The translations under genes and the position numbers were made by a program. Below the pieces are notes generated by a model, which did no database searches, was not told where the DNA came from, and saw only the letters and a list, made by a program, of their open reading frames with translations. A stretch of 64,000 bases of DNA from Malaciobacter pacificus (GTDB taxonomy: Bacteria; Campylobacterota; Campylobacteria; Campylobacterales; Arcobacteraceae), in NCBI RefSeq assembly GCF_004214795.1, contig NZ_CP035928.1, positions 1,054,001 to 1,118,000 of the forward strand, read 5' to 3'. Shown here in pieces: positions 1-64,000 of the stretch (the stretch's first letter is position 1; each line of letters opens with the position of its first letter).

Positions 1-395
1 GGTGAAACAAAAGCAAACCAAAATCTAGTAAAAGGAGTTGTAAACAGTAATCTTTTAGCAACTTTATCATCACCTCTTTTATCAGCTAAGTAGTGAAGTG
101 AAGACTCAATCTCAATTACACCTCTATCACATAAATCTTCAATATTTTTCATACCCTCTTCAAAACTAACATGAGCTTTTTTAAAAGATGTATTTGTTCT
201 TCTATCACCAAGTGCAATACCTGTTAAAATAGCGTGAGATACACCATATCCACCAGTTAGTGCATTTATATCACTTTTTAGGTGAGTATAGTTATTTAAA
301 ATATGTTTTTTTATTTCATCTTTTAATGGTTTTGTAGTATCAACTTGAATATCTAATCCACCAAATACGCTAAAGAAATTTACTGCATCTTCCAT
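1..395 (-). CDS. Conserved hypothetical protein, possibly DUF234-type (3' end cut off by window edge)
   Basis: The reverse strand is open from the window edge to an ATG at 395, and the frame stays open further upstream past position 600. The translation contains the stretches DIQVDTTKPL, ILTGIALGDRR and SFKKAHVSFEEG, which I recall from conserved Campylobacterota proteins carrying a DUF234-like domain; that assignment is from memory and weak. Coding-like sequence (for example KGFPIILFEKTTKSQF) continues upstream of the ATG to about 490, but there is no ATG, GTG or TTG in that frame up to 600. The true start may therefore be a rare codon such as ATT, or translation may begin at 395. The function is unknown. 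Confidence 0.55.
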   Translation of the reverse strand, partial: MEDAVNFFSVFGGLDIQVDTTKPLKDEIKKHILNNYTHLKSDINALTGGYGVSHAILTGIALGDRRTNTSFKKAHVSFEEGMKNIEDLCDRGVIEIESSLHYLADKRGDDKVAKRLLFTTPFTRFWFAFVS

Positions 396-562
396 CGTTT
401 TTGGTTTATTCTTTTCACAAAAAGTTTTAAATTGACTTTTTGTAGTTTTCTCAAATAAAATTATTGGAAATCCTTTTTTATTTTTTAATATTATATAGTA
501 ATTAATGCAGTTTTGCGCTGAATTTGAAATTATGAGTAAATTTACTATTATTAACTTTATAG

Positions 563-568
563 TATAAT
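563..568 (+). promoter_or_regulatory. Probable -10 element for the ABC-F gene
   Basis: A perfect TATAAT lies 35 bases before the ATG at 603. It is the only strong -10 match in the gap. No clear -35 is visible, which is common in Campylobacterota sigma-70 promoters. Confidence 0.5.
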
Positions 569-602
569 CCGCGAAAATTATAAATATAGATGTGAGAATA
601 TA

Positions 603-2345
603 ATGATTGAACTAATAAATATATCAAAAAGCTATCCTACAAATGATTTGTATAGTGAATTGAATTTAAGATTAAATCCTGGAAATAAAATAGGATTAGT
701 AGGTAGAAATGGAACTGGTAAATCTACTTTATTTAAACTAATACTTGGTGAAGAGTCTGCTGATAGTGGTGATATTGCAATCCCTAAAAACTATAAAATA
801 GGTGCTTTAAAACAGTATTTTAACTTTACTGAAAAAAACTTATTGGACGAAACTGCACTTGCACTAAGTGAAGATGATAAATATAATATCTATAAAGCTG
901 AGAAGATTTTATTTGGTCTTGGGTTTACACAAGAAGATTTAGAAAAAGACCCAAACTCTTTTTCTGGTGGTTATCAAATTAGAATTAATTTAGCTAAATT
1001 ATTATTAACTGAACCAAATCTATTATTATTAGATGAACCTACAAACTACTTAGATATCTTATCTATTAGATGGTTAAAAGCCTTTTTGAAATCATTTCAA
1101 GGTGAAGTTATATTAATCACTCACGATAGAGATTTTATGGATAGTGTTTGTACTCATACTTTAGGAATAGTTAGAAGAAGTGCATTTTTAATAGAAGGTG
1201 GTACGCAAAAGTTTTATGACCAGTTAGCTTCAAATGAAGAACACCATGAAAAGCAAAAAATAGCTCAAGATAAAAAAAGAAAAGAGCTTGAAGAGTTTAT
1301 TGCAAAAAATAAAGCAAGAGCAGCAACTGCAACACTAGCTCAATCAAAAGTTAAAATTTTAGAGAAGATGGATATTTTAGAAGATATTCAATACGATGCA
1401 AATCTAAAATTTGATTTTAATTATCAAGAAACAGCAGCTAAGTTTTTACTTGAAGTTAGTGATGTAAGCTTTGGTTACTCAAAAGATAATGTACTATTCA
1501 AAGATATTACTTTTGCACTTCAAAAGGGTGAAACTCTAGGAATTATAGGAAAAAATGGAAAGGGTAAATCAACACTTTTAAACGTATTAGCAGGTGAGTT
1601 AAAACAATTAACAGGTGAAGTTCATTTTCACCCAAGTTGTGAGTTTGGACACTTTGGTCAAACAAACATCTCTCATCTAAATTTAGACAATACTATCTTA
1701 GATGAAATTCATAGTGTAAATGTAAAACTTCCAGAACCAGTTATTAGAGGTATTTGTGGTCTTATGATGTTTAGTGGAGATAATGCAAAGAAAAAAATCT
1801 CTCTTTTATCAGGGGGTGAAAAGAGTAGGGTAATGCTTGGTAAAATCATAGCTCAAAATGTTAACTTACTTTTCTTAGATGAACCTACAAACCACTTAGA
1901 TATAGATTCTATTAAAGCACTTACAAACGCAATAAAAGCTTTTGAAGGTTCTTGTATAATTGTAACTCACTCTGAAGAGTTATTAAGAGATGTTTGTGAT
2001 AGATTGATTGTATTTAGAAACGAAGGTGCTGATTATTTCAATGGTACTTATGATGAGTTCTTAGAGAAAATTGGTTGGGATGAAGATGATATGGTTGAAG
2101 AGAAAAAAGCTAAACCTGCTAAGCCTAAACTAGATAAAAAAGAGAGAAAAAAATTAAGATCAGCAGTTGTCCAAGAAAAAAGTAAAACAACTTCTCCTAT
2201 TAGAAAAGAGATTGAATCACTTGATGTATTAATTCCAACACTAAGTGGAAATGATAGACAATCAGCTCAAAAAAAGCTTGATACTTTAAAAGTAGAACTT
2301 GAAGAGTTAAATGTACTTTATCAAGCTAAACTTGATGAAATATGA
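603..2345 (+). CDS. ABC-F family ATP-binding protein
   Basis: This soluble protein of 580 residues carries two ABC ATPase domains and no membrane segments, the layout of the ABC-F family, whose members act on ribosomes rather than as transporters. The first domain shows Walker A GRNGTGKS (about 34-41), signature FSGGYQ and Walker B LLLLDEPTNYLD. The second shows GKNGKGKS (about 316-323), signature LLSGGEKSR and LLFLDEPTNHLD. A charged linker separates the domains. The C-terminal ~80 residues are Lys/Glu-rich and probably coiled coil, as in Uup- or YheS-like members. It is transcribed alone, with a TATAAT 35 bases upstream, and converges on the FkbM gene 4 bases downstream. The subfamily cannot be decided by eye. 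Confidence 0.93.
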   Translation: MIELINISKSYPTNDLYSELNLRLNPGNKIGLVGRNGTGKSTLFKLILGEESADSGDIAIPKNYKIGALKQYFNFTEKNLLDETALALSEDDKYNIYKAEKILFGLGFTQEDLEKDPNSFSGGYQIRINLAKLLLTEPNLLLLDEPTNYLDILSIRWLKAFLKSFQGEVILITHDRDFMDSVCTHTLGIVRRSAFLIEGGTQKFYDQLASNEEHHEKQKIAQDKKRKELEEFIAKNKARAATATLAQSKVKILEKMDILEDIQYDANLKFDFNYQETAAKFLLEVSDVSFGYSKDNVLFKDITFALQKGETLGIIGKNGKGKSTLLNVLAGELKQLTGEVHFHPSCEFGHFGQTNISHLNLDNTILDEIHSVNVKLPEPVIRGICGLMMFSGDNAKKKISLLSGGEKSRVMLGKIIAQNVNLLFLDEPTNHLDIDSIKALTNAIKAFEGSCIIVTHSEELLRDVCDRLIVFRNEGADYFNGTYDEFLEKIGWDEDDMVEEKKAKPAKPKLDKKERKKLRSAVVQEKSKTTSPIRKEIESLDVLIPTLSGNDRQSAQKKLDTLKVELEELNVLYQAKLDEI

Positions 2346-2349
2346 TGAT

Positions 2350-3423
2350 TTAATTCTTTATTGGAATAAAGTACATCACTGTTTCATAAATACCTTCCAT
2401 GTAGTGACGTAAATAGACTTTATAGTCACTTCTTATACCAAGTACAAGTTTTGGTACTTTGTACCAATCTTGTGCTTTGTGATAAACACAAATAGCTAAT
2501 ATTGGATGATATTTTTTTATAGTGTGTTTTGCACCTATTATTGCATCTTGTTCAGCACCTTCAATATCTAGTTTAATAAAATCAATTTTTTCATTTATTA
2601 GATTATCTATTGAGTTTATATTTAGTGCTTGATAATCATGGGCGCAGTTATTTTGAGATGAATTATCTTCATCTAAATTAACTTCTTTTTTTGCTCCTAG
2701 TCCACAATTTATAAACTCAATATCCCTTTGATTTTCAAAATCTCTTTTTGCTATATTTATATGTAAACTATTTGGCTCAATACAATATATTTTATTATAG
2801 TCTGGGAAGTTTTTTATAATAGATGGAATTGTATCTCCAACATAGGCTCCTCCATCTAAAAAGTTTATATTTTTAATATTTGCAATAAGTTCTTTATCAA
2901 AATATTGTTCTTCATGGTTATTTGTAAAACCTTCCATAAACTCTAAATCAAAACTGATTTTAAAGTTGATTACTTTTGTAAAAACCTCTTTTGACTTTTC
3001 ATCTTCAAGTAGTTTATAAACCTTTTCATACTCTTTTTTGTTTTTAATATAATCATCTTTAAAATCTATTATAAAATCAGGATTTGCTAAAGGAAACTTT
3101 GAGTATCTATAAAAACTTAAGTAGTTGAAATTTGTATATCCCATTTCATCTAATCTATTTTTTACTTCAAGTGGACTTCCAGATGATGTTGAAAGTATAA
3201 TAGAGTCTTTTGGTATATCTTGGATTTTTAATACATCTTTTTTTCTTGAAGATTGCACCCTTGTAAAATCATCAATTATTCCATCAACTTTGATATGTTT
3301 TAAAACACTTTTTGTAAGTCTATTTATTCCTAGAATATATTTTTTAGTACTATTTGAAGATATAAAAAGTTCTGTAAGCTCTTTATCTTTTTTATTTTCA
3401 TAATTAAAATCTATTATTTGCAT
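2350..3423 (-). CDS. FkbM family SAM-dependent methyltransferase
   Basis: The C-terminal half (about residues 180-357) is a FkbM-type methyltransferase domain. It has the SAM-binding motif FLDGGAYVGDT, an acidic motif after the second strand (KIYCIEPN) and the diagnostic KLDIEGAEQDAI. The first ~110 residues resemble the nucleotide-fold N-terminal segment often found ahead of FkbM domains in surface-polysaccharide loci (LSTSSGSPLEVKNRL). The substrate is not evident; these enzymes usually O-methylate sugars or polyketides. The start overlaps the end of the upstream membrane-protein gene by 10 bases, so the two are probably co-transcribed. No glycosyltransferase gene lies beside it. Confidence 0.85.
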   Translation of the reverse strand: MQIIDFNYENKKDKELTELFISSNSTKKYILGINRLTKSVLKHIKVDGIIDDFTRVQSSRKKDVLKIQDIPKDSIILSTSSGSPLEVKNRLDEMGYTNFNYLSFYRYSKFPLANPDFIIDFKDDYIKNKKEYEKVYKLLEDEKSKEVFTKVINFKISFDLEFMEGFTNNHEEQYFDKELIANIKNINFLDGGAYVGDTIPSIIKNFPDYNKIYCIEPNSLHINIAKRDFENQRDIEFINCGLGAKKEVNLDEDNSSQNNCAHDYQALNINSIDNLINEKIDFIKLDIEGAEQDAIIGAKHTIKKYHPILAICVYHKAQDWYKVPKLVLGIRSDYKVYLRHYMEGIYETVMYFIPIKN

Positions 3424-4154
3424 GCTCTAATTCTTTTTATATTTTTCATTCTATTCCATTTTTTAGAATTAAGTTTTTTATAAATCCATAAACAACCCAA
3501 ATCAAAACCAAAATAAAATAGACTAATTGAGCTTGGAGGATTAGCACTACTTATAAAATCAATTTTACCAAACCAAGTTTCAGGCCAAACCCAACAATTA
3601 TAATAGGTTCCAACAAGCTCAAGATATAAAACCATACAATACATAATTAAATAAAATAGTCTCATTTGAGGTTTCTTATAAAATAGATAAACTATAAATA
3701 AAAAACAGATAAACCCAAATGTATCATCTTTTATTATAAACCAATAAGTGCTAAAGGTAGTCATAAAGATGTATAAATATTTAATGACACTTTGATAATT
3801 TATTTTTACAAGTTTCTCTTTTGCTATATAAAAAACTATTACATAAACTATACTATGACCAAAGGGAACATAAATAGGAAGATTTTCTAGTCTATAAGAG
3901 TACATTCCTAAAATTAAAGCAAACAAAGTCTCTCCTGCAAGTCCTAGAAAAACTCCATAAAGCATAATTTTTCTTATTTTAACTGTGACATTTCTATAAA
4001 GGTAAATAAAAGTTGCAATTACAATAATATTTGAGATGTATTGATTATGTGAAATTAGACTTGAAATAGTTTTGCTATCTATAAATAGAGCAAGCCATAT
4101 AATAAATATAGAAGGTAAATAAATATGAAGATATTTAAATTTTTTAAATATCAT
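3414..4154 (-). CDS. Hypothetical integral membrane protein
   Basis: The 246 residues are almost entirely hydrophobic, with roughly seven predicted membrane segments separated by short charged loops (for example FIDSKTISSLISHNQ and IAKEKLVKINYQ). I recognise no family signature. A lone Trp/Pro-rich stretch, YYNCWVWPETWFGKIDF, sits near residue 190. The gene is 3 bases downstream of the EnvC-like gene on the same strand and overlaps the FkbM gene by 10 bases, so it probably belongs to the same transcript. A role in envelope or lipid metabolism is possible but not shown. Confidence 0.7.
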   Translation of the reverse strand: MIFKKFKYLHIYLPSIFIIWLALFIDSKTISSLISHNQYISNIIVIATFIYLYRNVTVKIRKIMLYGVFLGLAGETLFALILGMYSYRLENLPIYVPFGHSIVYVIVFYIAKEKLVKINYQSVIKYLYIFMTTFSTYWFIIKDDTFGFICFLFIVYLFYKKPQMRLFYLIMYCMVLYLELVGTYYNCWVWPETWFGKIDFISSANPPSSISLFYFGFDLGCLWIYKKLNSKKWNRMKNIKRIRACK

Positions 4155-4157
4155 ATT

Positions 4158-5462
4158 TTAGATTCTAAATAGATCTTTTGGGTTTATATGTGAAGAGTTT
4201 TTAGTTGCTTGGAATGTTAAGCTATCATCGACTCTACCAACAACATAACCTTTTTTAACCCATTTACCAACTTTTAGAGTAGGGGCAATTTCATCTAAAT
4301 GTGAATAAATAGTATGTAAACCATTTTCATGTTGAATAATAACTACGTTTTCTAACATACCTGCATTTTTCTTTGCATAAACAACTTTACCATTTAATAC
4401 AGAAACTACTTTTGCTTTTGGTATTTTTGATTTTAAAACAACTGATTCATTAAATAGTTTTATTTTATAAATTGGATCATAATATGTTCCAAATTTCTTA
4501 ACTACTTTAAATGATTTTAAAGGAGGAATTGTTTTACTACCTCTATATCTAACAATTTTAACTCCATCAGTTGAAGAACCAATTTTTCTAACATCAAGAT
4601 TTAAATTATCAGCATATTCTTGATTCCTAACTTCTGCTGTTTTTATTTCATCAACATCTTTGTTTTTTGATTGACTAGCTTGTTTTTTCTTTTGCTCCAT
4701 TAAAGCTTTTAATCTTCTTTTTCTCTCTATTTCTCTAGCTTTTTTAATCTCTTCTGCTTTTAAAATATTTAATTGAGATAGAAGTTGTTTTAATGATTCT
4801 TGTTGCTCAACAACTTTCGTTAACTCTTTTTGATAAGATTTATGCTGGTCTTCTAAACTTACTAAAGATTTTGAGTGTTTTTCTTTTAGATTATTTAAAG
4901 TCTCTTTTGTCTTTTGTCTCTCTTCAATATATGAAGAAATCTTATCAATGTTTTTTTGATTTGTTCGTGTGTTTGAACTAACTAAATTATAGTTGTTGTT
5001 TAGTTCTAAAATTTTATCTTTAGAATTTTGAGAAAGCAGCGTATATATCTCACTATCAATTAATTCTTGTAAAGAGTTTTCAGAAGCAAGTTTTAAAGCA
5101 ATTGAAACTGAAAACTCTTCAATAATAGTATCAACAATCTCTTCTTCATTGTTCTTTTTTTCAGTAATTAATTTTGAAGATCTCTTTTTTAATTCTTCTA
5201 ATTTAGATTTAGATTCTTCTAAAAGTTTTTGGTGTTTTTCAATATCACTATTTACTTTTTGTATATCTTGCTCTAATTTAATAATATTTCTATTTTGTCT
5301 ATCAATTCTATTGGCTAACTCTTTTACTTTTTGAGTTGTTTGTTTCTTTTTATTACTACTATTATCCAATATTTTTTTATTTTGTTCAATTTTTTTATCA
5401 ATATTAGTAGCACTAAATAAAAGTGTAATAGGTATTATAATTATAAATATTAATTTAGTCAT
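4158..5462 (-). CDS. EnvC-like M23/LytM-domain murein hydrolase activator
   Basis: The protein has a signal peptide (MTKLIFIIIIPITLLFSAT), a long Lys/Glu-rich coiled coil (about residues 25-260) and a C-terminal LytM/M23 domain (about 320-434) with VVIIQHENGLHTIYSHLDEI. The zinc ligands of active M23 peptidases look lost: there is no HxGxD before the domain core, and the final HxH is replaced by LTFQATKN. In Escherichia coli, EnvC likewise has a degenerate LytM domain; its coiled coil binds FtsX and it activates amidases. The gene overlaps ftsX by 8 bases and follows ftsE, so the same FtsEX-EnvC partnership is inferred. Confidence 0.88.
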   Translation of the reverse strand: MTKLIFIIIIPITLLFSATNIDKKIEQNKKILDNSSNKKKQTTQKVKELANRIDRQNRNIIKLEQDIQKVNSDIEKHQKLLEESKSKLEELKKRSSKLITEKKNNEEEIVDTIIEEFSVSIALKLASENSLQELIDSEIYTLLSQNSKDKILELNNNYNLVSSNTRTNQKNIDKISSYIEERQKTKETLNNLKEKHSKSLVSLEDQHKSYQKELTKVVEQQESLKQLLSQLNILKAEEIKKAREIERKRRLKALMEQKKKQASQSKNKDVDEIKTAEVRNQEYADNLNLDVRKIGSSTDGVKIVRYRGSKTIPPLKSFKVVKKFGTYYDPIYKIKLFNESVVLKSKIPKAKVVSVLNGKVVYAKKNAGMLENVVIIQHENGLHTIYSHLDEIAPTLKVGKWVKKGYVVGRVDDSLTFQATKNSSHINPKDLFRI

Positions 5463-6273
5463 TGTTTATTTTATATTTTAATAATACTCCAAGAATTGTA
5501 AAAATTGATATAAAAAATGAGAGTATAAAAAGTTTTACAAATTCTGAGTATAAGTTTATTTCTATATTAACAATATCATGTAACTCTATTGGAAATAGAA
5601 TTCCCATATTATTATAAACGTAATATAGTATTGTTCCTGCTGTTAGAAATGCTAAAAAAGAGCTAAGAACAGCATATTTTAACACACTTGATGCACTATA
5701 AAGAATAGATGCACCATGAAGTCTTAAAATTGATATCTCAACACTATGTTCATGAAACCAAAGTTTTATTTGTTTTGCAATTACGATAATAGCAAATATT
5801 GTAACCACAAAGAATAGTATAAATGTAATTGTATTAATAAGCAATAATAACAGATAAATCTGATTATGGTTTTTATAGAAAACTTCAACTTTTCTAATAT
5901 TTTTATTTTGTAATAAAATCTCTTTAATATCTTCTAATTCACTACTTGTAGGAAAAACTTCAAGATAAATCTGATAAAAGTGAGGAAGCTTTTGTTTTAA
6001 AAGTTCAATAGAATTTTTAGATAAACTTGATTTCATATTATCTATTATTCTATCTTTTTTTAAAGTTTGAATCTTCTCAACTTGAATTCCAGCTAGTTCA
6101 TTAATTGATTCTTTTATTAAAGGAGTATTTGTCACTATTACAATAGAGTAGTCTCTTGAGATTTTTGATTTATAACTATCAACTACATTATCAACTAATG
6201 TAAAAATTGAGTATGTAAGAAGCATAGCTAATAATGGAATAAAAAAAGCAAAAAGATTTTTAAGAAACTTCAT
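5455..6273 (-). CDS. ftsX: Cell division protein FtsX
   Basis: The protein is 272 residues long. It has an N-terminal membrane segment (about 8-30), an extracytoplasmic region of about 110 residues with ELAGIQVEKIQTLKKDRI, and three further membrane segments, which is the FtsX topology. FtsX is the membrane partner of FtsE and transmits ATPase state to periplasmic EnvC-type activators at the septum. It overlaps ftsE by 14 bases and the EnvC-like gene by 8, indicating coupled translation. The sequence is divergent, as in other Campylobacterota, so the call rests on topology plus position next to FtsE. Confidence 0.87.
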   Translation of the reverse strand: MKFLKNLFAFFIPLLAMLLTYSIFTLVDNVVDSYKSKISRDYSIVIVTNTPLIKESINELAGIQVEKIQTLKKDRIIDNMKSSLSKNSIELLKQKLPHFYQIYLEVFPTSSELEDIKEILLQNKNIRKVEVFYKNHNQIYLLLLLINTITFILFFVVTIFAIIVIAKQIKLWFHEHSVEISILRLHGASILYSASSVLKYAVLSSFLAFLTAGTILYYVYNNMGILFPIELHDIVNIEINLYSEFVKLFILSFFISIFTILGVLLKYKINND

Positions 6274-6922
6274 AGATTATTCCATCCTCAATAGATAGTT
6301 GTCTAAATTTTATTCCAAGATTTTTAGGAACTCTATGAGTTACAACAACAACAGTTATTCCTAGCTGCTCATTTGCACCTTTTAGTAAATTCCAAACAAC
6401 TTCAGCAGAATAGTCATCCAAGTTACCTGTTGGTTCATCTGCAATAATAATCTTTGGATTATGTGCTAAAGCCCTTGCAACTGCAACTCTTTGTTGCTCT
6501 CCACCACTTAGCTCATTTGGATAATATCCTGCTCTATGTGATAATCTAACATGAGCTAATAGCTTTTTTGCTTGATCTTTTGATATTTCAGGTGAGTAAC
6601 CATTGATTTTTAATGGAATCATAATATTATCTTCAATAGTGTATTCGTTGATTAGTTTATAATCTTGAAATATTACTCCAATATCTTTTCTAAGTTTTCT
6701 AAGTTTTTTACCTTTTATTCCAAAAACTTCTTGGTCTTCTATTTTTAAGCTACCATGTTTTAATGGAATTTCTCCATAAAATGATTTTAATAAAGTAGAT
6801 TTTCCACTACCTGAATTTCCACCAATAAAGATGAATTCTTTAGGTTTTATAGTAAAATTACCCTTTTTAATAATATATTTATTATCATCATATGAAAGAT
6901 AAATATTCTTAGCTTCTATCAT
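6260..6922 (-). CDS. ftsE: Cell division ATP-binding protein FtsE
   Basis: This is a single ABC ATPase domain of 220 residues with Walker [11 protein letters not shown] (about 34-43), Q-loop FQDYKL, signature [16 protein letters not shown] and Walker [13 protein letters not shown], followed by a switch histidine in VVVVTHR. Length and motifs fit FtsE, the cytoplasmic ATPase that drives FtsX. The gene overlaps trmB by 4 bases and ftsX by 14, so trmB, ftsE, ftsX and the EnvC-like gene form one transcriptional unit. LolD-type ATPases look similar, but the FtsX and EnvC neighbours favour FtsE. Confidence 0.92.
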
Positions 6923-8121
6923 TTATTTAAAATCTCTTTAATTTTTAAATGTGCTTGGATATTTGAACTTGTTGGTAAAGGATTACCTTGGAAATATTTA
7001 ACATTTCCATCATCTACAAATAAAAATTTTGTTACAGGTCTATCAAAATTACCCATAGTTACTTTTATAAGCCCAGAGTTCTCTTTATTTTCAAGTGTAT
7101 AAAGCTCTACAACATGAACAAAATAGTTTTTTTCAACTATCGTATTTGTTTCTATTGTTTTTAAAGTTTTGTTAAAATCTATTTTAAAATCAAATGAAAA
7201 GTCATAGTCTAAATTTATGTCTTCATCTTCATTCCAAGCTTCTAAAACTACATCATAGATGTTTTTACCCATTCTTTTCCATCTATCTTCATATTTACTT
7301 GAAACTTCTAAATCTTTATTTATATCAACTGTTAGTCTACCCTTTGGTAGATTTGTTAATAAGTCCATACAATAATCAAAATATTTTCTACTATCAGTTC
7401 TAAGCTCTAAAGTTCCACCAACTTTTAATACTCTTAATGCTTCATTAATAAACTCATTTGAGTATATTCTTCTATGTGGTCTTTTATCCCAAGGAACTGG
7501 GAAATGAACAAAAATTCTACCTACTTGATTTGACTTAATAAACTCCATAAATAATCTTGCATCATAGTTTACTACAAGTACATTAGTTATATTTTGAAGT
7601 TCTAAATGTCTTAAAAGTTGTTCAATTGAAGGAGTATGAATCTCTAATCCAATAAATTGTACATCTGGATTTTGTTTTGCTTGGTGTAAAAGATGTCTTC
7701 CACTTCCAAATCCAATCTCAATTTGAATCTCTTTTTGAGTTTCAAAATCATCAACAAAATAGTTTATATCTTTTAAATATTTATGTTCTAAGGCATTTTT
7801 TGCACCAGTAGTGATGTTTGTATTAGAAAATAAAATTTCACTATTATTTGCAATTGCATAACTATTTATTGCATTTTTCATAATATCTACAGGTGTAACT
7901 CTTGTAGTTTTATCTGATTTTAAAAGATAATTTTCATCTTTAGGCTTAAGTCCAAGCATAAACTCTTTATTTTCTTTAGTGTCATAAACACCAATTTTAT
8001 ATTCTGTTTTTCTTGGTTTATCTGTAAAGTTATATGACTTTGCAACAAAGTTAAACTCTACACCATCTTTACTAGATGGTGTTTTTAATAATTCTTCTTT
8101 TTTTAAAACTAAGTGTGGCAT
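6919..8121 (-). CDS. trmB: tRNA (guanosine(46)-N7)-methyltransferase TrmB
   Basis: TrmB uses SAM to form m7G at position 46 of the tRNA variable loop. The central part holds SAM motif IEIGFGSGRHLLHQA, the acidic partner FIGLEIH and the TrmB-specific FVHFPVPWDKRPHRR. At 400 residues it is about twice the enterobacterial length, with N- and C-terminal extensions of the kind annotated in Campylobacter and Arcobacter TrmB. It lies upstream of and overlaps ftsE by 4 bases; the lipoprotein gene lies 10 bases further upstream on the same strand. Confidence 0.93.
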   Translation of the reverse strand: MPHLVLKKEELLKTPSSKDGVEFNFVAKSYNFTDKPRKTEYKIGVYDTKENKEFMLGLKPKDENYLLKSDKTTRVTPVDIMKNAINSYAIANNSEILFSNTNITTGAKNALEHKYLKDINYFVDDFETQKEIQIEIGFGSGRHLLHQAKQNPDVQFIGLEIHTPSIEQLLRHLELQNITNVLVVNYDARLFMEFIKSNQVGRIFVHFPVPWDKRPHRRIYSNEFINEALRVLKVGGTLELRTDSRKYFDYCMDLLTNLPKGRLTVDINKDLEVSSKYEDRWKRMGKNIYDVVLEAWNEDEDINLDYDFSFDFKIDFNKTLKTIETNTIVEKNYFVHVVELYTLENKENSGLIKVTMGNFDRPVTKFLFVDDGNVKYFQGNPLPTSSNIQAHLKIKEILNK

Positions 8122-8131
8122 TTTCTACTTT

Positions 8132-9418
8132 TTATTTTAGAGTTGGTGTTTTTGGAATAGTTAATAAAGCTTCATCTGTTTTATCAGAAATTAAACTATT
8201 TTCATCATTTGCTTGAATAGAGTATTTATATTCAATTCCACTGATAATATCAGTATCTTCAAATCTTAAAGCTCTGATATCAGTATATTTTACAGTTTTG
8301 TATTCAAAGAAATTAAGTCTTATTCTTTTGTAAACATTATAAGAAACTGCTCTATTATCTCCTGCTTTCCAGTTTAAAATAGCTTTATTACCTTGAATTT
8401 GAGCTAATGTAATTACAGGTTTTGCAGGTTTACCTAATGTTTTACCTTCTGTTGAATCAACTTTCATATCACTATATAAACCATCTTTATCAACAGCATA
8501 AACTTTGTAGTAATATTTTTTGTCATCATCATTTACTGTATCAACTAAGTTTAAAGTATCAGCTTTCACTTCATACTCTTGGCTAAACCCAATAGATTGA
8601 AAAGGACTTCTAAAAATAGCATATTTGATTACATCTTCAGTTGGAGAAGGGTTCCATGATAATTCAATTTTCTTAGCTAAGTTATTACTTGCTTTAACAT
8701 CTGTTGGACTTAAAGGTAAGGCTTTTGTTTTTCCTAAAACTGCAGTTGTAGGTTTTGAAGCAATATCTTTAAAGTTGTAAGCTGTAATTCTATACTTACC
8801 TTCTTCTTCATTATCTAAATCATCATCGATGTATTCAACTTGAAGTCTTCCATCAACTTTTGCTAAATGTTCCCATTTGTTCATTGCTAAATTAAATTTC
8901 TCAATTTTATAGTATTCTACAGTTTTATCTTCATGTGGTCTCCATAGAATTTTTATTCTATTTGGTAAATCAGATATAGCTTGAACAAAACTAACTGCTT
9001 CCAGTCTAGGAAGTGTTTGCACTAAGTAAGCTTCTGTAGTATTTGATTCAATTCCATCTTTTGTTTTTGATGAGATTTGATAAATATATTTTGTATTTGG
9101 TTCTAATCCTGAATCAACATAGTGAGTAGCATATCTATTTCTTAAAGATTTAACTAGTTTTAAAGTTCTACCATCTTTTAGTACATCTGATCTGTAAAAG
9201 TTATAACCTACAACTCTAGGGTCTTCAACTTTTTGCCATTCAAAAGCAATAGATGTAATATCAGAAATAGTTTTGATTGAGTCTTTGTTAATCATCTCAA
9301 GTGTTTGATCAACTTTTGGTTTTATTGCTGGAGTGTTTAAATTATTATTTAAATTATTACATCCACTAAATAAAAGAATCAAAGTTGCTAATGATGCTGT
9401 TTTCATCAATGTTGTCAT
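8132..9418 (-). CDS. Fibronectin type III domain lipoprotein
   Basis: The N-terminus is a lipoprotein signal (MTTLMKTASLATLILLFSGC), with the lipobox FSGC placing the mature protein on a membrane. The rest contains about four fibronectin-III-like units, each starting near a Trp-containing strand (IAFEWQKVEDP, ILWRPHEDKT, LSWNPSPTED, LNWKAGDNR) and ending in a YxYxIxA-type strand. Such domains usually mediate protein or carbohydrate contacts; no enzyme motif is visible. GGAG 7 bases before ATG 9418 supports this start even though it lies 53 bases inside the pseudouridine synthase gene, which suggests translational coupling. Confidence 0.88.
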   Translation of the reverse strand: MTTLMKTASLATLILLFSGCNNLNNNLNTPAIKPKVDQTLEMINKDSIKTISDITSIAFEWQKVEDPRVVGYNFYRSDVLKDGRTLKLVKSLRNRYATHYVDSGLEPNTKYIYQISSKTKDGIESNTTEAYLVQTLPRLEAVSFVQAISDLPNRIKILWRPHEDKTVEYYKIEKFNLAMNKWEHLAKVDGRLQVEYIDDDLDNEEEGKYRITAYNFKDIASKPTTAVLGKTKALPLSPTDVKASNNLAKKIELSWNPSPTEDVIKYAIFRSPFQSIGFSQEYEVKADTLNLVDTVNDDDKKYYYKVYAVDKDGLYSDMKVDSTEGKTLGKPAKPVITLAQIQGNKAILNWKAGDNRAVSYNVYKRIRLNFFEYKTVKYTDIRALRFEDTDIISGIEYKYSIQANDENSLISDKTDEALLTIPKTPTLK

Positions 9419-10352
9419 TCATATTCTCCATATTAAAGTTTTCATTTAGAAATTTACATATATCTTCAGGCAAGTTTGCTTTAAAACTCATTTGTTTTTT
9501 AGTTATTGGATGAGTTAAATATAAATTATAAGCATGTAAATAAAATCTATTTATTTTATTTAATTCGCCCTTAAAACCATATAAATTGTCCCCAAGTATA
9601 TGCCTATTTATCGAACTTAGATGAACTCTTATTTGATGTGTTCTACCTGTAAATAATTTTGCTGCTATTAGTTCAAATTTTTCATTTTTACTTTGTGTTA
9701 TTTTCAAAAAAGCTGACTTGGCATTTTTACCATTTTGTTCAATTGACATTTTTAATCTGTTATTAGGGTTTCTTCCAATTGGCTTTTCTATAATTACATT
9801 ATCTTTTAGTGGTAAATCTATAATTGCTAGATAATATCTCCCCATAGATTTATCTTCTAATTGTTTAGCTAAAAAAGTGTGAGCTTCATTGGTTTTAGCT
9901 ATAACCATAACACCACTAGTACCTTTATCAAGTCTATGAACTATTCCATGTCTCTCTTCTCCACTAATAGTTGAAAGCGAGATTTTTTTTAGTTTTAACC
10001 AATCTACTAAAGTAGCATCTTTTACACTTGGTGCATCATGTACTGTCAAATTATAAGGTTTATTTACAACTAAGATATGTTCATCTTCATAAATAATTTC
10101 TACTTTTTTATCTTTTAGAGATTCTTTAATAAATTCTTCATTTTTAACATCTGAAATTTCTGTTTGTGGAAAATTTACTTCAATATTTTGATTGAGTTTT
10201 AATTTATAACCTGTTTTACTAACTATTTTACCATCAACACTTACAAAATCTTTTTTTATAAGTTGCTCAATTTGGTTTCTAGAAGCCTCTATTTTCGTAG
10301 CTAAGAACTTGTCTAATCTATTTTCTTCTTCAACAATAAAATTTTTATTCAT
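9366..10352 (-). CDS. RluD-type large-subunit pseudouridine synthase (RluA family)
   Basis: An S4 RNA-binding domain (RLDKFLATKIEASRNQIEQL) is followed by the RluA-family catalytic core with HRLDKGTSGVMV, whose Asp is the catalytic residue, and TGRTHQIRVHL. Family members isomerise uridines in 23S rRNA or tRNA; RluD (positions 1911/1915/1917) is the closest in layout, but the exact target cannot be read from sequence. The frame extends upstream to a TTG at 10388, but ATG 10352 gives the usual N-terminus and avoids overlap with rodA. The Asn/Asp-rich C-terminal tail overlaps the lipoprotein start by 53 bases. Confidence 0.9.
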   Translation of the reverse strand: MNKNFIVEEENRLDKFLATKIEASRNQIEQLIKKDFVSVDGKIVSKTGYKLKLNQNIEVNFPQTEISDVKNEEFIKESLKDKKVEIIYEDEHILVVNKPYNLTVHDAPSVKDATLVDWLKLKKISLSTISGEERHGIVHRLDKGTSGVMVIAKTNEAHTFLAKQLEDKSMGRYYLAIIDLPLKDNVIIEKPIGRNPNNRLKMSIEQNGKNAKSAFLKITQSKNEKFELIAAKLFTGRTHQIRVHLSSINRHILGDNLYGFKGELNKINRFYLHAYNLYLTHPITKKQMSFKANLPEDICKFLNENFNMENMNDNIDENSIISNFDSFI

Positions 10353-10371
10353 ATTTGGGTACTCTTTCACT

Positions 10372-11478
10372 ATGCGTTTATTTGACAAAAGAATTTTATC
10401 TCATTTTGATTATTTGTTAATCATATTTGTTTTACCATTAATATACTTATCATATCGTTTAATAAGTGAAACAAATGAAATATTAGCGAATAAACAATTA
10501 ATGTATTTTAGTATTTCTATTTTTGCATTTATTATAGTATTTATTTTACCTATTAGAAGAAAATTAAGATTAGTACCTATTTTATACTGGTTAGGAATTG
10601 CACTATTATTAGCTGTTGAGTTTTGGGGTGTTACAAAACTAGGTGCAAAAAGATGGTTACCTGTTCCATTTTTAAATACGACAATGCAACCATCAGAATT
10701 AATTAAACCTATTTATATTTTGATGCTTGGATATTTAATTTATAATAGACCTCCACCAAAAGAAGGCTATGGATTAAAAGATTTTTCATATTTTTCTTTT
10801 TATATTCTATTACCTTTTATTTTAATTGCTAAAGAACCTGATTTGGGAACAGCTTTAGTTTTATTATTAGTTGGATATGGAATTTTATTTATTATTGGGG
10901 TTAATTGGAAGATTTGGGCAACTATTGTATTAGTTGTTTCTGTTTCATCTCCTTTTATTTATACCTATTTAATTAAAGATTATCAGAAAAAAAGAATAAA
11001 AGATTTTATATCTGAAAAACCTAGTTATCACGTAAAACAATCGATTATAGCAATTGGTTCAGGAGGATTAGTTGGGAAACAAAGTGAAGAAGCAACACAA
11101 ACACAGTTAAAATTTCTTCCTATTGCTACAAGTGATTTTATTTTTGCTTATTTTGTAGAAAGGTATGGTTTTTTAGGAGCTATTGGCTTGATTATTCTTT
11201 ATGGATTAATCATAATGCATCTTCTTAGTTTAAATTACTATTTCAAAGATGATTACGTCATACGGGCCTTTGCTTCAGGCTTAGCATTATTGATATTTTT
11301 TAATATGAGTGTAAATATTTTGATGGTGATTGGATTTGCACCTGTTGTAGGGCTTCCTTTACCTCTATTTTCATATGGTGGAAGTTCATTTATAAACTTT
11401 ATTGTAATATTTGCAATATTAGAGAATTTATTAGCTTTTAGGTATATGGATTTATATAATTATGAAAGGAAGTTATAA
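10372..11478 (+). CDS. rodA: RodA, SEDS-family peptidoglycan glycosyltransferase
   Basis: This polytopic protein of 368 residues (about ten membrane segments) has SEDS signatures: GAKRWLPVPF, QPSELIKP, KEPDLGTALV and the C-terminal PLPLFSYGGSSF. RodA polymerises lipid II for lateral wall growth together with a class B PBP. FtsW is the alternative, but the KEPDLGTA motif and position fit RodA. ATG 10372 is preferred over an upstream TTG at 10309. The gene is divergent from the pseudouridine synthase with only 19 bases between starts, so its promoter must lie inside that gene. It converges on the next gene across a short hairpin. Confidence 0.92.
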   Translation: MRLFDKRILSHFDYLLIIFVLPLIYLSYRLISETNEILANKQLMYFSISIFAFIIVFILPIRRKLRLVPILYWLGIALLLAVEFWGVTKLGAKRWLPVPFLNTTMQPSELIKPIYILMLGYLIYNRPPPKEGYGLKDFSYFSFYILLPFILIAKEPDLGTALVLLLVGYGILFIIGVNWKIWATIVLVVSVSSPFIYTYLIKDYQKKRIKDFISEKPSYHVKQSIIAIGSGGLVGKQSEEATQTQLKFLPIATSDFIFAYFVERYGFLGAIGLIILYGLIIMHLLSLNYYFKDDYVIRAFASGLALLIFFNMSVNILMVIGFAPVVGLPLPLFSYGGSSFINFIVIFAILENLLAFRYMDLYNYERKL

Positions 11479-11491
11479 AGTTTTTATAACT
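11471..11491. terminator. Short hairpin between convergent rodA and the next gene
   Basis: A nine-base arm AGTTATAAA pairs with TTTATAACT around a three-base loop across the two stop codons. It is AT-rich and has no long T run, so it is at best a weak terminator. Confidence 0.35.
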
Positions 11492-12167
11492 CTCCTCTTT
11501 GTCTAAGTATCTCTTTTAAAATATCTAAATCATAAATACTCTCTCCACAAACACTTTTGTCTGTGATTATATCAAGAAAATTATTTTCATTTTTATCCAC
11601 ATATTGATACTCTAAAGTGTAGTCTTTTTTTAGTATGTTTTGACTTCCTTCTTCTTCACATAAAGAGTTTTGAACTTGTTTTATAAATTTTCGTTTTTCT
11701 AAGGCGGTAAAACTTTCAGTATTATATAATTTATAAACATATTGAATTGTGTTCTCTTTTTTATTGATATCAATTAGTTCTGTATTTAAATCAACTCTTA
11801 AAGGTAAGTTTTCTTTATAAAAATTAATTTCTTGAGTTATAGAATAGTCTTCTAAATATGTTTCTTGAAATAGTTCAATAAAATAAGAAACAGATAAAAA
11901 AAGATTAATGGTTATGATGGCTTTTGCTAAATATGACCAAACTTTTGAACCTTCAAATCTATTTGCACTTTTAAATACTGCAAGAAAAATTGCAAATGTA
12001 TAAATAAACATAAATATAAAATATATAACACTAAGTGTCTCACTTATATTAAAAATAGGACTAATAAAATACTCTAGAACAAATGAAAATAGTACAAACC
12101 AAGCCCAAAAAGTGACTTTAAGGCTTAATTCACCTTTTATAAATTTTAATAAATATGTTTTAATCAT
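11484..12167 (-). CDS. Hypothetical membrane protein
   Basis: The N-terminal half of the 227 residues has about four hydrophobic segments (VTFWAWFVLFSFVLEYF, VIYFIFMFIYTFAIFLAVF and others). The C-terminal ~110 residues are hydrophilic and probably extracytoplasmic, containing two Cys (SLCEEEG and KSVCGES). I recognise no family. The gene is 9 bases downstream of the TonB-like gene on the same strand, so the two may be co-expressed. Confidence 0.65.
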   Translation of the reverse strand: MIKTYLLKFIKGELSLKVTFWAWFVLFSFVLEYFISPIFNISETLSVIYFIFMFIYTFAIFLAVFKSANRFEGSKVWSYLAKAIITINLFLSVSYFIELFQETYLEDYSITQEINFYKENLPLRVDLNTELIDINKKENTIQYVYKLYNTESFTALEKRKFIKQVQNSLCEEEGSQNILKKDYTLEYQYVDKNENNFLDIITDKSVCGESIYDLDILKEILRQRGEL

Positions 12168-12176
12168 TTATTACCT

Positions 12177-12986
12177 TTAATATAATCTATAACTAACATT
12201 AAATCTCAGCTTTGTAGTAGTTTTTGGTTTTGGATAGTCTTTATACGCAATTTCAATAAGTTCTAGTGTATACTCATCAAATACTTCATAACCAGAACTA
12301 TCAATAATTTTTAGATTACTAATACTTCCATTTGGATGAAATAAAAATTCAACTATATTTGTTCCAGAAAGTCGTAATTTTGCTGCAATTCTAGGATATC
12401 CAAGTCTATTTAAAACCCTTTGTGTAATAGTTTGAAAATTGTTTATATTCTTCTCTAAATATGCTTTTTGTACTTTTGTAAAATTTTCATACTCTCTTCC
12501 ATAAAGTCTCTCTAACTTATTTAAAATTTTTTTATCAACAGGCTCTTTTTGTGATAAAAAGTCTTCTAAAGTTTTTTCTTGTATTGAAGGTTTTTTTTCT
12601 ACAATTTGCTCTTTAAGTACTTTTTTCTGAAATTCTTTAGCTTTTTGTATCTCTTTTTGCTTTCTTTTTTCTTGGAATTTTATATTCTCTTTTGCTTTGA
12701 CATACTTTTTAGGTGTAGGTGTAGGTTTTGGTTTATTTATTTGTTTAGGCTTTTCAATCTTTTTTTCAATCTCTTTTACAGGCTTTTTAATCTCTTTTTT
12801 TGGTTCTTGTTTTTTTATAGTTACATATTTTATATCAGATTTTTTAGCTGATTTTTCTACATTAGTATAATTCTCTTCTTTTATTTTTTCATTTTTATAA
12901 TTATTAAAAAGAAGTAGATGTATAGATATTGAAATAATAAAAGCAAATATAATAAGTTTCATAACGGGATTATAGTACAATATCAT
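12177..12986 (-). CDS. TonB-like energy transducer protein
   Basis: The protein shows the TonB layout: one N-terminal membrane anchor (LIIFAFIISISIHLLLF), a long Lys/Pro/Glu-rich spacer (for example KPKQINKPKPTPTPKK) and a C-terminal TonB-type domain with VEFLFHPNGSISNLKIIDSSG and an LRFNVSYRLY end. TonB proteins couple the proton-motive force to outer-membrane receptors through ExbB/ExbD, which are not adjacent here. The start is either ATG 12986 or ATG 12962. A TATAAT on this strand at 12977-12972 would make the shorter form nearly leaderless. The gene is divergent from hemL. Confidence 0.75.
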   Translation of the reverse strand: MILYYNPVMKLIIFAFIISISIHLLLFNNYKNEKIKEENYTNVEKSAKKSDIKYVTIKKQEPKKEIKKPVKEIEKKIEKPKQINKPKPTPTPKKYVKAKENIKFQEKRKQKEIQKAKEFQKKVLKEQIVEKKPSIQEKTLEDFLSQKEPVDKKILNKLERLYGREYENFTKVQKAYLEKNINNFQTITQRVLNRLGYPRIAAKLRLSGTNIVEFLFHPNGSISNLKIIDSSGYEVFDEYTLELIEIAYKDYPKPKTTTKLRFNVSYRLY

Positions 12987-13016
12987 TTATAAATGATTAA
13001 CAAAGGATTTTTTTTA

Positions 13017-14300
13017 ATGTTTGATAAGTCAATAAGTGCATATGATGAAGCTTGTAAAGTTATTCCTGGGGGAGTTGATTCTCCAGTTAGAGCTTTTAAA
13101 AGTGTAGGAGGAACTCCCCCTTTTATTCAAAGAGGTGAGGGTGCATATTTATTTGATGTAGATGGAAATAAATATGTAGATTTTGTACAAAGTTGGGGAC
13201 CACTAATTTTTGGTCATTGTGATAAAGATATAGAAGAAGCTGTTATTCAAACAGCTAAAAATGGTTTATCTTTTGGAGCTCCAACTGAACTTGAAACACA
13301 ATTAGCTACTGAAATTGTTGAAATGTATGATTACATTGATAAAGTTAGATTTGTTAGTTCAGGAACTGAAGCTACAATGAGTGCTATTAGACTAGCAAGA
13401 GGTGTTACTGGTAAAAATGATATTATTAAATTTGAGGGTTGTTACCATGGACACTCTGATTCTCTTTTAGTTCAAGCGGGTTCTGGTATGGCAACATTTG
13501 GAGCACCAAGTTCTCCAGGAGTTCCGGCTGATTTAACAAAGCATACTTTATTATCAGAGTATAACAATATAGAGAATCTAAAGAAATGTTTTGAAAATAG
13601 TTCAGATATTGCTTGTATTATTATTGAGCCAATTGCTGGAAATATGGGATTAGTTCCTGCAAGTGATGAATTTTTAAAGGTTTGTAGAGAATTATGTGAT
13701 GAGCATGGTGCTTTACTTATTTTTGATGAAGTTATGACAGGTTTTAGAGCAAGTTTAAAAGGTGCTAGTGGTATTTTAAAAACTCAAGGTGATATTATTA
13801 CATTTGGAAAAGTAATTGGTGCAGGTATGCCAGTTGGTGCTTTTGCTGCTTCAAAAGAGATTATGGGGCATTTAAGTCCTGAAGGTACAGTTTATCAAGC
13901 AGGAACTTTAAGCGGTAACCCTGTTGCAATGGCAGCTGGACTTACAAGTTTAAGAAAACTAAAATCTAATCCAGAAATTTATGAAACTTTAAACGCAAAA
14001 GCAGTTAAATTAGTTTCTGGATTAAAAGAAGTAGCAATTAAAAATAATATTGGTCTTCAAGTTGATACAAGAGGAAGTATGTTTGGATTCTTCTTTGCTG
14101 ATAAAGTTCCAACAAACTTTAAAGAAGTAAGTGAATTTTGTGATTTCCAAAGATTTGGTAAATTCCACCATGAAATGATTAAAAAAGGTTTCTATTTTGC
14201 TTGTTCTCAATATGAAGCTGGATTTATGTGTACAGAAATTAGTGATGAAGATATAGAAGCTTGTATTAGTGCAGCTGATGAAATTATGAAAAATTTATAA
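13017..14300 (+). CDS. hemL: Glutamate-1-semialdehyde 2,1-aminomutase
   Basis: HemL converts glutamate-1-semialdehyde to 5-aminolevulinate in the C5 haem pathway. The class III aminotransferase fold shows [13 protein letters not shown] near the N-terminus, [38 protein letters not shown] and the PLP-lysine motif [18 protein letters not shown] 13017 follows AAAGGA at 13002-13007; an ATG 24 bases upstream has no Shine-Dalgarno sequence. The protein is 427 residues, the usual length. ppnP follows 9 bases downstream, and the AtpZ-like gene after it, so these probably share a transcript. Confidence 0.96.
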
Positions 14301-14309
14301 GGAAAAAAT

Positions 14310-14624
14310 ATGGGAATTATTAAGAATGTTGATTTAACAAAAAAAGCAAATATTTATTTTGATGGAAATGTAACATCAAGAAGTTATGTAGAAAATGGAG
14401 TTTCTAAGTCTTTAGGAATTATGATGCCTGGTGAGTATACTTTTGGTACGCAAAAAGCAGAACATATGGAAATCATTGCTGGAAAAGTTGAAGTATTAAT
14501 TGCTTGTGGTGATAGTAACTGGGAAGAGGTTAATGCAGGTGAATATTTTGAAGTACCAGCAAATTGTAGCTTTGATATTAAAGTATTAGAAATTACTGAT
14601 TATTGTTGTACATACATAGACTAA
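14310..14624 (+). CDS. ppnP: Pyrimidine/purine nucleoside phosphorylase PpnP
   Basis: This small cupin-like protein of 104 residues belongs to the PpnP (YaiE, DUF1255) family, which phosphorolyses nucleosides to base and ribose-1-phosphate. The family-specific motifs VTSRSY, KSLGIMMPGEYTFGTQKAE and EYFEVPANCSFDIKV are present and the length is normal. It sits between hemL and the AtpZ-like gene with gaps of 9 and 10 bases. Confidence 0.92.
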   Translation: MGIIKNVDLTKKANIYFDGNVTSRSYVENGVSKSLGIMMPGEYTFGTQKAEHMEIIAGKVEVLIACGDSNWEEVNAGEYFEVPANCSFDIKVLEITDYCCTYID

Positions 14625-14634
14625 TTGGATTAGT

Positions 14635-14940
14635 ATGGAAGAAGAAAAAAAAGTACCAAAGCATCAAGATAAAATTGTAGCTTTAGATAACCTATCTTTA
14701 GGTATATCTATAGTTGCAGCAATTGTTATTGGATTTGGAATAGGGTATGGTCTTAAATATCTTACAGGTTATTCTTGGACTTTATGGCTTGGAATTGTTT
14801 GGGGTATCTTAGCAGCTATTTTAAATATTTATAAAGCATATAAAAGAGCTCAAAAACAGTATGAAGGTTTAGAAAACGACCCTCGATATGCACATAGAGC
14901 AAAGTATGGGGATAAAGCTTACGACAATGATGAAGATTAA
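14635..14940 (+). CDS. AtpZ/AtpI family protein
   Basis: The protein has 101 residues, with a charged N-terminus, two membrane segments (about 25-43 and 50-68: VAAIVIGFGIGYGLKY and WTLWLGIVWGILAAILNIY) and an acidic tail. The GxGxGYGLKYLTG turn between helices is typical of AtpZ/AtpI proteins, linked to F1Fo ATP synthase assembly and Mg2+ handling. No other atp gene is adjacent. Its end overlaps the next gene by 14 bases. Confidence 0.8.
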   Translation: MEEEKKVPKHQDKIVALDNLSLGISIVAAIVIGFGIGYGLKYLTGYSWTLWLGIVWGILAAILNIYKAYKRAQKQYEGLENDPRYAHRAKYGDKAYDNDED

Positions 14941-15472
14941 TTCTGAAATTTTAAACTTTGCGAAGATCTTTTTTTTAATTGATCTTTGTTTAGTTATTTA
15001 TTCATTGATTTTTCAAGATTCTATTTGGCTTTTAAACACTCAAGTAGCATTTATTTCATCTTTATTTATTACAATTGCATCTTTTTTATCTTATAGAAGA
15101 AATATAAACGGAAGAATCGCAAATTTAGATTTATCAAAATCTCAAAAGGGTGAAGATAGAGATAAAATTGATGAGATAGATGATCCCTTTGATTTATATA
15201 CTGAATATGAAGAAATACCTGAAGAGGAGTTAACACCTCAAAAAATCAAAGAGATTATTCAAGATGAAAAATCAAAAGTAAAGAAAAACTCTTTTAAAAA
15301 TACTATATTTTCAGCAGGTGGATTCTTATCTATATATAGAGTATTAGGGTATGGAATTTTAGTTTTTGGTTTTTTTGCATTAAACAATAACAAATTACTT
15401 ATTCCAATAGCATTTATTGTAGGATTAGGAGTCGTTCCTATAGGAACTTTACTTTCAAAGCTAAGAAAATAG
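14927..15472 (+). CDS. Hypothetical membrane protein
   Basis: The protein starts at ATG 14927 (or 14930), giving about 181 residues; an earlier in-frame start at 14888 would lie deeper inside the AtpZ-like gene. Two N-terminal membrane segments, an acidic cytoplasmic loop (DKIDEIDDPFDLYTEYEEIPEEE) and two C-terminal membrane segments are visible. Overlap with the AtpZ-like gene suggests coupled translation. I do not recognise the family. Confidence 0.7.
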   Translation: MMKINSEILNFAKIFFLIDLCLVIYSLIFQDSIWLLNTQVAFISSLFITIASFLSYRRNINGRIANLDLSKSQKGEDRDKIDEIDDPFDLYTEYEEIPEEELTPQKIKEIIQDEKSKVKKNSFKNTIFSAGGFLSIYRVLGYGILVFGFFALNNNKLLIPIAFIVGLGVVPIGTLLSKLRK

Positions 15473-15480
15473 CTTTGAAA
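15453..15480. terminator. Hairpin between convergent genes
   Basis: A perfect 11-base stem (TTTCAAAGCTA / TAGCTTTGAAA) with a six-base loop overlaps the stop codon of the plus-strand gene. There is no T tract on either side, so intrinsic termination is uncertain. Confidence 0.4.
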
Positions 15481-15482
15481 TG

Positions 15483-16163
15483 TTAAAGTATGAGAGGAAG
15501 GTCAATTGTTATTTTATTGTCTTCACAAGTTAAGATTAAAGAATTATCCTCTTTAGGATTAAGATTATTTATTGTTATCTCATTATCACTTGAAATTTCA
15601 ACACTAATTAAAGAATATTTTCTACCATCAATTTTTATATATTCACCAATTTTTAACATAATTGTAGAAGTAATGTTTTCACAACCTGTAAATGACTCGA
15701 ATACCTGTCCTAGTGTTTTAATAAATGAACTAGCATCAAGTTTAAATTCAGGTATTGATGGATCATAGTTTTTAATATAATTAGCATTAGTTTTAATTTT
15801 ACTTGAAGAAATAGCTAAATCTACTAATGTAAATATATTTGTAGTATTAATATTTTTTATATTGATTTTATTCTCTTTTTTTACCATAGCACTTTTATAA
15901 AGTTTCATATGTATTTCATCTTCATTTTCGTACATAACTGTGATCGCGTAAAAAGTATAATTTTTCAAAGACAAATCGATGTACGATGTATTTGCACCAA
16001 AGGTTTTTGGTGCATAAGTTAATGCTAAGTCAAAAAGCTCTTTAGCTTTTATTCTATTTAATAAAAACTGAGCTTCTGAATTTGAAAAGATAATTTTTCC
16101 TGAAGAGGAAAAAGAGATAATAGGGTTTAAATCTAATTCAACCCATTCTTCATAAAAGTTCAT
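15483..16163 (-). CDS. Hypothetical protein, possible degenerate PAS/histidine-kinase-like protein
   Basis: This soluble protein of 226 residues starts with a PAS-like stretch (NPIISFSSSGKIIFSNSEAQFLL). The C-terminal half reads like a worn histidine-kinase module (LDASSFIKTLGQVFESFTG resembles the N-box helix region). No phosphoacceptor His, G1 or G2 ATP-binding glycine motif is present, so it is unlikely to be an active kinase. It starts 2 bases after the rpoD stop on the same strand and is probably co-transcribed with it. The function is unknown. Confidence 0.65.
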   Translation of the reverse strand: MNFYEEWVELDLNPIISFSSSGKIIFSNSEAQFLLNRIKAKELFDLALTYAPKTFGANTSYIDLSLKNYTFYAITVMYENEDEIHMKLYKSAMVKKENKINIKNINTTNIFTLVDLAISSSKIKTNANYIKNYDPSIPEFKLDASSFIKTLGQVFESFTGCENITSTIMLKIGEYIKIDGRKYSLISVEISSDNEITINNLNPKEDNSLILTCEDNKITIDLPLIL

Positions 16164-16165
16164 AA

Positions 16166-18028
16166 TTAACTCTCTACGTAATTCTTAAGGTTTTTACCAA
16201 CTTTTGGGTGCTTTAATTTTTTAATAGCACTAGATTCAATTTGTCTAACTCTTTCTCTTGTAACTGATAACTCTTTACCAATCTCTTCTAAAGTTCTATC
16301 CGATGCATCTTGCATTAGACCAAATCTCATTCTAATAACAGCTTGTTCTCTTTCATTTAATTGAGCAAGAATTTGATCAATTTGACCTTGTAAATCCTCT
16401 TTCATAATATTATCAACTGGTGTTGGTGCTTTTTCATCTGGAACGAAATCTCCAAATTTACCATCTTCATCAGAACCAATTGGTGCTTCAAGTGATACAG
16501 GCTCTTTAGTAATTTTAATTACTTGTTTTACTTTATCAACAGGTAATCCTACTTCTTTTGCGATCTCTTCTACATCTGGCTCTTTACCATTTTCTTGAAT
16601 ACCTTTTCTGATGATTTTATTGATTCTATTGATAGTTTCAATCATGTGAATTGGAATTCTAATAGTTCTAGCTTGGTCAGCAATCGCTCTTGAAATTGCT
16701 TGTCTAATCCACCATGTTGCATAAGTAGAAAATTTATAACCTTTTTTATATTCAAACTTATCAACAGCTTTCATTAAACCAATATTACCTTCTTGGATTA
16801 AGTCTAAGAAAGGTAAACCTCTATTTGTATATCTTTTTGCAATAGATACAACAAGTCTAAGGTTAGATTTTGCCATTCTAGTTTTAGATTGATCAGTAAT
16901 TCTTTTACCTCTTTTAATCTGCTCTAAAACGTCTTTTAATTCTTCTGGTTCTAAATCAAATCCATCTTTAGAAGCTTCTGCTGTTTGGAAAAGTTTTTTA
17001 ATTTCCATATATGTAGAAACCATAGTCGCTTCAGGAACCATTGAAGTAATTTGAGCTTTTGATAAATTAACAATGTTATCTAAAATCTTTTGGTGGTTTT
17101 TTAATAAAGTATCATTAAATAACGGTAATCTATACTCTAATCTTTTTAATTCACTCTCAAACCCAGTATCTGATTTAAGTGCAGTTTCCATAGCTTTTAC
17201 AATTTCTGTAATAAGTTTAGAAGTTGGTCCTAAATCTAATAATGCCTCTTTTAAGATTTTCTTTTTAAATGCAACTGCTAAATTGTGTGTCATTTGATCC
17301 AATTCAGCATCAGATTTTGCTTCTTCTTTTGCTAAGAATTTAAGCCAATCTTTTTTCGCTTTTTCTAAGATTTTAAAAGCATCAACAATAGTTTGTGCTC
17401 TTTTATCAAGTTTTTTGTTTTTCTTTGATGAATCATCACCTGAATCATCTTCATCATCGATTTCATCTTCAGCGTCATCATTTGAATCATCACCTGAATC
17501 ATCTTCATCATCGAAGTTTCTAAATAATTCTTTTACTTTTCTTTCTCTATTTACTAAAGGTTCTTTGTATTCTAAAATAAAATCAATTAAGTATGGAACA
17601 TAACAAATGGCATCAAGGATAATATCTTCACCCATTTCAATTTTTTTAGAAATTTCAATCTCTTCTTCTTTAGTAAGTAATGGAATTTGTCCCATTTCTC
17701 TTAAATACATTCTAACTGGAGAATCAGATCTTGACCACTCTAATAACTCTTTATTTTTAAGTAAATCAAAAACATCATCTTCATTTTCTATTAGTTTTTC
17801 TCTTTGCTCTCTTTTCTTTTTTGCTTCTTCAGCATTCATTCTTTTAGCCTGTTCTTGTGAGCTAATCACAGTAACATTGTAAAGTTGAACTAAAGCAATA
17901 ATTTTTTTTACTACTGATGCAGTTGGAGCTTTGGGAAAGATTTTTATAATTTTTTCATAAGTTAATACTGAGTCTTTGTACTCTTTAACTAGTGTCTCAA
18001 TACCTTTATTTAAATCTTTTGCACTCAT
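16166..18028 (-). CDS. rpoD: RNA polymerase sigma factor RpoD (sigma-70)
   Basis: This primary sigma factor of 620 residues has region 1.2 ([22 protein letters not shown]), region 2 with [18 protein letters not shown] and [17 protein letters not shown], region 3, and region 4 with [21 protein letters not shown]. Between 1.2 and 2 lies a very acidic insert in which [10 protein letters not shown] occurs twice, 18 residues apart. The start is placed at ATG 18028, 9 bases after GAGGAT; the frame is open to a TTG at 18073, but that lacks support. The hypothetical gene downstream is 2 bases away. Confidence 0.96.
17430..17514. repeat. 31-bp direct repeat inside rpoD acidic insert
   Basis: Two identical 31-base copies (17430-17460 and 17484-17514), offset by 54 bases, encode the duplicated [10 protein letters not shown] segment of RpoD. 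The offset is a multiple of three, so copy-number change here would keep the frame. Confidence 0.85.
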
Positions 18029-18200
18029 TGACGGAATATCCTCGTTTGTAAGATAGATTTGGATTATACCCAAATTAGTTAAAAAAGCCTTTAAATGATG
18101 ATTTAATTAAAAATTACTCTATTTTTCGCTAAAATGCGTTTTTCTTGAAAAATAATCAATTTAATAAGTAAGTAAAGTTTATTAAATTTAAGGACAGATA

Positions 18201-18713
18201 ATGGATAAAAAAATTACTGGAAAAGTATGGAATTTTGGTGCTAATATTGATACAGACGTTATTATAGCTGCACGTTATTTAAATAGTTCAGACCCTGAAC
18301 ATTTAGCAAAATACGTAATGGAAGATGCAGACCCTGAATTTCCAAATAAATTACAAAGAGGTGACATTATTGTTGCTGGTGAAAATTTTGGTTGTGGTTC
18401 ATCTAGAGAACATGCTCCAATTGCACTAAAAGCAGCAGGAGTTGCAGCAGTTATTGCACCATCTTTTGCAAGAATCTTTTATAGAAATGCATTTAATATG
18501 GGATTACCAATCTTTGAATTACCAGAATCTTTAGAAATTAAAGAGGGTGAAGAAATTACTGTTGATGTTGATGCAGGTGAAATTACAAATAACACAACTG
18601 GTAAAACTTATAAATTTATTCCAATTCCAGAGTTTATGCAAGAGTTAATTGCAGCTGGTGGATTAATTAATTATGCAAATCTTGAAGTTGCAAAAGAAAA
18701 GGAAAGTAAATAA
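18201..18713 (+). CDS. leuD: 3-isopropylmalate dehydratase small subunit
   Basis: LeuD partners LeuC in isomerising 2- to 3-isopropylmalate in leucine synthesis. The swivel-domain motifs [27 protein letters not shown] and [15 protein letters not shown] are all present in 170 residues, the archaeal/epsilon-type length. Its stop and the leuB start share one base (TAATG), so translation is coupled. leuC and leuA are not in the window. A TAAAAT near 18130 may be the -10 element. Confidence 0.95.
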
Positions 18714-19780
18714 TGAAGAAATATAATATTTCAGTAATCAAAGGTGATGGAATAGGTCCAGAAATTATTGATGAAGCAATAAAAGTATTAGATACAGTAG
18801 CAGGAGCTTGTGATTTTACATTAGAGTATAAAGAGTACTTAATGGGTGGAATTGCAATTGATGAAACAGGAGTTCCATTGCCAGATGAAACTGTAACTGG
18901 TGTATTAGCTTCTGATGCTTGTTTGTTTGGAGCAATTGGTGGTGAAAAATGGGATACATTGCCAAGAGAATTAAGACCTGAAACAGGATTATTAAACTTT
19001 AGAGAAAAAATGGGAGTTTATGCAAACCTAAGACCAGCTATTGTTTATGATGAACTATTAAATGCATCAACTTTAAAACCAGAGGTTATTAAAGGTTGTG
19101 ATATTATGGTTGTAAGAGAATTAATTGGTGGGATTTATTTTGGTAAACCAAGAGAGAATGATGGCCAAAAAGCATTTAATACTATGGTTTACACAAAAGA
19201 TGAAATTATCAGAATTGGTAAACAAGCATTTGAATTTGCAATGAAAAGAGATAAAAGAGTTTGTTCTGTTGATAAAGCAAATGTTTTAGAAGTTTCTCAA
19301 TTATGGAGAGATACTATGGAAGAGGTGGCAAAAGATTATCCTGAAGTTGAATTATCTCATATGTATGTAGATAATGCAGCAATGCAATTAGTAAGAAACC
19401 CAAAACAATTTGATGTTATTGTAACAGGGAATATTTTTGGAGATATCTTATCTGATACTGCTTCAATGGTTGTTGGTTCTATTGGATTATTACCATCAGC
19501 TTCAACTGGAGATAAAACAGCAATTTATGAGCCAATTCATGGAAGTGCACCTGATATTGCAGGACAAGGAATAGCAAATCCAATTGCAACAATAGAAAGT
19601 GCAGCAATGATGCTTAGATATTCACTAGGTGAAGAAAAAGCAGCAGATATGATAAGTAATGCAATTAAAAATGTATTAAAAGATGGATATAGAACAAAAG
19701 ATTTAGCAGCTTATGATGCTAAAGAAGTTGTAACTACTGCTGAAATGGGTGATATTATCGCTAACTATATTAATAAATAA
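18713..19780 (+). CDS. leuB: 3-isopropylmalate dehydrogenase
   Basis: LeuB oxidatively decarboxylates 3-isopropylmalate using NAD+. The 355-residue protein shows KGDGIGPEI, the substrate-binding [26 protein letters not shown], the metal-binding [12 protein letters not shown] and the nucleotide-site [15 protein letters not shown]. It follows leuD with a one-base overlap and ends 0 bases before a terminator hairpin, so leuDB ends here. Confidence 0.96.
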
Positions 19781-19808
19781 TTAGAAAGTTTTTACTTTCT
19801 AATTATTC
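19781..19808 (+). terminator. Terminator after leuB
   Basis: The arm TTAGAAAGT pairs perfectly with ACTTTCTAA around a TTTT loop (19781-19802), followed by a T-rich stretch. It starts immediately after the leuB stop. Confidence 0.65.
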
Positions 19809-19902
19809 TTCTTTTCTTTAAAAAAACAAAAAAATAATTTATTTAATAGTAATTAATAACATTTTGTGTTAAAATCTAATAAAAAAATGATTTGGATTTA
19901 AA

Positions 19903-20832
19903 ATGAGTGATAAAAAGTATAGATTGGTTACTAGAAGTGATATGGATGGATTAGTGTGTGGTACACTTTTAACTTATCTAGGTATTATTGATGATGTACT
20001 ATTTGCACACCCAAAAGATATGCAAGATGGAAAAGTTGAAATTACTTCAAATGATATCATTACAAATTTACCTTATGTGCAAAATGCTCATTTAGTATTT
20101 GATCATCATTTTAGTGAGACTTTAAGAAATGAAAAAAAAGCTAATCATATAATAAATCCTGATGCTCCAAGTGCAGCACAAGTTGTATATGATTATTATG
20201 ATGGAGATGAAGTATTCCCAGGATATTTCACAGGTATGATGAATGGAGCAAATAAAGCTGATAGTGCTGATTTTGTTGAAGAAGACATCTTACATCCAAG
20301 AGCGTGGGCATTACTTAGTTTTATTATGGATTCAAGAACAGGTCTTGGAAGATTTAAAGATTTTAGAATTTCAAACTATCAACTTATGATGGATTTAGTA
20401 AAATATTGTGCAAGACATAATATTGATGAAATTTTAGAATTAAGTGATGTAAAAGAGAGAACAGATTTATACTTTAAATATGAAGAAGAGTTCAAAGAAC
20501 AATTAAAAAGATGTACAGTAGTAAAAGATAATTTACTTTTAATTGACTATAGATATGAAGAGATAATTTATCCTGGTAATAGATTTATGGTTTATGCAAT
20601 GTATCCAGAACAAAATATCTCTATACATATTGGATGGACAAAAGGAAATGAAAAAGTTGTATTTAGTACAGGTAAATCAATTATAAATAAATCATCTAAA
20701 ACAAATATTGGAGAGTTAATGTTAAAGTATGGTGGAGGTGGTCATAAGGCTGCTGGTGGATGCCAAATTGAAAAAGATAATGCAGATAATATTTTAGAAG
20801 AATTAATTAAACAGATTAATAATGATGGATAA
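19903..20832 (+). CDS. DHH family phosphoesterase (exopolyphosphatase-related)
   Basis: This is a 309-residue DHH/DHHA1 protein. The N-terminus has VTRSDMDGLVCG (metal-binding Asp residues) and the family motif FDHHFSE. The C-terminal DHHA1 domain has the glycine-rich GGGGHKAAGGCQ. Members hydrolyse phosphodiesters such as pApA/c-di-AMP products, oligoribonucleotides or polyphosphate; which substrate applies cannot be read from the sequence. It is monocistronic, between terminators. Confidence 0.88.
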   Translation: MSDKKYRLVTRSDMDGLVCGTLLTYLGIIDDVLFAHPKDMQDGKVEITSNDIITNLPYVQNAHLVFDHHFSETLRNEKKANHIINPDAPSAAQVVYDYYDGDEVFPGYFTGMMNGANKADSADFVEEDILHPRAWALLSFIMDSRTGLGRFKDFRISNYQLMMDLVKYCARHNIDEILELSDVKERTDLYFKYEEEFKEQLKRCTVVKDNLLLIDYRYEEIIYPGNRFMVYAMYPEQNISIHIGWTKGNEKVVFSTGKSIINKSSKTNIGELMLKYGGGGHKAAGGCQIEKDNADNILEELIKQINNDG

Positions 20833-20859
20833 AATAAGCTGATTTTACAGCTTATTTTT
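20831..20859. terminator. Bidirectional terminator between DHH and HIT genes
   Basis: The arm AAAATAAGCTG pairs perfectly with CAGCTTATTTT around a six-base loop. It has A and T flanks for both strands and overlaps both convergent gene ends. Confidence 0.7.
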
Positions 20860-21207
20860 AAGTATCGTGTAAAAATCTTTAAATGATGCTAGTTTAAGAT
20901 TTGATTCTCTTTGTTTTTTTCCCCACATAGGCTCTGGAAAATATGAATCTTCTTCAAATCGTGCCATTATATGAAAATGTACATGGGGAACATAATTTCC
21001 GAATGATGCAATGTTTATTTTTGTTGGATTAAAATAATTAATCATCTCTTTTTCAACAATATCTAAAGCTCTTAAGATTTCTGCTTTAGTTTTTATATCA
21101 CAATCAGAAAACTCTTTTAGCTCTTCTTGAGTGAATATTTTTAGCCAAGGTATTTCAGACTCTTCTATTTCGATTCTTATTAATTCATTTTTAAAAATTA
21201 TTGACAA
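20845..21207 (-). CDS. HIT family protein
   Basis: This small protein of 120 residues has the histidine-triad motif PHVHFHIMARF (about 72-82), the active-site HxHxHx of HIT nucleotide hydrolases/transferases, followed by FPEPMWGKKQR. The substrate is likely a nucleoside phosphoramidate or dinucleotide but is undefined. The start codon is TTG at 21207, supported by AAAGGG seven bases upstream; no in-frame ATG is near. It converges on the DHH gene. Confidence 0.85.
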   Translation of the reverse strand: MSIIFKNELIRIEIEESEIPWLKIFTQEELKEFSDCDIKTKAEILRALDIVEKEMINYFNPTKINIASFGNYVPHVHFHIMARFEEDSYFPEPMWGKKQRESNLKLASFKDFYTILKNKL

Positions 21208-21316
21208 AATTAAACCCTTTTATAAATATTTATCTATTTTCAATGGAATAATACTAGATATTTGATTAAACAATGCGTTATATACTCTTTTCAACTTACT
21301 TTAAGTAAAATTTAAT

Positions 21317-21322
21317 TATAAT
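21317..21322 (+). promoter_or_regulatory. Probable -10 element for the rpmJ-rplQ operon
   Basis: A perfect TATAAT lies about 250 bases upstream of rpmJ, leaving a long structured leader. A second TATAAA near 21374 is possible but weaker. Confidence 0.5.
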
Positions 21323-21434
21323 CCAATTCCATTTTTTCAACCATAACGGAAGTTTTTATAAAATATTTGTGTTTTATAAAGAGTTGGGCAGAACCGGAAA
21401 GAAGCAATTGAAACCAATATTTGGGGACAGACTA

Positions 21435-21529
21435 GCTTTGCTCCGCCGATTTTATTCCTATATTATGGAATATGAAAATCGGGGCGAACTACAAAAAAGC
21501 AAAGCAGTTTGCTTTTTTCGAAGTAGTTC
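21435..21529 (+). promoter_or_regulatory. Structured RNA leader of the ribosomal-protein operon
   Basis: The 208-1575 stretch of 21208-21575 has no convincing gene. It contains hairpin 1 (21446-21482: CCGATTTT/AAAATCGG with inner ATTCC/GGAAT) and hairpin 2 (21486-21529: GAACTAC/GTAGTTC outside an 11-bp AAAAAAGCAAA/TTTGCTTTTTT stem with loop GCAG). GCTTTGC at 21435-21441 is perfectly complementary to GCAAAGC at 21499-21505, which would break hairpin 2. This is the layout of an attenuator or of a ribosomal-protein autoregulation site. Function is inferred from position and pairing only. Confidence 0.55.
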
Positions 21530-21575
21530 TTCCCTGTTGAAAAGTGGTAAAAAACACAAAAAGAGGACAAGACTT

Positions 21576-21689
21576 ATGAAAGTAAGAGCTTCAGTAAAAA
21601 AGATGTGTGATAAATGTAAAGTTATCAAAAGAAAAGGTATCGTAAGAGTAATTTGCGATAACAAAAAACATAAACAGAGACAAGGATAA
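21576..21689 (+). CDS. rpmJ: 50S ribosomal protein L36
   Basis: The 37-residue protein [20 protein letters not shown]... has the four zinc ligands typical of L36 (Cys, Cys, Cys, His) and ends KKHKQRQG. The frame is open further upstream to a GTG at 21369, but that 69-residue extension runs through the leader hairpins and is not L36-like. AGAGGAC precedes ATG 21576. It is the first gene of the rpmJ-rpsM-rpsK-rpsD-rpoA-rplQ operon; infA, the usual upstream neighbour, is absent. Confidence 0.95.
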
Positions 21690-21694
21690 GACAC

Positions 21695-22063
21695 ATGGCA
21701 AGAATCGCGGGTGTTGATTTACCAAACAAAAAAAGAATGGAATATGCATTAACTTATATCTATGGTATTGGTTTACATAATTCTAGATTAATCTTAGACG
21801 CTGTTGGAATTGATTACAATAAAAGAGCACATGAATTAACAGAAGACGAAGCAGCTGCAATTAGACAAGAAATCCAAAAGAACTACATGGTTGAGGGTGA
21901 TCTTAGAAAAAAAGTTGCAATGGATATTAAAGCTTTAATGGATTTAGGTTCATACAGAGGTTTAAGACATAGAAGAGGTTTACCTTGTAGAGGGCAAAAG
22001 ACTAAGACTAATGCTAGAACAAGAAAAGGTAAAAAGAAAACTGTTGGTGCAGCAGCTAAGTAA
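21695..22063 (+). CDS. rpsM: 30S ribosomal protein S13
   Basis: S13 sits at the head of the 30S subunit and contacts 50S and P-site tRNA. The 122-residue sequence starts [20 protein letters not shown] and has the conserved [19 protein letters not shown]. It starts 5 bases after rpmJ and is 10 bases before rpsK. Confidence 0.97.
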
Positions 22064-22073
22064 GGAATGACAG

Positions 22074-22466
22074 ATGGCAAAAAGAAAAGTTACTAGAAAA
22101 AAAATCGTAAAAAAGAACATTGCTGACGGTATTGTTCACATTGCTGCAAGTTTCAATAATACTATGGTTACTGTTACTGACAATGCAGGAAATGCAATTT
22201 CTTGGTCAAGTGCAGGAAACTTAGGATTCAAAGGTTCTAAAAAATCTACTCCATTCGCAGCACAAGCAGCAGTTGAAGATGCTATGCAAAAAGCAATTGA
22301 GCACGGAATCAAAAATGTTGGAATTAAAATCCAAGGACCAGGATCTGGTAGAGATACTGCAGTTAAATCTGTAGGTGCTATGGAAGGTATTAGAGTTACT
22401 TGGTTAAAAGATGTTACACCATTACCACATAATGGTTGTAGACCTCCAAAAAGAAGAAGAGTGTAA
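22074..22466 (+). CDS. rpsK: 30S ribosomal protein S11
   Basis: S11 lies on the 30S platform near the mRNA exit. The 130-residue protein has [32 protein letters not shown] and the conserved end [18 protein letters not shown]. It lies within the alpha operon, 10 bases from both neighbours. Confidence 0.97.
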
Positions 22467-22476
22467 GGGATAAATA

Positions 22477-23103
22477 ATGGCAAGATATAGAGGACCTAGA
22501 GAAAAGATTGAAAGAAGACTTGATGCAGACCTTGGATTAAAAGGTGAGAGAAGACTTAACGGAAAATCTGCATTAGAAAAAAGACCATTTGCTCCTGGAC
22601 AACATGGACAAAGAAGAGCTAAAATCTCTGAGTATGGTTTACAATTAAGAGAAAAGCAAAAAGCTAAATTTATGTATGGTGTATCTGAAAAACAATTCAG
22701 AAAATACTTTAAAGAAGCTGCAAGAAGAGAAGGTAATACAGGGGCTAACCTTATTACATTAATCGAGCAAAGATTAGATAACGTTGTTTACAGAATGGGA
22801 TTTGCTTCAACTAGAGCATTTGCTAGACAATTAACAACTCACGGACACATTTTAGTAGATGGTAAGAAAGTTGATATTCCTTCTTTCATCGTTAGACCTG
22901 GTCAAAAAATTGAGATCAGAGAAAAATCTAAAAACAACCCTCAAATTGTTAGAGCATTAGAATTAACTAACCAAACTGGTATGGTTGACTGGGTTGACGT
23001 AGAAAAAGATAAAGTTTTCGGAATTTTCACAAGAATCCCAACAAGAGAAGAAGTTGTTATTCCTGTTGAAGAAAGATTAATCGTAGAGTTATATTCTAAA
23101 TAA
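22477..23103 (+). CDS. rpsD: 30S ribosomal protein S4
   Basis: S4 is a primary 16S rRNA binder. The 208-residue protein has [12 protein letters not shown] at the N-terminus, [12 protein letters not shown], and an S4 domain with [19 protein letters not shown] and [15 protein letters not shown]. In many bacteria S4 represses the alpha operon translationally, making it a candidate ligand for the leader upstream of rpmJ. Confidence 0.97.
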
Positions 23104-23120
23104 TAAATAAAAGGTAGCTA

Positions 23121-24119
23121 ATGAAAAAGTTTGCAGACACACCGTTTTTACCAACTGAAGTTGAGATCGAAGCTATCAGCGAAAATGAAGCTAAAATATC
23201 AGCATATCCATTTGAAAGTGGTTTTGCAATTACTTTAGCGCACCCTTTAAGAAGACTTTTATTAAGCTCTTCAATTGGTTACGCACCAATTGCTGTAAAA
23301 ATTGAAGGTGCTTCTCATGAGTTTGACTCTTTAAGAGGTATGCTAGAAGATATAGCTATTTTTATTATTAATCTAAAAAACATTAGATTTAAAATTAACG
23401 GCGATAAAGATCAAGTAGTAGTAGAGTACTCATTTAATGGGCCAAAAGAAATTAAAGGTGAAGATTTAATCAACTCTGATGTTGAAATTGTTTCTCCAGA
23501 CGTTCACTTAGCTACTATCAACAGTGACTGTAACTTAACTTTCTCTGTAATTATTCAAAAAGGTATTGGATATATGCCTTCTGAAGATATTAGAGATATT
23601 GTTGGGCCAGATTACATTCCTATTGATGCATTCTTTACTCCAGTTAAAAAAGTAGTATATGATATTGAAAAAATGTTAGTTGAAGATAACCCTAACTTTG
23701 AAAAAGCTGTATTTACTGTACAAACAAATGGACAAATTTCTCCAGTTACTGCATTTAAAGAAGCAGTATCAGTTATGTACTCTCAAATGTCAGTATTTAA
23801 CAAAGTATTTGATTTATCTGAAGTAACAGTAAGTGAAACTGGAGAAGAGCCAGTAGAACTAAAAGATTTAATCATTAAAATTGATGATTTAAATTTAAGT
23901 GCTAGAAGTTTCAACTCTTTAGATAGAGCTGGATTAAAATTCTTAGGTGAACTAGTACTTATGAGTGAAGTTGAAGTAAAAAATATTAAGAACTTAGGTA
24001 AAAAATCTTATGACGAAATTGCTGAAAAATTAGAGTCATTAGGATACCCAGTTGAAAATACACTTCCAGAAAATGTTGCTTCTGCATTAAGAAGAAAATT
24101 AGAGCAACTAAAAGCATAA
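23121..24119 (+). CDS. rpoA: RNA polymerase alpha subunit
   Basis: The 332-residue protein has an N-terminal assembly domain with GFAITLAHPLRRLLLSSSIG and a C-terminal domain with DDLNLSARSFNSLDRAG and LKNLGKKSYDEIAEKL that contacts UP elements and activators. It lies 17 bases after rpsD and 14 before rplQ. Confidence 0.97.
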   Translation: MKKFADTPFLPTEVEIEAISENEAKISAYPFESGFAITLAHPLRRLLLSSSIGYAPIAVKIEGASHEFDSLRGMLEDIAIFIINLKNIRFKINGDKDQVVVEYSFNGPKEIKGEDLINSDVEIVSPDVHLATINSDCNLTFSVIIQKGIGYMPSEDIRDIVGPDYIPIDAFFTPVKKVVYDIEKMLVEDNPNFEKAVFTVQTNGQISPVTAFKEAVSVMYSQMSVFNKVFDLSEVTVSETGEEPVELKDLIIKIDDLNLSARSFNSLDRAGLKFLGELVLMSEVEVKNIKNLGKKSYDEIAEKLESLGYPVENTLPENVASALRRKLEQLKA

Positions 24120-24133
24120 TTTAAGGGTTTAAT

Positions 24134-24484
24134 ATGAGACATAAGCACGGATATAGAAAATTAAATAGAACTTCTTCTCATAGAAAAGCATTGTTAAAAA
24201 ATTTAGCAATTGCAATTATCGAGAGAGAAAAAATTGAAACAACTGTACCAAAAGCAAAAGAATTAAAAAGACACATTGAAAGATTAGTAACAACTGCTAG
24301 AAATGCTGACTTAAATACACATAGAGCTGTATTTGCTGCATTACAAGACAAAGAAGCTACTAAAAAATTAATTAATGAAATTGCACCAAGATACGAAGGT
24401 AGAAATGGTGGATACACTTCAATCGTTAAGACAAGAATTAGAAGAGGTGATGCTACACCAATGGCATTCATTTCTTTCGTATAA
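24134..24484 (+). CDS. rplQ: 50S ribosomal protein L17
   Basis: The 116-residue protein shows [19 protein letters not shown] at the N-terminus and [15 protein letters not shown] near the end, both L17 signatures. It is the last gene of the operon and is followed by a strong intrinsic terminator. Confidence 0.97.
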
Positions 24485-24505
24485 TCTTTAGATTTAACGA
24501 AATAT

Positions 24506-24541
24506 AAAGGGACAGGTACATTTGTACCTGTCCCTTTTTTT
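24506..24541 (+). terminator. Strong terminator after rplQ
   Basis: A perfect 15-base stem (AAAGGGACAGGTACA / TGTACCTGTCCCTTT) has a very short loop and is followed by a run of T. It is the strongest terminator in the window. Confidence 0.88.
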
Positions 24542-24628
24542 ATTCCTACTTTTTATTTACCTGATTTTAATGATATTTTAGATAAAATCCAGCGTATTAC
24601 TATAAATGTAAAACAACAGGAGAAATAT

Positions 24629-25990
24629 TTGATAACTCTAAAAGAAGCACTTACCTTAAGTGATGATGATATAAAAAAACTAAGAGATGATTTAACTACA
24701 AAAATTAAAAATAGCAATATAGGTGCCTATGTTGAACAACTAACTTCTACTGATATTTCACAAACAGGTTCTGGAATTCCAATAGCAATAAAAGATAATA
24801 TAAATGTTAAAAACTGGGAAATTACTTGTTCTAGTAATATTTTAAAAGGATACATTAGTCCTTATAATGCAACAGTTATTAATAATTTAGAAAAAGCTGG
24901 CTTATCTGCTTTTGGTAGAGCAAACATGGATGAATTTGCAATGGGAAGTTCAACTGAATCTTCTTGTTATGGTAAGACATTAAATCCAGTTAACAATGAA
25001 AAAGTTCCTGGTGGAAGTAGTGGAGGTAGTGCTGCTGCTGTTGCTGGTGGTATTGCAATTGCTGCCCTTGGAACTGATACAGGTGGAAGTATTAGACAAC
25101 CAGCAGCTTATTGTGGTTGTGTTGGTATGAAACCAACTTATGGAAGAGTTTCAAGATATGGAATTACAGCTTATTCTTCTTCACTTGATCAATGTGGTCC
25201 TATTACACAAAATGTTGAAGATGCAGCAATTTTATATGACATTATTTCTGGACATGACCCAATGGATTCTACTTCAGCAAATATAGCTTATGAAGCAGTT
25301 ACTCCAAAACTTGATGGTGATAAAAAACTTACAATTGCAGTAATTGATAACTTCATTTCTCAAGCTAGTCCCGCAATTCAGAATGCATTTGAAAAAACAA
25401 TTAAAGCATTAGAAAATGCAGGTCATACAATAGTTCATAAAAATATGTTAGATACAGATAAAATATTATCATCTTATTATATCGTTGCTACAGCAGAAGC
25501 AAGTGCTAACCTTTCTAGATTTGATGGTGTTAGATATGGAAATAGAAAAGGTGAAGGTGGCTTAAAAGATATGTATGTTCAAACTAAATCTCAAGGATTT
25601 GGGCAAGAAGTACAAAAAAGAATTATGTTAGGATCATTTGTATTAAGTTCTGGTTACTATGATGCTTATTATATCAAAGCACAAAAGGTAAGACACTTAA
25701 TTAAAGATGAATATGAAGCAATTTTTAAAGATGCTGACTTAATTTTATCTCCAGTTGCTCCAACAACTGCACCAAAATTTGGTTCATTTAAAACATCACT
25801 TGAGATGTATTTAAGTGATATTTATACTATTTCTGTAAATTTAGCTGGTCTTCCTGCTATCTCAGTTCCTGTTGATAAAGATGAAGATGGAATGCCTGTT
25901 GGTTTACAATTAATAGCAAAAGCTTATGATGAGCAAACAATGTTTGATGGTGCTTTATCACTTGAAAAAGCAGTAAATTATAATAAATAA
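24629..25990 (+). CDS. gatA: Asp/Glu-tRNA amidotransferase subunit A
   Basis: GatA is the amidase subunit of GatCAB, which converts Glu-tRNAGln and Asp-tRNAAsn to the amides. The amidase-signature Ser-Ser-Lys triad is visible in PIAIKDNI (Lys), VPGGSSGGSAAAVAGG and ALGTDTGGSIRQPAA. The start codon is TTG at 24629 behind CAGGAGAAA; no in-frame ATG is near. The 453-residue length is normal. gatB and gatC are not adjacent. guaB follows 15 bases downstream. Confidence 0.95.
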   Translation: MITLKEALTLSDDDIKKLRDDLTTKIKNSNIGAYVEQLTSTDISQTGSGIPIAIKDNINVKNWEITCSSNILKGYISPYNATVINNLEKAGLSAFGRANMDEFAMGSSTESSCYGKTLNPVNNEKVPGGSSGGSAAAVAGGIAIAALGTDTGGSIRQPAAYCGCVGMKPTYGRVSRYGITAYSSSLDQCGPITQNVEDAAILYDIISGHDPMDSTSANIAYEAVTPKLDGDKKLTIAVIDNFISQASPAIQNAFEKTIKALENAGHTIVHKNMLDTDKILSSYYIVATAEASANLSRFDGVRYGNRKGEGGLKDMYVQTKSQGFGQEVQKRIMLGSFVLSSGYYDAYYIKAQKVRHLIKDEYEAIFKDADLILSPVAPTTAPKFGSFKTSLEMYLSDIYTISVNLAGLPAISVPVDKDEDGMPVGLQLIAKAYDEQTMFDGALSLEKAVNYNK

Positions 25991-25996
25991 TATTAG

Positions 25997-27451
<1,455 letters not shown>

Positions 27452-27452
27452 A

Positions 27453-27512
27453 AAAAAGAGGTTTATAACAGCCTCTTTTTCCAAGTTTCTGCGTTATCGC
27501 AGAAATTTTTTT
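27453..27512 (+). terminator. Two tandem terminators after guaB
   Basis: The first hairpin pairs AAAAAGAGG with CCTCTTTTT (27453-27480). The second pairs TTTCTGCG with CGCAGAAA around TTAT (27486-27505) and runs into seven T. Both have T tracts on the plus strand. Confidence 0.85.
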
Positions 27513-27597
27513 ACTCACTTACTTCAGTAAGCTCCCACAAAAAATTTTACTCTTGCCTTGAACTTTAAAAAAATAGTCAATTCTAAACTTCTTTTAG

Positions 27598-27603
27598 TAT
27601 AAT
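27598..27603 (+). promoter_or_regulatory. Probable -10 element for the HEPN-like gene
   Basis: TATAAT lies 28 bases before ATG 27631, with GAAGGAG serving as the ribosome-binding site. Confidence 0.5.
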
Positions 27604-27630
27604 TATTTTAATAATTTTTGAAGGAGTTAA

Positions 27631-28095
27631 ATGCCAAGTACTAATATTGAAGAATTAGCTTTTGAATTTTTTAAATTATTCTCAAAAATGGAATATGCAT
27701 TAAAAGCAACTGGTATTCAAAAATATTTGAAAAATGATAGAAATAATAATGCATTTGCAGATTGGGAAGAATTTATTTCTAAAAATAGTAGTTCTTTTTC
27801 TTTAACTTATTTATCAGACAAATATATCCTTAATAATCCTCCTAAAATACAAAAAGTTGATAATAGTGGCAATTTAGTTTTTAGTAATCATTGGTATTCA
27901 AATTCTAATGATTTAAAATCAGCTATTGAATATTTAAAAACTGTAAGAAATAATTTATTTCATGGAGGAAAAGGAACGTCAACTGAATTTATTGAGGATA
28001 ATACTAGAAATAAAGAGCTTCTAAAATCTTCTATAGAAATTATAAAGTATATAAAAACATTAGATTCAGATGTTAAATCAAATTTTGATAATTAG
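27631..28095 (+). CDS. HEPN-like hypothetical protein
   Basis: This helical, soluble protein of 154 residues has KTVRNNLFHGGKG near residue 118, which matches the R-x4-H catalytic motif (RNNLFH) of HEPN ribonucleases. The remaining sequence is divergent and gives no closer family. HEPN proteins often act as toxin RNases paired with an MNT antitoxin or in phage defence. No nucleotidyltransferase partner lies beside it, so it is an orphan or a stand-alone RNase. The strong RBS GAAGGAG and a TATAAT promoter suggest it is expressed. Confidence 0.6.
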   Translation: MPSTNIEELAFEFFKLFSKMEYALKATGIQKYLKNDRNNNAFADWEEFISKNSSSFSLTYLSDKYILNNPPKIQKVDNSGNLVFSNHWYSNSNDLKSAIEYLKTVRNNLFHGGKGTSTEFIEDNTRNKELLKSSIEIIKYIKTLDSDVKSNFDN

Positions 28096-28100
28096 TAAAA

Positions 28101-28140
28101 TTAGGGTCAATTAGGGGTCATCAATTTCAATTAGGGGTCA
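28101..28140. repeat. Three short TTAGGGGTCA direct repeats
   Basis: Copies start at 28101 (TTAGGGTCA, one G fewer), 28111 and 28131, with spacings of 10 and 20. They lie directly behind the HEPN-like gene. The GGGGTCA core resembles tracts I associate with REP-associated tyrosine transposases, but no such transposase is visible here. Confidence 0.6.
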
Positions 28141-28185
28141 GGTGATAACGATAACTAAAAGTATTATTAAAAGAATAGGAAAAAC

Positions 28186-28589
28186 CTATCCTTTTGCAAT
28201 TAAAACACCTAATAATGGCATAATAAATAAAATAGCTAATTGTGTTCTAACTAGCATGATTATCATTTTTGGCATTTTTACAACTGCTACGTCTTTGTTT
28301 TTATTCTTTAGATAAAACATAGTAGGGTAAATAGATAATAAAGCAATCACAATAAAAAGTGTTAGTTTTGTATGTAAAAGCTTGAATCTTTTCCCACAAA
28401 CAACCATAAAGCTAAATCTACTACTAATGTAAGAATAGCACTGATACCATAAATTATATCAATAAAAGCTATTTTGTTTAACTTTTCTATTTTATTTTCA
28501 TTTGCTATTAGTAAATGTTGCATTACTAAGTATGAAGCCAAACTGATAATCCCTATAAAGTGTATGTATCTAAAAACTATTTCAGTCAT
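28186..28589 (-). pseudogene. DUF2214-like membrane protein gene broken by a frameshift
   Basis: Two overlapping minus-strand frames together make one DUF2214-type membrane protein. The first (28362-28589) begins MTEIVFRYIHFIGIISLAS and runs through ALWLFVGKDSSFYIQN to a stop. The second (28186-28407) carries LLHTKLTLFIVIALLSIYPT to the end, VLIAKG. As I recall the family, about 11 residues separate the GK from the HxKL; here about 19 bases appear to be missing. The same DNA, CTTTTACATACAAAAC, reads FYIQN in one frame and LLHTK in the other, both family-like, which suggests deletion between near-identical short repeats. Either half alone is unlikely to work. Confidence 0.7.
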
Positions 28590-28610
28590 TTATTATTCTA
28601 AAAATTATTT

Positions 28611-28988
28611 TTAGATTATATTATTTAAAATCTCTTTTAATTCATAAACAGATTTTTTCTCTAATTCTTCTATCTTTTTGCTTAACTCTTCTTGAGAATT
28701 AAATTCGCATTTTTTACAAATTTCTTCTATTAGTTTGTATCTATTTTCTTTTGTATCTTGAAAAATTGATTTCTCTTTTTGTTTTGCTATCTCATTTCTT
28801 TGTGTGATTACTTTTTTTAGGTATAAATTGACTGCTTTTGAGTCTAATTCATCTTCAATCATAAACATTTCAATTCCAGTTAGTATCTTTTCTACTTTTT
28901 GTCTTAGAGTATCGAAGTTATAAGTTGTTTTATCATCTATTAGTTGCTCTATTTTTTTATCAATTTTATTTAAATTATCAGTATACAT
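28611..28988 (-). CDS. Hypothetical coiled-coil protein
   Basis: The 125 residues are Lys/Glu-rich and helical with no hydrophobic segment. ATG 28988 behind AAGGAAATAT is preferred; the frame extends upstream to 29132, but that part reads as AT-rich non-coding sequence. I recognise no family. It is divergent from the small basic protein gene and 21 bases upstream of the broken DUF2214 gene. Confidence 0.6.
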   Translation of the reverse strand: MYTDNLNKIDKKIEQLIDDKTTYNFDTLRQKVEKILTGIEMFMIEDELDSKAVNLYLKKVITQRNEIAKQKEKSIFQDTKENRYKLIEEICKKCEFNSQEELSKKIEELEKKSVYELKEILNNII

Positions 28989-29057
28989 ATATTTCCTTAT
29001 TTGATGAAAGTATATTATATTTTGATTGTATTTATGATTTTTATATTCAAAAAAGAT

Positions 29058-29063
29058 TATAAT
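29058..29063 (+). promoter_or_regulatory. Probable -10 element for the small basic protein gene
   Basis: TATAAT followed by GCGCTTC lies 30 bases before ATG 29093. Confidence 0.45.
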
Positions 29064-29092
29064 GCGCTTCTTAAAAAATACTAGGACTAAAA

Positions 29093-29302
29093 ATGGGAAA
29101 AAGCTCAAATAATAACAGTGTAAAAAGTTCAAAAGTGGACTTAATTAAATTAGGTAGTAACTCTACTCCAAAAGCATTTTCAAAAGATACTACTGTAAAA
29201 GAGCAGGTTGTAAATGCTAGAAAATCAGCTAGTCAAAATAAAGCAAAAGCGAAGAAAAAAGCAAAAATAGCAAAAGCATCTAGAAAAAAAGTTAAAAAAT
29301 AG
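29093..29302 (+). CDS. Small lysine-rich hypothetical protein
   Basis: The 69 residues are strongly basic. The C-terminal 30 are almost entirely Lys, Ala and Ser (NKAKAKKKAKIAKASRKK), like nucleic-acid-binding tails. The N-terminus is Ser/Asn-rich. It may bind DNA or RNA, but there is no recognised domain. Promoter and spacing look normal. Confidence 0.6.
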   Translation: MGKSSNNNSVKSSKVDLIKLGSNSTPKAFSKDTTVKEQVVNARKSASQNKAKAKKKAKIAKASRKKVKK

Positions 29303-29370
29303 ACTCTTTTATTTAAAAGTATTTTGTTAGAATAGTATACTTAAGAACTTTTATTAAAAAAGGATTATAT

Positions 29371-29634
29371 ATGCTAGATAAAATTAAACATTATTACAAA
29401 TTAGTAAAAGAGAAAAAAATTGATATAATTGCTATAAATTTAGGGATATTGGGTGTTTTAGTTGGAATTGTATTTTCAACGCCAATTATAAATCAAATAT
29501 TTGTATGGTTTATTTTATTTGGTGTTTGTATAAGATTATATGATTTTACTGAAAAGATAGAACATGATATTGTTCCCTATGATTTTAATAGGATTTTACC
29601 TCCACCAAAAAAAGATGCTAAGAAATTTAGATAA
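29371..29634 (+). CDS. Hypothetical inner-membrane protein
   Basis: The 87-residue protein has two membrane segments (about 19-36 and 41-57: IIAINLGILGVLVGIVFS and QIFVWFILFGVCIRLY) and a charged C-terminus ending in PPPKKDAKKFR. AAAAAGGATTATAT precedes the ATG. The family is not recognised. It is followed by a terminator shared with slyD. Confidence 0.65.
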   Translation: MLDKIKHYYKLVKEKKIDIIAINLGILGVLVGIVFSTPIINQIFVWFILFGVCIRLYDFTEKIEHDIVPYDFNRILPPPKKDAKKFR

Positions 29635-29652
29635 AAGAGGTTTGCCTCTTTT
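29633..29652. terminator. Bidirectional terminator
   Basis: AAAAGAGG pairs with CCTCTTTT around TTTG between convergent genes. The A and T flanks serve both strands. Confidence 0.7.
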
Positions 29653-30070
29653 ATACTATTGATTTAATTCTAACTTTAAAAGTTAAGTCAGTACCTGCTA
29701 ATGGATGATTATAATCTACCGTTACTTCTTCTTTTGTAACATCTGTAACTGTTGCTTTAAAGATTTCACCATTATCTCCATCTGCTTCTAATATCATGCC
29801 TATTTCTAAATCAATTCCTTCAAATTCATTGATTGGAACTTGTTCTGTTAAAGATTTGTCATACTCTCCATATGCTTCATAGGCTGGCACTGTAACCTCT
29901 TTTTCATCGCCTGCATTCATATCCTTAATTCTTTCTTCTAAACCTTCTAAAAGTTGTCCTTTCCCATATGTAAACTCAATTGGGTCACCGTCTAAATTGC
30001 TTTCAATAATATTATCATTTGCTTTTAACTCATATTGCATTAATACAATTTGATTGTTTTTTATTGCCAT
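29651..30070 (-). CDS. SlyD-like FKBP-type peptidyl-prolyl isomerase
   Basis: The 139-residue protein has the SlyD layout: a split FKBP domain (LMQYELKANDNIIESN, FTYGKGQLLEGLEERIKDM, VDYNHPLAGTDLTFKVRI) with an insert-in-flap domain carrying AYGEYDKSLTEQVP. It should catalyse proline isomerisation and act as a chaperone in the cytoplasm. The His/Cys-rich nickel-binding tail of E. coli SlyD is missing. Confidence 0.9.
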   Translation of the reverse strand: MAIKNNQIVLMQYELKANDNIIESNLDGDPIEFTYGKGQLLEGLEERIKDMNAGDEKEVTVPAYEAYGEYDKSLTEQVPINEFEGIDLEIGMILEADGDNGEIFKATVTDVTKEEVTVDYNHPLAGTDLTFKVRIKSIV

Positions 30071-30143
30071 TAGTTAATCCTTATATGTTATTTTGGTACT
30101 ATATCTAAAAGTTTTAATATATAGATAAATATAAAGGGATTTG

Positions 30144-31076
30144 ATGAAAATTTTATTTATAACATTACTTTTTCTATCATCTTTATTTGCAGGTTTTGAA
30201 AAAGTTAGAATAGGGGAAATTTCAAGGGAATATGAAGATAAAATAACTTATTCGCAACTAAGAGAAATAATTGATGATATTGAAAAAGTATTTGAATCTC
30301 AATTAGGGTTTAATGTATTTGATTATTCAAATGATGGGAAACCTATTCATTTAACATATTTAGAACCAACATTAGCTCAAAAAAGATTAGAAAGAAAAAT
30401 AAATAACTTCGAAAAGAAAAAAGATAAGATATCAAAATTAAAAGAGTTTTTTCCTTCAAAAAAGTTTGAAATAGATACTGTTCAAGAAGAGTATAATATC
30501 CAATCAAAAATATTAAATAAGAAAATAGAAAATTTAAATAGATATGTTAGAGAAGTAAATAAAATAAAACAATATCCAAAAAAAGAGTATGATGAAATTA
30601 AAAATTACATAAAAGTTAAAAAAGATGATATTAAAAAAGAGACGAAATTAAAAAGAAAGTTAGCGTCTAAGTTAAGAAAGAGCTTGAATCAATATAACAA
30701 TAAAATCCATTCTTTTAATAATCTAGTAAAACAATCACAAATATTAGCTAATGAGATAGAATCCTTACAAAGAAGTCTAAAGGTTGTAAAAGGAAGAGCA
30801 TTTGGACAAATTCAAACTATTGAAAAAACATATATAAAAGATGGTAAAAAATTTAAAGAGACTACTACTCAAAGTAGTATGGATAAAATAGAGATTTATA
30901 GTTTTGAAAATTTGGATCAATTAAAAGCTGTTTTAGCACATGAAATTGCACATCTTGTTGGAATACCACATATTAATGATTCAAATGCTTTGATGAATCC
31001 TATTTTACAAAAGAATCAAGAAAAAGATTTATTTTTGACAAGAGATGATATTAGAAATTTTAATGAAAATTTCTAA
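30144..31076 (+). CDS. Secreted matrixin/metzincin-like metalloprotease
   Basis: The 310-residue protein has a signal peptide (MKILFITLLFLSSLFAG), a Lys-rich coiled coil (about 75-215) and a C-terminal zinc site HEIAHLVGIPH followed by ALMNP, i.e. HExxHxxGxxH plus Met-turn, the metzincin signature. It probably acts in the periplasm or outside. The coiled coil splits the fold: the strand region FNVFDYSNDGKPIHLTYLEP lies before it and the zinc helix after it. The substrate is unknown. ATG 30144 follows AAAGGGAT; TTG 30141 is less likely. It overlaps the convergent gene by 4 bases. Confidence 0.8.
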   Translation: MKILFITLLFLSSLFAGFEKVRIGEISREYEDKITYSQLREIIDDIEKVFESQLGFNVFDYSNDGKPIHLTYLEPTLAQKRLERKINNFEKKKDKISKLKEFFPSKKFEIDTVQEEYNIQSKILNKKIENLNRYVREVNKIKQYPKKEYDEIKNYIKVKKDDIKKETKLKRKLASKLRKSLNQYNNKIHSFNNLVKQSQILANEIESLQRSLKVVKGRAFGQIQTIEKTYIKDGKKFKETTTQSSMDKIEIYSFENLDQLKAVLAHEIAHLVGIPHINDSNALMNPILQKNQEKDLFLTRDDIRNFNENF

Positions 31077-31564
31077 AAAATCATTTCTCCATCTTTTTTA
31101 TCTCTAAATAAATCTAAACTAAAAGGTTCATTTGCAATATTTCTAAAGCTTGTGTCTTTAAAGTTTGTAATGATTTTGTTGATAGTCTTTAACTCTTCTT
31201 TTGAAAATATTTCATCATCAAACTCTTCATTTTTAGAAAATTTTAATTCTGTAAATTTTTCTTTTGGAGTAATATCTATATCTATGTATTCAATAAGTTC
31301 TTCTATTAGATACAATCTATCATCATCTTCACTTAACTCCTCTTGAGAAGCTATAATATCAAATAGTTCACTTAATATTACTGAAGAAGGAAGTTTCTTA
31401 TTTTTTATATAATCATCTGTAAAAATTAATTCTCCAACAGTTTTTTTATGATTGTAATCCATCAAAAATAGCATAATTGATAGTTTTCTATCATCTAAGT
31501 TTTTTACTTTTTTATCTATCATTAAAACTATTACATTTGCAATTTTTGTAATATCTATATTCAT
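31073..31564 (-). CDS. SocA/Panacea-like (DUF4065-like) protein
   Basis: The first ~75 of 163 residues resemble the Panacea/SocA antitoxin-type domain: KLSIMLFLMDYNHKKTVGELIFTDDYIK matches the usual pattern of a leading lysine, L-F-x-D/A-x-x-H and a following G-x-x-F/Y-x-x-x-Y. The C-terminal part is acidic. Panacea domains neutralise diverse toxins, but there is no partner toxin here: the neighbours are a protease gene in convergent orientation and an ACP phosphodiesterase upstream. The assignment is from pattern memory and moderate at best. Confidence 0.5.
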   Translation of the reverse strand: MNIDITKIANVIVLMIDKKVKNLDDRKLSIMLFLMDYNHKKTVGELIFTDDYIKNKKLPSSVILSELFDIIASQEELSEDDDRLYLIEELIEYIDIDITPKEKFTELKFSKNEEFDDEIFSKEELKTINKIITNFKDTSFRNIANEPFSLDLFRDKKDGEMIF

Positions 31565-31573
31565 TTTTTACCT

Positions 31574-32188
31574 TTAAATTTTCCAGTGTGTAATTTTATC
31601 TTTATTAACATTTTCTCTAACCATATCACATAGTTGAGGGAAAAACTCTATAAAATCTTCTTCAAGCTCATTTATGTTTTTACTTACGGCTTTATAGTAA
31701 CTAACTGTAGTGTCTCTTGATAAAAGTTTAGGTGATAACCTTCTATCAATTCTAATAAATGCCACTTCTAAATCTTGTAGGGTTTGATATTTATTTAAAA
31801 TTTTGTATTTGATGATTCTCTCAACACTATTTGCAGCCTTAAAAGGAAAACTATCAACTCTTTGGGTAGCTTTTTTATAAAACTGATTTGTATAATCTTC
31901 AAAAGAAATATTACAATATTTATTCCAATGTTTAGATAAAAAATAGTCATAAGTTATATCCATAACTATGGATTTTAATAATCCACTATCTCTAAGTCTA
32001 TTTTTACTTCTTTTTACTACATCATGGGAATCTGTGAAAGAATCAATTAAAATGTGAGTTTTAAGACCATTTTGAAGATTTTCGCTAGCATCTTCCCAAA
32101 GCTTACCTTTTAAGGGGTCTGCTAAATAGTTTCCTATTTGGAAATCTATATTTTGTTCAGAAAGAAAAATATGTGCCAACCAATTCAT
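31574..32188 (-). CDS. acpH: ACP phosphodiesterase
   Basis: AcpH removes the 4'-phosphopantetheine arm from acyl carrier protein. The N-terminal MNWLAHIFLS, the metal-binding IGNYLADPLKG, HILIDSFTDSH and VMDITYDYFLSKHW are family signatures. ATG 32188 behind AAAGG is preferred to a TTG three bases earlier. It lies 9 bases upstream of the SocA-like gene, with which it may be co-transcribed. Confidence 0.87.
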   Translation of the reverse strand: MNWLAHIFLSEQNIDFQIGNYLADPLKGKLWEDASENLQNGLKTHILIDSFTDSHDVVKRSKNRLRDSGLLKSIVMDITYDYFLSKHWNKYCNISFEDYTNQFYKKATQRVDSFPFKAANSVERIIKYKILNKYQTLQDLEVAFIRIDRRLSPKLLSRDTTVSYYKAVSKNINELEEDFIEFFPQLCDMVRENVNKDKITHWKI

Positions 32189-32253
32189 CAAATACCTTTT
32201 TATTTAATTGAATTTTATCACACTTTTATAAAAATAGTTTTTATAAACTTTGA

Positions 32254-32259
32254 TATAAT
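32254..32259 (+). promoter_or_regulatory. Probable -10 element for the DCC-family gene
   Basis: TATAAT lies 29 bases before ATG 32288 in the gap between divergent genes. Confidence 0.45.
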
Positions 32260-32287
32260 TGTTTAAATTTAGAAATTAAAGAAAAAA

Positions 32288-32638
32288 ATGAAAATAGAAA
32301 TTTATTATGATAAAGATTGTCCCTTTTGTAAAAACTATGCACAATTAATAAAATTAAGAAAATCAAATGATATTACAATAATAAATGCAAGAGATAATAT
32401 ATTAGATATAAAAGAGTTTGCAAAAAAAGGTTTTGATATAAACAATGGTGTAATTGTAGTAGCTGATACTTTGATTTTCCAAGGAAGTGAAGCAATAATA
32501 TTTTTACAAAAAGTTACAGATGGGAAGTTATTTCTTTATGATAATATTTTGTTTAAAAAAGTTTTATATCCAATTATAAAATTTATAAGAAGAGTGTTAT
32601 TAATAATACTTGGGAAAACCCCAAATATTAAATATTAG
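32288..32638 (+). CDS. DCC-family thiol-disulfide oxidoreductase (DUF393)
   Basis: The 116-residue thioredoxin-like protein begins MKIEIYYDKDCPFCKNY, with the D-x-C-x-x-C redox motif of the DCC family. A hydrophobic C-terminal stretch may associate with the membrane. It overlaps the convergent YeeE/YedE gene by 4 bases. The substrate is unknown. Confidence 0.8.
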   Translation: MKIEIYYDKDCPFCKNYAQLIKLRKSNDITIINARDNILDIKEFAKKGFDINNGVIVVADTLIFQGSEAIIFLQKVTDGKLFLYDNILFKKVLYPIIKFIRRVLLIILGKTPNIKY

Positions 32639-33720
32639 ATTTGATAATCTTGATTTTCTTTATCTTTCCATTCAAAGATAAAACACATAGGAAGTTTATC
32701 TTTTTTATGTAAAATTCTAGCAGTTATAACTCCTGAAATAAAGATTGAACTAATAGCAAGAAATGAAGAGAATGCTAAAGTTGACATTCCACTTAAACCT
32801 TGACCTACTGTACAACCTATAGACATAACTCCTCCTGTTCCCATTAAAGCACCACCAATCATATTGTATGTTACTCTATTGATTTTTTGGCTTGCAGTAC
32901 ATCCAAAGCTATATTTTTTGTTTACAAATGACATAGCAAAAGTTCCAACAATCACTCCTATAACTAAACAAATAGGGAATGTTAAATAATTAACTTGGTA
33001 ATACATAAATAACTCAATTGTTTGTGCAGTTGGATATACATAAGAAACACCATCAAGAGGGATTATTCTCTCCATACTTTCTTGGCCTAAAACCCAAGTT
33101 ATACTCCAAGCAGCTGCTACTAAAAGACCAATTAATACACCATCAATAAGTGTGAACATTCTTTTTATATTTTTAGTTAACATAAATAAAATACCAAACA
33201 ATATAGCCACTACAACATAGATATTCATTGTAAAGTTTTCTAAATTACTTGACCATTGTATTAATGTTTCATTATTTGTAAATGGATTTAAAATATCAAA
33301 TAATAAACCTTTTGTAGTTGCGTATGCAAAAAGACCAATAAAAAGTAAAGTTATAAGAGATCTAGAATCTCCTTGTCCAAACTTCACAAGTTGTCTATTA
33401 CTACAACCATCAGCTATCATCATTCCTGTACCAAACAATAATCCACCAAGAATAATTGCAAAGTAATTGATATCTTCTTTGTAGTATCTTGTTTCTGTTA
33501 CATCAAATTCAAAGTAGTTTCCAGCTATTGTTGTTGCAATTATTGCTATTATCATTGCCATAATAACTGAAGCTCCTCGTCTAGTTGACTTTGTTTGGAT
33601 ATAGTCTTTTATTGACCCACTAAAACAAAATTGATTTTTTTGTGCAATTGCACCAAATAATAATCCTAGAATCAATCCTAGGGCATTTACTATTTGATAA
33701 ATTTCAAAATTTTCAAACAT
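32635..33720 (-). CDS. YeeE/YedE family (TsuA-like) sulfur-compound transporter
   Basis: The 361-residue polytopic protein (about nine to ten segments) has the family's conserved cysteines: NQFCFSGSI, DGCSNRQL, FGCTASQK and IGCTVGQGLSG. TsuA relatives import thiosulfate by relaying it along such cysteines, so a thiosulfate or other reduced-sulfur substrate is inferred. It lies 5 bases downstream of a small acidic protein gene in the same operon. Confidence 0.87.
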   Translation of the reverse strand: MFENFEIYQIVNALGLILGLLFGAIAQKNQFCFSGSIKDYIQTKSTRRGASVIMAMIIAIIATTIAGNYFEFDVTETRYYKEDINYFAIILGGLLFGTGMMIADGCSNRQLVKFGQGDSRSLITLLFIGLFAYATTKGLLFDILNPFTNNETLIQWSSNLENFTMNIYVVVAILFGILFMLTKNIKRMFTLIDGVLIGLLVAAAWSITWVLGQESMERIIPLDGVSYVYPTAQTIELFMYYQVNYLTFPICLVIGVIVGTFAMSFVNKKYSFGCTASQKINRVTYNMIGGALMGTGGVMSIGCTVGQGLSGMSTLAFSSFLAISSIFISGVITARILHKKDKLPMCFIFEWKDKENQDYQI

Positions 33721-33725
33721 ATTTA

Positions 33726-33989
33726 TTAAACCTCTTGATTATCAGCTCTCATATCTTCTAGTCCTTCTAGAATATCTAAAGCTTGTTCTTGTGTCATTGT
33801 TTTATTTTCAATATCTAAAATAACTTCATCAAAATAAAGTTTTACTTGTTCCATGTATTTTAGCTCTTCTTTTAAATCTTTATTTTTCTTACTATCTTTT
33901 ATAGCTTCGTTTAACTCTTTAATATTTTGAGATATTTCAATTAAAACGTCATTTTTAACGATTTCTTCTAATTCTTTTATATAATCCAT
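33726..33989 (-). CDS. Small acidic coiled-coil hypothetical protein
   Basis: The 87 residues are Glu/Lys-rich and helical, with no membrane segment and no cysteine. It sits 5 bases upstream of the YeeE/YedE transporter on the same strand, so a partner or regulatory role in that transport is conceivable but unsupported. The family is not recognised. Confidence 0.6.
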   Translation of the reverse strand: MDYIKELEEIVKNDVLIEISQNIKELNEAIKDSKKNKDLKEELKYMEQVKLYFDEVILDIENKTMTQEQALDILEGLEDMRADNQEV

Positions 33990-34047
33990 ATTTATCCTTA
34001 TAAAAATTATTATTTTAGCTTATATGCAATTAACATATTATAAATTG

Positions 34048-35082
34048 CTATTTTTTATGATTTGCAACAGTACTTGGTATTATATTTCCACTTGCTTGAT
34101 ATTTTAATGATTCAGGATATTTTTTATAATGTTCTCTTACTACTGTTGCTAACTTTTCTTTTGTATTTTCATCGATTATTCCATTATCATCAATTACTTC
34201 AACAATTGAGTTTACAAGTATGTCTTGTGGAGTTTCAACTTTTTGAGCCCATGATTTTAATAAGGCTTTATTTATAAAACTTGGAAGAGAACCCATAATT
34301 CCAACATCATTTTGATTATGAACTAAAAGTCCTGAAGTTGTACCTCTATCTAGTGTTAAAACTTGGAATAGATATAAAGTATGATAATCAAGTTGAGCTT
34401 TTATATCATGAACACTAAATGATGTTCTAGTCTGGATTGCATTTTCAGTAATTTCAAGATAGTTATCAATAATTCCTTGTCCAAATTTTAATGCAAAGTT
34501 ATAATCAGCTTGTTCATCAGTAGTTTTATAGTTTTCTAAATAAAAGTGAACTACACCTCTATGTCTATTTAAAGCTGGAATATTAAAATATTTGTCACCT
34601 TGTGCAGTTCCTTCTTCAAAAGTAATACCTGCTAAATCTTTTATTGCTTCACTAAATGATGTTTTATCTTCTTCAAAAACAATTGCAGGGTTTAAATCAG
34701 CCATTACTCTCCAATAAGCATGACCAGATCTTAGGCAAGTTAAACTAATATGAATATGAATTGAACTTACATTTGGATTTTTTGGATGAATAATAGTTGA
34801 AATTGCAGTTGCACTTTGTAACTGTTTTTCTTCCATATCATCATAGTGAACTTGAGATACATTTACGCTAGCTGTGTTAAATAAAACATTATCTCTAGCT
34901 TCAAATCTACTTCCTCCACCATGAGTTCCTTCATCTCTATACCAAATCACTTCTTCAAAAGGTCTGTTTTCTCCATATTTAGCACTTAAATTATTTAAAC
35001 CATCTACAAATCTATGTTGTAAGCTTCTTACTAACTCATAAGCACCTTTAGCGTTTTTATCTTTTGCCAAAATCATATTCAC
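34048..35082 (-). CDS. HemF-like oxygen-dependent coproporphyrinogen III oxidase
   Basis: HemF-type features include FNTASVNVSQVH, STIIHPKNPNVSSIHIH, YWRVMADLNPA and NRHRGVVHFYLENY. HemF oxidatively decarboxylates coproporphyrinogen III to protoporphyrinogen IX with O2. The sequence is divergent from the enterobacterial protein, so a related function cannot be excluded. The start is best at GTG 35082, whose bases overlap the upstream TGA stop (GTGA) and which has GGAG 8 bases before it; ATG 35076 is the alternative. The gene is translationally coupled to the deoxyribosyltransferase. Confidence 0.78.
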   Translation of the reverse strand: MNMILAKDKNAKGAYELVRSLQHRFVDGLNNLSAKYGENRPFEEVIWYRDEGTHGGGSRFEARDNVLFNTASVNVSQVHYDDMEEKQLQSATAISTIIHPKNPNVSSIHIHISLTCLRSGHAYWRVMADLNPAIVFEEDKTSFSEAIKDLAGITFEEGTAQGDKYFNIPALNRHRGVVHFYLENYKTTDEQADYNFALKFGQGIIDNYLEITENAIQTRTSFSVHDIKAQLDYHTLYLFQVLTLDRGTTSGLLVHNQNDVGIMGSLPSFINKALLKSWAQKVETPQDILVNSIVEVIDDNGIIDENTKEKLATVVREHYKKYPESLKYQASGNIIPSTVANHKK

Positions 35083-35576
35083 TTTTCTAACTCCTTTAAA
35101 CAATCTTCAAATCCACCAATTACTAGTTTTTCAACGCTACAAGCTATCATAAGATTTATTTGATAGTCAAAATCTTCAATTGTTTTACTATCTAAATCTA
35201 CAACTATACCGTTTAATTTTTTAGTTTCATCTTCATTAAAAGTATCTATATAGTTTAAATTTTTTGCTATATATCCATATACTTTTTTCCCTAATGCACT
35301 TGCATATCCACACTCCCAAATAGTTCCACTATCAGCCTCTTTCCCTCTAAATGCATTTAGATTTGCTATTATGATATCTGCTTGCTTTATAAGTTCCACA
35401 TTTGCTTTAAAAATATCTTGGGCAATTTTTCTTTTTTCTTGGTTAAAATCAACTACATTATCTAAGGGATAAAGTCCTTTAAAACCATATTTTTCACAAA
35501 GGTTTGAGTATTTCCTCCCAATTTCTATTGAGTTTGGTTCAAATACATCCGGTCCTGCTATATATATCTTTTTCAT
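35079..35576 (-). CDS. Nucleoside 2-deoxyribosyltransferase
   Basis: The 165-residue protein begins KKIYIAGPDVFEP and contains ADIIIANLNAFRGKEADSGTIWECGYA, the nucleotide-binding and catalytic Glu region of this family. Members transfer 2-deoxyribose between bases in nucleotide salvage. It overlaps the HemF-like gene by 4 bases. Confidence 0.87.
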   Translation of the reverse strand: MKKIYIAGPDVFEPNSIEIGRKYSNLCEKYGFKGLYPLDNVVDFNQEKRKIAQDIFKANVELIKQADIIIANLNAFRGKEADSGTIWECGYASALGKKVYGYIAKNLNYIDTFNEDETKKLNGIVVDLDSKTIEDFDYQINLMIACSVEKLVIGGFEDCLKELEK

Positions 35577-35651
35577 GGGCTAATTATAATGAAATTTACT
35601 TATGAATAAGAAAGAAAATCTTACAATAGAAAAAAATAACTAGGACTTGTA

Positions 35652-36101
35652 ATGAGTAAGATACTAAACTACATAAAAATTAATGAACTGATTTCAACTT
35701 CAGGTCAACCAAAAATTGAACAGTTTGAAGAGATTGCAAATGAAGGTTTTGAAGTTGTGATAAATCTTGCATTAAATGATTCTTCAAATGCTATTGAAAA
35801 TGAAGATAAAATTGTAACAAGTCTAGGAATGAGCTATTTACATATACCTGTGAGTTTTGAAGAACCAAAATTAAGTGATTTGAAACTATTTTTAAATACT
35901 CTACAGGCACTTGGAGCAAATAAAGTTTGGGTTCACTGTGCAAAAAATTATAGAGTAAGTGCTTTTATGTATGTTTATCATAAATATGTTTTAAACACAC
36001 CATTTGATGAAGTTGATTTATCAATGTTTAAAAAGTGGAGTCCAAATGAATTATGGCAAGCATTAATGAAAGTAGAAATTGATGAGTTAAAGTCTGTTTA
36101 G
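35652..36101 (+). CDS. PTP-like phosphatase family protein with variant P-loop
   Basis: The 149-residue protein resembles the dual-specificity-type phosphatase domain of beta-lactamase-hydrolase-like proteins: ISTSGQPKIEQFEEIANEGFEVVINL, then YLHIPVSFEEPKLSDL, then WVHCAKNYRVSAF. The signature loop has Cys and Arg with four residues between (C-AKNY-R) instead of five, so classical PTP catalysis is doubtful. A TATAAT lies at 35585-35590. metX follows after 79 bases, across a small hairpin at 36094-36112. Confidence 0.72.
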   Translation: MSKILNYIKINELISTSGQPKIEQFEEIANEGFEVVINLALNDSSNAIENEDKIVTSLGMSYLHIPVSFEEPKLSDLKLFLNTLQALGANKVWVHCAKNYRVSAFMYVYHKYVLNTPFDEVDLSMFKKWSPNELWQALMKVEIDELKSV

Positions 36102-36112
36102 AATCTAAACAG
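36094..36112 (+). terminator. Weak hairpin after the phosphatase-like gene
   Basis: CTGTTTAG pairs with CTAAACAG around a three-base loop overlapping the stop codon. No T tract follows, so it may not terminate. Confidence 0.35.
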
Positions 36113-36180
36113 TAAATTATACTCTTATGATATTTTGGCTAATATATCAACCTTAAAATTACAAATAACTGGAAACAAAT

Positions 36181-37284
36181 TTGAAAATCGAAACAAAAGT
36201 AGAAAAATTTACTGAACCTTTGCATCTAGAAAGTGGTAGGATTTTAGAAGAGTTTGAACTAATCTATGAAACTTATGGTGAGTTAAATGAAGATAAATCA
36301 AATGTAATTGTGATTTGTCATGCACTTGCAGGAAGCCACCATGTTGCAGGAAGATATGCCGATGAAGCAAAACCAGGTTGGTGGGATAAATTCATAGGTG
36401 ATGGTAAAACAATAGATACAACAAAATATTTTGTAATTTGTTCGAATAATCTTGGAAGTACTTTTGGTTCTACAAACCCTTTAAGTATAGATCCAAGTAC
36501 TAAAAAAGAGTATAGATTAAAATTTCCAGTTTTAGCAATATCTGATGTTGTAAAAGCTCAAATGAGACTTTATGATAGATTAGGTATAAAAAATGCTTTC
36601 GCAGTTATTGGTGGAAGTATGGGTGGAATGCAAACACTTTGTTATGCAATAGAGCATCCAACTTTTGCAAAACACTATTTAGCTATGGCAACTACAGCAT
36701 ATACTAGACCTTGGGCAATTGCTATTAATAAACTTGCAATTGAGTCAATTCGACATGACCCAATATTTAAAAATGGTTTTTATAAAAAAGATGATTTAGA
36801 AGCAAGTGGACTTCCAGGACTTGCTATTGGAAGAATGGCAGGCCTAATTGCATATTTATCTCCAGGTCTTTTTAATAGAAAGTTTGGAAGAGATTATGCA
36901 TCAACTGATGGTTTATATGAACTTTTTGGGAGATTTGAAGTAGAAAAATACTTAGAATACAACGCATATAGCTTCCCAAAAATATTTGATCCCTTATCAT
37001 ATTTGTATATTTGTAAGACTATGAATATTTTTGATGCAGGAAGAAATAAGGACAAATTAGCAGACTCTTTTGATAAGGTTCAAGGAAAACTTCATCTTAT
37101 TTCATTTAGTGATGATATGCTATTTTTCCCTGAAGAGATGGAAGAGATTAGAGATATTATGATTGAGCTTGGAAAAGAAAAACAAGTAACATATAAAATG
37201 ATTGATAGTAAATGCGGACATGACTCTTTTTTAGTTGAAGTAGAAAAATTTAAAGATTATGTTAGTGAAATTTTAAAGGATTAA
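36181..37284 (+). CDS. metX: Homoserine O-acetyltransferase
   Basis: MetX makes O-acetylhomoserine for methionine synthesis. The alpha/beta-hydrolase fold has the nucleophile elbow GGSMGGMQ, VICHALAGSHH, the substrate-site SNNLGSTFGSTNP, and Asp and His in FSDDMLFFPEE and CGHDSFLVE. The start is TTG at 36181 behind GGAAAC, with no nearby in-frame ATG. xseB follows one base after the stop. Confidence 0.95.
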   Translation: MKIETKVEKFTEPLHLESGRILEEFELIYETYGELNEDKSNVIVICHALAGSHHVAGRYADEAKPGWWDKFIGDGKTIDTTKYFVICSNNLGSTFGSTNPLSIDPSTKKEYRLKFPVLAISDVVKAQMRLYDRLGIKNAFAVIGGSMGGMQTLCYAIEHPTFAKHYLAMATTAYTRPWAIAINKLAIESIRHDPIFKNGFYKKDDLEASGLPGLAIGRMAGLIAYLSPGLFNRKFGRDYASTDGLYELFGRFEVEKYLEYNAYSFPKIFDPLSYLYICKTMNIFDAGRNKDKLADSFDKVQGKLHLISFSDDMLFFPEEMEEIRDIMIELGKEKQVTYKMIDSKCGHDSFLVEVEKFKDYVSEILKD

Positions 37285-37285
37285 A

Positions 37286-37492
37286 ATGAATGAAATTAAA
37301 GAAGAATTAGAAACACTAAGTTTTGAGCAAAAAGTAGTAAAAGCAAAAGAGCTTTTAGAAAAACTTTCAAATCCTCAAATCACTTTAAGTGATTCTATTG
37401 AAGTATATAAAAATGGAATGAAAGAGCTAGAAGAGGCTCAAAAACTTCTTGATGAAGCAAAACTTATCTTCACTACTGAAAATAAAAACTAA
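37286..37492 (+). CDS. xseB: Exodeoxyribonuclease VII small subunit
   Basis: The 68-residue protein has the XseB pattern LSFEQKVVKAKELLEKL, LSDSIEVYKNGMKELEEAQKLLDEA. XseB wraps XseA to form ExoVII, which degrades single-stranded DNA. It starts one base after metX. xseA is not in the window. A hairpin overlaps its stop codon. Confidence 0.93.
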   Translation: MNEIKEELETLSFEQKVVKAKELLEKLSNPQITLSDSIEVYKNGMKELEEAQKLLDEAKLIFTTENKN

Positions 37493-37520
37493 GTGATTAC
37501 TTTAAAGAGTAATCACTTAG
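37489..37520. terminator. Bidirectional hairpin between xseB and the deacetylase gene
   Basis: A perfect 12-base stem (CTAAGTGATTAC / GTAATCACTTAG) with an eight-base loop covers both convergent stop codons. Confidence 0.6.
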
Positions 37521-38267
37521 ACTTACAAATTTATAACCATCTTTTTTTAACTTTTTAACGGCTTTTATCAAGCCATTTTTAGTTCCTGATTTTGGATGAT
37601 TAAAATGTATTAGTATAATATCGCCACTTTTTGATTTTGAAATAGATTTTTCAACTTGTGTTTCATTAAAAGTAGCTCCTGCATCACCTAAAATAGAGTA
37701 TCCAATAACTTCATAGTTTAAATCATTTGCAATTTGTACTGCGATTTCATCATAGTATGCAGTTCCAGACCTAAAATATTTTGGTCTTTTGTTTGTAATT
37801 TGCTCAATTTTTTGAGAGTTTAACTCTATTTCATCAACTAATTCAGAGATATTTTCTGTTCCTTTTATTTTGTAAATTTCTTTTCCTGTAACTGAAGCAG
37901 GTTTATGTTTAAATCCATGGTTTGCTATTTCAAACAATGGATTTGATGCAAGGGATTTAAAAGTACTTAGGTTATTGTCTATCCATCTAGCATTTATAAA
38001 TAATACAGCTGGAATTTTTTCTTTGATTAAAAAATCAATAATCTCTTTATCATATCCCATACCTTTTTTGCTACCACAAGCGTCCATTGTTAAAACTATT
38101 GATTTTTCATTTGTGTTTAGTTTTGACTTAACACCTGTTACATTTTCACCCCATTGTTTAGGTGTTTGATTTTTATATTTCATCTCAATAGAGTTTTTTA
38201 TATATTCATAATCTTCATTTGCAAAAATGTAACTTATTAAAAATAGAGGTATAAATAGGGATTTCAC
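37497..38267 (-). CDS. Secreted polysaccharide deacetylase
   Basis: The 256-residue protein has a signal peptide (MKSLFIPLFLISYIFAN) and a NodB-type domain: LTMDACGSKKG replaces the usual TFDDG, ANHGFKHKP gives the metal-binding His pair, and RSGTAYYDE and ILIHFNHP follow. One Asp of the usual DD pair is Ala-Cys here, as in some divergent carbohydrate esterase 4 members, so activity is likely but not certain. The start is GTG 38267 behind AAAGGAATTAA. It probably acts on peptidoglycan or a surface glycan. Confidence 0.85.
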   Translation of the reverse strand: MKSLFIPLFLISYIFANEDYEYIKNSIEMKYKNQTPKQWGENVTGVKSKLNTNEKSIVLTMDACGSKKGMGYDKEIIDFLIKEKIPAVLFINARWIDNNLSTFKSLASNPLFEIANHGFKHKPASVTGKEIYKIKGTENISELVDEIELNSQKIEQITNKRPKYFRSGTAYYDEIAVQIANDLNYEVIGYSILGDAGATFNETQVEKSISKSKSGDIILIHFNHPKSGTKNGLIKAVKKLKKDGYKFVSLSDYSLK

Positions 38268-38413
38268 TTAATTCCTTTAAAATTCATTTGAAGAATATTA
38301 TCATATTTTGTACAAAATAACTCAAGATTTAGGTAAATCAAATTTAACTTTTTTTTGCTATGATTACAGATATATAATAGATTTATACTATATTAAATCA
38401 CTAAGGATTAAAT

Positions 38414-39097
38414 ATGAATGAAGAATTTAACGAATATTTTAATAGACAAATAAAACTTTGGGGTCAAGAAACTCAAGACTCTTTACAAAATAAAAAAGTA
38501 GCTATCATTGGTAGTGGAGGGCTTGGTTGTTCTTTAGGAATTGCACTTGGAGCTTCTGGAATAGGGGAGTTTGCTTTTGTGGACTTTGATGAAGTTGGAG
38601 TACATAATATCCATAGACAAATTGGTTTTAAAGTTGGTGATGATGGAAAATACAAATCAGAAGTTTTAAAAGAACTTATTGAATCTAGATGTCCATTTAC
38701 TAAAGTTACAGCTTATACTGAGAGTTTTGATGATTTTGCAAAAAGAGATTTAGAGTTTGATTTAATTATTGATGCAACTGATAATCTTCCTTCAAGAGCA
38801 GCAATAAATGAATACTGCATGAAAAAAAATCAACCTTGGATTTATGGAAGTGTTGAAGAGTTCCATGGTCAAGTTTGTTTCTTTGAAAAAGCATCTTATG
38901 AATCAGTTTTTGTAGTAAATGATAGAAAACCAAATGGAATTGCTTGTCCTATTGTTATGCATATTGCTTCACTTCAAGCAAATTTAGCACTTAGATATTT
39001 AGCTGGATTATCAGTTAAAAAAGATATTTTATATTATTTAGCATTCAATGATGAAGGTATTTTAGATACTAAAAAATTTAATTTACCAACTAAATAA
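38414..39097 (+). CDS. ThiF/MoeB/HesA family adenylyltransferase
   Basis: The 227-residue E1-like protein has FNRQIKLWG at the N-terminus, the nucleotide loop IIGSGGLGCSLG, DFDEVGVHNIHRQIGF and IDATDNLPSRAAIN. Members adenylate the C-terminal Gly of ThiS/MoaD-type sulfur carriers. The zinc CxxC pairs of MoeB and ThiF are not evident, so the partner carrier is uncertain. It is transcribed alone, with a terminator behind it. Confidence 0.87.
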   Translation: MNEEFNEYFNRQIKLWGQETQDSLQNKKVAIIGSGGLGCSLGIALGASGIGEFAFVDFDEVGVHNIHRQIGFKVGDDGKYKSEVLKELIESRCPFTKVTAYTESFDDFAKRDLEFDLIIDATDNLPSRAAINEYCMKKNQPWIYGSVEEFHGQVCFFEKASYESVFVVNDRKPNGIACPIVMHIASLQANLALRYLAGLSVKKDILYYLAFNDEGILDTKKFNLPTK

Positions 39098-39108
39098 TTA
39101 TTAATTTT

Positions 39109-39150
39109 AACTTCAATAAATAATTCAATTTTTTTATTGAAGTTTTTTTT
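39109..39150 (+). terminator. Terminator after the ThiF-family gene
   Basis: AACTTCAATAAA pairs perfectly with TTTATTGAAGTT (39109-39144) and is followed by eight T. Confidence 0.75.
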
Positions 39151-39232
39151 ACTTTTTTAACTTCTAACCCAATTTTAAGACCTTTTTAGATACACTATCC
39201 AAATTTTATAAAACTATATGGGGAACTTTTTA

Positions 39233-42200
39233 ATGCCAAAAAGAGAAGACATAAAATCAATTTTACTTATTGGTTCTGGACCAATCGTAATTGGACAAGC
39301 GTGTGAGTTTGACTACTCTGGAACTCAAGCTACAAAAACACTTAAAGAATTAGGTTATAGAGTTGTTTTAATTAACTCAAATCCAGCTACGATTATGACA
39401 GATCCTGAATTTGCTGATAAAACTTATATTGAACCAATCACAGAAGAAGTTGTTGCTAAAATTATTGAAAAAGAGAATATAGATGCAATATTACCAACTA
39501 TGGGTGGACAAACTGCACTTAATGTTGCAACTTCAATGTATGATAAAGGTATGCTAGAAGGTATTCACTTTTTAGGAGCTAATCCAGAAGCAATTAAAAA
39601 AGGTGAAGATAGACATCTATTTAATGAAGCTATGATTAAAATTGGAATGGATTTACCAAAAAGTGCAAATGCTTATTCTGTTGAAGAAGCTATCAAAGTT
39701 GCAAAAGAGATTGGTTTTCCAGTAATCTCAAGAGCATCATTTACACTAGCTGGTGGTGGTTCTGGTGTTGCATATAATATGGAAGAGTTCAAAAAACTTG
39801 CAGAAGAGGGTATTGAAGCATCTCCAATCAATGAAATTGAGATTATGGAATCTATGCTTGGTTGGAAAGAGTACGAGATGGAAGTTATCAGAGATAGAAA
39901 AGATAACTGTATTATTGTATGTTCAATTGAAAACTTAGACCCAATGGGTGTACATACAGGAGATTCTGTTACTATTGCTCCTGCTCTTACTTTAACAGAT
40001 AAAGAGTACCAAGATATGAGAAATGCATCTTTTGCAATTCTTAGAGAAATTGGAGTTGACACTGGTGGTTCAAACGTACAATTCTCAATTTGTCCAAATA
40101 CAGGTAGAATGATTGTTATTGAAATGAACCCAAGAGTTTCTAGATCTTCTGCACTTGCATCTAAAGCTACTGGTTATCCTATTGCAAAAGTTGCAACACT
40201 TTTAGCTGTTGGATTTACTTTAGATGAAATCACAAATGATATTACAGGAACTGCTGCTTCATTTGAACCTGTAATTGACTATATTGTTACTAAAGTTCCA
40301 AGATTTACTTTCGAAAAATTCCCTAAAGCAAACTCTACATTAACAACTGGTATGAAATCAGTTGGTGAAGCAATGGCAATTGGTAGAACTTTTAATGAGT
40401 CAATTCAAAAAGCATTATGTTCTATGGAAACAGGGCTTGTAGGATTTGATCCAATTAGTGATGATTTAGAATTGATCAAAAAAGAGATTAGAAGACCTAA
40501 TTGTGATAGATTAAGATACTTAATGGATGGTATGAGACATGGCCTTACTAATGATGAGATTTTTGAGCTATGTAAAGTTGACCCATGGTTCTTAACTAAA
40601 TTTAGAGAAATTTATAATATTGAAAAATCAATTGATGAATCAATTCTAAGCGATGAAGTAGCTATGAGAAATGCAAAAGTAAATGGATTCTCTGATTCTA
40701 TGATTGGAAAGTTAATTAATAAATCAGAAGAAGAAGTTTACAAAGCTAGAAAAGCATTAGATGTAGACTTTGAATATAATGAAGTTGATACTTGTGCAGC
40801 TGAGTTCAAAGCTTTAACTCCATACTTATATTCTACAACTAACATTACAAAAGGTCTTCCAACTAGACAAACTGAAACTGATAAAAAAGTAATGATTATT
40901 GGTGGAGGACCAAATAGAATTGGTCAAGGTATTGAGTTTGATTATTGTTGTGTACACGCATCATTTGCTTTAAATGAAATGGGTGTAAAAACTATTATGT
41001 ATAACTGTAACCCTGAAACAGTATCTACTGATTATGATACATCTGATATTTTATACTTTGAACCAATTGACTTTGAACACGTTAGAAGTGTAGTTGAAAA
41101 AGAGAATCCAGATGGTGTAATCGTACACTTTGGTGGACAAACTCCATTAAAACTTGCAAATGCTTTAACTGAAGCTGGGGCAAAAATTATTGGTACTACT
41201 GCTGAAGTTATTGATTTAGCAGAAGATAGAGAAAAATTCTCAACATTTGTTGAAAAAATCGGATTATTACAGCCAGATAATGGAACGGCTGTTAAAGTTG
41301 AAGAAGCTATTGCTATTGCAGAAAATATTGGTTATCCAGTATTAGTTAGACCATCATTTGTACTTGGTGGTAGAGGTATGAGAATTGTTTACTCAACAGA
41401 AGAGTTAAAACAATATATGGATGAAGCAGTTTCTGTTTCAAATGATGCACCAGTTTTAATTGATAAATTCTTAGATAGAGCAATTGAGCTTGATGTAGAT
41501 TGTATTTGTGATGGAAAAGAAGTTTACATTGGTGGAATTATGCAGCATATTGAAGAAGCTGGTGTTCACTCAGGGGATTCTGCTTGTTCATTACCTCCAA
41601 TTTCAATTGATGATGCGTTAATTAAAGAGTTAGAAACTAAAACAAAAGATATGGCATTAGGTCTTGGTGTTGTTGGACTTATGAATACTCAATATGCAAT
41701 TCATAAAGGTGAAATTTACTTAATTGAAGTTAACCCAAGAGCATCTAGAACAGTTCCATTTGTATCAAAAGCAACAGGTATGCCTTTAGCAAAAGTAGCT
41801 ACTAGAGTTATGTGGGGTGAGTCTTTAAGAGATGCTTTAGCAGTTTATGATAAAGATATCGTAAGTGAAGAAAATGGTGTGCTAAAACCAAAATTAAAAG
41901 GTCACGTTGCAGTTAAAGAAGCTGTATTCCCATTTAATAAACTATCTGGTGCAGATTTATTATTAAGCCCTGAGATGAAATCTACTGGTGAAGTAATGGG
42001 TATTTCTGATAACTTTGGTATGGCTTTTGCTAAGTCTCAAAGTGCAGCTAAAAATAACTTACCAAAAGATGGAAAAGTATTTATATCTTTATGTGATTTA
42101 GATAAAGGTTTTGCAGCAAGTATTGCTCAAGGATTAACTGATAATGGATTTAGTGTTGTTGCTACTGGTGGAACTCATAAAGCTATTAGTGAAGCTGGAA

Positions 42201-42472
42201 TTGAGTGTGAAAAAGTACTAAAAGTAAGTGAAGGTAGACCAAATATTACTGACTTATTAACAAACGGTGATATCTCTATGGCTATTAATACAAGTGAAGC
42301 TAAAGAAACATCTAAAGACGATGGTAAAGAGATTAGAAGAACAGTATTAAAAGAGAATGTACCTTACTTTACAACTGTAGCAGCTGCACAAGCAGCAGTT
42401 GAAGCTATCAAAGTATTAAAAACTGAAGATGTTTCTACACCTAAATCTATTCAAGAATTCTTAAACGACTAA
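39233..42472 (+). CDS. carB: Carbamoyl-phosphate synthase large subunit
   Basis: CarB makes carbamoyl phosphate for pyrimidine and arginine synthesis from bicarbonate, ATP and ammonia passed from CarA. The two ATP-grasp halves each begin with a glycine-rich motif ([20 protein letters not shown] and [18 protein letters not shown]) and contain EVNPR/EMNPR metal sites. The C-terminal ~140 residues are the MGS-like allosteric domain. ATG 39233 is chosen because GGGGA lies 8 bases upstream; an ATG at 39218 contains that RBS. The Sua5-like gene follows one base after the stop. Confidence 0.97.
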
Positions 42473-42473
42473 A

Positions 42474-42917
42474 ATGGATTCAAAGCTAGTTTATCTAGTA
42501 CAAACTGACACAACTGTGGGTTTTTCATCATCTGATGATGAAAAGCTCTCAAAGTTGAAAGAAAGACCTCCTACTCAAAAAATTCTTCAAACAGTTGATT
42601 CTTTTAAAACATTAAAACAAAATACTAGGGTTCCAAAAAAATATAGAAAAAGAATTAGAAATTCTAAAAGAACTACATATATTTATCCAAATAAAATGTC
42701 ATTCAGAGTAATTTCTACAGATTCAGATTTTTATGATTTTATACATAAGTTTAATATTTTATTTTCAACTTCTGCAAATAGAACAGGTAAAATGTATCAA
42801 AAAGAGTTTGCTAATGAAAGATCTGAAGTTATAGTTGAAGATAAAAATAATTTTTTTGAAACTACAGCATCAAAAATTATTAAAGTCTCTAAAAATACTA
42901 TTTTTAGGATTAGATAA
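42474..42917 (+). CDS. Short Sua5/YciO/YrdC-family protein
   Basis: The 147-residue protein begins YLVQTDTTVGFSSSD, the YrdC-type threonylcarbamoyl-AMP core entry, followed by KLKERPPTQK, TTYIYPNKMSFRV and FSTSANRTG. Full TsaC/Sua5 proteins make threonylcarbamoyl-AMP for t6A37. This version is shorter than the usual ~190 residues and Lys-rich, so it may be a paralogue with another role. It starts one base after carB with no clear RBS, implying coupling. Confidence 0.78.
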   Translation: MDSKLVYLVQTDTTVGFSSSDDEKLSKLKERPPTQKILQTVDSFKTLKQNTRVPKKYRKRIRNSKRTTYIYPNKMSFRVISTDSDFYDFIHKFNILFSTSANRTGKMYQKEFANERSEVIVEDKNNFFETTASKIIKVSKNTIFRIR

Positions 42918-42918
42918 A

Positions 42919-43527
42919 TTAATTCACATAGTTTTTATAAACAAGTGCTAATGCTAATCTATCTTTAACTTTTAGTTTTTTAAATAATGAACTTATATGT
43001 TTTTTTACAGTTACTTCCGCTATATCAAGGGTATTTGCAATTTTACTATTTGTAAGACCTTGTGCAACTAATTCTAAAACTTCAAGCTCTTTAACCTTTA
43101 ATTCATTAAAAAGTGTGTTTTTCTTTGTGTCGTTTATAGGAATAGAATTTATTAAAAACTGCATCAATTCTGGGTAAACCCAAGTATTTCCATCATTTAC
43201 TGTATCAATAACACTTTCTAAAATTGAAATATTTGATAAGGCATGAATATAAGATTTGTAACCTTTTTTTAGAAGTGTACAACCTTCAATATTATTTGTA
43301 GTATTTCTTAAAGCAATAAATTTACAGTTATTGTTTTGATTTAACTCATCATAAATTTCATCACTTTCATGACTATCAAGATGTTGTAAAAATAATATCT
43401 TATCTTCATTTGATATATTTAAATCGTAAAAATCTTCAAAGTTTTTGATTAAAATAATATCAAATTTTGTAGATTTGTTTATCTCATTTTCTAAAAAATC
43501 ATATTTAGTTAAAGCTATTATTTTCAT
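42919..43527 (-). CDS. LuxR-type transcriptional regulator with degenerate receiver domain
   Basis: The C-terminal ~65 of 202 residues are a LuxR/NarL HTH (LKVKELEVLELVAQGLTNSKIANTLDIAEVTVKKHISSLFKKL). The N-terminal ~125 residues keep a receiver-like pattern (KFIALRNT, LKKGYKSYIHAL), but the acidic pair near the start is absent and the phosphoacceptor position in KILFLQHLD appears not to be the usual Asp. It is probably not controlled by ordinary phosphorylation. It overlaps the PAS-HlyD gene by 4 bases (ATGA), so the regulator and secretion adaptor are made together; it likely controls the adhesin locus. Confidence 0.85.
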   Translation of the reverse strand: MKIIALTKYDFLENEINKSTKFDIILIKNFEDFYDLNISNEDKILFLQHLDSHESDEIYDELNQNNNCKFIALRNTTNNIEGCTLLKKGYKSYIHALSNISILESVIDTVNDGNTWVYPELMQFLINSIPINDTKKNTLFNELKVKELEVLELVAQGLTNSKIANTLDIAEVTVKKHISSLFKKLKVKDRLALALVYKNYVN

Positions 43528-45260
43528 ATATCAAGTGACCTTACAATTGGTTTTAGAATATAACTTAAAATAGTTTTCTTTCCAATTAAAATATCTGCAT
43601 CTACAGTCATACCTGGTTTAATCTCAAGTTTTTTATTATTGTTAAGAAATTTTGTTTCAGCTTTGATATGTACGATATAATTCTCTTTTTCTGGGTCTTT
43701 TTCATCAATCAATGTATCCGCTGAAATATAAGAGATTTCACCTTTAACTGATCCATAAAGTGAAAAGTCATAGGGTCTAAGTTTTATTCTTACTTCTTGA
43801 CCTTCGTATAAAAAACCAATATCTGCAGGGTCTACTTTAATCTCTGCCAACATATATTTTGAGTCAGGGACAATCTGTGCCATAATAGTTCCAGGAGATA
43901 CTGCTTCACCTTTTGTTTTCACTGAGATTTTTTTGATAATTCCATCATCGGGTGACTTGATAATAGTTTCAGTTAATTTTTCTTCTAAATATTTTAAGTC
44001 TTCTTTTACTGTTTTAATATCATTATATACAACTAAAAGTTCATCTTTTGCTTTTGATCTGTAATCTTCTTTTGTCTCATCAATACTTCTTTCTATCTCT
44101 TTAATAGATGATTTTAAAGTAGGAATAGAACCTTTTAAAGTTTTAAGTTCAGCATCCACATCATTTTTCTTTCTTTGTAAATCTAAAAGCTCAACTTTAG
44201 AGATAATTCTTTCCTCAACCAAAGGCATTTTTATTTTCATCTCTTTTTGGATTAAGGCAAAATTGTTTTCAGTAATTTTTAGATTTTTATAGGCATCTTT
44301 TAAATCATTTTTTCTTTGAGACAGTTGTTCTTTTAGAATATTTATTGCTGCTTGGTATTTTTTCTCGTTGATTTTAAATAGTTGTATCTCATTTTCCATT
44401 ATTTCAGGATCATATTTAATAACTTCCTTATTTACTTTAATTTCAGTGTTTTCTGCTTGAGCTTTTAATCTTTGCGCTTTAGCTAAAAATGTATTAAGGT
44501 TGTATCTGTTTTTTTCAATTTCACTTTTAAAGTTAACATCTGATAAATTAAATAATACTTCACCTTTTTTAACTTTATCCCCCTCTTTTATAAAGCTTTC
44601 TTTTAAAATTCCACCTTCAAGTGATGAAATAGTTTGAATATTTGTACTTGTTATGACTTTTCCATTTGTTTTAACGATATCATCAATCTCTGAAAAATAT
44701 GACCATGTTAATAAAAATAAAAGGGTAAATGAAATTAACCATAAAACTTTATGTAAGCTACTTGATGTTTTAAGTAAAATTGCAGATGAAAATGATGACA
44801 TAAATTCTAATGTTGACTTATCATATTTTTTCTTTAGAAGGTTTTCTTCATTTACTTTTTTTAGTATCTTTTCTTTTGTAATATCATTACTTGTAATAAT
44901 AAAACCTATATGTTCTTTATTATCGTCAAATAATGGAGTTATAATAGTATCAGTCCAAATTACTGAATCAGAAAATGAACTATGTTTTACTTCCCCTTTC
45001 CAAACAGTTTTTAAACTACTGGCTTCTTTAAATTGATTATTAAAGTTTATTATAGAATCTTTTTTTATCAATAATGTGTAAGGTTTATCAATTAATTCTG
45101 ATGGTTTATAATCAAAAACATTGCAAAGACTCGTACTTACATGTTTTATTGTTCCATCTTTATCTGTAAGTGCTAACATAACATAGTTATCTAAAAGTTC
45201 TCTATTTTGAAATTTAAAACTTTTTCTGAGTTGGTCGTCAAAACCTTTTTTTTCTTCCAC
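43524..45260 (-). CDS. PAS-domain-fused HlyD-type type I secretion adaptor
   Basis: The 578-residue protein starts with a PAS domain (about 20-130: LALTDKDGTIKHVSTSLCNVFDYKPSEL, WTDTIITPLFDDNKEHIGFI, then ITKEK). A membrane segment follows (about 180-200, VLWLISFTLLFLLTWSYF). The HlyD part has a biotinyl/lipoyl-like entry (GKVITSTNIQTISSLEGGIL, EGDKVKKGEVLFNL), a long coiled coil, and the return strand region SPDDGIIKKISVKTKGEAV. The PAS domain is cytoplasmic by this topology. The start is GTG 45260 behind AAGGTTTACA. It is divergent from the TolC gene and should bridge the ABC exporter and TolC channel. Confidence 0.9.
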   Translation of the reverse strand: MEEKKGFDDQLRKSFKFQNRELLDNYVMLALTDKDGTIKHVSTSLCNVFDYKPSELIDKPYTLLIKKDSIINFNNQFKEASSLKTVWKGEVKHSSFSDSVIWTDTIITPLFDDNKEHIGFIITSNDITKEKILKKVNEENLLKKKYDKSTLEFMSSFSSAILLKTSSSLHKVLWLISFTLLFLLTWSYFSEIDDIVKTNGKVITSTNIQTISSLEGGILKESFIKEGDKVKKGEVLFNLSDVNFKSEIEKNRYNLNTFLAKAQRLKAQAENTEIKVNKEVIKYDPEIMENEIQLFKINEKKYQAAINILKEQLSQRKNDLKDAYKNLKITENNFALIQKEMKIKMPLVEERIISKVELLDLQRKKNDVDAELKTLKGSIPTLKSSIKEIERSIDETKEDYRSKAKDELLVVYNDIKTVKEDLKYLEEKLTETIIKSPDDGIIKKISVKTKGEAVSPGTIMAQIVPDSKYMLAEIKVDPADIGFLYEGQEVRIKLRPYDFSLYGSVKGEISYISADTLIDEKDPEKENYIVHIKAETKFLNNNKKLEIKPGMTVDADILIGKKTILSYILKPIVRSLDI

Positions 45261-45378
45261 TGTAAACCTTATTATTAGATAAAATCTAAGAAATCATTAA
45301 AATTAGTTCTTATTTTATAAAAACTTTTATAAAAATTTGGTAATATATACATAAATATTTGGTTGTTAGGAGAATATA

Positions 45379-47667
45379 GTGAAAATATATATTAATTTAT
45401 TTGTTATTTTTCACTTTTTAATGGTTTCTTCACTTTTTGGATTTTCTATAAAAGATGGTTATCCACTAGCATTAGAAAATGATATGGATTTTAAAATCAA
45501 TAAAAATAATTTAAATAATATAAGTATTGATAAAAAGATTGCTGATTCTTTATTATATCCATCTTTGGATTTTTCTGCTAATGTCGAAGCTAGTAGATTA
45601 ACTCAAGGAAAACTAACTCCAGATAATGAATCTTTAACAAAATCTGATAACTACGAATTAAAATTAACACAACCTATTTTTGATGGTTTCGAATCATCAT
45701 ATGAAAAAAAATTACAAGAGCAAAGATCTAAATCTGCAATTTATTATTTGAAAGAGAGCCAAAATAATGTTGCTTTAAACTATGTAATTGCATATGTAAA
45801 TACTTTGAGAGAAAAAGATTTATTTAGTTTGAGTAAGGAAAATTTACAAATTAGTAAAGATATATTTAATAAGGTATATAAGAAAGTAAATATTGGATAT
45901 GGAACAAAATTAGAGTTTGAAGAAGTTAAATCAAATATGGTAGAAAGCCAAGTTAATCTAGATATCCAAAAAATAAATTTAAAAGAAGCAATTGAAAACT
46001 TAAAATTATTTGTTCAAAGTGATTTTGATAGTAGTGAGCTAGAAAAACCAAATTTAAATGTTAAATTACCAAAAACTGTAAGTGAAGCATTAGAAATTGC
46101 ATATAGAGAAAACCCTTCTATTAATGTTTCGAAAACTAATGTATATGTAGCAAAGTTTGAGCAAAAAAGAAATCAAAAAGATTTTTATCCAAATTTAGAT
46201 TTAGTTAGTTCATATAATGTCAATAATGCTTTGTTTAAAGAAAATGATCAAGAATACAATGAATACAAAGTTGGTTTTGAAATTTCATACAATTTATTTA
46301 ATGGTGGAAGAGATACTTTAAGTGATAAAAAAGCATTACAAAATATTAAAGATAAAGAACTTTTAGTTAAAAAAAGTAAATATCAAGTTAAAACTGATCT
46401 GAGATTAGCATGGAATGCTTATAAATTAAACAAAGAAAAACAAGAGAGTTTAAAACAATATCTAATTGTAAAAAAAGATGTTTTAGATGCTACAAATAAA
46501 GAATTTGATTTAGGACTTAAAGATTTAAATACACTTTTAGAAACAAATATTGAATATGTTGATATTAAAAAAGATTTAATCAGAAATACATATGATTTAA
46601 TGATTACTAATTATGAGATTTTAAATGCAATGGGTAAATTAAGTGAGGCATTAGAAGATAAGCTTCCCACTTTAGATAAAATTGATGCAGATGATTTAGT
46701 TTTAAATATGCAAAATGATTTAGATTTTTCATTTGATAGAGATACAAAATATGAAGAAAAAAAATTAACAGTTATCAAACCTATTGAGAATAAGAAAAAA
46801 GAAATTTCAAATATTAAACCTAAAAACATGGTGAAAAAAGTTTCATTTGATAATTTAACATACGAAAAAACTAATACTAATCTTGAAAAAAATATCACTA
46901 CAACTATAAATAATACATTTAAAGAGAAGTTTTTAAATGCATCTAAAAACAAATATACAATTAATCTTGCTTTATCTGATTCTGAAATCAAAGCACAAAG
47001 ACTTTTAGATAGATATGAGCTTAATGATAATGCATTCTTCTTTAGTTTTAGAGAAGTAAATCCTCTGCAAAAAATTATGATGGGAATTTTTGATTCAAAA
47101 CAAGAAGCAAAAAATGCTATATCTAAACTTCATAACAATTTAAAAAATAATCAGCCAACAGTAGAAAAAATTGTTATTAAACAAAAACTTTACAATAAAT
47201 ATCATTCTAAAAATGACGCTATAGCTAAAGATGTTAAATTTGTTAGAGTTTCCCCAGTTATTAATAAACCATTAATAAAAAAAGTAACTTTTTCAACTAT
47301 GGAACCAAGTAATAATAAAAAAATTGGTAATATTAATTTTGATAACTTTAAAGATAAATTTTTAAATGCTTCAAAAGATAAATATACTATAAATTTAGCA
47401 TATTCAGATTCTGAAAAAAAGGCACAAGCTTTGTTACATAAGTATGGATTATCAAACAATGGTTTCTTTTTTAAATTTAGATATGAAAATCCATTACAAA
47501 AAATCATGCTTGGAGTTTTTGACTCTAAAGGAGAAGCTTTAAAAGCTATGGCTTCTTTACCTAAAGGTTTAAAATCAAATAGACCAAGAGTAGAAAAGGT
47601 TTCAATCAAGCAAGCTTTATTTCACAAATACAATAAAAACTATTCTACAAATCTTGGGAGTATATAA
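45379..47667 (+). CDS. TolC-family outer-membrane channel with two C-terminal SPOR-like domains
   Basis: The 762-residue protein has a signal peptide (YINLFVIFHFLMVSSLFGF) and a TolC core to about residue 440, with the paired-helix motifs YELKLTQPIFDG and YKVGFEISYNLFNGGRD. It then has a Lys/Asn-rich linker and two repeats of about 90 residues beginning KFLNAS-K-KYTINLA, each with AQ-LL--Y, NPLQKIM-GIFDSK and VEK--IKQ-L. These resemble SPOR domains, which bind denuded peptidoglycan. The start is GTG 45379 with TTAGGAG upstream. The exporter gene follows 5 bases later. Confidence 0.9.
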   Translation: MKIYINLFVIFHFLMVSSLFGFSIKDGYPLALENDMDFKINKNNLNNISIDKKIADSLLYPSLDFSANVEASRLTQGKLTPDNESLTKSDNYELKLTQPIFDGFESSYEKKLQEQRSKSAIYYLKESQNNVALNYVIAYVNTLREKDLFSLSKENLQISKDIFNKVYKKVNIGYGTKLEFEEVKSNMVESQVNLDIQKINLKEAIENLKLFVQSDFDSSELEKPNLNVKLPKTVSEALEIAYRENPSINVSKTNVYVAKFEQKRNQKDFYPNLDLVSSYNVNNALFKENDQEYNEYKVGFEISYNLFNGGRDTLSDKKALQNIKDKELLVKKSKYQVKTDLRLAWNAYKLNKEKQESLKQYLIVKKDVLDATNKEFDLGLKDLNTLLETNIEYVDIKKDLIRNTYDLMITNYEILNAMGKLSEALEDKLPTLDKIDADDLVLNMQNDLDFSFDRDTKYEEKKLTVIKPIENKKKEISNIKPKNMVKKVSFDNLTYEKTNTNLEKNITTTINNTFKEKFLNASKNKYTINLALSDSEIKAQRLLDRYELNDNAFFFSFREVNPLQKIMMGIFDSKQEAKNAISKLHNNLKNNQPTVEKIVIKQKLYNKYHSKNDAIAKDVKFVRVSPVINKPLIKKVTFSTMEPSNNKKIGNINFDNFKDKFLNASKDKYTINLAYSDSEKKAQALLHKYGLSNNGFFFKFRYENPLQKIMLGVFDSKGEALKAMASLPKGLKSNRPRVEKVSIKQALFHKYNKNYSTNLGSI

Positions 47668-47672
47668 CCTAA

Positions 47673-49862
47673 ATGCCACATACTGATAATATTGATTTTA
47701 ACTCTATAAAAGAGTACAACCGAGAAAACTCAATTTTAGATACTCTTACTATTTATTGTAAAATGAATGGTAGACCTTATTCAAAAGAGTCACTAATTGC
47801 AGGTTTACCTGTTGAAGCTGGAAGAAATATTCCTATTTTATTTTCTAAATCAAATTCTAAATCACTTTTTTCAAGAGCTGCCTCAAAAGCAGGTTTTAAA
47901 ACTAAGATTTTAAGAACTAAGTTATATGATATTAATCCATTAACATTACCATGTATTTTACTTTTAGATAATAAAAAAGATAAAGACGAATTAGAAGCAT
48001 GTATTCTTTTAGGTTTTGATGATGAATATAAACATGCAAAGGTGATTTTCCCTGAAGTTCCTGATGTTGAAAGTTTAGTTCCAATTGAAGAATTAGAAAA
48101 AAGATATTTTGGATTTTCAATTCTTCTTAAAAAAGAACTTGATTTTAAAGAAAATAAATCATCATTATCTATAAAAGAAAGTCACTGGTTATGGGGAAGT
48201 GTTAAAATCGTAAGAAATGTTTATAGAGATGTAATTATTGCTTCACTATTAATAAACTTATTTGTATTATCAACTCCACTTTTTACTATGAATGTATATG
48301 ACAGAGTAATTCCAAATAATGCAGTTGATACACTTTGGGTATTTGCTTTTGGTGTAGTTTTTATTTATGCCATTGATATCGCACTAAAGTTTTTACGTTC
48401 ATATTTTTTAGAAACTGCTGCAAAGAAAACAGATGTTATCGCTTCTTCAATTATATTTGAAAAAGTGCTAGATTTAAAAATGTCTTCTGTTCCTAATTCA
48501 GTTGGCTCTTTAGCTAATATTTTAAAAGAGTTTGAAAGTATTAGAGGTTTTTTAACTTCATCTACAATTGCACTTTTAATTGATGTACCATTTATTTTTA
48601 TATTTTTAATTGCTATATATTTTATTGGTGGATATTTAGTTATGGTGCCAATTTCTATTATTATAATTATTCTAATTTATACATTTTATTCAAAAATTAA
48701 ATTAGCAAATAGTATTAAAGAGTCATACGATGCAGGTTCAAATAAAAATGGAGTTTTAATAGAAAGTTTGTCTTCAATTGAAACTATTAAATCTTTAGGT
48801 GCTACTGGTTATTCTCAATGGAGATGGGAAGAAGCGACATCAAAAATTGCAGATAAAAGTATAGATACAAAAATGATATCTTCTTCAATTACTACTGTTA
48901 CATCTTTTTTAGTACAGTTAAATACAGTTGCCTTGGTAATTCTAGGTACATATTTAATTATGGATAATGAACTTACAATGGGAGGTTTAATTGCAACGAT
49001 TATTATTTCATCACGTGCTATTTCACCTATGGGACAAGTATCATCACTGTTATCAACATTTCAACATACAAAAACTACATATGAAGCTTTAAATGATATT
49101 ATGAATTTACCTGTTGAACACCCTCAAGGTAAAAAATTCGTAACTAGACCTGAATATAAAGGAAAAATTAATTTTAGAAATGTAAGCTTTAAATATCCAA
49201 ATGCTGATAATGAAACATTGTCTAATATATCTTTTAGTGTAGAACCAGGTGAAAAAGTTGCCATAATTGGTAAAATTGGTTCAGGAAAAACTACTATTCA
49301 AAAACTATTAGTTTCTTTATATGACCCAACTGAAGGTTCAATTTTAATTGATAATATTGATATCAAACAATTAGATCCTTCAGAACTGCGAAAACATATT
49401 GCTTATGTATCTCAGGATGTATTATTGTTTGATGGTACTGTTAAAGAAAATATAGTTTATAGAACTCCAAATATTGATGATGAAAAAATACTTGAAGCGG
49501 CTAGAATTAGTGGTGTTTTAGATTTTGTTAATAAACATCCAAAGGGATTTGATATGCCTGTTGGAGAGAGAGGTTCATTCCTTTCTGGTGGTCAAAAACA
49601 AGCAATATCAATTGCTAGATCAATTTTATTACCTTATCCAATTGTATTATTTGATGAACCAACAAGTTCAATGGATACTTCTTCTGAAAATAGATTTATC
49701 AATAGTATTAGAAATTATCAAGAAAATAAAACTGTTATTCTTGTTACTCATAAAACTTCATTATTAAAACTTGTGGATAGAATAATTGTTGTTGAAGATG
49801 GGCAAATTGTCTTAGACGGTAAAAAAGATATTATTATCAATAAACTAAATAATAAAAAATAA
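47673..49862 (+). CDS. Type I secretion ABC exporter with C39-like domain (LapB-type)
   Basis: The 729-residue protein has an N-terminal C39-like domain (about 20-150: DTLTIYCKMNGRPYSKESLIAGLP), then about six membrane segments (170-440), then an ABC ATPase with Walker A GKIGSGKTT, signature FLSGGQKQAISIAR and Walker B PIVLFDEPTSSMD. The C39 region lacks an obvious Gln-x5-Cys-Gly and the catalytic His/Asp pattern, so it is probably a non-proteolytic docking domain as in HlyB/LapB exporters. It lies between the TolC gene and the adhesin, its presumed substrate. Confidence 0.93.
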   Translation: MPHTDNIDFNSIKEYNRENSILDTLTIYCKMNGRPYSKESLIAGLPVEAGRNIPILFSKSNSKSLFSRAASKAGFKTKILRTKLYDINPLTLPCILLLDNKKDKDELEACILLGFDDEYKHAKVIFPEVPDVESLVPIEELEKRYFGFSILLKKELDFKENKSSLSIKESHWLWGSVKIVRNVYRDVIIASLLINLFVLSTPLFTMNVYDRVIPNNAVDTLWVFAFGVVFIYAIDIALKFLRSYFLETAAKKTDVIASSIIFEKVLDLKMSSVPNSVGSLANILKEFESIRGFLTSSTIALLIDVPFIFIFLIAIYFIGGYLVMVPISIIIIILIYTFYSKIKLANSIKESYDAGSNKNGVLIESLSSIETIKSLGATGYSQWRWEEATSKIADKSIDTKMISSSITTVTSFLVQLNTVALVILGTYLIMDNELTMGGLIATIIISSRAISPMGQVSSLLSTFQHTKTTYEALNDIMNLPVEHPQGKKFVTRPEYKGKINFRNVSFKYPNADNETLSNISFSVEPGEKVAIIGKIGSGKTTIQKLLVSLYDPTEGSILIDNIDIKQLDPSELRKHIAYVSQDVLLFDGTVKENIVYRTPNIDDEKILEAARISGVLDFVNKHPKGFDMPVGERGSFLSGGQKQAISIARSILLPYPIVLFDEPTSSMDTSSENRFINSIRNYQENKTVILVTHKTSLLKLVDRIIVVEDGQIVLDGKKDIIINKLNNKK

Positions 49863-49889
49863 AACTTTAAATCTCTTCTCTATAAATAG

Positions 49890-49916
49890 AAGGTTGACTA
49901 TTTTAGTTAACCTTTC
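49890..49916 (+). terminator. Probable terminator after the exporter gene
   Basis: AAGGTTGACTA pairs with TAGTTAACCTT (one G-T pair) around a three-base loop, followed by a short TTTC-type tail. The T tract is short, so some read-through into the adhesin gene is possible. Confidence 0.5.
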
Positions 49917-49965
49917 TTAAAAAATAATTTATACCAAAGTATACTTTACAAATCAAAATAATTTT

Positions 49966-49971
49966 TATAAT
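49966..49971 (+). promoter_or_regulatory. Probable -10 element for the giant adhesin gene
   Basis: TATAAT lies 35 bases before ATG 50006, behind an AT-rich stretch. It gives the adhesin its own promoter besides any read-through from the exporter gene. Confidence 0.5.
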
Positions 49972-50005
49972 ATAGTCATAATAATTTGTGTAAAAAGGAT
50001 TTATT

Positions 50006-53000
50006 ATGGCAATTGCTAGAATTTCAGATATTAGAGGATTAGTTTCAATTGATAATGGAATTTCAGAAGAAATCTTAAAAAATAAAGATGTAATTTCAGA
50101 ACACGGTGGTTTATTAACTATTACTGAGTTTGCAACAATTATTTTTGATGATGGTAGAGTTGTTGAAGTTACAGGACCTGTAACTTTTAATTTAGATTCA
50201 AGCTTTTTTAATGAAATTACATTTGAAGACTCAATAACACAGATAAGTGATTTTGCAAGTTTAGATTATATAAATAATGAATTTGATGAATCATTGATTC
50301 AAGAAGAATATCAAGATTCAACTTTATCACAAAATAACTTAGCTATAAATCTCCAAACTGAACAATTAGATACACAATTAAATAATCAAGATACTGAAAT
50401 AACTGAAGTTAATCCAGATATTACACAAACACAAAGCACAATTGATTTTGTAGAAGATGTTATTGAAGATATAGTACCATTGGATGAGAATCAAGATAAT
50501 GAAGTATCATTAGATCCAAGTGTAAGTGATACAAATGATGCCTTAACAGAATTTACAATGAGTAATGTAAATGACTTCACAGAAGGTTCAGCAGCCCAAG
50601 GACAAACTGTAGCAACAGTAGAAACTGCACCAGTAGATCCAGATGGTGGAGCTATTACATATACAATTTCTGATACAACAAACTATGCAATCGATCCAAC
50701 TACAGGAGAAGTAACACTTACAGCAGCAGGAGCAGAACTTGCAAATGCAGATTCAGGTGCAGACTTACCAGCATTTAATGTAACAGCAACAAGTGCAGGA
50801 GATTTAATCTCAACTGCAACAGTTGAAAACTTAGATCCAAGTGTAAGTGATACAAATGATGCCTTAACAGAATTTACAATGAGTAATGTAAATGACTTCA
50901 CAGAAGGTTCAGCAGCCCAAGGACAAACTGTAGCAACAGTAGAAACTGCACCAGTAGATCCAGATGGTGGAGCTATTACATATACAATTTCTGATACAAC
51001 AAACTATGCAATCGATCCAACTACAGGAGAAGTAACACTTACAGCAGCAGGAGCAGAACTTGCAAATGCAGATTCAGGTGCAGACTTACCAGCATTTAAT
51101 GTAACAGCAACAAGTGCAGGAGATTTAATCTCAACTGCAACAGTTGAAAACTTAGATCCAAGTGTAAGTGATACAAATGATGCCTTAACAGAATTTACAA
51201 TGAGTGATGTAGCTTCATTTAATGAGGGTGAAGCAGCTGAAGGACAAACTGTAGCAACAGTAGAAACTGCACCAGTAGATCCAGATGGTGGAGCTATTAC
51301 ATATACAATTTCTGATACAACAAACTATGCAATCGATCCAACTACAGGAGAAGTAACACTTACAGCAGCAGGAGCAGAACTTGCAAATGCAGATTCAGGT
51401 GCAGACTTACCAGCATTTAATGTAACAGCAACAAGTGCAGGAGATTTAATCTCAACTGCAACAGTTGAAAACTTAGATCCAAGTGTAAGTGATACAAATG
51501 ATGCCTTAACAGAATTTACAATGAGTAATGTAAATGACTTCACAGAAGGTTCAGCAGCCCAAGGACAAACTGTAGCAACAGTAGAAACTGCACCAGTAGA
51601 TCCAGATGGTGGAGCTATTACATATACAATTTCTGATACAACAAACTATGCAATCGATCCAACTACAGGAGAAGTAACACTTACAGCAGCAGGAGCAGAA
51701 CTTGCAAATGCAGATTCAGGTGCAGACTTACCAGCATTTAATGTAACAGCAACAAGTGCAGGAGATTTAATCTCAACTGCAACAGTTGAAAACTTAGATC
51801 CAAGTGTAAGTGATACAAATGATGCCTTAACAGAATTTACAATGAGTGATGTAGCTTCATTTAATGAGGGTGAAGCAGCTGAAGGACAAACTGTAGCAAC
51901 AGTAGAAACTGCACCAGTAGATCCAGATGGTGGAGCTATTACATATACAATTTCTGATACAACAAACTATGCAATCGATCCAACTACAGGAGAAGTAACA
52001 CTTACAGCAGCAGGAGCAGAACTTGCAAATGCAGATTCAGGTGCAGACTTACCAGCATTTAATGTAACAGCAACAAGTGCAGGAGATTTAATCTCAACTG
52101 CAACAGTTGAAAACTTAGATCCAAGTGTAAGTGATACAAATGATGCCTTAACAGAATTTACAATGAGTGATGTAGCTTCATTTAATGAGGGTGAAGCAGC
52201 TGAAGGACAAACTGTAGCAACAGTAGAAACTGCACCAGTAGATCCAGATGGTGGAGCTATTACATATACAATTTCTGATACAACAAACTATGCAATCGAT
52301 CCAACTACAGGAGAAGTAACACTTACAGCAGCAGGAGCAGACCTTGCAAATGCAGATTCAGGTGCAGACTTACCAGCATTTAATGTAACAGCAACAAGTG
52401 CAGGAGATTTAAGCTCAACTGCAACAGTTGAAAAATTAGATCCAAGTGTAAGTGATACAAATGATGCCTTAACAGAATTTACAATGAGTGATGTAAATGA
52501 CTTCACAGAAGGTTCAGCAGCCCAAGGACAAACTGTAGCAACAGTAGAAACTGCACCAGTAGATCCAGATGGTGGAGCTATTACATATACAATTTCTGAT
52601 ACAACAAACTATGCAATCGATCCAACTACAGGAGAAGTAACACTTACAGCAGCAGGAGCAGAACTTGCAAATGCAGATTCAGGTGCAGACTTACCAGCAT
52701 TTAATGTAACAGCAACAAGTGCAGGAGATTTAATCTCAACTGCAACAGTTGAAAACTTAGATCCAAGTGTAAGTGATACAAATGATGCCTTAACAGAATT
52801 TACAATGAGTGATGTAGCTTCATTTAATGAGGGTGAAGCAGCTGAAGGACAAACTGTAGCAACAGTAGAAACTGCACCAGTAGATCCAGATGGTGGAGCT
52901 ATTACATATACAATTTCTGATACAACAAACTATGCAATCGATCCAACTACAGGAGAAGTAACACTTACAGCAGCAGGAGCAGAACTTGCAAATGCAGATT

Positions 53001-56000
53001 CAGGTGCAGACTTACCAGCATTTAATGTAACAGCAACAAGTGCAGGAGATTTAATCTCAACTGCAACAGTTGAAAAATTAGATCCAAGTGTAAGTGATAC
53101 AAATGATGCCTTAACAGAATTTACAATGAGTAATGTAAATGACTTCACAGAAGGTTCAGCAGCCCAAGGACAAACTGTAGCAACAGTAGAAACTGCACCA
53201 GTAGATCCAGATGGTGGAGCTATTACATATACAATTTCTGATACAACAAACTATGCAATCGATCCAACTACAGGAGAAGTAACACTTACAGCAGCAGGAG
53301 CAGAACTTGCAAATGCAGATTCAGGTGCAGACTTACCAGCATTTAATGTAACAGCAACAAGTGCAGGAGATTTAATCTCAACTGCAACAGTTGAAAACTT
53401 AGATCCAAGTGTAAGTGATACAAATGATGCCTTAACAGAATTTACAATGAGTAATGTAAATGACTTCACAGAAGGTTCAGCAGCCCAAGGACAAACTGTA
53501 GCAACAGTAGAAACTGCACCAGTAGATCCAGATGGTGGAGCTATTACATATACAATTTCTGATACAACAAACTATGCAATCGATCCAACTACAGGAGAAG
53601 TAACACTTACAGCAGCAGGAGCAGAACTTGCAAATGCAGATTCAGGTGCAGACTTACCAGCATTTAATGTAACAGCAACAAGTGCAGGAGATTTAATCTC
53701 AACTGCAACAGTTGAAAACTTAGATCCAAGTGTAAGTGATACAAATGATGCCTTAACAGAATTTACAATGAGTAATGTAAATGACTTCACAGAAGGTTCA
53801 GCAGCCCAAGGACAAACTGTAGCAACAGTAGAAACTGCACCAGTAGATCCAGATGGTGGAGCTATTACATATACAATTTCTGATACAACAAACTATGCAA
53901 TCGATCCAACTACAGGAGAAGTAACACTTACAGCAGCAGGAGCAGAACTTGCAAATGCAGATTCAGGTGCAGACTTACCAGCATTTAATGTAACAGCAAC
54001 AAGTGCAGGAGATTTAATCTCAACTGCAACAGTTGAAAACTTAGATCCAAGTGTAAGTGATACAAATGATGCCTTAACAGAATTTACAATGAGTAATGTA
54101 AATGACTTCACAGAAGGTTCAGCAGCCCAAGGACAAACTGTAGCAACAGTAGAAACTGCACCAGTAGATCCAGATGGTGGAGCTATTACATATACAATTT
54201 CTGATACAACAAACTATGCAATCGATCCAACTACAGGAGAAGTAACACTTACAGCAGCAGGAGCAGAACTTGCAAATGCAGATTCAGGTGCAGACTTACC
54301 AGCATTTAATGTAACAGCAACAAGTGCAGGAGATTTAATCTCAACTGCAACAGTTGAAAACTTAGATCCAAGTGTAAGTGATACAAATGATGCCTTAACA
54401 GAATTTACAATGAGTGATGTAGCTTCATTTAATGAGGGTGAAGCAGCTGAAGGACAAACTGTAGCAACAGTAGAAACTGCACCAGTAGATCCAGATGGTG
54501 GAGCTATTACATATACAATTTCTGATACAACAAACTATGCAATCGATCCAACTACAGGAGAAGTAACACTTACAGCAGCAGGAGCAGAACTTGCAAATGC
54601 AGATTCAGGTGCAGACTTACCAGCATTTAATGTAACAGCAACAAGTGCAGGAGATTTAATCTCAACTGCAACAGTTGAAAACTTAGATCCAAGTGTAAGT
54701 GATACAAATGATGCCTTAACAGAATTTACAATGAGTGATGTAGCTTCATTTAATGAGGGTGAAGCAGCTGAAGGACAAACTGTAGCAACAGTAGAAACTG
54801 CACCAGTAGATCCAGATGGTGGAGCTATTACATATACAATTTCTGATACAACAAACTATGCAATCGATCCAACTACAGGAGAAGTAACACTTACAGCAGC
54901 AGGAGCAGAACTTGCAAATGCAGATTCAGGTGCAGACTTACCAGCATTTAATGTAACAGCAACAAGTGCAGGAGATTTAATCTCAACTGCAACAGTTGAA
55001 AACTTAGATCCAAGTGTAAGTGATACAAATGATGCCTTAACAGAATTTACAATGAGTAATGTAGCTTCATTTAATGAGGGTGAAGCAGCTGAAGGACAAA
55101 CTGTAGCAACAGTAGAAACTGCACCAGTAGATCCAGATGGTGGAGCTATTACATATACAATTTCTGATACAACAAACTATGCAATCGATCCAACTACAGG
55201 AGAAGTAACACTTACAGCAGCAGGAGCAGAACTTGCAAATGCAGATTCAGGTGCAGACTTACCAGCATTTAATGTAACAGCAACAAGTGCAGGAGATTTA
55301 ATCTCAACTGCAACAGTTGAAAACTTAGATCCAAGTGTAAGTGATACAAATGATGCCTTAACAGAATTTACAATGAGTAATGTAAATGACTTCACAGAAG
55401 GTTCAGCAGCCCAAGGACAAACTGTAGCAACAGTAGAAACTGCACCAGTAGATCCAGATGGTGGAGCTATTACATATACAATTTCTGATACAACAAACTA
55501 TGCAATCGATCCAACTACAGGAGAAGTAACACTTACAGCAGCAGGAGCAGAACTTGCAAATGCAGATTCAGGTGCAGACTTACCAGCATTTAATGTAACA
55601 GCAACAAGTGCAGGAGATTTAATCTCAACTGCAACAGTTGAAAACTTAGATCCAAGTGTAAGTGATACAAATGATGCCTTAACAGAATTTACAATGAGTG
55701 ATGTAGCTTCATTTAATGAGGGTGAAGCAGCTGAAGGACAAACTGTAGCAACAGTAGAAACTGCACCAGTAGATCCAGATGGTGGAGCTATTACATATAC
55801 AATTTCTGATACAACAAACTATGCAATCGATCCAACTACAGGAGAAGTAACACTTACAGCAGCAGGAGCAGACCTTGCAAATGCAGATTCAGGTGCAGAC
55901 TTACCAGCATTTAATGTAACAGCAACAAGTGCAGGAGATTTAATCTCAACTGCAACAGTTGAAAACTTAGATCCAAGTGTAAGTGATACAAATGATGCCT

Positions 56001-59000
56001 TAACAGAATTTACAATGAGTAATGTAAATGACTTCACAGAAGGTTCAGCAGCCCAAGGACAAACTGTAGCAACAGTAGAAACTGCACCAGTAGATCCAGA
56101 TGGTGGAGCTATTACATATACAATTTCTGATACAACAAACTATGCAATCGATCCAACTACAGGAGAAGTAACACTTACAGCAGCAGGAGCAGAACTTGCA
56201 AATGCAGATTCAGGTGCAGACTTACCAGCATTTAATGTAACAGCAACAAGTGCAGGAGATTTAATCTCAACTGCAACAGTTGAAAACTTAGATCCAAGTG
56301 TAAGTGATACAAATGATGCCTTAACAGAATTTACAATGAGTGATGTAGCTTCATTTAATGAGGGTGAAGCAGCTGAAGGACAAACTGTAGCAACAGTAGA
56401 AACTGCACCAGTAGATCCAGATGGTGGAGCTATTACATATACAATTTCTGATACAACAAACTATGCAATCGATCCAACTACAGGAGAAGTAACACTTACA
56501 GCAGCAGGAGCAGAACTTGCAAATGCAGATTCAGGTGCAGACTTACCAGCATTTAATGTAACAGCAACAAGTGCAGGAGATTTAATCTCAACTGCAACAG
56601 TTGAAAACTTAGATCCAAGTGTAAGTGATACAAATGATGCCTTAACAGAATTTACAATGAGTGATGTAGCTTCATTTAATGAGGGTGAAGCAGCTGAAGG
56701 ACAAACTGTAGCAACAGTAGAAACTGCACCAGTAGATCCAGATGGTGGAGCTATTACATATACAATTTCTGATACAACAAACTATGCAATCGATCCAACT
56801 ACAGGAGAAGTAACACTTACAGCAGCAGGAGCAGACCTTGCAAATGCAGATTCAGGTGCAGACTTACCAGCATTTAATGTAACAGCAACAAGTGCAGGAG
56901 ATTTAAGCTCAACTGCAACAGTTGAAAAATTAGATCCAAGTGTAAGTGATACAAATGATGCCTTAACAGAATTTACAATGAGTGATGTAAATGACTTCAC
57001 AGAAGGTTCAGCAGCCCAAGGACAAACTGTAGCAACAGTAGAAACTGCACCAGTAGATCCAGATGGTGGAGCTATTACATATACAATTTCTGATACAACA
57101 AACTATGCAATCGATCCAACTACAGGAGAAGTAACACTTACAGCAGCAGGAGCAGAACTTGCAAATGCAGATTCAGGTGCAGACTTACCAGCATTTAATG
57201 TAACAGCAACAAGTGCAGGAGATTTAATCTCAACTGCAACAGTTGAAAACTTAGATCCAAGTGTAAGTGATACAAATGATGCCTTAACAGAATTTACAAT
57301 GAGTGATGTAGCTTCATTTAATGAGGGTGAAGCAGCTGAAGGACAAACTGTAGCAACAGTAGAAACTGCACCAGTAGATCCAGATGGTGGAGCTATTACA
57401 TATACAATTTCTGATACAACAAACTATGCAATCGATCCAACTACAGGAGAAGTAACACTTACAGCAGCAGGAGCAGACCTTGCAAATGCAGATTCAGGTG
57501 CAGACTTACCAGCATTTAATGTAACAGCAACAAGTGCAGGAGATTTAAGCTCAACTGCAACAGTTGAAAAATTAGATCCAAGTGTAAGTGATACAAATGA
57601 TGCCTTAACAGAATTTACAATGAGTGATGTAAATGACTTCACAGAAGGTTCAGCAGCCCAAGGACAAACTGTAGCAACAGTAGAAACTGCACCAGTAGAT
57701 CCAGATGGTGGAGCTATTACATATACAATTTCTGATACAACAAACTATGCAATCGATCCAACTACAGGAGAAGTAACACTTACAGCAGCAGGAGCAGAAC
57801 TTGCAAATGCAGATTCAGGTGCAGACTTACCAGCATTTAATGTAACAGCAACAAGTGCAGGAGATTTAATCTCAACTGCAACAGTTGAAAACTTAGATCC
57901 AAGTGTAAGTGATACAAATGATGCCTTAACAGAATTTACAATGAGTGATGTAGCTTCATTTAATGAGGGTGAAGCAGCTGAAGGACAAACTGTAGCAACA
58001 GTAGAAACTGCACCAGTAGATCCAGATGGTGGAGCTATTACATATACAATTTCTGATACAACAAACTATGCAATCGATCCAACTACAGGAGAAGTAACAC
58101 TTACAGCAGCAGGAGCAGAACTTGCAAATGCAGATTCAGGTGCAGACTTACCAGCATTTAATGTAACAGCAACAAGTGCAGGAGATTTAATCTCAACTGC
58201 AACAGTTGAAAACTTAGATCCAAGTGTAAGTGATACAAATGATGCCTTAACAGAATTTACAATGAGTGATGTAGCTTCATTTAATGAGGGTGAAGCAGCT
58301 GAAGGACAAACTGTAGCAACAGTAGAAACTGCACCAGTAGATCCAGATGGTGGAGCTATTACATATACAATTTCTGATACAACAAACTATGCAATCGATC
58401 CAACTACAGGAGAAGTAACACTTACAGCAGCAGGAGCAGAACTTGCAAATGCAGATTCAGGTGCAGACTTACCAGCATTTAATGTAACAGCAACAAGTGC
58501 AGGAGATTTAATCTCAACTGCAACAGTTGAAAACTTAGATCCAAGTGTAAGTGATACAAATGATGCCTTAACAGAATTTACAATGAGTAATGTAGCTTCA
58601 TTTAATGAGGGTGAAGCAGCTGAAGGACAAACTGTAGCAACAGTAGAAACTGCACCAGTAGATCCAGATGGTGGAGCTATTACATATACAATTTCTGATA
58701 CAACAAACTATGCAATCGATCCAACTACAGGAGAAGTAACACTTACAGCAGCAGGAGCAGAACTTGCAAATGCAGATTCAGGTGCAGACTTACCAGCATT
58801 TAATGTAACAGCAACAAGTGCAGGAGATTTAATCTCAACTGCAACAGTTGAAAACTTAGATCCAAGTGTAAGTGATACAAATGATGCCTTAACAGAATTT
58901 ACAATGAGTAATGTAAATGACTTCACAGAAGGTTCAGCAGCCCAAGGACAAACTGTAGCAACAGTAGAAACTGCACCAGTAGATCCAGATGGTGGAGCTA

Positions 59001-62000
59001 TTACATATACAATTTCTGATACAACAAACTATGCAATCGATCCAACTACAGGAGAAGTAACACTTACAGCAGCAGGAGCAGAACTTGCAAATGCAGATTC
59101 AGGTGCAGACTTACCAGCATTTAATGTAACAGCAACAAGTGCAGGAGATTTAATCTCAACTGCAACAGTTGAAAACTTAGATCCAAGTGTAAGTGATACA
59201 AATGATGCCTTAACAGAATTTACAATGAGTAATGTAAATGACTTCACAGAAGGTTCAGCAGCCCAAGGACAAACTGTAGCAACAGTAGAAACTGCACCAG
59301 TAGATCCAGATGGTGGAGCTATTACATATACAATTTCTGATACAACAAACTATGCAATCGATCCAACTACAGGAGAAGTAACACTTACAGCAGCAGGAGC
59401 AGAACTTGCAAATGCAGATTCAGGTGCAGACTTACCAGCATTTAATGTAACAGCAACAAGTGCAGGAGATTTAATCTCAACTGCAACAGTTGAAAAATTA
59501 GATCCAAGTGTAAGTGATACAAATGATGCCTTAACAGAATTTACAATGAGTAATGTAAATGACTTCACAGAAGGTTCAGCAGCCCAAGGACAAACTGTAG
59601 CAACAGTAGAAACTGCACCAGTAGATCCAGATGGTGGAGCTATTACATATACAATTTCTGATACAACAAACTATGCAATCGATCCAACTACAGGAGAAGT
59701 AACACTTACAGCAGCAGGAGCAGAACTTGCAAATGCAGATTCAGGTGCAGACTTACCAGCATTTAATGTAACAGCAACAAGTGCAGGAGATTTAATCTCA
59801 ACTGCAACAGTTGAAAACTTAGATCCAAGTGTAAGTGATACAAATGATGCCTTAACAGAATTTACAATGAGTAATGTAAATGACTTCACAGAAGGTTCAG
59901 CAGCCCAAGGACAAACTGTAGCAACAGTAGAAACTGCACCAGTAGATCCAGATGGTGGAGCTATTACATATACAATTTCTGATACAACAAACTATGCAAT
60001 CGATCCAACTACAGGAGAAGTAACACTTACAGCAGCAGGAGCAGAACTTGCAAATGCAGATTCAGGTGCAGACTTACCAGCATTTAATGTAACAGCAACA
60101 AGTGCAGGAGATTTAATCTCAACTGCAACAGTTGAAAACTTAGATCCAAGTGTAAGTGATACAAATGATGCCTTAACAGAATTTACAATGAGTAATGTAA
60201 ATGACTTCACAGAAGGTTCAGCAGCCCAAGGACAAACTGTAGCAACAGTAGAAACTGCACCAGTAGATCCAGATGGTGGAGCTATTACATATACAATTTC
60301 TGATACAACAAACTATGCAATCGATCCAACTACAGGAGAAGTAACACTTACAGCAGCAGGAGCAGAACTTGCAAATGCAGATTCAGGTGCAGACTTACCA
60401 GCATTTAATGTAACAGCAACAAGTGCAGGAGATTTAATCTCAACTGCAACAGTTGAAAACTTAGATCCAAGTGTAAGTGATACAAATGATGCCTTAACAG
60501 AATTTACAATGAGTAATGTAAATGACTTCACAGAAGGTTCAGCAGCCCAAGGACAAACTGTAGCAACAGTAGAAACTGCACCAGTAGATCCAGATGGTGG
60601 AGCTATTACATATACAATTTCTGATACAACAAACTATGCAATCGATCCAACTACAGGAGAAGTAACACTTACAGCAGCAGGAGCAGAACTTGCAAATGCA
60701 GATTCAGGTGCAGACTTACCAGCATTTAATGTAACAGCAACAAGTGCAGGAGATTTAATCTCAACTGCAACAGTTGAAAACTTAGATCCAAGTGTAAGTG
60801 ATACAAATGATTCAATAACTCAAGTTGTAGACACAGACGATACAGCAAATACAATAGATGAAAATGTTGCAGATGGAACATACACAGGAGTAACACTAGA
60901 AGCAACAGATGCAGATGGAGAAACTGTAACTTACTCATTACCTGATGATGTACCATTTAGTATAGATGAAAATGGAAGAATTGTAACTGATGGTGAAATA
61001 GATTATGAAACACAAGATAGTTATACGTTTACAGTAACAGCAACAAGTGCAGATGGAACATCAACGACTAAAGATATTACTATAAATGTAAATGATTTAG
61101 AAGAAGATTTGACAGCAGATGGCGTTAATATAGATATTAGTGTGGTTAGTTCAAATGTTGAAGTTGTTGAAAACTTATCACCAAGTGTAACAAGACTTGA
61201 TGATATTGAAAATGTAACTACTTTAGCTATGGATGGTGATAGTACATATGAATTTGATAATATGAATAGCGCACTATATACATCAAGTAACAATATTAAT
61301 GATTATGTTGAAGTAAATACTAATTCAAATACAATTGCTACATATAGTGGTGATGATGTAATAAATGTAGATGGTTCACAAAATAGTGCAATTGATGCCG
61401 GAGAAGGAAACAATAGAATAGATATAGATGGAAATTCCCAAGCTATTTATGTTGGTGCAGGAGATGACTCTATTCGTGTAGGTGGCACTGCAAATAGTGC
61501 TATTGATTTACATGATGGGAATAATATTATAGATATAACAAATAATTCTTCTAATATCTACTCAGGTTCAGGTAGTGATTCTATTTATGTTGGTGGGACA
61601 GTTAATGGATCAATTGGCTCTGGAGCAGGAGATGATACAATAGAGGTTTCAAGAGTAACTGGGAATATTGATGCAAATGAAGGAAATGATTCTATAGTTG
61701 TAAATAATTATGTTAATGGATCAGTATATTTAGGTGGTGGAGATGATAATTTAAATATTGATGGTTATGTCAGTGGAAATATTGCAGCAGGTACTGGAAA
61801 TGATATAGTTGATGTAGATGGTTATGTCAATGGAAGTATAGATTTACAAGATGGAAATGATATTTTACATGTTGGAAATTATGTTCAAGGAAATATTTAC
61901 GGTGCAGAAGGAAATGATATCATTATCCATGATGGTCAAGTGAAAAACTCAATTGATGGTGGAACTGGTACAGACTCTATTTTACTTAATAATTACACAG

Positions 62001-64000
62001 CAAATGATTGGTCTAATAATGTTGATAATATACAATCAAGAGTTTCAAATTTTGAAAATATTAAATTAGGCGATGGCACAGTTATTAGTGGAGATGGAAC
62101 TGTATTTGATAATGTTTCATTTCAGTTAAATACAGGAGAAAGCTCTACAACTTATGAAACAACAATTGCTGTATCAGTTTCTCAAAATGATACTGATGGA
62201 AGTGAATTATTATCCAATGTAATTGTTGATATTCCAAGTAGTGTTTCATCAGTTAAAGACTTAAACGGAAATGAATTAACAATTATTGATGGAAAAGTTG
62301 AGATTCAAGTTAATTCTGGTGAAACTTTAAATATAGTATTAGTATCAAGTGAAGAACTAAGTCCAAGTGAAATAAATTCAATTTCTGGAAGTGTATCTAC
62401 AACAGAAACTTCTACAAATGATATTGATATAGCAACTACCGTTGTTGGCCATGACGTTTCAGATATTAATGATAGTGATGATACAGCAAATACAATAGAT
62501 GAAAATGTTGCAGATGGAACATACACAGGAGTAACACTAGAAGCAACAGATGCAGATGGAGAAACTGTAACTTACTCATTACCTGATGATGTACCATTTA
62601 GTATAGATGAAAATGGAAGAATTGTAACTGATGGTGAAATAGATTATGAAACACAAGATAGTTATACGTTTACAGTAACAGCAACAAGTGCAGATGGAAC
62701 ATCAACGACTAAAGATATTACTATAAATGTAAATGATTTAGAAGAAGATTTGACAGCAGATGGCGTTAATATAGATATTAGTGTGGTTAGTTCAAATGTT
62801 GAAGTTGTTGAAAACTTATCACCAAGTGTAACAAGACTTGATGATATTGAAAATGTAACTACTTTAGCTATGGATGGTGATAGTACATATGAATTTGATA
62901 ATATGAATAGCGCACTATATACATCAAGTAACAATATTAATGATTATGTTGAAGTAAATACTAATTCAAATACAATTGCTACATATAGTGGTGATGATGT
63001 AATAAATGTAGATGGTTCACAAAATAGTGCAATTGATGCCGGAGAAGGAAACAATAGAATAGATATAGATGGAAATTCCCAAGCTATTTATGTTGGTGCA
63101 GGAGATGACTCTATTCGTGTAGGTGGCACTGCAAATAGTGCTATTGATTTACATGATGGGAATAATATTATAGATATAACAAATAATTCTTCTAATATCT
63201 ACTCAGGTTCAGGTAGTGATTCTATTTATGTTGGTGGGACAGTTAATGGATCAATTGGCTCTGGAGCAGGAGATGATACAATAGAGGTTTCAAGAGTAAC
63301 TGGGAATATTGATGCAAATGAAGGAAATGATTCTATAGTTGTAAATAATTATGTTAATGGATCAGTATATTTAGGTGGTGGAGATGATAATTTAAATATT
63401 GATGGTTATGTCAGTGGAAATATTGCAGCAGGTACTGGAAACGATATAGTTGATGTAGATGGTTATGTCAATGGAAGTATAGATTTACAAGATGGAAATG
63501 ATATTTTACATGTTGGAAATTATGTTCAAGGAAATATTTACGGTGCAGAAGGAAATGATATCATTATCCATGATGGTCAAGTGAAAAACTCAATTGATGG
63601 TGGAACTGGTACAGACTCTATTTTACTTAATAATTACACAGCAAATGATTGGTCTAATAATGTTGATAATATACAATCAAGAGTTTCAAATTTTGAAAAT
63701 ATTAAATTAGGCGATGGCACAGTTATTAGTGGAGATGGAACTGTATTTGATAATGTTTCATTTCAGTTAAATACAGGAGAAAGCTCTACAACTTATGAAA
63801 CAACAATTGCTGTATCAGTTTCTCAAAATGATACTGATGGAAGTGAAACTATTACATCAGTTGTAATAAAAGTTGAAAATTTACCAGAAGATGCAGTTAT
63901 AACTCAAAATGGAGTTGAAATCACTCCAGTTGATGGAACATATACTTTAGATACAAGTGATTTAAGTGATGTAAAAATTACTTCATCAACTGAATTAGTT
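50006..64000 (+). CDS. Giant LapA-like type I-secreted adhesin (3' end beyond window)
   Basis: The frame is open for all 4,665 visible codons and continues past the edge. ATG 50006 follows AAAAAGGA. Residues 1-~95 are a LapA-type retention module (ARISDIRGLVSIDNG, VVEVTGPVTFNLDSSFF), which in LapA plugs TolC and holds the adhesin at the surface. An Asp/Gln/Asn-rich linker runs to 168. Residues 169-3592 are 32 tandem 107-residue Ig/cadherin-like domains. Residues 3612-4067 and 4159-4614 are two nearly identical modules, each a cadherin-like domain (NTIDENVADGTY, ATDADGETVTYSL) plus a region of RTX-like GxGxD repeats. The window ends in a T1SS-143-like segment (VENLPEDAVITQNGVEITPV). The T1SS signal must lie downstream. 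Confidence 0.93.
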   Translation, partial: MAIARISDIRGLVSIDNGISEEILKNKDVISEHGGLLTITEFATIIFDDGRVVEVTGPVTFNLDSSFFNEITFEDSITQISDFASLDYINNEFDESLIQEEYQDSTLSQNNLAINLQTEQLDTQLNNQDTEITEVNPDITQTQSTIDFVEDVIEDIVPLDENQDNEVSLDPSVSDTNDALTEFTMSNVNDFTEGSAAQGQTVATVETAPVDPDGGAITYTISDTTNYAIDPTTGEVTLTAAGAELANADSGADLPAFNVTATSAGDLISTATVENLDPSVSDTNDALTEFTMSNVNDFTEGSAAQGQTVATVETAPVDPDGGAITYTISDTTNYAIDPTTGEVTLTAAGAELANADSGADLPAFNVTATSAGDLISTATVENLDPSVSDTNDALTEFTMSDVASFNEGEAAEGQTVATVETAPVDPDGGAITYTISDTTNYAIDPTTGEVTLTAAGAELANADSGADLPAFNVTATSAGDLISTATVENLDPSVSDTNDALTEFTMSNVNDFTEGSAAQGQTVATVETAPVDPDGGAITYTISDTTNYAIDPTTGEVTLTAAGAELANADSGADLPAFNVTATSAGDLISTATVENLDPSVSDTNDALTEFTMSDVASFNEGEAAEGQTVATVETAPVDPDGGAITYTISDTTNYAIDPTTGEVTLTAAGAELANADSGADLPAFNVTATSAGDLISTATVENLDPSVSDTNDALTEFTMSDVASFNEGEAAEGQTVATVETAPVDPDGGAITYTISDTTNYAIDPTTGEVTLTAAGADLANADSGADLPAFNVTATSAGDLSSTATVEKLDPSVSDTNDALTEFTMSDVNDFTEGSAAQGQTVATVETAPVDPDGGAITYTISDTTNYAIDPTTGEVTLTAAGAELANADSGADLPAFNVTATSAGDLISTATVENLDPSVSDTNDALTEFTMSDVASFNEGEAAEGQTVATVETAPVDPDGGAITYTISDTTNYAIDPTTGEVTLTAAGAELANADSGADLPAFNVTATSAGDLISTATVEKLDPSVSDTNDALTEFTMSNVNDFTEGSAAQGQTVATVETAPVDPDGGAITYTISDTTNYAIDPTTGEVTLTAAGAELANADSGADLPAFNVTATSAGDLISTATVENLDPSVSDTNDALTEFTMSNVNDFTEGSAAQGQTVATVETAPVDPDGGAITYTISDTTNYAIDPTTGEVTLTAAGAELANADSGADLPAFNVTATSAGDLISTATVENLDPSVSDTNDALTEFTMSNVNDFTEGSAAQGQTVATVETAPVDPDGGAITYTISDTTNYAIDPTTGEVTLTAAGAELANADSGADLPAFNVTATSAGDLISTATVENLDPSVSDTNDALTEFTMSNVNDFTEGSAAQGQTVATVETAPVDPDGGAITYTISDTTNYAIDPTTGEVTLTAAGAELANADSGADLPAFNVTATSAGDLISTATVENLDPSVSDTNDALTEFTMSDVASFNEGEAAEGQTVATVETAPVDPDGGAITYTISDTTNYAIDPTTGEVTLTAAGAELANADSGADLPAFNVTATSAGDLISTATVENLDPSVSDTNDALTEFTMSDVASFNEGEAAEGQTVATVETAPVDPDGGAITYTISDTTNYAIDPTTGEVTLTAAGAELANADSGADLPAFNVTATSAGDLISTATVENLDPSVSDTNDALTEFTMSNVASFNEGEAAEGQTVATVETAPVDPDGGAITYTISDTTNYAIDPTTGEVTLTAAGAELANADSGADLPAFNVTATSAGDLISTATVENLDPSVSDTNDALTEFTMSNVNDFTEGSAAQGQTVATVETAPVDPDGGAITYTISDTTNYAIDPTTGEVTLTAAGAELANADSGADLPAFNVTATSAGDLISTATVENLDPSVSDTNDALTEFTMSDVASFNEGEAAEGQTVATVETAPVDPDGGAITYTISDTTNYAIDPTTGEVTLTAAGADLANADSGADLPAFNVTATSAGDLISTATVENLDPSVSDTNDALTEFTMSNVNDFTEGSAAQGQTVATVETAPVDPDGGAITYTISDTTNYAIDPTTGEVTLTAAGAELANADSGADLPAFNVTATSAGDLISTATVENLDPSVSDTNDALTEFTMSDVASFNEGEAAEGQTVATVETAPVDPDGGAITYTISDTTNYAIDPTTGEVTLTAAGAELANADSGADLPAFNVTATSAGDLISTATVENLDPSVSDTNDALTEFTMSDVASFNEGEAAEGQTVATVETAPVDPDGGAITYTISDTTNYAIDPTTGEVTLTAAGADLANADSGADLPAFNVTATSAGDLSSTATVEKLDPSVSDTNDALTEFTMSDVNDFTEGSAAQGQTVATVETAPVDPDGGAITYTISDTTNYAIDPTTGEVTLTAAGAELANADSGADLPAFNVTATSAGDLISTATVENLDPSVSDTNDALTEFTMSDVASFNEGEAAEGQTVATVETAPVDPDGGAITYTISDTTNYAIDPTTGEVTLTAAGADLANADSGADLPAFNVTATSAGDLSSTATVEKLDPSVSDTNDALTEFTMSDVNDFTEGSAAQGQTVATVETAPVDPDGGAITYTISDTTNYAIDPTTGEVTLTAAGAELANADSGADLPAFNVTATSAGDLISTATVENLDPSVSDTNDALTEFTMSDVASFNEGEAAEGQTVATVETAPVDPDGGAITYTISDTTNYAIDPTTGEVTLTAAGAELANADSGADLPAFNVTATSAGDLISTATVENLDPSVSDTNDALTEFTMSDVASFNEGEAAEGQTVATVETAPVDPDGGAITYTISDTTNYAIDPTTGEVTLTAAGAELANADSGADLPAFNVTATSAGDLISTATVENLDPSVSDTNDALTEFTMSNVASFNEGEAAEGQTVATVETAPVDPDGGAITYTISDTTNYAIDPTTGEVTLTAAGAELANADSGADLPAFNVTATSAGDLISTATVENLDPSVSDTNDALTEFTMSNVNDFTEGSAAQGQTVATVETAPVDPDGGAITYTISDTTNYAIDPTTGEVTLTAAGAELANADSGADLPAFNVTATSAGDLISTATVENLDPSVSDTNDALTEFTMSNVNDFTEGSAAQGQTVATVETAPVDPDGGAITYTISDTTNYAIDPTTGEVTLTAAGAELANADSGADLPAFNVTATSAGDLISTATVEKLDPSVSDTNDALTEFTMSNVNDFTEGSAAQGQTVATVETAPVDPDGGAITYTISDTTNYAIDPTTGEVTLTAAGAELANADSGADLPAFNVTATSAGDLISTATVENLDPSVSDTNDALTEFTMSNVNDFTEGSAAQGQTVATVETAPVDPDGGAITYTISDTTNYAIDPTTGEVTLTAAGAELANADSGADLPAFNVTATSAGDLISTATVENLDPSVSDTNDALTEFTMSNVNDFTEGSAAQGQTVATVETAPVDPDGGAITYTISDTTNYAIDPTTGEVTLTAAGAELANADSGADLPAFNVTATSAGDLISTATVENLDPSVSDTNDALTEFTMSNVNDFTEGSAAQGQTVATVETAPVDPDGGAITYTISDTTNYAIDPTTGEVTLTAAGAELANADSGADLPAFNVTATSAGDLISTATVENLDPSVSDTNDSITQVVDTDDTANTIDENVADGTYTGVTLEATDADGETVTYSLPDDVPFSIDENGRIVTDGEIDYETQDSYTFTVTATSADGTSTTKDITINVNDLEEDLTADGVNIDISVVSSNVEVVENLSPSVTRLDDIENVTTLAMDGDSTYEFDNMNSALYTSSNNINDYVEVNTNSNTIATYSGDDVINVDGSQNSAIDAGEGNNRIDIDGNSQAIYVGAGDDSIRVGGTANSAIDLHDGNNIIDITNNSSNIYSGSGSDSIYVGGTVNGSIGSGAGDDTIEVSRVTGNIDANEGNDSIVVNNYVNGSVYLGGGDDNLNIDGYVSGNIAAGTGNDIVDVDGYVNGSIDLQDGNDILHVGNYVQGNIYGAEGNDIIIHDGQVKNSIDGGTGTDSILLNNYTANDWSNNVDNIQSRVSNFENIKLGDGTVISGDGTVFDNVSFQLNTGESSTTYETTIAVSVSQNDTDGSELLSNVIVDIPSSVSSVKDLNGNELTIIDGKVEIQVNSGETLNIVLVSSEELSPSEINSISGSVSTTETSTNDIDIATTVVGHDVSDINDSDDTANTIDENVADGTYTGVTLEATDADGETVTYSLPDDVPFSIDENGRIVTDGEIDYETQDSYTFTVTATSADGTSTTKDITINVNDLEEDLTADGVNIDISVVSSNVEVVENLSPSVTRLDDIENVTTLAMDGDSTYEFDNMNSALYTSSNNINDYVEVNTNSNTIATYSGDDVINVDGSQNSAIDAGEGNNRIDIDGNSQAIYVGAGDDSIRVGGTANSAIDLHDGNNIIDITNNSSNIYSGSGSDSIYVGGTVNGSIGSGAGDDTIEVSRVTGNIDANEGNDSIVVNNYVNGSVYLGGGDDNLNIDGYVSGNIAAGTGNDIVDVDGYVNGSIDLQDGNDILHVGNYVQGNIYGAEGNDIIIHDGQVKNSIDGGTGTDSILLNNYTANDWSNNVDNIQSRVSNFENIKLGDGTVISGDGTVFDNVSFQLNTGESSTTYETTIAVSVSQNDTDGSETITSVVIKVENLPEDAVITQNGVEITPVDGTYTLDTSDLSDVKITSSTELV
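50510..60781 (+). repeat. 32 tandem 321-bp repeats in the adhesin gene
   Basis: Units start with TTAGATCCAAGTGTAAGTGA every 321 bases from 50510 to 60461 with no gap; a 33rd begins at 60782 and diverges after ten codons. Each unit encodes 107 residues. Variation by eye is confined to a ~36-base cassette (NDFTEGSAAQ or ASFNEGEAAE) and four single-base sites (Asn/Asp before the cassette, Glu/Asp, Ile/Ser, Asn/Lys). Units 2-7 and 16-21 share the same order of variants, as do 13-16 and 24-27, which indicates block duplications. Confidence 0.97.
60839..62206 (+). repeat. Cadherin-plus-RTX-like module, copy 1
   Basis: This 1,368-base segment recurs 1,641 bases downstream at 62480-63847. I found one difference, T at 61801 versus C at 63442, which is synonymous (Asn). 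It encodes a cadherin-like domain followed by 18-19-residue repeats with GxGxD-type motifs (GAGDDSI, GSGSDSI, GAGDDTI, GGGDDNL, GTGNDIV). Confidence 0.95.
62480..63847 (+). repeat. Cadherin-plus-RTX-like module, copy 2
   Basis: Near-perfect copy of 60839-62206. The sequences downstream differ: copy 1 leads into a 273-base unique linker (ELLSNVIVDIPSSVSS), copy 2 into a T1SS-143-like domain. More copies may follow beyond the window. Confidence 0.95.

Follow-up and report, generated by a model that had tools for sequence, protein, structure and literature searches.

The window, by which we mean the whole 64,000-nucleotide stretch of the Malaciobacter pacificus genome analyzed here, harbors a type I secretion locus whose periplasmic adaptor gene encodes a PAS domain ahead of the HlyD part. 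This gene is followed by a LuxR/NarL-type regulator gene and faced, across a divergent intergenic region, by genes for a TolC-family channel, an ABC exporter, and a giant adhesin that is likely the substrate of the exporter (table 1). The adhesin comprises 33 copies of a 107-aa repeat, and the exact spacing and near-identity of these copies (window positions 50510-61102) point to recent homogenization. The C-terminal SPOR domains of TolC are arranged in tandem, and the total length of this protein ranges from ~570 to 920 aa among relatives.

Table 1. Features of the PAS-HlyD locus, in window coordinates.
Feature	Coordinates	Strand	Profile matches and remarks
LuxR/NarL-type regulator, degenerate receiver (CsgD/VpsT-like)	42919..43527	-	4-nt overlap of its start with the hlyD stop
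PAS-HlyD fusion, type I secretion periplasmic adaptor	43524..45260	-	578 aa, GTG start
Periplasmic HlyD part (barrel-sandwich + helical hairpin)	43527..44690	-	TIGR01843, PF13437, PF16576
Transmembrane helix, ~aa 171-190	44691..44750	-	
Linker, aa 130-167	44760..44873	-	Helix following conserved D126-I127-T128, then EFMxSxSxA tail motif
PAS domain, aa 29-129	44874..45176	-	PF13426 E 6e-14; AlphaFold PAS-like fold
Divergent intergenic region pas-hlyD/tolC	45261..45378	.	Contains pas-hlyD TTAAGG-type ribosome-binding site
TolC-family outer membrane channel, C-terminal SPOR repeats	45379..47667	+	PF02321, PF05036, TIGR01844
LssB-type type I secretion ABC exporter, N-terminal C39-like domain (CLD)	47673..49862	+	TIGR03375 E 7.5e-264
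Giant adhesin, runs past window	50006..64000	+	5046 aa in genome, stop at window-equivalent 65146

The adaptor sequence was compared with Pfam and NCBIfam profiles, among which PAS_9 (PF13426) scored 52.6 bits against a gathering cut-off of 27, and the same region was also matched by the PAS_4, PAS, and TIGR00229 S-box profiles. This score, in combination with the PAS strands and helices in the predicted model, identifies the region as a PAS domain. The remainder of the protein (aa 169-575) matched TIGR01843 (type_I_hlyD; E 4.6e-101, 338.8 bits against a curated cut-off of 208.65), and together with its LssB-type ABC and TolC neighbors this match places it among the HlyD-type periplasmic adaptors. 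The AlphaFold model exhibits a PAS-like fold (pLDDT ~80-88 over aa 31-130), a helix at residues 128-144, a poorly predicted linker (very low confidence over aa 141-170), a single membrane helix, and the HlyD fold. All Foldseek hits listed for the entire model were adaptors, and the closest solved structures of the HlyD part were 5nen (LipC) and 8dck (HlyD). The preliminary description had proposed, from the letters of the DNA, some 130 residues of PAS character fused to an HlyD adaptor, which agrees well with a PAS region spanning aa ~15-145 and with a strong PAS_9 match directly ahead of the HlyD membrane helix.

An annotation artefact, in which PAS and HlyD would be encoded separately or HlyD would start internally after the PAS region, retains next to no probability, as nothing was found in its favor and one unbroken frame spans both parts in 12 genomes. 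In each of the six closest loci, a TTAAGG-type ribosome-binding site lies 5-6 nt upstream of the GTG start, and M154, the sole internal start codon in aa 131-175, is preceded by no site of this type. The dN/dS of the PAS codons among relatives is 0.05-0.13, similar to that of the HlyD part and indicative of purifying selection. Because of this conserved distal site, its absence before M154, and the low dN/dS, we consider the PAS domain to be translated and under selection, and an internal start is ruled out.

The full architecture was detected in 12 of the 104 genomes of the family (Arcobacteraceae), with identities of 32-100% and a PAS_9 match in every one, which dismisses the idea of a peculiarity of a single genome. 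The relatives found by name were also Arcobacteraceae, and the source genome measures 2.66 Mb. Sampling 399 genomes across the order and 397 across the phylum yielded no PAS-HlyD beyond the family; contig scans retrieved fusions of the Arcobacteraceae type only, the remaining matches spanning the HlyD part alone, and no plasmid record spanned both the PAS and the adaptor region. Other phyla were covered solely by pattern scans and plasmids, so that any independent fusions there would be poorly represented. When 52 adaptors were placed on a tree, one branch (support 92/87, unstarred) separated the 12 PAS-HlyDs from all others, and a single gain of PAS on HlyD is therefore favored by the sequences, short of proof. 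A literature search whose coverage excluded most subscription papers returned no publication on a PAS-bearing HlyD, and within that literature the architecture is without published precedent. As for other fusions, an HlyD match in one genome lies within a stop-free 1179-aa open frame (G088:C84:677-1993), possibly an ABC-HlyD fusion; a long frame in another genome (G036), considered as a candidate of the same kind, proved to be two genes.

TolC and ABC genes adjoin pas-hlyD in 11 of the 12 loci, the ABC gene of the remaining one (G007) lying ~7 kb off behind a rearranged stretch, and nine of the 12 loci have a matching adhesin start beside the exporter genes. L062 and L063, the most distant of the loci, carry other large repeat proteins upstream. 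In these same two loci, a histidine kinase gene is located upstream of TolC (L062:7223-10214 and L063:3581-5785), accompanied in L062 by a receiver gene. The suggestion that the architecture tracks with giant-adhesin loci thus holds as an association but not as a specific one, since HlyDs of this clade that lack PAS are encoded in equivalent exporter operons, too.

A CsgD/VpsT-like regulator gene directly follows pas-hlyD in 12/12 loci, often with a 4-nt overlap. It resembles the CsgD, VpsT, and NarL regulators in combining a degenerate receiver with a GerE domain, VpsT being among its fold matches, and some members have Glu or Asn in place of the receiver Asp. The c-di-GMP motif of VpsT, which we take to be W[FLM][TS]R, appears absent in the window regulator, where WVYP is found instead. 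The HlyD-regulator pair also occurs order-wide with PAS-less adaptors of the same clade, so that a tie of the PAS specifically to the LuxR-type gene is ruled out and, as far as the compared sequences go, the pairing predates the PAS domain. Conserved adaptor-regulator pairs, with or without PAS, were observed across much of the Campylobacterales (L035-L052, L073-L095, and L118-L137). With a transcription-factor gene after every PAS-HlyD gene, the earlier proposal that redox, oxygen, or a ligand could gate secretion directly "rather than through transcription" was too strongly worded; the CsgD/VpsT-like factor is likely to govern locus expression and does not have to contact the PAS domain.

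Evolutionary rates were examined by comparing the window protein with four distant clade-1 relatives (L061 without an ABC gene in the stretch compared). Identities reached 66-68% in the PAS domain and 72-77% in the linker, 47-51% in the periplasmic HlyD part, 38-41% in the N-terminal domain of the LuxR-type regulator, and, in the exporter, 68-70% in the CLD and 71-76% in the membrane and ATPase parts. By these identities, PAS and linker are as slow as the exporter and far slower than the periplasmic adaptor and the regulator N-domain, and evolution at the pace of the ABC protein is what would be expected of a part working with it.

The PAS domain is attached ahead of the tail segment that leads into the membrane helix. 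A motif (E/D)(F/Y)MxSxSxA stands just ahead of the membrane helix in nearly all adaptors of the clade, and it can be aligned both to E. coli HlyD, starting at residue 40 (8dck), and to the tails of Campylobacterota HlyDs lacking PAS. Passages in PMC10386944 and PMC11026475, citing Zhao 2022, describe residues 35-50 of E. coli HlyD as touching the CLD of HlyB, a contact essential for secretion, and, in the same two papers, residues 9-24 as an amphipathic helix that sits on the elbow helix of HlyB. In PAS-less Campylobacterota adaptors ~8-60 residues precede the motif, whereas the PAS clade has the PAS domain and a helix/linker of ~25 residues in their place. E. coli HlyD (8dck, 7sgr) and LipC (5nen) resemble the fusion in topology (by homology), barrel-sandwich, and hairpin, and the cytoplasmic EF(L/M) tail motif of E. 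coli HlyD is alignable with that of PAS-HlyD, although neither protein has a PAS domain and E. coli HlyD carries instead a cytoplasmic stretch of ~60 residues that includes an amphipathic helix and an acidic cluster. Because of the homology between the tail motif and the segment of E. coli HlyD that docks on the CLD, we infer that the PAS domain lies on a short cytoplasmic tail beside the exporter CLD, a predicted position in line with that of the preliminary description. The CLDs of the PAS clade also have a short insertion near aa 97-106 of the exporter (6 residues; 4 in L062 and L063), missing from 20 of 21 PAS-less systems, which is suggestive at most, being one inherited event and no independent correlation with PAS. 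The insertion falls in the hairpin ahead of the strand on which the degenerate C39 His position is expected.

The PAS domain itself resembles the "VS" PAS type of other sensors in the genome (L002, L007, L019), and its best solved match by sequence is the MmoS PAS (3ewk), which binds FAD. The PAS domains of Campylobacterota GGDEF and MCP proteins, MmoS, and Aer share with it the PAS_9/S-box family and the W-K-G motif, but their output is an enzyme or a receptor, whereas that of PAS-HlyD is an export adaptor. Regarding ligands, at positions that we assume to be the FAD residues of Aer, Asn is replaced by Ser (the Asn34 position) and RHPDMP is lost in 12/12 sequences (RHPDM reading KKDSI), with a further Asn-to-His replacement, and the pocket Trp is retained in 11/12. 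With Asn and RHPDM lost in the alignment of the 12, these domains depart from flavin-binding PAS of the Aer/MmoS type, and in the same alignment the helical region lacks an invariant His of the kind expected of a haem-binding PAS. Invariant residues of the pocket are S42, T103, and T105. D126 is invariant with a helix next to it, and D126 plus the following helix constitute the usual signaling exit of PAS domains.

In its LssB-type ABC exporter, HlyD, TolC, and giant adhesin, the locus is akin to the LapA/LapBCE systems. Within the order, the source genome included, sister operons without PAS contain LapG/LapD relatives, and LapG homologs are present elsewhere in the source genome. One such arrangement is a second type I secretion operon (L112, G000:C1:1565000-1575000), which encodes TolC, a LapG-like protease, a LapD-like c-di-GMP receptor, ABC, a PAS-less HlyD, and a LuxR-type regulator; here, as in some other PAS-less operons, LapG and LapD are encoded between TolC and ABC. 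Near the PAS-HlyD loci, LapG/LapD were found in 0/12 versus 8/21 PAS-less loci (Fisher p 0.03), a difference not taken as proof because it is phylogeny-dependent and some contigs end early. The adhesin N-terminus matched no curated model, and its first 200 aa contain no [TAP]AAG LapG-type site; lacking local LapG/LapD and a LapG-cleavable N-terminal retention module, the locus differs from a retained adhesin system of the LapA type.

In the reading that we prefer, and to which we assign an even chance, the PAS would regulate the adaptor-exporter junction from the cytoplasm and tune adhesin export after translation. Up to six PAS domains would lie beside the CLDs in the inner-membrane complex, given the E. 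coli stoichiometry of six HlyD to three ABC dimers; a signal that the PAS binds or senses would pass through the post-PAS helix and alter the docking of the tail on the CLD or the access of the substrate, thereby turning giant-adhesin export up or down, on or off. With its very low confidence, the predicted linker supplies no rigid signaling path. In a more specific form that we advance only tentatively, the adaptor would be a sensor whose PAS state gates export at the HlyD-CLD junction, replacing the locally missing LapD/LapG switch. Known cofactor motifs being mostly lost, the PAS may sense nothing, and its conserved surfaces could equally be a purely structural dock. A ligand-free docking or oligomerization module, helping HlyD-ABC assembly or giant-substrate capture, seems rather unlikely to us, even though the PAS occupies the place of the amphipathic helix and acidic cluster of E. 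coli HlyD, most clade-1 members have a neutral to slightly basic stretch ahead of the EFM motif, Aer-type flavin residues have largely disappeared, and PAS conservation matches that of the CLD; against it, PAS-less relatives in the family work with tails of ~20-70 aa, so that docking needs no PAS, and PAS folds serve sensing more often than not.

It is improbable, in our estimation, that PAS-HlyD sequesters and releases the LuxR-type regulator according to PAS state or export activity, relaying export status to transcription. The invariable adjacency of the two genes fits such a link, as does a regulator that has no conserved kinase input because its receiver is degenerate, but the pair exists order-wide without PAS, and a shared PAS interface would predict something other than a fast regulator N-domain next to a slow PAS.

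For regulation at the junction between adaptor and exporter, the broader significance lies in a poorly described part of these machines, as little is known of the structure of the cytoplasmic part of type I adaptors, a part that matters for substrate recognition and assembly (PMC8277102). With a conserved folded domain on the adaptor tail, there is a handle for asking if one-step export is regulated and by what means, and the presence of PAS on the adaptor suggests a second route, besides LapD/LapG, for controlling giant adhesins.
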